Assembly: GCA_905234775.1 (NCBI GenBank)
Contig: CAJOJC010000048.1
Location: 1 to 18,888 of the forward strand
DNA length: 18,888 bases
Source of the DNA: an uncultured Bacteroidales bacterium
Lineage (GTDB): Bacteria > Bacteroidota > Bacteroidia > Bacteroidales > UBA932
Direction of reading: 5' to 3'
Below the pieces are notes generated by a model. That model saw only the letters and a list, made by a program, of their open reading frames with translations, searched no databases and was not told the DNA's origin. Shown here piece by piece: positions 1 through 18,888 of this stretch. Each line of letters opens with the position of its first letter. Positions within the stretch are counted from its first letter, which is position 1. Made by a program: the position numbers and the translations under genes.

Positions 1-1
1 T

Positions 2-76
2 CTGAATGATGAGCGCGTTATAACCCTCTGGAAGTATGATTGGTTGGGGCAGTACTATCACCTTTCGCCCCTTTAG
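2..76 (+). CDS. 3' end of an unidentified plus-strand gene (partial)
   Basis: The frame starting at base 2 is open from the window edge to a TAG at 74-76. Its last residues read LNDERVITLWKYDWLGQYYH followed by LSPL, an aromatic-rich tail that looks like real protein. It would converge on the DUF2490 gene with a gap of only 5 bases, much like the tight convergent junction near 14420. No family is recognised from 24 residues. The opposite strand is also open here, as a GTG-started peptide, so the strand is not certain. Confidence 0.4.
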   Translation: MNDERVITLWKYDWLGQYYHLSPL

Positions 77-81
77 CTCGG

Positions 82-897
82 CTAAAACTTATACTGGTAA
101 CCCACACACAGGCTCAGCCTGAAAGTGTCCACCCATCCTGTCTCGTCGGCAAACAGCCTGACTCCCTTGGTCGACCAGCTCGAAGGACCGTTTGTGTCTA
201 TCTCATAATCGGAGCAATAGTCAGCGAGCAGCCCAAAGGTAATATTGTGGTGCTTCGACGGAGCCCAGTCAGTGCCGAGATTGAGGCGGAAGCGGTTGAA
301 GTAGACGTGGGTATAGCCCGTATGGGTGTAAGAATAGTAAGGCCTGCTGCTGGTTTCGGTATATTGGAGAGAGCCCGTCACCTCTCCCCAGGGGTCGTTG
401 AGGGCCGTTCTCGCCTCAAAGTAGACGAAAGGTTCCCAGTCATAAAAGCCTTTGTACTTTACTCCAACACGGCTCTTAAGGGAAAGGGCATTACGGGTCT
501 TCTGGTAGACATTGAGGCTGTCGTCTGTCCGGTGAGTGAACTGAAGTTTCTCCTTAAGCGAGAACTGAAAATCACCAGCCCTGTAAGAAGCAGTCGCGTC
601 TACGAAAGCCCTATGGCGCAGCGCCCCAAATGTAGATGAACTCAGCTTGTAGGGATTGATAAGGGTATAACCTCCCCCGATCTTGAAATTCTTCCCGACC
701 TTATATGAAAGATCGACAGTAGTGCGCAAATCATCCAGTCCAAAAAAACCGTCGTCTACACGCATCTCTTCTTCGACCCCAAGGTGGAGTCCCTTCACTA
801 TCTTATAGTCTGCGCCCACGCTCGTGCGCGCCGCGAACTCCTGCGCGGCGCCGGAAAGCGGCAGCAACATCAGCGCTATGACTATCAATTTTCTCAT
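82..897 (-). CDS. DUF2490-like outer-membrane beta-barrel protein
   Basis: The 271-residue product starts with a clear signal peptide (MRKLIVIALMLLPLSGAAQ) and is then made of alternating amphipathic strands such as DLSYKVGKNFKIGGGYTLI and FRLNLGTDWAPSKHHNITFG. It ends in an aromatic residue (VGYQYKF), typical of proteins folded into the outer membrane by the BAM machinery. The spacing of strands and charged turns resembles the DUF2490 family, whose function is unknown. It is the last gene of a five-gene minus-strand operon; its ATG overlaps the stop of the DUF4956 gene (ATGA), so translation is probably coupled. By position it may be the outer-membrane part of whatever the VTC/DUF4956 operon builds or exports. 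That role is inferred from context only. Confidence 0.75.
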   Translation of the reverse strand: MRKLIVIALMLLPLSGAAQEFAARTSVGADYKIVKGLHLGVEEEMRVDDGFFGLDDLRTTVDLSYKVGKNFKIGGGYTLINPYKLSSSTFGALRHRAFVDATASYRAGDFQFSLKEKLQFTHRTDDSLNVYQKTRNALSLKSRVGVKYKGFYDWEPFVYFEARTALNDPWGEVTGSLQYTETSSRPYYSYTHTGYTHVYFNRFRLNLGTDWAPSKHHNITFGLLADYCSDYEIDTNGPSSWSTKGVRLFADETGWVDTFRLSLCVGYQYKF

Positions 898-1673
898 TCT
901 ACGTAGTCCTTCGCCCTTGTAAGGGTATTGATAGAGTTGGATTCTCCCTTTTCGAGTCGGTAGAAAACTTTGATGTATGCGGCATCCCTCAGGAAGTCGA
1001 CATGGCCGATTTCCAGGTTGTCTATCTTGACACCGAGGCGCTTCTCAAGGTCGGCGACAAGTTCTTCGCGACGCTCCGGGACGATGAGCTCGATACGGTC
1101 GTAAAGCACCAGCTTGGTGGTAGTATGCTTGACCAGGCTCTCGCTCTCGAGGATCCAGACGAGCAGGACGATCAGCAAGTTTACCAGCGCCATCACTCCT
1201 ACGCTGCCCCACGAGAGCACGTAATGGGCCCCGACGAGGTGGAAGATGGGCGCGAGGCCGTTTACCGCCGCGAGGGCTATGATGACGAACAGGTAGGTCA
1301 TCTCCCTGATCGGAACTGTCTCCGTACGGTAGCGGATTACGCCGAAGATGGCGAACAAACCGAGCGTGAGACCCACTCCTACCTCAACGTTACCCATTAT
1401 GTAGAGGAGGGTAAGCATCGCCGAGGAGAAGATCATGAACGTAAAGTAATAATCGCGCCTGCGGCTCTTCCTATAGTAGAAGAAATGTACGAGCAGCCAG
1501 CAAATCACAAGGTTGATGGCGAAGCGGATGCCCAGCTCGCTTATCTTCTGGGCGGTAGTCATCATGGCGTCCGTGATGGTCTGAACATCAAGGAGCATAT
1601 CATCTGCCGGATCCAGGTTGCCAAACGCTGAGAGGTCGTCCTGGATGAAGCTCATAATGTGGGGGAATTTCAT
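894..1673 (-). CDS. DUF4956 family inner-membrane protein
   Basis: The product has 259 residues. A polar N-terminal stretch of about 45 residues is followed by roughly five hydrophobic segments, for example IRFAINLVICWLLVHFF, YYFTFMIFSSAMLTLLYIM, VGVGLTLGLFAIFGVIRY and VMALVNLLIVLLVWILE. A soluble C-terminal domain of about 80 residues follows (EELVADLEKRLGVKIDNLEIGHV). The motif GLFAIFGVIRYRTETVPIRE is the most recognisable part of DUF4956. Genes of this family commonly sit beside VTC-domain genes in bacteria, as here: the start overlaps the VTC stop by 4 bases. Its biochemical role is not established; an integral-membrane partner of the VTC protein is a reasonable inference. The first ATG is preferred because of the overlap; a second Met lies at residue 7. 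Confidence 0.85.
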   Translation of the reverse strand: MKFPHIMSFIQDDLSAFGNLDPADDMLLDVQTITDAMMTTAQKISELGIRFAINLVICWLLVHFFYYRKSRRRDYYFTFMIFSSAMLTLLYIMGNVEVGVGLTLGLFAIFGVIRYRTETVPIREMTYLFVIIALAAVNGLAPIFHLVGAHYVLSWGSVGVMALVNLLIVLLVWILESESLVKHTTTKLVLYDRIELIVPERREELVADLEKRLGVKIDNLEIGHVDFLRDAAYIKVFYRLEKGESNSINTLTRAKDYVE

Positions 1674-2464
1674 ATTACTGTCAGTTTTTTACCTATTGTC
1701 TTTTCTATTGCACGCACTTTAAGATTGAAGCGTCCGGGGCGTGCCTCCGGATCGGTCAGGGTTACCGCTACACAGTATTTGCTAACCCTCACCGGCTTCA
1801 CTCTGTTGTCCAGCAGGATGCCCTTCATCTGAGAAGCGGCCCTTCCGTCCTGCTTGAGTTCGATAATCACCGTATCCTCAAGCGATGCTTTCCGGCCAGT
1901 ACGGTAATTCTCGAAATTGAGCTCCGTATCTATCGTCAGGCGCTCGGTCATGGCCGGATTTACGAGGGTGATTCGGCGGAAGTTAGTAGACAAGACCGGC
2001 GTAATATCGGCCACCGTGAACCAGGAATGCTTAGCCAGATACGCTACTGCGTTGTCGTCTGCTCCGAAGTCCATGAGTTCGGATACAGGGATTTCCGTCC
2101 TTTTCTTCGATGTGCGCCCTTTGTTGTTCTTACGCTTTATCTCCAGGTAGGCCTGACCAGCGTCGAGATAGGCCCGCGTGCGGACTTTCTGCCTTACAAG
2201 ATGCTTGTTTCGGTGGTCATAATACATTCCCAGCAGAGGGGTGTCGTAATAGACGGAGCTATAGCGGGTAAGGGGCAGCCCTTCGATAACAAGGGCCCGA
2301 TAGCCGGCAGCAGCCGCGTCATCGAGCACCTTGAGGAGAGTCTCGTCGTTGGTTAGGTACTTGGAGTCGATGCGGTTCATCAGCTTGATGCCGTCCATCT
2401 CCCCGAGGGTGATGGGCGCCATAGCCCCGAGGGCCTTCTCAAAGCTGATGTTCTCACTCGGCAT
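1670..2464 (-). CDS. VTC-domain protein (putative polyphosphate polymerase-type tunnel enzyme)
   Basis: This 264-residue soluble protein carries hallmarks of the VTC/CYTH triphosphate-tunnel fold. Basic residues occur early (R31, K35 in NRIDSKYLTN). They are followed by SSVYYDTPLLGMYYDHRNKH, then RTR at 95-97 and the strand YLEIKRKNNKGRTSKKR with E108, K110 and K112. Late strands carry the acidic and basic pair IIELKQDG and a lysine in VSKYC. In yeast Vtc4 such inward-facing residues bind ATP-derived phosphate and metal during polyphosphate synthesis. Activity of bacterial single-domain members is less clear, so the enzymatic role is family-based. There is no SPX domain, signal peptide or membrane segment. 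The gene overlaps its upstream neighbour by 11 bases and the downstream DUF4956 gene by 4, implying coupled expression. Confidence 0.85.
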   Translation of the reverse strand: MPSENISFEKALGAMAPITLGEMDGIKLMNRIDSKYLTNDETLLKVLDDAAAAGYRALVIEGLPLTRYSSVYYDTPLLGMYYDHRNKHLVRQKVRTRAYLDAGQAYLEIKRKNNKGRTSKKRTEIPVSELMDFGADDNAVAYLAKHSWFTVADITPVLSTNFRRITLVNPAMTERLTIDTELNFENYRTGRKASLEDTVIIELKQDGRAASQMKGILLDNRVKPVRVSKYCVAVTLTDPEARPGRFNLKVRAIEKTIGKKLTVI

Positions 2465-2870
2465 CCTGCGCTATGTATTCGAAGTGTTTGATCGAAAGAA
2501 GCTTACCCCTGGCATTGTAGGTATACTGGACCTTTTTCCTTGAGAATTCGTTGTACTCGAAAGTCTTGTAAGTCTGCAGACGGTTCCTTCCGTCGTAGAC
2601 CAGCTCCCGGCTCACCTTTCCGTCGGCCCCATACTCGAAGCGCTTGCGCCACTTCTGCCCGTCCGAACTATATTCGATTTCTTCGATCTTCTTGCCCTCG
2701 GGGCTATATGTAGTTACATGGTCCAGGGCCCTTGCCCCGCTCTTGGGCTCGGTATTCCACTCTTTGATCACAAGGTTCTTCTTGTTGATCTTAACGGCCA
2801 GCGTATCCTGGGCACCCGCCGCCGGAATCAGCAGCAGGGACAGTAGCGCCATTACTATTATCTTTCTCAT
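2454..2870 (-). CDS. Small secreted protein with YD/RHS-like strand repeats, function unknown
   Basis: The 138-residue product has a signal peptide (MRKIIVMALLSLLLIPAAGA, with cleavage likely before QDTLA). The mature part contains about four short repeats of the form Y-x(3,4)-G-K-x-x-x-x-x-x-Y/F: YSPEGKKIEEIEY, YGADGKVSRELVY, YDGRNRLQTYKTFEY and YNARGKLLSIKHFEY. These resemble YD/RHS-type or MORN-like beta-hairpins seen in many small Bacteroidota periplasmic proteins. No catalytic motif is visible. It lies 34 bases downstream of the beta-helix lipoprotein gene and overlaps the VTC gene by 11 bases, so it is part of the same transcript. A periplasmic or surface accessory role is inferred. Confidence 0.7.
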   Translation of the reverse strand: MRKIIVMALLSLLLIPAAGAQDTLAVKINKKNLVIKEWNTEPKSGARALDHVTTYSPEGKKIEEIEYSSDGQKWRKRFEYGADGKVSRELVYDGRNRLQTYKTFEYNEFSRKKVQYTYNARGKLLSIKHFEYIAQDAE

Positions 2871-2904
2871 AATCAGCCAAAGATAGTGATTTTTATCAAT
2901 CGCC

Positions 2905-4623
2905 CTACCAGCGTCCGCCCGGGCCGCCCGATGAACTGCTGCTGTACGAGCTCAGGGAGACGGAACTACCGCCCGTGGCCGTGGCGCCGATTATGCCCAT
3001 GCCGTTCCATATCTGCTCGCCGTCCGAGAAACTGACTCCCGAGCTGACTGCAGGCTTCGACGAGCCCGAAACAACGAGGGTGGTTCCACCGCTGGAGGGG
3101 GTCTTGAATCCGTACACAGTTTCGCCGACAGTAAGCGAATACCAGGTATTCTTGCTCCACGAACTTGCGCTGTAGCAGTCCTGGCTCAGGGACGATCCGC
3201 GCTCAAGGCCGCCGAGGGCGAAGATCGTTCCGCCGGAGACATATAGTTTCTTGCCGCCTTCGGTATTGGCGTCGATCGCGACCTCTGCTCCGCCCGAACA
3301 GACGGCATACACGACGCCGCCCTCGATGTAGCAGTTGCCGTTGGCGTCGAGGCCATCGTTCCCTGTAGAATATGCGCAGACAAAGCCGTCTTTGACGACC
3401 ATCTCGCCGGCCGAATTGATTGCGTCGTCGGTCGATTGGGCATAGACGGTGCCGCCGGTGATTTCGATATTGCCCTTGGACTCGATGGCTTCGTGGTTGG
3501 AGGCGGTTACCGTCAGGGTGCCGGCCGAGATGTAAAGGTTGCCGTCGCATTTGACGCCCTTGGCGCCCTTCGAATTGTCGGTCGAAGACGAACTCGCCCA
3601 GCGAGGGCCGCCACCAGGGCCACCCGGACCTCCGCCGGGGCCGCCTCCAGAAGAGCTGCCGTAATTCTCGCCGGTCACGGTCACGGTAGTCGTGCCGCCC
3701 TGGAAATAGGCGGGGCCGTCGCAGCTGATGCCTTTCCCGCCCTGGCCGGAACTCGAAACGGTCAGCTCGCCGCCCTGCATCACGAAGACCATGTCGGCCT
3801 TGACTCCCGCGCTGGCTTTGTAGTCCGCATCCTCGCTGTCGTATGCCGTTCCTCCGGAGACCGTGACGGTAGTCTTGCCTCCGGTGAATACGACCAGCGA
3901 GTCGGAGGTGATGCCCTTTTTCATCGCAGCCGTTGCCTTGGCGCTCAAGGTCCCGCCGTCTACTATGACTGCGTCCTTGCCGCGAATTGCATGGCCAACG
4001 CTCGAAGATGCATCGATTGAGACTTCGTCCGTTACCCTTATGTAATCATCCGACGCGAGCGCTGAATTTCCAGAGGCAGTGATTTTGAGCGCTCCGGTAC
4101 CGGAGAAAATCAACTGGCCTTCCGAGAAGAAGGCTGCTTTTTCATCTTCTTCTGCGGGAGTATCATAAGTTGAGCCGTCTTTGAGGGTATTTGCTCCGCT
4201 CAAGACTACGAAACAACGTTTTTTGCCTTGGTTGTTGATGGCCGCTCCCGAGGGATTGGTCAGGGTCAGGTCCTCCAGAGTGAAGGACTGTTTGTTGTTG
4301 GAATACGTCTTAAAGAATCCGTTAGAAGAGGAGCCGGTAAGGACATACGCCACCTTGTCTGTATAGTCGGTATTATTTACCGTTACTTTGTTCCCGTCGA
4401 CACTTACTATGCCGTTCTTGTCTCCTTCCACCTGAGCTTCAGCGCTCTCGGAGAAGGTAACTTTAATAGTGTAATCAAAGGAGGTACTGTCTATCTGATC
4501 TTCAGTATCGTCAATGACCGAGTAGGTCGTCCCTTCTTTCACTCCCGAGGAAAGTATGTCTTCCTTCCCGCATCCCGCGGCCGCTATCGCCGCTATAAGG
4601 ATCACTAATGCTTTCTGTTTCAT
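2905..4623 (-). CDS. Cthe_2159-like (DUF4353) carbohydrate-binding beta-helix lipoprotein
   Basis: I chose the Met at 4623, giving 572 residues starting MKQKALVILIAAIAAAGCGK, because it places a lipobox (AAAGC) after a proper signal. An in-frame Met 8 codons upstream would spoil the signal. The mature protein is built of beta-helix coils rich in G-x-L/V and small residues (ITGGTVYAQSTDDAINSAGE, DANGNCYIEGGVVYAVCSGG), matching the Cthe_2159 carbohydrate-binding family. The Clostridium thermocellum founder is reported to bind cellulose and pectin. Around residues 321-342 there is a Gly/Pro linker (GGGPGGGPGGPGGGPRW), and the C-terminus ends in a related GGPGGRW. It heads the operon with the VTC and DUF4956 genes, a neighbourhood also seen with CotH-type proteins. 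Likely a surface or periplasmic lipoprotein; its ligand is unknown. Confidence 0.85.
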   Translation of the reverse strand: MKQKALVILIAAIAAAGCGKEDILSSGVKEGTTYSVIDDTEDQIDSTSFDYTIKVTFSESAEAQVEGDKNGIVSVDGNKVTVNNTDYTDKVAYVLTGSSSNGFFKTYSNNKQSFTLEDLTLTNPSGAAINNQGKKRCFVVLSGANTLKDGSTYDTPAEEDEKAAFFSEGQLIFSGTGALKITASGNSALASDDYIRVTDEVSIDASSSVGHAIRGKDAVIVDGGTLSAKATAAMKKGITSDSLVVFTGGKTTVTVSGGTAYDSEDADYKASAGVKADMVFVMQGGELTVSSSGQGGKGISCDGPAYFQGGTTTVTVTGENYGSSSGGGPGGGPGGPGGGPRWASSSSTDNSKGAKGVKCDGNLYISAGTLTVTASNHEAIESKGNIEITGGTVYAQSTDDAINSAGEMVVKDGFVCAYSTGNDGLDANGNCYIEGGVVYAVCSGGAEVAIDANTEGGKKLYVSGGTIFALGGLERGSSLSQDCYSASSWSKNTWYSLTVGETVYGFKTPSSGGTTLVVSGSSKPAVSSGVSFSDGEQIWNGMGIIGATATGGSSVSLSSYSSSSSGGPGGRW

Positions 4624-4688
4624 GGCGTTCAAGTTTTTATTGTACACGCATATTTGTTTTGATGCCGCACATATTTCAAAACCGATGC

Positions 4689-4696
4689 CAAAATTA
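4689..4696 (-). promoter_or_regulatory. Candidate -7 box for the beta-helix/VTC operon
   Basis: On the minus strand this octamer reads TAATTTTG, matching the Bacteroidota TAnnTTTG element, about 65 bases upstream of the beta-helix start codon. No TTTG box sits at the usual 19-21 base distance, so the match could be chance in this AT-rich patch. Confidence 0.3.
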
Positions 4697-4714
4697 CAAA
4701 ATAATATTTGCCAA

Positions 4715-4980
4715 GGTATGTAAAACCGTCCGAATCACACACCAACCCCCTCAAAATCGCCCCTTGGTGTGTGGGGAAGCCTAAATCCCACACCAACCCC
4801 GCCGAAATGCAGAATTTCGCGGAAGGTCCCTGTCTATTCGCTCGCAGTGCGTGGCTATCGCCCTCCGCAATTTGGGTGATAGCCACGTTTTGGGCCTTTT
4901 TCGCTCCCATCACCCCCTGCGCGAGGGGTGATAGACACGCTCACTGCCTTCATCCACCAGTATCCTACCCTTGAAAGCGC
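4715..4980 (+). repeat. Structured interspersed repeat, copy A
   Basis: Bases about 4715-4943 match the reverse complement of 16978-17203 at roughly 90% by eye, apart from one short indel near 4837-4847. Weaker similarity (about 70%) runs on to about 4980. The repeat is full of inverted pairs: CACACACCAA (4736-4745) with TTGGTGTGTG (4764-4773); CGAAAT with ATTTCG around 4803-4818; and GTGGCTATCGCCC (4851-4863) with GGGTGATAGCCAC (4874-4886). Open frames cross it on both strands, but the indel between copies breaks them, so I read it as a non-coding structured repeat. Confidence 0.75.
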
Positions 4981-5570
4981 CGCGCCTAGCGTGAAAGACC
5001 GCCCGAAGGACCTGCGGCCGCTCCTGACGATAATCAAGTCGCGACCGGGAGTGTCCGCCAGGTACGATTTTGTCGAAGATCGCTCCTAAGGCCGCTCGCA
5101 GGAGTGCGTGCGGCCTCTCTCGACCCTTCGAAAAAATCGTCCCCCATTGTTTCTGACGCCGCGAGTGAAGCGGTACTGCGCAAAGGATGTCCTACCCTTC
5201 GCGGGGAGCGAGCTGGCAGGGGGAATATATATTCCAGCGGTAGAGAGAGCCGATATCGGGTATTCGGTCGGGACACCGCGTATTCGACTGGTCTAGCAGT
5301 AGCGCCGGAGGAGCGGGGACTCCCTCGAGCGGGCGTGGCCCTTATCATGCGGAGGATGACGCATCCCCCGATACCCCCTGCGGCCTTTCCACCTTTCCGT
5401 ATTTGCCTTCGGTCGCCTGATGGCGACTCACTATGCTTAGCTGAGGGTCCGAGCGAGCAAGGCGCAGACTTGCGAGACGAGTCCCGCTCGAGGGAGTCTC
5501 CGGCCGCAGGCGCAGAAGGAAAGGCCGACTGCACCCAAAACCCCGAATTCGGCGCCGACGAACTAAAAAA
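4981..5570. other. GC-rich intergenic stretch with no convincing gene
   Basis: Long open frames exist on both strands, but their translations are Ser/Arg/Pro/Gly-rich, lack domains and look like by-products of high GC. Two structures are visible. One is a 7-bp stem AGGCCGC/GCGGCCT (5089-5095 with 5110-5116). The other is a perfect 16-bp inverted pair GACTCCCTCGAGCGGG (5318-5333) with its complement at 5483-5498. I checked by eye for RNase P, tmRNA and SRP RNA signatures and saw none. A structured RNA or a decayed mobile segment is possible. Confidence 0.35.
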
Positions 5571-5606
5571 TTGATACTACTATGCGGGAAAATCCGCAGA
5601 GTAGTA
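5571..5606 (-). terminator. Terminator of the efflux operon (13-bp stem hairpin)
   Basis: TACTACTATGCGG (5575-5587) pairs with CCGCAGAGTAGTA (5594-5606) over 13 bp with one mismatch and a 6-base loop. Read on the minus strand the stem is followed by TCAATTTTTT, as expected of an intrinsic terminator, 36 bases after the stop of the last efflux-operon gene. The same 34 bases recur with a single change at 17339-17372. Confidence 0.65.
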
Positions 5607-5641
5607 CCAACTTTCTAAACGCATCAGGCAGGAGACCCCTA

Positions 5642-5935
5642 TCAGATTGCGCTGTCTACGGTCCAACTGAAGGCCCTGAGGCCGAGGTCCTCGAACTGAG
5701 TGTCCTTTTCGTGGAGGGCCTGAAGAAGCGGAGCGACTACCGAGTCGTCGACTACCGTAAGCATGGCGTGGTTCATGACCGGCCATGCGTGGGAGCCGTA
5801 GTGGGGCTCGCCAGTTTGGGAGCCTCTTCCGCTGACTTCAGTCCAGCGGGTGAAACCCTTCTGGCCGAAGCTCTCGAGGATTTCGGCTATCTCTTCGTTG
5901 TATGCCTGATTGTAGGCTATGAATACGGCTTTCAT
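5642..5935 (-). CDS. PG0541-like transporter-associated small protein
   Basis: I start at the ATG at 5935 (97 residues, MKAVFIAYNQAYNEEIAEIL) because it overlaps the RND permease stop as ATGA; the longer upstream reading runs through permease codons. The protein is soluble, with a ferredoxin-like pattern of strands and helices reminiscent of PII-type regulators. Conserved-looking segments are GFTRWTEVSGRGSQTGEPHYGSHAWP and VMNHAMLTVVDDSVVAPLL. Proteins of this type (founder PG0541 of Porphyromonas gingivalis) are annotated as transporter-associated because they follow RND pump genes in Bacteroidota, exactly the context here. A regulatory or accessory role for the pump is inferred; no ligand is known to me. 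Confidence 0.75.
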   Translation of the reverse strand: MKAVFIAYNQAYNEEIAEILESFGQKGFTRWTEVSGRGSQTGEPHYGSHAWPVMNHAMLTVVDDSVVAPLLQALHEKDTQFEDLGLRAFSWTVDSAI

Positions 5936-8900
5936 TGTTTGGCGAGTTTTTTCTGTTGTCTTCTTTCCTGCCTTACGGCAAACACACAGTAGATTGTAGG
6001 AATGAGCACCAGGGTCACGAGGGTGGAGATTGAAAGTCCCCAGCACACCACGACTCCTAGGCCCTTCCACATCTCGGATCCCTCGCCGAGGCCGATGGCC
6101 ATCGGGAGCATACCGAGAACGGTAGTGAGGGTAGTCATGAGAATAGGACGCAGACGGCTGCGGGCGGCCATAGCCGAGGCCTCAACAGCTCCGTATCCGC
6201 GCTCGCGCAGCAGAATCGTATAGTCTATCAGAACGATACCGTTCTTAACGACTATACCCATAAGGATAATGACGCCGACCAGACCCATCACTCCGATTGC
6301 TCCGCCATTAATCAGCATTCCAACCGCAACACCCACTAGGGCGAACGGGATAGAGAACATGATCACGAACGGAGAAAGGAACGACTCGAACTGCGCCGCC
6401 ATCACTATGTAGACAAGCACTACGATAAGGATCAGGAGGATAATCATATCGTGGAACATCTCCTGCTGGTCTTCGTAGTCGCCGGCGATTACCGTCGTAA
6501 GGCCGTCCGGAATCTCGGTGTCGGCGATAATCGCCTCCGTGCGTTTAACCGCATCGCTGAGGGCCATTCCGCTCTTGAGGATGCCGCTTACGGTGATGAG
6601 ACGCTCGCGGTCCTTGCGCTCGATGGTCGGGGGAACCTCGGCCTCAACGAGGGTGCCAAGCTCCTTCATCTTCACAGGCCTGCCCTGGGCGTTCATGATG
6701 GTGATGTTCTCCATGTCCTCGATCGAGCGGCGGAATTCGGGCGCATAGCGCACGCGGATGTTGTATTCCTCGCCGTCTTCGCGGTAGAACGACGCTACCT
6801 GGCCCGACATGGCCGCGCTGAAAGCGGCACCGGCGGTAGAAGAAGTCAGGCCGTTGAGGGCAAGCTTCGTGCGGTCGAAGTTGATCTGGTATTCGGGCGT
6901 GTACTCGTCGCGAGAGAGGGTGACCTGGACGAACGCGGGCTCCTTGAGCATCTGCTCCTGGAGGAGGTGTGCCGCGCGGTCGGTATCATGGAAATCGTAG
7001 CCGTATATCTCCACGTCCACGGTGGTAGCGCCGCCCATTCCGCCGCCGCCCTCGAAGACCATGGCCTTACGGATCTGGGGATAGCGGGTGAGGATGCCGC
7101 GGATGACGGTAGAGATTTGGTCCGAACTGCGCTTGCGGGTGCCGACCGTGCCCACGTTGAGGTTCATCGAGATGACGTGGGTGCCGTTGCTCTGCATGTT
7201 CGCGAACGTATTGTCCGTATCCGCCTGGCCGTAGGTGATGTTGATGATCTTCAACTCGGGCACGGCCGCGACTATGTCGTTGTAGATGTCTTCCGCGACC
7301 TGGGCGGTAGTGGCCTGGGCCGTGCCGACCGGCAGGTTGATGTTGACCCTGATTCGGCCTTCGTCGCTCTTCGGGAAGTATTCGGTCTTCATCTGGGGGA
7401 TGTAGAGGCCGGCGACCGCGGCGAAGATGATGAATGCGCCGATCACCACCCAGCGGCGGTGGGTCGTACACCAGCGGATGAGCCGCCCATAGCCGGCCGA
7501 TATCTTATCGAGAAGCCGGTTCCACGGCCCGAAGAAGACATCGTAGAACTTGCCGCTGCGCTTGCCCGAACGAAGGAAGCGCGAGCAGAGCATCGGGACC
7601 AGGGTGAGGGCCGCCGTGGTAGAAACGACCATGATGATACTCACGATCCAGCCGAGCTGCCTGAACATGACGCCGGTGAAGCCGCGGATCATGGTCAGCG
7701 GGAGGAAGACGCAGAGCATCGTGAGGGTCGAAGCCACGACCGAGATCGAGACTTCGCCAGTTGCGAGCACGGCCGCCTCCTTGGGCTTCTCGCCGCGGTC
7801 GAGATGGGTCGTTATGTTCTCGAGGACGACGATGGCGTCGTCCACGACCATTCCGATCGCAATCGAGAGGGCGGACATCGAGATGATGTTAAGCGTGTTG
7901 CCGGTCGCGAACAGGTACACGATCGAGGCCAGCAAGGCCACCGGAATCGACAGAACGATTATGAAGGTGGCGCGCCATCTTCCGAGGAAGAGGAACACTA
8001 CGAGCATAACCACCAGGAAGGTGATGATGATCGTGTCGCGCAGGGTGTTGATCGTGTTGATGATATTGGTAGAACCGTCAACCACAGTCTCTATCGCGAT
8101 GTCCGAAGGGAGGTTGCGCTCAATCTTGACGAGCTGTTTCTTAATCTTGCGGATTACATCGACCGTGTTGGCGCCGGACTGCTTCTGGATGATGATACGG
8201 GCCGAACGGCGGCCGTTGGTGTAAGATTCCTGCTCACGCTCCTGGGTACCGTCGCGAAGGGTTGCTACGTCGCGCAGGTAGACTATCTTTCCGCCGACCG
8301 TGCTGAGCACGATGTCAAGCATTTCTTCCGGCGACGTAAACTCTTTCTGTACACGGAGGGTGTAAGTATCGGTTCCTACGTCGATGTTGCCGGAAGGAAT
8401 GTTGCGGTTTTCAGCGGCGATGATCTGCGCTATTGAACTTACTGTTAGTCCGTATGCTTCGAGTTTATTCGGGTCGCAGTAGATCTGGATCTCGCGGGTG
8501 GGCGCACCTACAACGGAGATTGTTCCGACGCCCGTCACGCGCGCCAGCGGGGTGGCGAGGCGGTCGTCCAGAATCTTGTCCAGGCCGGGGAGCGATTCGT
8601 CGGCAGTAGCCGACAGGATCATGATTGGCATGTCGTCTGCACTGAACTTGAAGATGGTGGGCAGGCTCGCGCCGTCGGGCAGCGAGGTGCTGACCATGTC
8701 CAGTTTGTCGCGGACGTTGTTGGTCGCCTCTTCGATATCAGTTCCGTATTCGAAGGTAAGGGTAAGGAGGCTGATGTTTTCCTTGGAATTGGAGGTCAGC
8801 TCCTTAAGGTCGGAGACACCGTTGAGGGCGTTTTCCAGGACCTTGGTAAGGTTGTTCTCGATGTCTTCCGCGCTGGCTCCGGGGTATGAGCTCATGACCA

Positions 8901-9036
8901 TGATGGTGTTGCTCTCGAACTCCGGGAACTGCGCGATGCTCGTCTTGGTCAGCGAGTAGACGCCGAAGATGATGAACACCACGAAGATAAGCGCGGTGGT
9001 GACCGGTTTATTGACTGATGTACGGTAGATGCTCAT
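5932..9036 (-). CDS. RND efflux permease, AcrB/MexB (HAE1) type
   Basis: At 1034 residues this has the normal length for the family. It starts with the classic MSIYRTSVNKPVTTALIFVV first membrane helix and FPEFESNTIMV. The paired aspartates of the proton relay are present in GMVVDDAIVVLENI (D399, D400), and the matching lysine is K931 in VVKNGIVLID, equivalent to AcrB D407/D408/K940. Two large periplasmic loops alternate with two groups of membrane helices. The protein would form the inner-membrane trimer that exports drugs, bile salts or other amphiphiles using the proton gradient. Its start overlaps the fusion-protein stop (TAATG), and the PG0541-like gene overlaps its end. The substrate cannot be read from the sequence. 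Confidence 0.95.
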   Translation of the reverse strand: MSIYRTSVNKPVTTALIFVVFIIFGVYSLTKTSIAQFPEFESNTIMVMSSYPGASAEDIENNLTKVLENALNGVSDLKELTSNSKENISLLTLTFEYGTDIEEATNNVRDKLDMVSTSLPDGASLPTIFKFSADDMPIMILSATADESLPGLDKILDDRLATPLARVTGVGTISVVGAPTREIQIYCDPNKLEAYGLTVSSIAQIIAAENRNIPSGNIDVGTDTYTLRVQKEFTSPEEMLDIVLSTVGGKIVYLRDVATLRDGTQEREQESYTNGRRSARIIIQKQSGANTVDVIRKIKKQLVKIERNLPSDIAIETVVDGSTNIINTINTLRDTIIITFLVVMLVVFLFLGRWRATFIIVLSIPVALLASIVYLFATGNTLNIISMSALSIAIGMVVDDAIVVLENITTHLDRGEKPKEAAVLATGEVSISVVASTLTMLCVFLPLTMIRGFTGVMFRQLGWIVSIIMVVSTTAALTLVPMLCSRFLRSGKRSGKFYDVFFGPWNRLLDKISAGYGRLIRWCTTHRRWVVIGAFIIFAAVAGLYIPQMKTEYFPKSDEGRIRVNINLPVGTAQATTAQVAEDIYNDIVAAVPELKIINITYGQADTDNTFANMQSNGTHVISMNLNVGTVGTRKRSSDQISTVIRGILTRYPQIRKAMVFEGGGGMGGATTVDVEIYGYDFHDTDRAAHLLQEQMLKEPAFVQVTLSRDEYTPEYQINFDRTKLALNGLTSSTAGAAFSAAMSGQVASFYREDGEEYNIRVRYAPEFRRSIEDMENITIMNAQGRPVKMKELGTLVEAEVPPTIERKDRERLITVSGILKSGMALSDAVKRTEAIIADTEIPDGLTTVIAGDYEDQQEMFHDMIILLILIVVLVYIVMAAQFESFLSPFVIMFSIPFALVGVAVGMLINGGAIGVMGLVGVIILMGIVVKNGIVLIDYTILLRERGYGAVEASAMAARSRLRPILMTTLTTVLGMLPMAIGLGEGSEMWKGLGVVVCWGLSISTLVTLVLIPTIYCVFAVRQERRQQKKLAKQ

Positions 9037-10070
9037 TACTCGATGACGTTTACTCTGGTGCCGTTGCGCAGGACGCTCTGGCCGCTGGTAACTACTGTTT
9101 CGCCTTCACTGAGGCCGCTAAGGACTTCATACTGGTTGCCGAGGTGACGGCCGAGCTCCACCACCCTCACTGAGACGGTCTGATCCATCTCGTCGGATTC
9201 GAGCACGAAGACCGTCTTGGTTCCGGATCCCTGCTGCTTAACGATTGCGGTATCCGGGATGAGGATGCGGCTGACACTGCCGAAGGTTATCTTGGCGCTG
9301 CCGTACATTCCCGGGCGAAGCTCACGCGAGGCGTTGGGGATGTTGATTTCCGCGGTGACGGTATGAGTGACAGGGTCGATGGTGGGATGGATCAGGGCCA
9401 CCTGGCCATTGAAGGTTTTTCCGGGAAGGGCCTCGGTTACGATCTCGGCCTTTACGCCCTTTTTAAGGAGCGAGTAGTCTTTTTCGGAGACCGAGACGAG
9501 AGCCTTAAGGGGGTTGATCTGCTGGACCACGAACAGCGGCGATGACATCGAGTACATGTCGCCCTGGTCGTAATTACGGGCGGTGATCACTCCGTCGAGG
9601 GGGCTCTTGAGAACCGTGTTTTCCTTCAGGTTCTGGTAGGCGCTCTTCCTGACTTTGTAGTTGAGCTCTACCGCCTCAAAGTCGGACTTCGAGACTCCGC
9701 CCTTCTCGTAGAGAGCCTTGGTGCGTGTGTAGTCGCTCTCGGCGTTCTTGAGCTGGAGTTCGGCCTGATCGAGGTTGGTGCGCTCCATCTCGGCGAGGAC
9801 CTGGCCCTTGCGGACGTTGTCTCCGATCTCAGCCTTGATGCTGACGATACGGCCGCTGGCCTGAGGGGCGATATTGTTCACCGCGTAGGCCTGGAGGGTC
9901 ACCGAGTAGGTGTTGTCCAGAGTAACCGTCTGTTTCTGGGCTACGATGGTTTTGACATTAGGGAGGAGGAAGGCCCTGTCGTCCTGAGTCTTAGTCTGTT
10001 TCTGGCCTTGGCCGCATGAGGCGAGAGCGAGGACAGCCGCTGCGAGCGATAAAGATTTTACTGTATTCAT
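9036..10070 (-). CDS. RND efflux periplasmic adaptor (membrane fusion protein, lipoprotein)
   Basis: The 344-residue product has a lipoprotein signal (MNTVKSLSLAAAVLALASC, Cys19). It then shows the usual adaptor order: a barrel-sandwich/lipoyl half (NIAPQASGRIVSIKAEIGDNV), a coiled-coil hairpin (TNLDQAELQLKNAESDYTRT through the SDFEAVELNYKVRKSAYQNL region), the second lipoyl half (VLKSPLDGVITARN), a beta-barrel with the TIDPVTHTVTAEINIPN motif, and a membrane-proximal domain. It bridges the inner-membrane pump and the TolC-like channel. The start overlaps the upstream TolC-like gene as ATGA, consistent with one polycistronic transcript. Confidence 0.93.
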   Translation of the reverse strand: MNTVKSLSLAAAVLALASCGQGQKQTKTQDDRAFLLPNVKTIVAQKQTVTLDNTYSVTLQAYAVNNIAPQASGRIVSIKAEIGDNVRKGQVLAEMERTNLDQAELQLKNAESDYTRTKALYEKGGVSKSDFEAVELNYKVRKSAYQNLKENTVLKSPLDGVITARNYDQGDMYSMSSPLFVVQQINPLKALVSVSEKDYSLLKKGVKAEIVTEALPGKTFNGQVALIHPTIDPVTHTVTAEINIPNASRELRPGMYGSAKITFGSVSRILIPDTAIVKQQGSGTKTVFVLESDEMDQTVSVRVVELGRHLGNQYEVLSGLSEGETVVTSGQSVLRNGTRVNVIE

Positions 10071-11485
10071 TTGGTTTGCTTTTCTTCTTCGAGGAAATCG
10101 TTGCCGAGAGAGCCTTCAAGGCTGGCCTTGGCAGTAAGGTAGTTGAATATCGACTGGCCTGCCGTGAGCTGAGCCTGCGTAAGGGCCAGCTGGGCGTCGT
10201 TGAGGTCGGTCAGAGTACTGCCGCCTATCTCGTAGGAGGCGAGGGTGATGTCGTAGGATTTGCGCGAGGCCTCGAGGGCGGCGTCTGCGGCATCGAAACT
10301 GCGCATGGCGGTCTCCATCGTATTAAGGCTCTGGCGAATGGCGATTCTGAGGCGCCTCTCGGTCTCGAGCTTCTGAATGTCGAGTTCTTCTGCCTGGAGC
10401 TTTGCTGTCTTTATGTTGTGATAGCGCTGGCCGCCGGCGAAGATGGGGATGTTGAGGGTGAGGCCCACGAACGAATACGGAGTCCAGTTGTAGTTCGAGA
10501 AGTCGAAGTCGTTGGCCATGGCGCTGTACTGATAGGTGAAGCCCACGGACAGGCTGGGGAGATTGGCGTACTTGCTGGACTTTATCGCCGAGGCTACCTG
10601 AGAGGCCTGGAGTTCGAGCTGGCGCATCGAACTGTTGTTTTCGAGGCTGAGTTCGTTCTCTCCGTAGAGGACGGTCATTTCTTCCGCGTAGTCGTGGAGT
10701 TCGCCCTTGGTGTCTATCTGAAGGTCGAGGTCGACTCCCATCACGGCCTTAAGCTGCCAGAGGGCGAGGCTTACGGCGTTCTCGGAGTCGTACATGTTGG
10801 GGATAGCGTTGGCGAGAGTAGTGAGGGCGCGGGCGAGTTCGAGGTCGGAGGCTTTCTGGGCGTCGTGTCTCATCTGAATCTTCTCGCAGTTTGCGAGGGC
10901 GTTTTCGTAGACCTCTTTATAAACTTTCGCCGCTTCTTTGGCGAAGAGGACCTGATAGTAGGCCTGCTTCACCTGAGTTACCATCTCGAGGCGGCTGCTG
11001 CGGGCTTTTTCGACCGCGAGTTCTACATCTTGTCCGCTGAGATTGAGCGATTCCCAGAGTTGGAAGTTTATAAGGGGCATCGAGGCGCTGAGGCCCGCTG
11101 AGAATGAATTCCAACGGCCGACTTCGATGCCTTTTTTCGAGCTGGAGGAGCTGGAACTGCCGGAGCTGGAACCGCCGCCACCGCCCGAGCCCGAGCCCGA
11201 GCCGCCGGTTATCGCGGACATGTCGAAGTCCATGTACATGACCTGCTTTTCAATCGTTCTCTGGAACGAAGCAGATCCGTCTACCTTCGGGAACAGCGCC
11301 GCGTACGAGCCTTTCTTGGCGTACTGGGCGCGTTCGATTTCCTTATCTGCTACCTTTACGGATATGTTTTCGCTCAGCGCTATCTGCAGCGCCTGCTCCA
11401 GGGTGATTTCAGTTGTGTCTCTCTGCTGCTGGACCTGCGTCGTATCAACCGCCGCCAGAGCAACTATACTTACTAGAACTAACAT
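10067..11485 (-). CDS. TolC-family outer-membrane efflux channel
   Basis: This 472-residue protein has the two-fold TolC organisation: ITLEQALQIALSENISVKVADKEI near the N-terminus and a matching second half, with helices such as KLQAEELDIQKLETERRLRI and SYEIGGSTLTDLNDAQLALTQ. The ATG at 11485 is the only usable start, since an in-frame stop lies a few codons upstream. The resulting signal peptide (MLVLVSIVALAAVD) is short and has no basic N-terminus, which is unusual. Around residues 91-118 the first outer loop contains a pure Gly/Ser run ending in SSSSSSSKKG. It is the first gene of the efflux operon. Confidence 0.92.
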   Translation of the reverse strand: MLVLVSIVALAAVDTTQVQQQRDTTEITLEQALQIALSENISVKVADKEIERAQYAKKGSYAALFPKVDGSASFQRTIEKQVMYMDFDMSAITGGSGSGSGGGGGSSSGSSSSSSSKKGIEVGRWNSFSAGLSASMPLINFQLWESLNLSGQDVELAVEKARSSRLEMVTQVKQAYYQVLFAKEAAKVYKEVYENALANCEKIQMRHDAQKASDLELARALTTLANAIPNMYDSENAVSLALWQLKAVMGVDLDLQIDTKGELHDYAEEMTVLYGENELSLENNSSMRQLELQASQVASAIKSSKYANLPSLSVGFTYQYSAMANDFDFSNYNWTPYSFVGLTLNIPIFAGGQRYHNIKTAKLQAEELDIQKLETERRLRIAIRQSLNTMETAMRSFDAADAALEASRKSYDITLASYEIGGSTLTDLNDAQLALTQAQLTAGQSIFNYLTAKASLEGSLGNDFLEEEKQTK

Positions 11486-11506
11486 ACAAGCTACTATTCA
11501 ACTTTC

Positions 11507-11521
11507 TTCGTGCGGCACGAA
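11507..11521. promoter_or_regulatory. Palindrome TTCGTGC-G-GCACGAA, possible operator
   Basis: A perfect 7-bp inverted repeat around one base lies 22 bases upstream of the efflux operon start codon. It shares the core CGTGC/GCACG with the palindrome at 11552-11567. Size and position fit a dimeric repressor site or a small leader hairpin. No regulator gene is in the window. Confidence 0.4.
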
Positions 11522-11551
11522 TGATTGGGCGTGTTTGCCACAACAATCGTG

Positions 11552-11567
11552 CCCGTGCGCGCACGGG
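11552..11567. promoter_or_regulatory. Perfect 16-bp palindrome CCCGTGCGCGCACGGG
   Basis: This self-complementary sequence lies between the divergent efflux operon and lgt, just inside the predicted efflux transcript. Its centre is about 45 bp from the centre of the related palindrome at 11507-11521. It could be an operator or, as RNA, a strong leader hairpin. Confidence 0.4.
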
Positions 11568-11576
11568 AAGCGAGTC

Positions 11577-11584
11577 CAAAGATA
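11577..11584 (-). promoter_or_regulatory. Candidate -7 box for the efflux operon
   Basis: On the minus strand the octamer is TATCTTTG, a match to TAnnTTTG, giving a leader of about 85 bases before the TolC-like ATG. No TTTG box is seen at the ideal -33 distance. It sits 13 bases from the oppositely directed box for lgt. Confidence 0.4.
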
Positions 11585-11597
11585 ATGAGATTTTAGT

Positions 11598-11605
11598 TAT
11601 ATTTG
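11598..11605 (+). promoter_or_regulatory. Candidate -7 box for lgt, implying an almost leaderless mRNA
   Basis: TATATTTG matches TAnnTTTG and ends 7 bases before the lgt ATG. If used, transcription would begin within about 0-3 bases of the start codon. The -33 partner is not evident. Confidence 0.4.
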
Positions 11606-11612
11606 CAGCACT

Positions 11613-12503
11613 ATGTTGGATTTACTGGCTATTCATTGGAATATCGATCCGGTGTTGATTCATATCGGGTCGCTCGGAATCAGGTGGTATTCGCTGCTGT
11701 TTGTTTCCGGATTCATTTACGGTATTTACATCCTGCGGAATTTCTACCGCAGGGAGGGTGTGAGCGAGGATATACTCGATCCGCTTCTGTATTCGATGCT
11801 GATTGCGGTTATCGTAGGCGCTCGACTCGGACACTGCATTTTCTATGATCCGGGATACTATTTCGGAACCTGGCAGGGTTTCGGCGAGGTGTTTATGCCA
11901 TGGAAGGGCGGTCTCGCGAGCCACGGCGGCGCGATCGGTATCTTGCTGGCGATGTGGTGGTACACCAATAAGTATGGGAAGAGAGAGGGATTCGACCTGC
12001 TTTGGATACTCGATAAGCTGGTGATTATCATCTGCTTCGCGGGAGCATGTATCCGTCTCGGTAATTTCTTCAATTCGGAGATTTACGGCTACAATACTAA
12101 CCTGCCATGGGGCGTGATTTTCGAGCGCACAGGAGATCCTAATCCGAAGCATCCGACCATGCTCTACGAGGCGCTGTGCTATATTGTTCTTGGCCTGGTA
12201 TTGCTGTTCATCTACAACAAGAAGAACGACAAGATGTTCCGCGGAGAATACCTCGGAATCTTCTTTACATTCTGCTTCGGCAGCCGTTTCCTTCTGGAAT
12301 TCACCAAAGCTCCGTCGAGAATCCTCTTCACCATCGGCGATACCGTCATCAACATGGGCCATATGCTCAGCATACCCTTCATTATCGCCGGTATTGTAAT
12401 CTGGATTTTAAGCGTTCGCAGCGGCAAACCTTCCAAGATCATCCGCGAGCCCGTCAAGCCCGCGAAGAAGGAACCCACCCACTACGCGAAACCGCTTAAT
12501 TAA
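11613..12503 (+). CDS. lgt: Prolipoprotein diacylglyceryl transferase
   Basis: Lgt transfers diacylglyceryl from phosphatidylglycerol to the lipobox cysteine of prolipoproteins in the inner membrane. The 296-residue product starts with the family-typical IHWNIDPVLIHIGSLGIRWY. It contains GARLGH (69-74), the GGLASHGG motif with H104, the signature RLGNFFNSEIYG containing the essential arginine, HPTMLYE, and RFLLEFTK near the end. About seven hydrophobic segments are spread along it, followed by a basic C-terminal tail rich in Lys and Pro (PSKIIREPVKPAKKEPTHYA). The start is fixed by the conserved N-terminus. It is transcribed divergently from the efflux operon. The many lipoproteins in the window are its expected substrates. 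Confidence 0.96.
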   Translation: MLDLLAIHWNIDPVLIHIGSLGIRWYSLLFVSGFIYGIYILRNFYRREGVSEDILDPLLYSMLIAVIVGARLGHCIFYDPGYYFGTWQGFGEVFMPWKGGLASHGGAIGILLAMWWYTNKYGKREGFDLLWILDKLVIIICFAGACIRLGNFFNSEIYGYNTNLPWGVIFERTGDPNPKHPTMLYEALCYIVLGLVLLFIYNKKNDKMFRGEYLGIFFTFCFGSRFLLEFTKAPSRILFTIGDTVINMGHMLSIPFIIAGIVIWILSVRSGKPSKIIREPVKPAKKEPTHYAKPLN

Positions 12504-12559
12504 ATCAGTGTTAACATTTTTTGTGTTTTTTCGTCTTATTGAGGAAAAGCGATAACGAA

Positions 12560-13060
12560 ATGAAAAAACACATCCTTCTTACCCTGATATGCCTCGTCTC
12601 TCTGGCGGGCATTTCTTTTGGCGCGACTCCGCTTACCAGGGCGCGCCTTTCGTCATTGGTCAAAGACTGCCGCTCTTATGAGGGAGCGGAGGTGGTTCGC
12701 CTCGGGAATTTCACCACAGGCGCGGTGAAAGGACTGGTTTGGATTGCCGGTTCGGGCGATCCGGACACCAAGGAATTCCTGAAGATGTGCAAGGGAATTA
12801 AAGGCATATCAATTTTGGAGTTTGAAGACTGCTCGGCCGCAGACCGCGCCGCCATCAACGACAAAATCGAGCATCTTCTGAAAAATACCGACGTGCTCAT
12901 GGACGTTAAGGACGAGGGAGAAAGGATGCTTATTTACGGAGTCTTTGACGAAAAGAGCGGCGATGTTCAGGATTTCATTCTTTATTCACCTGACAACTGC
13001 GCGTTGATCTGCCTATTCGGCAGGATTTCGATGGACGCTGTTTCAGAAATGGTAAAATGA
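12560..13060 (+). CDS. DUF4252 secreted protein, first of two
   Basis: The Met at 12560 gives a good signal peptide (MKKHILLTLICLVSLAGISFG) and 166 residues; an in-frame Met 13 codons upstream would add a polar prefix and is less likely. The mature part has the DUF4252 pattern: a basic helix (ARLSSLVKDCRSYEGAEVVRLG), a central GIKGISILEFEDCSAADRAAI segment, and a C-terminal VLMDVKDEGERMLIYGVFDEK strand pair leading to CLFGRISMDAVSEM. Function of the family is unknown. Its TGA overlaps the sigma-factor ATG (ATGA). With the second DUF4252 gene it brackets the sigma and membrane-protein genes, so the four form one unit. I saw no clear TAnnTTTG box in the 56 bases after lgt. Confidence 0.8.
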   Translation: MKKHILLTLICLVSLAGISFGATPLTRARLSSLVKDCRSYEGAEVVRLGNFTTGAVKGLVWIAGSGDPDTKEFLKMCKGIKGISILEFEDCSAADRAAINDKIEHLLKNTDVLMDVKDEGERMLIYGVFDEKSGDVQDFILYSPDNCALICLFGRISMDAVSEMVK

Positions 13061-13533
13061 GCCCGGAGCAGTTCAATAGCAGTTATCTGTCGCTCGCCCC
13101 GATTCTCTACAAGGTGGCGTTCTACATCCTCGAGTCCGAAGAAGAAGCTAAGGATGTGGTTCAGGACGCCTTTGTGAAACTTTGGAAAGACCGCGGTACG
13201 CTGGGAGACGTCAACTCTCCGAAAGCCTACTCCATAAGGCTGGTCAAGAACCTCTGCCTGGACAGAATCAGAAGGCAAAGGCTCGAGTTCCCCGAGGAAC
13301 TTCCAGAGCGGATCTCCGACAACGGGCAGGACGACGAGATAGATCAGAAAGAGCGCCTCAACAAAGTGATGGAGGCGATCAAGGCTCTGCCCGACCGGCA
13401 ACGCGAAATACTCTGGCTCCGGACGGTGGAAGGCTTATCCTACGAAGAAATCTCGAACCGTCTCGGAATGAAACCGCTTACACTGCGCGTATTGCTGACG
13501 CGGGCGCGCTCAAAAATCAAAATGAAGGTATGA
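13057..13533 (+). CDS. RNA polymerase sigma-70 factor, ECF subfamily
   Basis: The 158-residue protein has the two ECF regions only. Region 2 is FNSSYLSLAPILYKVAFYILESEEEAKDVVQDAFVKLWKDR with KAYSIRLVKNLCLDRIRRQ. Region 4 is VMEAIKALPDRQREILWLRTVEGLSYEEISNRLGMKPLTLRVLLTRARSKIK, including the helix-turn-helix that reads the -35 element. It starts by ATGA overlap with the preceding DUF4252 gene and ends by ATGA overlap with the next membrane-protein gene. In Bacteroidota such sigma factors are usually held by a membrane-bound anti-sigma factor; the small membrane protein downstream is the obvious candidate. Regulon and signal are unknown; autoregulation of the operon is likely by analogy. Confidence 0.93.
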   Translation: MSPEQFNSSYLSLAPILYKVAFYILESEEEAKDVVQDAFVKLWKDRGTLGDVNSPKAYSIRLVKNLCLDRIRRQRLEFPEELPERISDNGQDDEIDQKERLNKVMEAIKALPDRQREILWLRTVEGLSYEEISNRLGMKPLTLRVLLTRARSKIKMKV

Positions 13534-13934
13534 AACAGATAAAAGACATAGAAAACATGGACTGGGAAGCCCTTGAGCAGGCGGCCGAGGCCGGGCAGGC
13601 GAAAGTGCCCGAAGACCTCGACGGCAGCATCAGGGCCGCGATTCTTGCCCATGAATTATCGGAGGCAGGAGAGACCGCCCCGAAACGGAGGCTGCCGGCC
13701 GGCGCATTCTACGGATTCGCGTTCGCCGCGGTGGTAGCGGCCGTGATCACGGTTGGGATAAGCCGTAAAAATGCCCTTCAGGATACCTTCGACGATCCGT
13801 ACCTTGCCTATGCGGAAGTCCAGAAAACATTCAGGCAGATTTCAGAAAAAATGAACGTCGGGCTCGAGCTCGCCTCGGAAGCCCGCACGACCGCTGAAAA
13901 ACCGGCGGAAATCCTTAAAAAAATCAACGACTAA
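13530..13934 (+). CDS. Single-span membrane protein, putative anti-sigma factor
   Basis: The ATG at 13530 overlaps the sigma-factor stop (ATGA) and gives 134 residues; a longer upstream reading in this frame only runs through the sigma gene. The N-terminal half (MKQIKDIENMDWEALEQAAE, then KVPEDLDGSIRAAILAHEL) is acidic and soluble. A single membrane segment follows (AFYGFAFAAVVAAVITVGI, about residues 68-88), then a short outer part with a helix (YAEVQKTFRQISEKMNVGL). No zinc-binding ZAS motif is present. Topology and position fit a membrane anti-sigma factor that binds the sigma factor through its cytoplasmic half. This is an inference from layout. Confidence 0.75.
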   Translation: MKQIKDIENMDWEALEQAAEAGQAKVPEDLDGSIRAAILAHELSEAGETAPKRRLPAGAFYGFAFAAVVAAVITVGISRKNALQDTFDDPYLAYAEVQKTFRQISEKMNVGLELASEARTTAEKPAEILKKIND

Positions 13935-13935
13935 A

Positions 13936-14418
13936 ATGAAAAAGTTCATATTGATAGCGGCCATGATAATGATGTCGGTCGCAGCATTCGCCCAGAGCGG
14001 CAGGAGCATTTATCAGAAATATTCGGATGCCGAGAAGGTAAGCGCCGTGTATATTTCGCCGGCCATGTTCAAGCTGATAGGCAAAATTCCGGATCTTGAG
14101 ATCTCAGACGAAAATGTGGACCTTACTCCCGTCATTAAATCCCTGAAAGGGCTCTATCTGATCAACAGCGCCAATCCGGACATCAGAGAGGGTGTCATAA
14201 AGGATGTCGACGCATTCGTATACTCGGCAGACTACGAACTCCTGATGGAGGCCAAGGAAGAGGGCGAGACAGTAAGAATCTACACCGTCGGAAACGAACA
14301 GACAGTGAAGGGATTCGTGATGCTGGCCTGCGAACCCGAAGAACTGACCTTCATCTGCATCGACGGTGAGATGGAAAGAGACCAACTGGACGTCATCTTC
14401 GCCAAGATGATGCGTTAA
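13936..14418 (+). CDS. DUF4252 secreted protein, second of two
   Basis: This 160-residue product has a signal peptide (MKKFILIAAMIMMSVAAFAQ). The body resembles the upstream DUF4252 protein in order: SVYISPAMFKLIGK-type start, SLKGLYLINSANPDIREGVI, YELLMEAKEEGETVRIYTVG, and a C-terminal LTFICIDGEMERDQLDVIFA matching ALICLFGRISMDAVSEMV of the first copy. It begins one base after the stop of the membrane-protein gene, so it belongs to the sigma operon. The pair is probably an old duplication. It may be a periplasmic sensor or the output of the sigma factor. It ends 12 bases before the convergent GH43 pseudogene, with no obvious terminator. Confidence 0.82.
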   Translation: MKKFILIAAMIMMSVAAFAQSGRSIYQKYSDAEKVSAVYISPAMFKLIGKIPDLEISDENVDLTPVIKSLKGLYLINSANPDIREGVIKDVDAFVYSADYELLMEAKEEGETVRIYTVGNEQTVKGFVMLACEPEELTFICIDGEMERDQLDVIFAKMMR

Positions 14419-14430
14419 ACTGATAATACA

Positions 14431-16747
<2,317 letters not shown>

Positions 16748-16770
16748 TAAGGTTACAATTATATAACACA

Positions 16771-16803
16771 CAAATCTACGAAATGTAACAAGAAAAAGCC
16801 AAA
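16771..16803 (-). promoter_or_regulatory. Bacteroidota-type promoter TTTG-N21-TAGATTTG
   Basis: On the minus strand TTTG (16800-16803) is followed after 21 bases by TAGATTTG (16771-16778), matching both the -33 and -7 consensus at allowed spacing. Transcription would start around 16765, about 17 bases before the lipoprotein ATG at 16747. It is the best promoter match in the window. Confidence 0.65.
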
Positions 16804-16809
16804 AACGCG

Positions 16810-16840
16810 CATACCCTCCGGCAAAAAACCGAAGGGTATG
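16810..16840. terminator. Terminator-like hairpin next to the pgk relic
   Basis: CATACCCTCCGG (16810-16821) pairs with CCGAAGGGTATG (16829-16840) over 12 bp with one imperfect pair. On the minus strand it is followed by GCGCGTTTTT. It lies 37 bases beyond the stop codon of the pgk tail relic in the relic's reading direction, where a pgk terminator would be expected. Confidence 0.5.
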
Positions 16841-16852
16841 TACGTTGTGGGG

Positions 16853-16869
16853 TCCGGATCAAGTCCGGA
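16853..16869. repeat. Short palindromic repeat TCCGGATCAAGTCCGGA
   Basis: Two TCCGGA arms flank TCAAG. The reverse complement, TCCGGACTTGATCCGGA, resembles short palindromic intergenic repeats seen in many bacterial genomes. It sits between the pgk relic and the terminator-like hairpin. Confidence 0.4.
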
Positions 16870-16876
16870 ATGAGGG

Positions 16877-16936
16877 TTACTTCCTGATCGCTGCGATGCC
16901 GGGGAGCTCCTTGCCTTCGAGGGCCTCGAGCATGGC
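16877..16936 (-). pseudogene. Relic of a pgk 3' end (last 19 codons plus stop), inverted relative to pgk
   Basis: On the minus strand these 60 bases encode [19 protein letters not shown] and a TAA, identical in protein to the last 19 residues of the resident pgk (18671-18730). The DNA differs at 8 of 60 positions in 7 codons, and every change is synonymous (for example CGC to AGG, GCT to GCG). Similarity stops at the GCC ATG codons; the upstream DNA belongs to repeat copy B. Because the stop codon is kept and a terminator-like hairpin follows, it looks like the end of a diverged pgk left by recombination or brought in by an element, not a recent local copy. Confidence 0.85.
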
Positions 16937-17203
16937 GCAGCGCGATCGAGGGTCGGACATTGGTGTATTGAGGTCTTTAGCGTGGCTATCACCCCCTGCG
17001 AAAGTGGTGATGGGAGCGAAAAGGGCCCAAAACGTGGCTATCACCCGAATTGCGGAGGGCGATAGCCACACCCTGCGATAGACAGGGACCTTCCGCAAAA
17101 TGCTGCATTTCGGCGGGGTTGGTGTGGGATTTAGGCTTCTCCACACACCGAGGGGTGATTTTGAAGTGGTTGGTGTGTGATTCGGGCGGTTTTACACACC
17201 AAG
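16935..17203 (-). repeat. Structured interspersed repeat, copy B (inverted relative to A)
   Basis: The reverse complement of 16978-17203 matches 4715-4943 at roughly 90% by eye, with an indel near 17071-17079. Weaker similarity extends through about 16935, right up to the pgk relic. Conserved pairings include GTGGCTATCACCC (17034-17046) with GGGCGATAGCCAC (17057-17069). In the small CGAAATG/CATTTTG stem a change is compensated by a G-T wobble. Also paired are TTGGTGTGT (17170-17178) and ACACACCAA (17194-17202). Confidence 0.75.
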
Positions 17204-17205
17204 GC

Positions 17206-17302
17206 GTTCAATGTGTGAGAAAAGGGGGCACACCTTGAACATCAGAAAGCGTGTGAAGGGGTTTTGCGTTCAAAGTGTGCGGCATATAATCACACCTTGG
17301 AC
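17206..17302 (+). repeat. Two tandem related hairpins upstream of pgk
   Basis: Hairpin one is GTTCAATGTGTG (17206-17217) with CACACCTTGAAC (17229-17240). Hairpin two, 62 bases on, is GTTCAAAGTGTG (17268-17279) with CACACCTTGGAC (17291-17302). Arms match 11 and 10 of 12 positions. They continue the GTGTG/CACAC theme of repeat copy B but are absent from copy A. Confidence 0.6.
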
Positions 17303-17338
17303 AAATAGAGCGGGGATCTTCTGATAAAACCGCAAAAG

Positions 17339-17372
17339 TTGATACTACTATGCGGGAAAAACCGCAGAGTAG
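17339..17372. repeat. Second copy of the terminator-like hairpin
   Basis: These 34 bases match 5571-5604 with one change (in the loop). The stem CTACTATGCGG/CCGCAGAGTAG has one mismatch. Here it lies about 105 bases upstream of pgk. Neither side has as strong a T-run as the efflux copy, so it is called a repeat and not a terminator. Confidence 0.6.
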
Positions 17373-17435
17373 CATGAAGTTTTCAACTGAGGCAGGGGGG
17401 ATGGAACAAATAATGGATATCACGGAAAAAATTGC

Positions 17436-17443
17436 TACCTTTG
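17436..17443 (+). promoter_or_regulatory. Candidate -7 box for pgk
   Basis: TACCTTTG matches TAnnTTTG and would place the transcript start about 28 bases before the pgk ATG. A TTTGAA-AA-TTCAAA dyad (17449-17462) follows at the expected start site. No -33 TTTG is seen at the standard distance. Confidence 0.4.
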
Positions 17444-17476
17444 AAGGATTTGAAAATTCAAACATTTCTATAGCAT

Positions 17477-18730
17477 ATGCAACAGTTTATCGATTCCTAT
17501 GATTTCGCTGGCAAGAAAGCCATCGTCCGTGTTGACTTCAATGTTCCGCTGAACGAAAAGTTCGAAATCACCGACGACACCCGTATCCGTGCCGCCATCC
17601 CTACCCTTAAGAAAGTTCTCGCCGGAGGCGGTGCCCTCATCATCATGTCCCACCTCGGCCGTCCGAAGGGAGTAGACGCCAAGTTCTCCCTCAAACATAT
17701 CATCGGCCGCGTAAGCGAGCTTCTCGGAGTTCCCGTACAGTTCGCTGACGACTGCCAGAAAGCCAAGGCACAGGCAGACGCCCTCAAGCCCGGCGAGGTC
17801 CTCCTTCTCGAAAACCTCCGCTTCTACGCAGAGGAAGAAGGCAAGCCCCGCGGACTTAAAGAAGATGCAACAGATGAGGAGAAGAAGGCAGCTAAGGCTG
17901 TTGTCAAGGAGTCCCAGAAGGGCTTCGTGAAGACCCTCGCTTCATATGCAGACTGCTATATCAACGACGCATTCGGAACAGCACACCGCGCCCACGCCTC
18001 TACCGCCCTTATCGCTGACTATTTCCCGAACGACAAGATGTTCGGTTACCTGATGGAAGGCGAGATCAAGGCTATCGACAACGTCCTTAAGAATGCCCAG
18101 CACCCCTTCACCGCTATCATCGGCGGATCTAAGGTCTCCTCTAAGCTCGCAGTTCTTGAGAACATGCTCGATAAGGTCGACAACCTCATCATCGGCGGCG
18201 GTATGAGCTACACCTTCATCAAGGCCCAGGGAGGAAAGATCGGCAACTCGCTCCACGAAGACGACCTGATGCCCAACGCACTCGAGATCCTCGCCAAAGC
18301 AAAGGAGAAGGGCGTAAAGGTATGGCTCTCTTTCCAGACCGTTATCGCTGACGCTTTCTCTGCAGACGCAAACGTCGATACAGTAGACGCTATGAACATC
18401 CCCGACGGTTGGGAGGGTGTCGACACCGGCGCTGAGTCTCTCAAGCAGTGGAAGGATGTCATCCTCGGCAGCAAGACCATCCTCTGGAACGGTCCTGTCG
18501 GAGTATTCGAGATCGACAAGTTCGCAAACGGAACTCTTGAGATCGCCCGCGACCTCGCAGAGGCTACCGAGAAGGGCGCTTACACCCTCGTCGGCGGCGG
18601 CGACTCCGTTGCAGCTGTTACCCGTATGGGCTTCGCAAAGAAGGTCAGCTATGTCAGTACCGGTGGCGGTGCTATGCTCGAGGCTCTCGAGGGCAAGGAA
18701 CTCCCCGGCATCGCAGCTATCCGCAAATAA
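17477..18730 (+). CDS. pgk: Phosphoglycerate kinase
   Basis: The enzyme interconverts 1,3-bisphosphoglycerate plus ADP with 3-phosphoglycerate plus ATP in glycolysis, in the cytoplasm. At 417 residues it has normal length. Substrate-side motifs are [26 protein letters not shown] and [20 protein letters not shown] follows in the N-terminal domain, then the hinge and nucleotide side: [34 protein letters not shown] and the glycine-rich [10 protein letters not shown]. It ends in [19 protein letters not shown]. Codon use is strongly biased (CTC, CGT/CGC, GAG), as expected for high expression. It stands alone: repeats upstream and an IS3 end 62 bases downstream. A 60-bp inverted relic of its tail lies 540 bases upstream. 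Confidence 0.98.
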
Positions 18731-18792
18731 TGCGTGTTGTCTAATAGGCTGACGCTCAATCATTTACATAAAAAGACCCTCCGCTTTATTGA

Positions 18793-18888
18793 TGTGACCC
18801 CCAAAAGTTGGACGGTTTAACATTAGTTACGAGGCCTTAGATTGGAACAGAGCTCGGTATTGCACCGGGCTCTTTCCTTTTAGCCTCA
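18793..18888 (-). mobile_element. End of an IS3-family insertion sequence (partial)
   Basis: From TGTGACCCCCAAAAGTTGGA (18793 on) the sequence resembles the terminal inverted repeat of IS3/IS150-group elements, which start with TG and carry a CCCCCAAAAGT core. The end of a transposase frame lies just inside it on the minus strand. The exact first base (18793 or 18795) is uncertain, and the rest lies beyond the window. Confidence 0.7.
18827..18888 (-). CDS. IS3-family transposase (OrfB) C-terminus, partial
   Basis: The minus-strand frame ends RLKGKSPVQYRALFQSKAS and then TAA (18827-18829). The S-P-V-Q-Y-R motif close to the end is typical of the DDE transposase OrfB of IS3-family elements. 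Only about 19 residues are in the window, so the catalytic triad and intactness cannot be judged. The stop lies 34 bases inside the presumed element end, a normal arrangement. Confidence 0.75.
   Translation of the reverse strand, partial: RLKGKSPVQYRALFQSKAS

Follow-up and report, generated by a model that had tools for sequence, protein, structure and literature searches.

A probable remnant of a displaced pgk gene in the native pgk position, beside an inverted resident pgk gene, in an uncultured Bacteroidales bacterium

The DNA analyzed here, hereafter the window, is a stretch of 18,888 nucleotides from an uncultured Bacteroidales bacterium (NCBI GenBank assembly GCA_905234775.1, contig CAJOJC010000048.1, positions 1 to 18,888). 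It carries a stump of a pgk gene in the position and orientation that pgk has in relatives, with the terminator kept, the encoded peptide unchanged and a microhomology join to an intergenic array. The complete pgk gene beside this relic is inverted and represents a different allele, close to that of another lineage (locus L001). We lean toward the view that the old gene was displaced by a foreign, L001-like pgk in inverted orientation and that only its tail and terminator remained at the ancestral locus; the order of events is one that we infer. As a rule, the replacement of a core gene is deduced only from trees; in this DNA, the displaced allele has left a piece that can still be read in place, together with its join.

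The genus of the source is taken to be Cryptobacteroides, because the genomes of four related loci (L008, L039, L046, and L051) are named Candidatus Cryptobacteroides. In what follows, G numbers designate genomes of this genus, C numbers their contigs and L numbers pgk loci (L139 is the locus of G037).

The relic and the resident gene

The following features surround the relic:

16877..16936, minus strand: pgk 3' relic, the stop and the 19 codons before it from an earlier pgk allele, in ancestral pgk position and orientation
16810..16840, minus strand: intrinsic-terminator hairpin behind the relic, 13 pairs and a T-run, folding z -6.7
17425..17476, plus strand: promoter region of pgk, also conserved in L001, L003, and L004
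17477..18730, plus strand: resident complete pgk, 417 amino acids (Pfam PF00162), close to L001 and opposite in orientation to the usual order
18731..18789, no strand: 3' flank of the resident pgk, different from the relic flank
18790..18888, minus strand: end of an IS element with the C-terminus of its transposase; the window stops inside the element

Read on the minus strand from 16936 to 16877, the relic is GCC ATG CTC GAG GCC CTC GAA GGC AAG GAG CTC CCC GGC ATC GCA GCG ATC AGG AAG TAA, and its peptide is that of codons 399-417, plus stop, of the resident pgk (17477-18730). An earlier, sequence-only reading of this DNA had described 19 codons and a stop that encode the same peptide as the pgk end, with 8 of 60 bases different and all of them silent, and this description proved exact: the differences are spread over seven codons and cause no amino-acid change (52/60 bases identical). 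The inverted match between the relic and the pgk end covers 65 nt at 85%, with a BLASTN E value of 1.6e-12 in a search within the window. Similarity ends precisely at the stop codon, beyond which the flanks differ, the pattern expected of alleles with separate flanks.

Two simple sources of the relic were rejected. A recent tandem duplication is ruled out by the eight silent differences together with the different flanks. For a neutrally decaying copy, the eight differing sites were placed randomly in 200,000 copies per setting, with kappa from 1 to 10; the peptide was kept in 0 to 3e-5 of the simulated copies, so that the probability of all differences being silent is at most 3 in 100,000. 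An 89-codon ORF with a GTG start (16877-17146), in which the relic lies in frame, runs through the adjoining repeat and is not regarded as a gene.

The terminator-like hairpin noticed earlier behind the relic was recovered as a 13-pair stem with a T-run on the minus strand (z -6.7), and is probably the old pgk terminator. When the relic flank was compared with all loci fetched, a single 21-nt match was obtained (E 0.008), which is uninformative; a 23-25-nt piece of this flank is also present in G047 and, three times, in G050. No function of the stump is apparent beyond that of a possible terminator. The gene product would be unaffected by the rearrangement and, as far as can be judged from the DNA, cell function would be unchanged.

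The 3' flank of the resident gene (18731..18789) had no match at E <= 0.05 among the loci fetched by then. The IS end that follows, which we take to belong to an IS3-family element and to its transposase, is 95% identical over 99 nt to a stretch of G001:C47 in which a 262-aa ORF ends. Since the window ends at this element, right behind pgk, the other end of the rearrangement lies outside it.

Gene order at the pgk locus

Three further features serve to compare gene order:

5932..12503: block of acrB (minus strand), hlyD (minus), tolC (minus), and lgt (plus), which faces the pgk 3' end in most scorable relatives; synteny anchor
14431..15944, minus strand: GH43 gene, frame-split, directly behind pgk in L001; synteny anchor
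15956..16747, minus strand: putative lipoprotein gene, 263 amino acids, between the relic terminator and GH43, with no Pfam match

The relatives are the best 80 of 391 pgk loci, with one genome per species. Residue identity of Pgk to that of the window is 99% for L001, 98% for L002, and 96% for L003 and L004, which are sister species of the window source; the relatives that come next are at 88% or below. The common order is pgk, lgt, tolC, hlyD, acrB, and an efflux gene lies downstream of pgk on the same strand in 46 of the 56 loci that could be scored (by tolC, or else by acrB or hlyD; 29 of 85 rows were unscorable). Transposed to the window, this native order predicts a minus-strand pgk that ends near 16877, which is the site of the relic. 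Likewise, window positions 16857-16936 align with the end of the complete pgk of L001, with GH43 beyond in both, and in L001 and L002 the tail of the complete gene matches the relic in the same place and orientation. Inversion of an older pgk locus, one of the options of the sequence-only reading, is thus supported to the extent that the relic sits at the native place and the resident gene is inverted.

The reversed orientation of pgk is found in 8 of the 56 loci (the window, L006, L036, L046, L053, L064, L071, and L078). On the pgk tree, the native and moved states require at least nine changes over these 56 loci; in 200 shuffles of the labels, 7-10 changes were counted (mean 9.3). The observed number is about that of the shuffled labels, which indicates that pgk moves are scattered and that this neighborhood has been rearranged recurrently among relatives. 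These counts depend on a pgk tree that horizontal transfer may distort, and on a 40% identity cut that excludes L072 (30% tolC match); with L072 included, there are 57 loci and 10 changes.

Between GH43 and the relic, the 263-aa lipoprotein gene has a match in only 6 of 300 genus genomes (best identity 45%) and has no equivalent at the same place in L001; a cluster of 14 member sequences, P0001, is 98% identical to the lipoprotein. The GH43 gene (14431-15944, minus strand) consists of two overlapping frames in the window and of one 515-aa ORF in L001; the split may reflect either a pseudogene or a sequencing error. Adjoining the pgk start of L001, L003, and L004 is a gene that we presume to encode a methyltransferase.

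Other irregularities were observed at these loci. The lgt gene between pgk and the efflux genes or tolC has the opposite orientation in 24 of 44 cases and the same orientation in 20. Its orientation changed at least 8 times over the pgk tree, which makes it a second frequently inverting gene at the pgk locus (L001-L080). In G037 (L139), the pgk stop abuts the stop of a convergent P-II-like gene with zero intergenic DNA (5877-5878), a stop-to-stop contact that suggests another breakpoint at the pgk end. On the acrB side of the window, positions 1-182 and 5543-11148 were compared with L004:14733-20699. Positions 1-182 match L004 0.2 kb past the stretch that matches window 5543, and positions 183-5542, with the DUF4956, VTC, and Cthe_2159 genes, have no match at the corresponding place in L004.

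Two pgk alleles of different origin

The resident pgk is unusually close to that of L001. Between the window and L001, 25 of 209 4-fold sites of pgk differ (0.12), whereas the other nine pgk pairs among the window and L001-L004 have a 4-fold divergence of 0.33-0.43. For the same two genomes, 4-fold divergence is 0.42-0.61 in tolC, hlyD, acrB, and lgt, and 0.43-0.69 in four small neighboring genes. A similar closeness to L001 is seen for GH43, whose two pieces have values of 0.26 and 0.11. The low divergence of pgk and GH43 points to a recent exchange of DNA between the window and L001 lineages and, because GH43 lies behind pgk on the same strand in L001, part of this exchange probably took place in the native arrangement. 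Replacement of the pgk allele, another option raised earlier, is supported by this shift of the resident gene toward L001.

The relic has another affinity. The resident tail differs from L001 at 1 of 60 bases and the relic at 7, and the relic is 59/60 identical to the pgk tails of both L005 and G037 (L139). The 57 coding bases of the relic were placed by likelihood on a pgk tree built without these columns, and the 15-row L005/L019 clade received a weight of 0.998 vs. 1.7e-5 for the clade of the window and L001-L004. In a leave-one-out control with 20 rows of these two clades, the seven tails that reached a weight of at least 0.99 for the L005/L019 clade were all true members, and members of the window clade never exceeded 0.271 for it; own-clade weight could be low, as for L002 (0.005) and L029 (0.07). 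On a tree that included the tail columns, L019 received the most weight (0.31) and the window clade 2.5e-5. When a 510-column tree that included the relic was subjected to an AU test, constrained trees scored above the free one, whose search had not converged. The 57-nt placement is thus moderate evidence that the codons of the relic fit another Cryptobacteroides clade. Together with the silent-only differences and the comparison of loci, it bears out the earlier proposal that the tail derives from a pgk of another lineage, one that had been under selection there.

The join to a dispersed array

The features at the join are the following:

16924..16938, minus strand: relic/array junction, with microhomology GCGCC nn GCTCGAGG (13/15) between the array and pgk (as in G037)
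16939..17401, no strand: dispersed intergenic array that runs from the relic to the pgk promoter (repeat 16934-17205, hairpin 17334-17372)
4710..4986, no strand: second copy of the array repeat, inverted

Three copies of the array in G001 continue past GCGCTGCGCC with GAGC.., and it is there that the window switches to the pgk tail; the full microhomology GCGCC nn GCTCGAGG is found in two of these three copies. The array next to pgk has 94.5% identity to the copies in G001:C47 and G001:C61, 86.5% to that in G001:C65, and 87% to the other copy in the window, which is itself 82-87% identical to all copies. No array was found upstream of pgk in the L001 locus. The array and pgk may have come jointly from an L001-like source; subfamilies of the array could also explain the 94.5% value without transfer. 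In its general structure, the array (window 4710-5604 and 16934-17401; G001 C47, C61, and C65) combines a repeat of the GATAGCCACG type with a hairpin around ATACTACTATGCGGG.

The tail does not belong to a dispersed repeat family. A 27-nt pattern from it, with at most two mismatches, matched 71 of 300 genus genomes, with a single tail in each save for G005 and G006, which have two; a smaller tail-pattern search gave a match in 11 of 12 genomes. The sequence-only reading had set its interpretation against a tail repeated at loci unrelated to pgk, and against a recent tandem pgk duplication in sister genomes. Neither was encountered, the former with the 27-mer pattern in the 300 genomes, the latter in the fetched stretches of the 80 loci, 0 of which hold a second pgk.

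A degenerate LPGIAA pattern matched 367 of 400 genus genomes; among the matches listed, some genomes had second matches, about as often, judged visually, as with the reversed-pattern control. The sole second-match genome fetched, G351, owed its two tail matches to two near-identical contigs (99.99% over 7,774 bp). No genome with two pgk genes in the window arrangement was seen among those searched with the tail patterns, and the junction 27-mer was found 0 times in viral contigs. In nine loci with a moved gene (L036, L043, L046, L051, L053, L064, L070, L071, and L078), no tail match was better than E 0.22 in the search for further relics; two matches of E 0.024, in L064 and L071, lie within the 60 nt before the tail. 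Across the 80 loci, a second copy of the tail was sought with the last 33 pgk bases of each locus (at least 25 matches, inside the fetched stretch), and was present in two loci only, L005 and L006.

A second case in L005 and L006

In these two loci, a putative lipoprotein ORF (346-347 aa) has the second tail as its final 8-9 codons:

L005:3202-4245, minus strand, and L006:13220-14260, plus strand: lipoprotein ORF that ends with the pgk tail PGIAAIRK plus stop

This ORF has matches in 16 of 300 genus genomes. Among 16 readable homologs (a 17th match is a fragment), the pgk tail is absent from 14 and present in L005 and L006 only. The nearest homolog without it, in G037, ends in TDYLLPGE*, and the end of this G037 ORF has CTCCCCGGC in common with the pgk tail. 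The end of a gene that was left behind can become the end of an unrelated protein.

Compared with G037, the multi-gene segment of L005 between the pgk tail and the 346-aa ORF is inverted, and the relic tail stays on the acrB side. Both ends of this segment carry identical pgk-tail bases (28/28); the similarity of the tails stops at the stop codon, and the flanks are unrelated. The L005 relic with about 60 nt behind it (3142-3229) is 92% identical, over 90 columns, to the 3' end of the complete pgk of G204 and its hairpin, and about 0.3 kb of extra DNA separates this relic from the P-II-like gene. On sequence comparison, the anatomy of L005 is that of the window: an old tail and terminator in place, a complete pgk turned around and a microhomology join. 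The 346-aa ORF and its neighbor are 81-82% identical between L005 and G037, below the 94-97% of pgk and acrB, which suggests that the part with the 346-aa ORF was probably exchanged separately.

In L006, the order is different again: its two pgk tails are direct repeats separated by 3 kb, a third arrangement that would require additional inversions. The interval between its tails holds an ORF that we presume to be CotH-like, a 234-aa ORF, and the 346-aa ORF; no recombinase was noticed there by inspection.

Possible origins of the relic

Under the favored reading, an L001-like pgk with its promoter, perhaps accompanied by the array, would have entered beside the old gene in divergent orientation, and the cell would briefly have carried two pgk genes. 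A deletion between GCGCCgaGCTCGAGG in the array and GCGCCatGCTCGAGG in the old pgk (as in G037) would then have eliminated the old promoter together with codons 1-398, so that the tail and terminator were left. This displacement is the most economical reading for the window. Against it stand the closeness of GH43 to L001, the brevity of the 57-nt relic, a resident 3' flank with no match among the loci fetched, and the failure to see a genome with two pgk genes among those searched with the tail patterns. An inversion with duplication would take an additional step, and it suits L005 better. In this case, pgk would have been turned around by a staggered or copying inversion that placed a copy of the tail at either end, after which the resident gene was overwritten by an L001-like allele through homologous recombination. 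The multi-gene inversion of L005 relative to G037, with 28 identical tail bases at both ends in L005, speaks for such a process, as do published duplications at bacterial inversions (described in passages of PMC8963470 and PMC4671568) and the allele shift of the resident pgk, which is established independently. We nevertheless consider it rather unlikely for the window, since a copying event would not favor similarity that ends at the stop codon between unrelated flanks, as in both the window and L005, and since the eight silent differences call for the separate second step. The relic could also be the edge of an imported fragment, in which a pgk tail and terminator of another clade, perhaps with the 263-aa lipoprotein gene, were joined illegitimately beside a pgk that was never lost. 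The relic codons that fit the L005/L019 clade agree with this, and so does a lipoprotein gene that is rare (6/300) and lies between GH43 and the relic, where L001 lacks it. This origin is improbable, however, as it leaves unexplained both the inversion of pgk and the ancestral position and orientation of the relic; moreover, G006, the sole genome with a lipoprotein match that could be placed in the L005/L019 clade, has the homologs on C14 and C17 and pgk on C4.

It is very unlikely that the contig was misjoined inside the array and that the relic and the inverted pgk are not true neighbors. The array is multicopy and the window ends in an IS element, but the array and pgk share 5 exact bases directly at the junction (13/15 in total), which argues against a repeat-collapse join; L005 has the same anatomy with no match to the array, and the relic would be real regardless of a misjoin. 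An integrative element with its attachment site at the pgk 3' end and a restoring tail of its own, the remaining option of the sequence-only reading, finds some agreement in the direct repeats of L006 and in the silent differences typical of restoring tails. We regard it as extremely improbable, because integration at a 3' end leaves direct repeats and the tails are inverted in the window and in L005, because, apart from an IS transposase piece that closes the contig, no integrase family was detected among the 18 window proteins scanned, and because the L006 interval appeared on inspection to be devoid of recombinase. A narrow literature search found no paper on pgk as an integration site. With low probability, we also envisage that inversions recur at the pgk 3' end in Cryptobacteroides and are partly reversible. 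Recombination between coding tails would flip pgk and leave or swap tails, and left tails would be re-used as C-termini of other genes, such as the 346-aa putative lipoprotein of L005 and L006; the history of L006 could include a flip back.

Comparison with known systems

Integrative elements that target the conserved 3' ends of genes typically carry restoring tails with silent differences. The window resembles them in its duplicated gene tail that preserves the protein, but the relative orientation of the tails is wrong in the window and L005, direct repeats occur in L006 only, and no integrase was found among the window proteins scanned. Invertible (phase-variable) DNA is known in Bacteroidales, and here too inverted repeats flank a segment that is found both ways among relatives. 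In contrast to such DNA, the repeats of the window are coding tails only 85% alike, second tails are rare (2/300 genomes), and no invertase family was found in the scanned proteins. The literature search returned no paper on inversion in Cryptobacteroides.

DNA duplication associated with inversion, a process reportedly first described in 2011, is similar in two respects: inverted copies of pgk lie at the ends of a segment (60 nt in the window, 28 nt in L005), and this segment is inverted with respect to relatives (pgk vs. the efflux block in the window; L005 vs. G037). The window copies, however, are not recent duplicates as they stand, with eight silent differences and flanks that differ past the stop. 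The two window tails fall in different clades, which speaks against an origin from a single duplicated stretch unless the resident gene was overwritten later; in L005, the copies are identical (28/28). Among the published descriptions that we found, this process, named in a passage of PMC8963470 and mentioned in one of PMC4671568, is the closest.

The window can finally be set beside xenologous gene displacement, in which a horizontally acquired homolog takes the place of a native gene, usually through in-place homologous recombination and with no stump left behind. As in such displacements, the resident pgk is far closer to another lineage (L001) than its neighbors other than GH43 are, as judged on this contig, and the displaced homolog is reduced to 19 codons, a stop and a terminator at the ancestral place. 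Unlike them, the new gene of the window is inverted and the 3' end and terminator of the old one survive. Remnants of this sort, together with the repeated rearrangements around pgk, are of use for work on how gene order evolves and on how an essential gene withstands a break within its coding sequence. Neither displacement nor inversion with duplication makes this case a new kind of system; it is best read as a fossil of a gene replacement.
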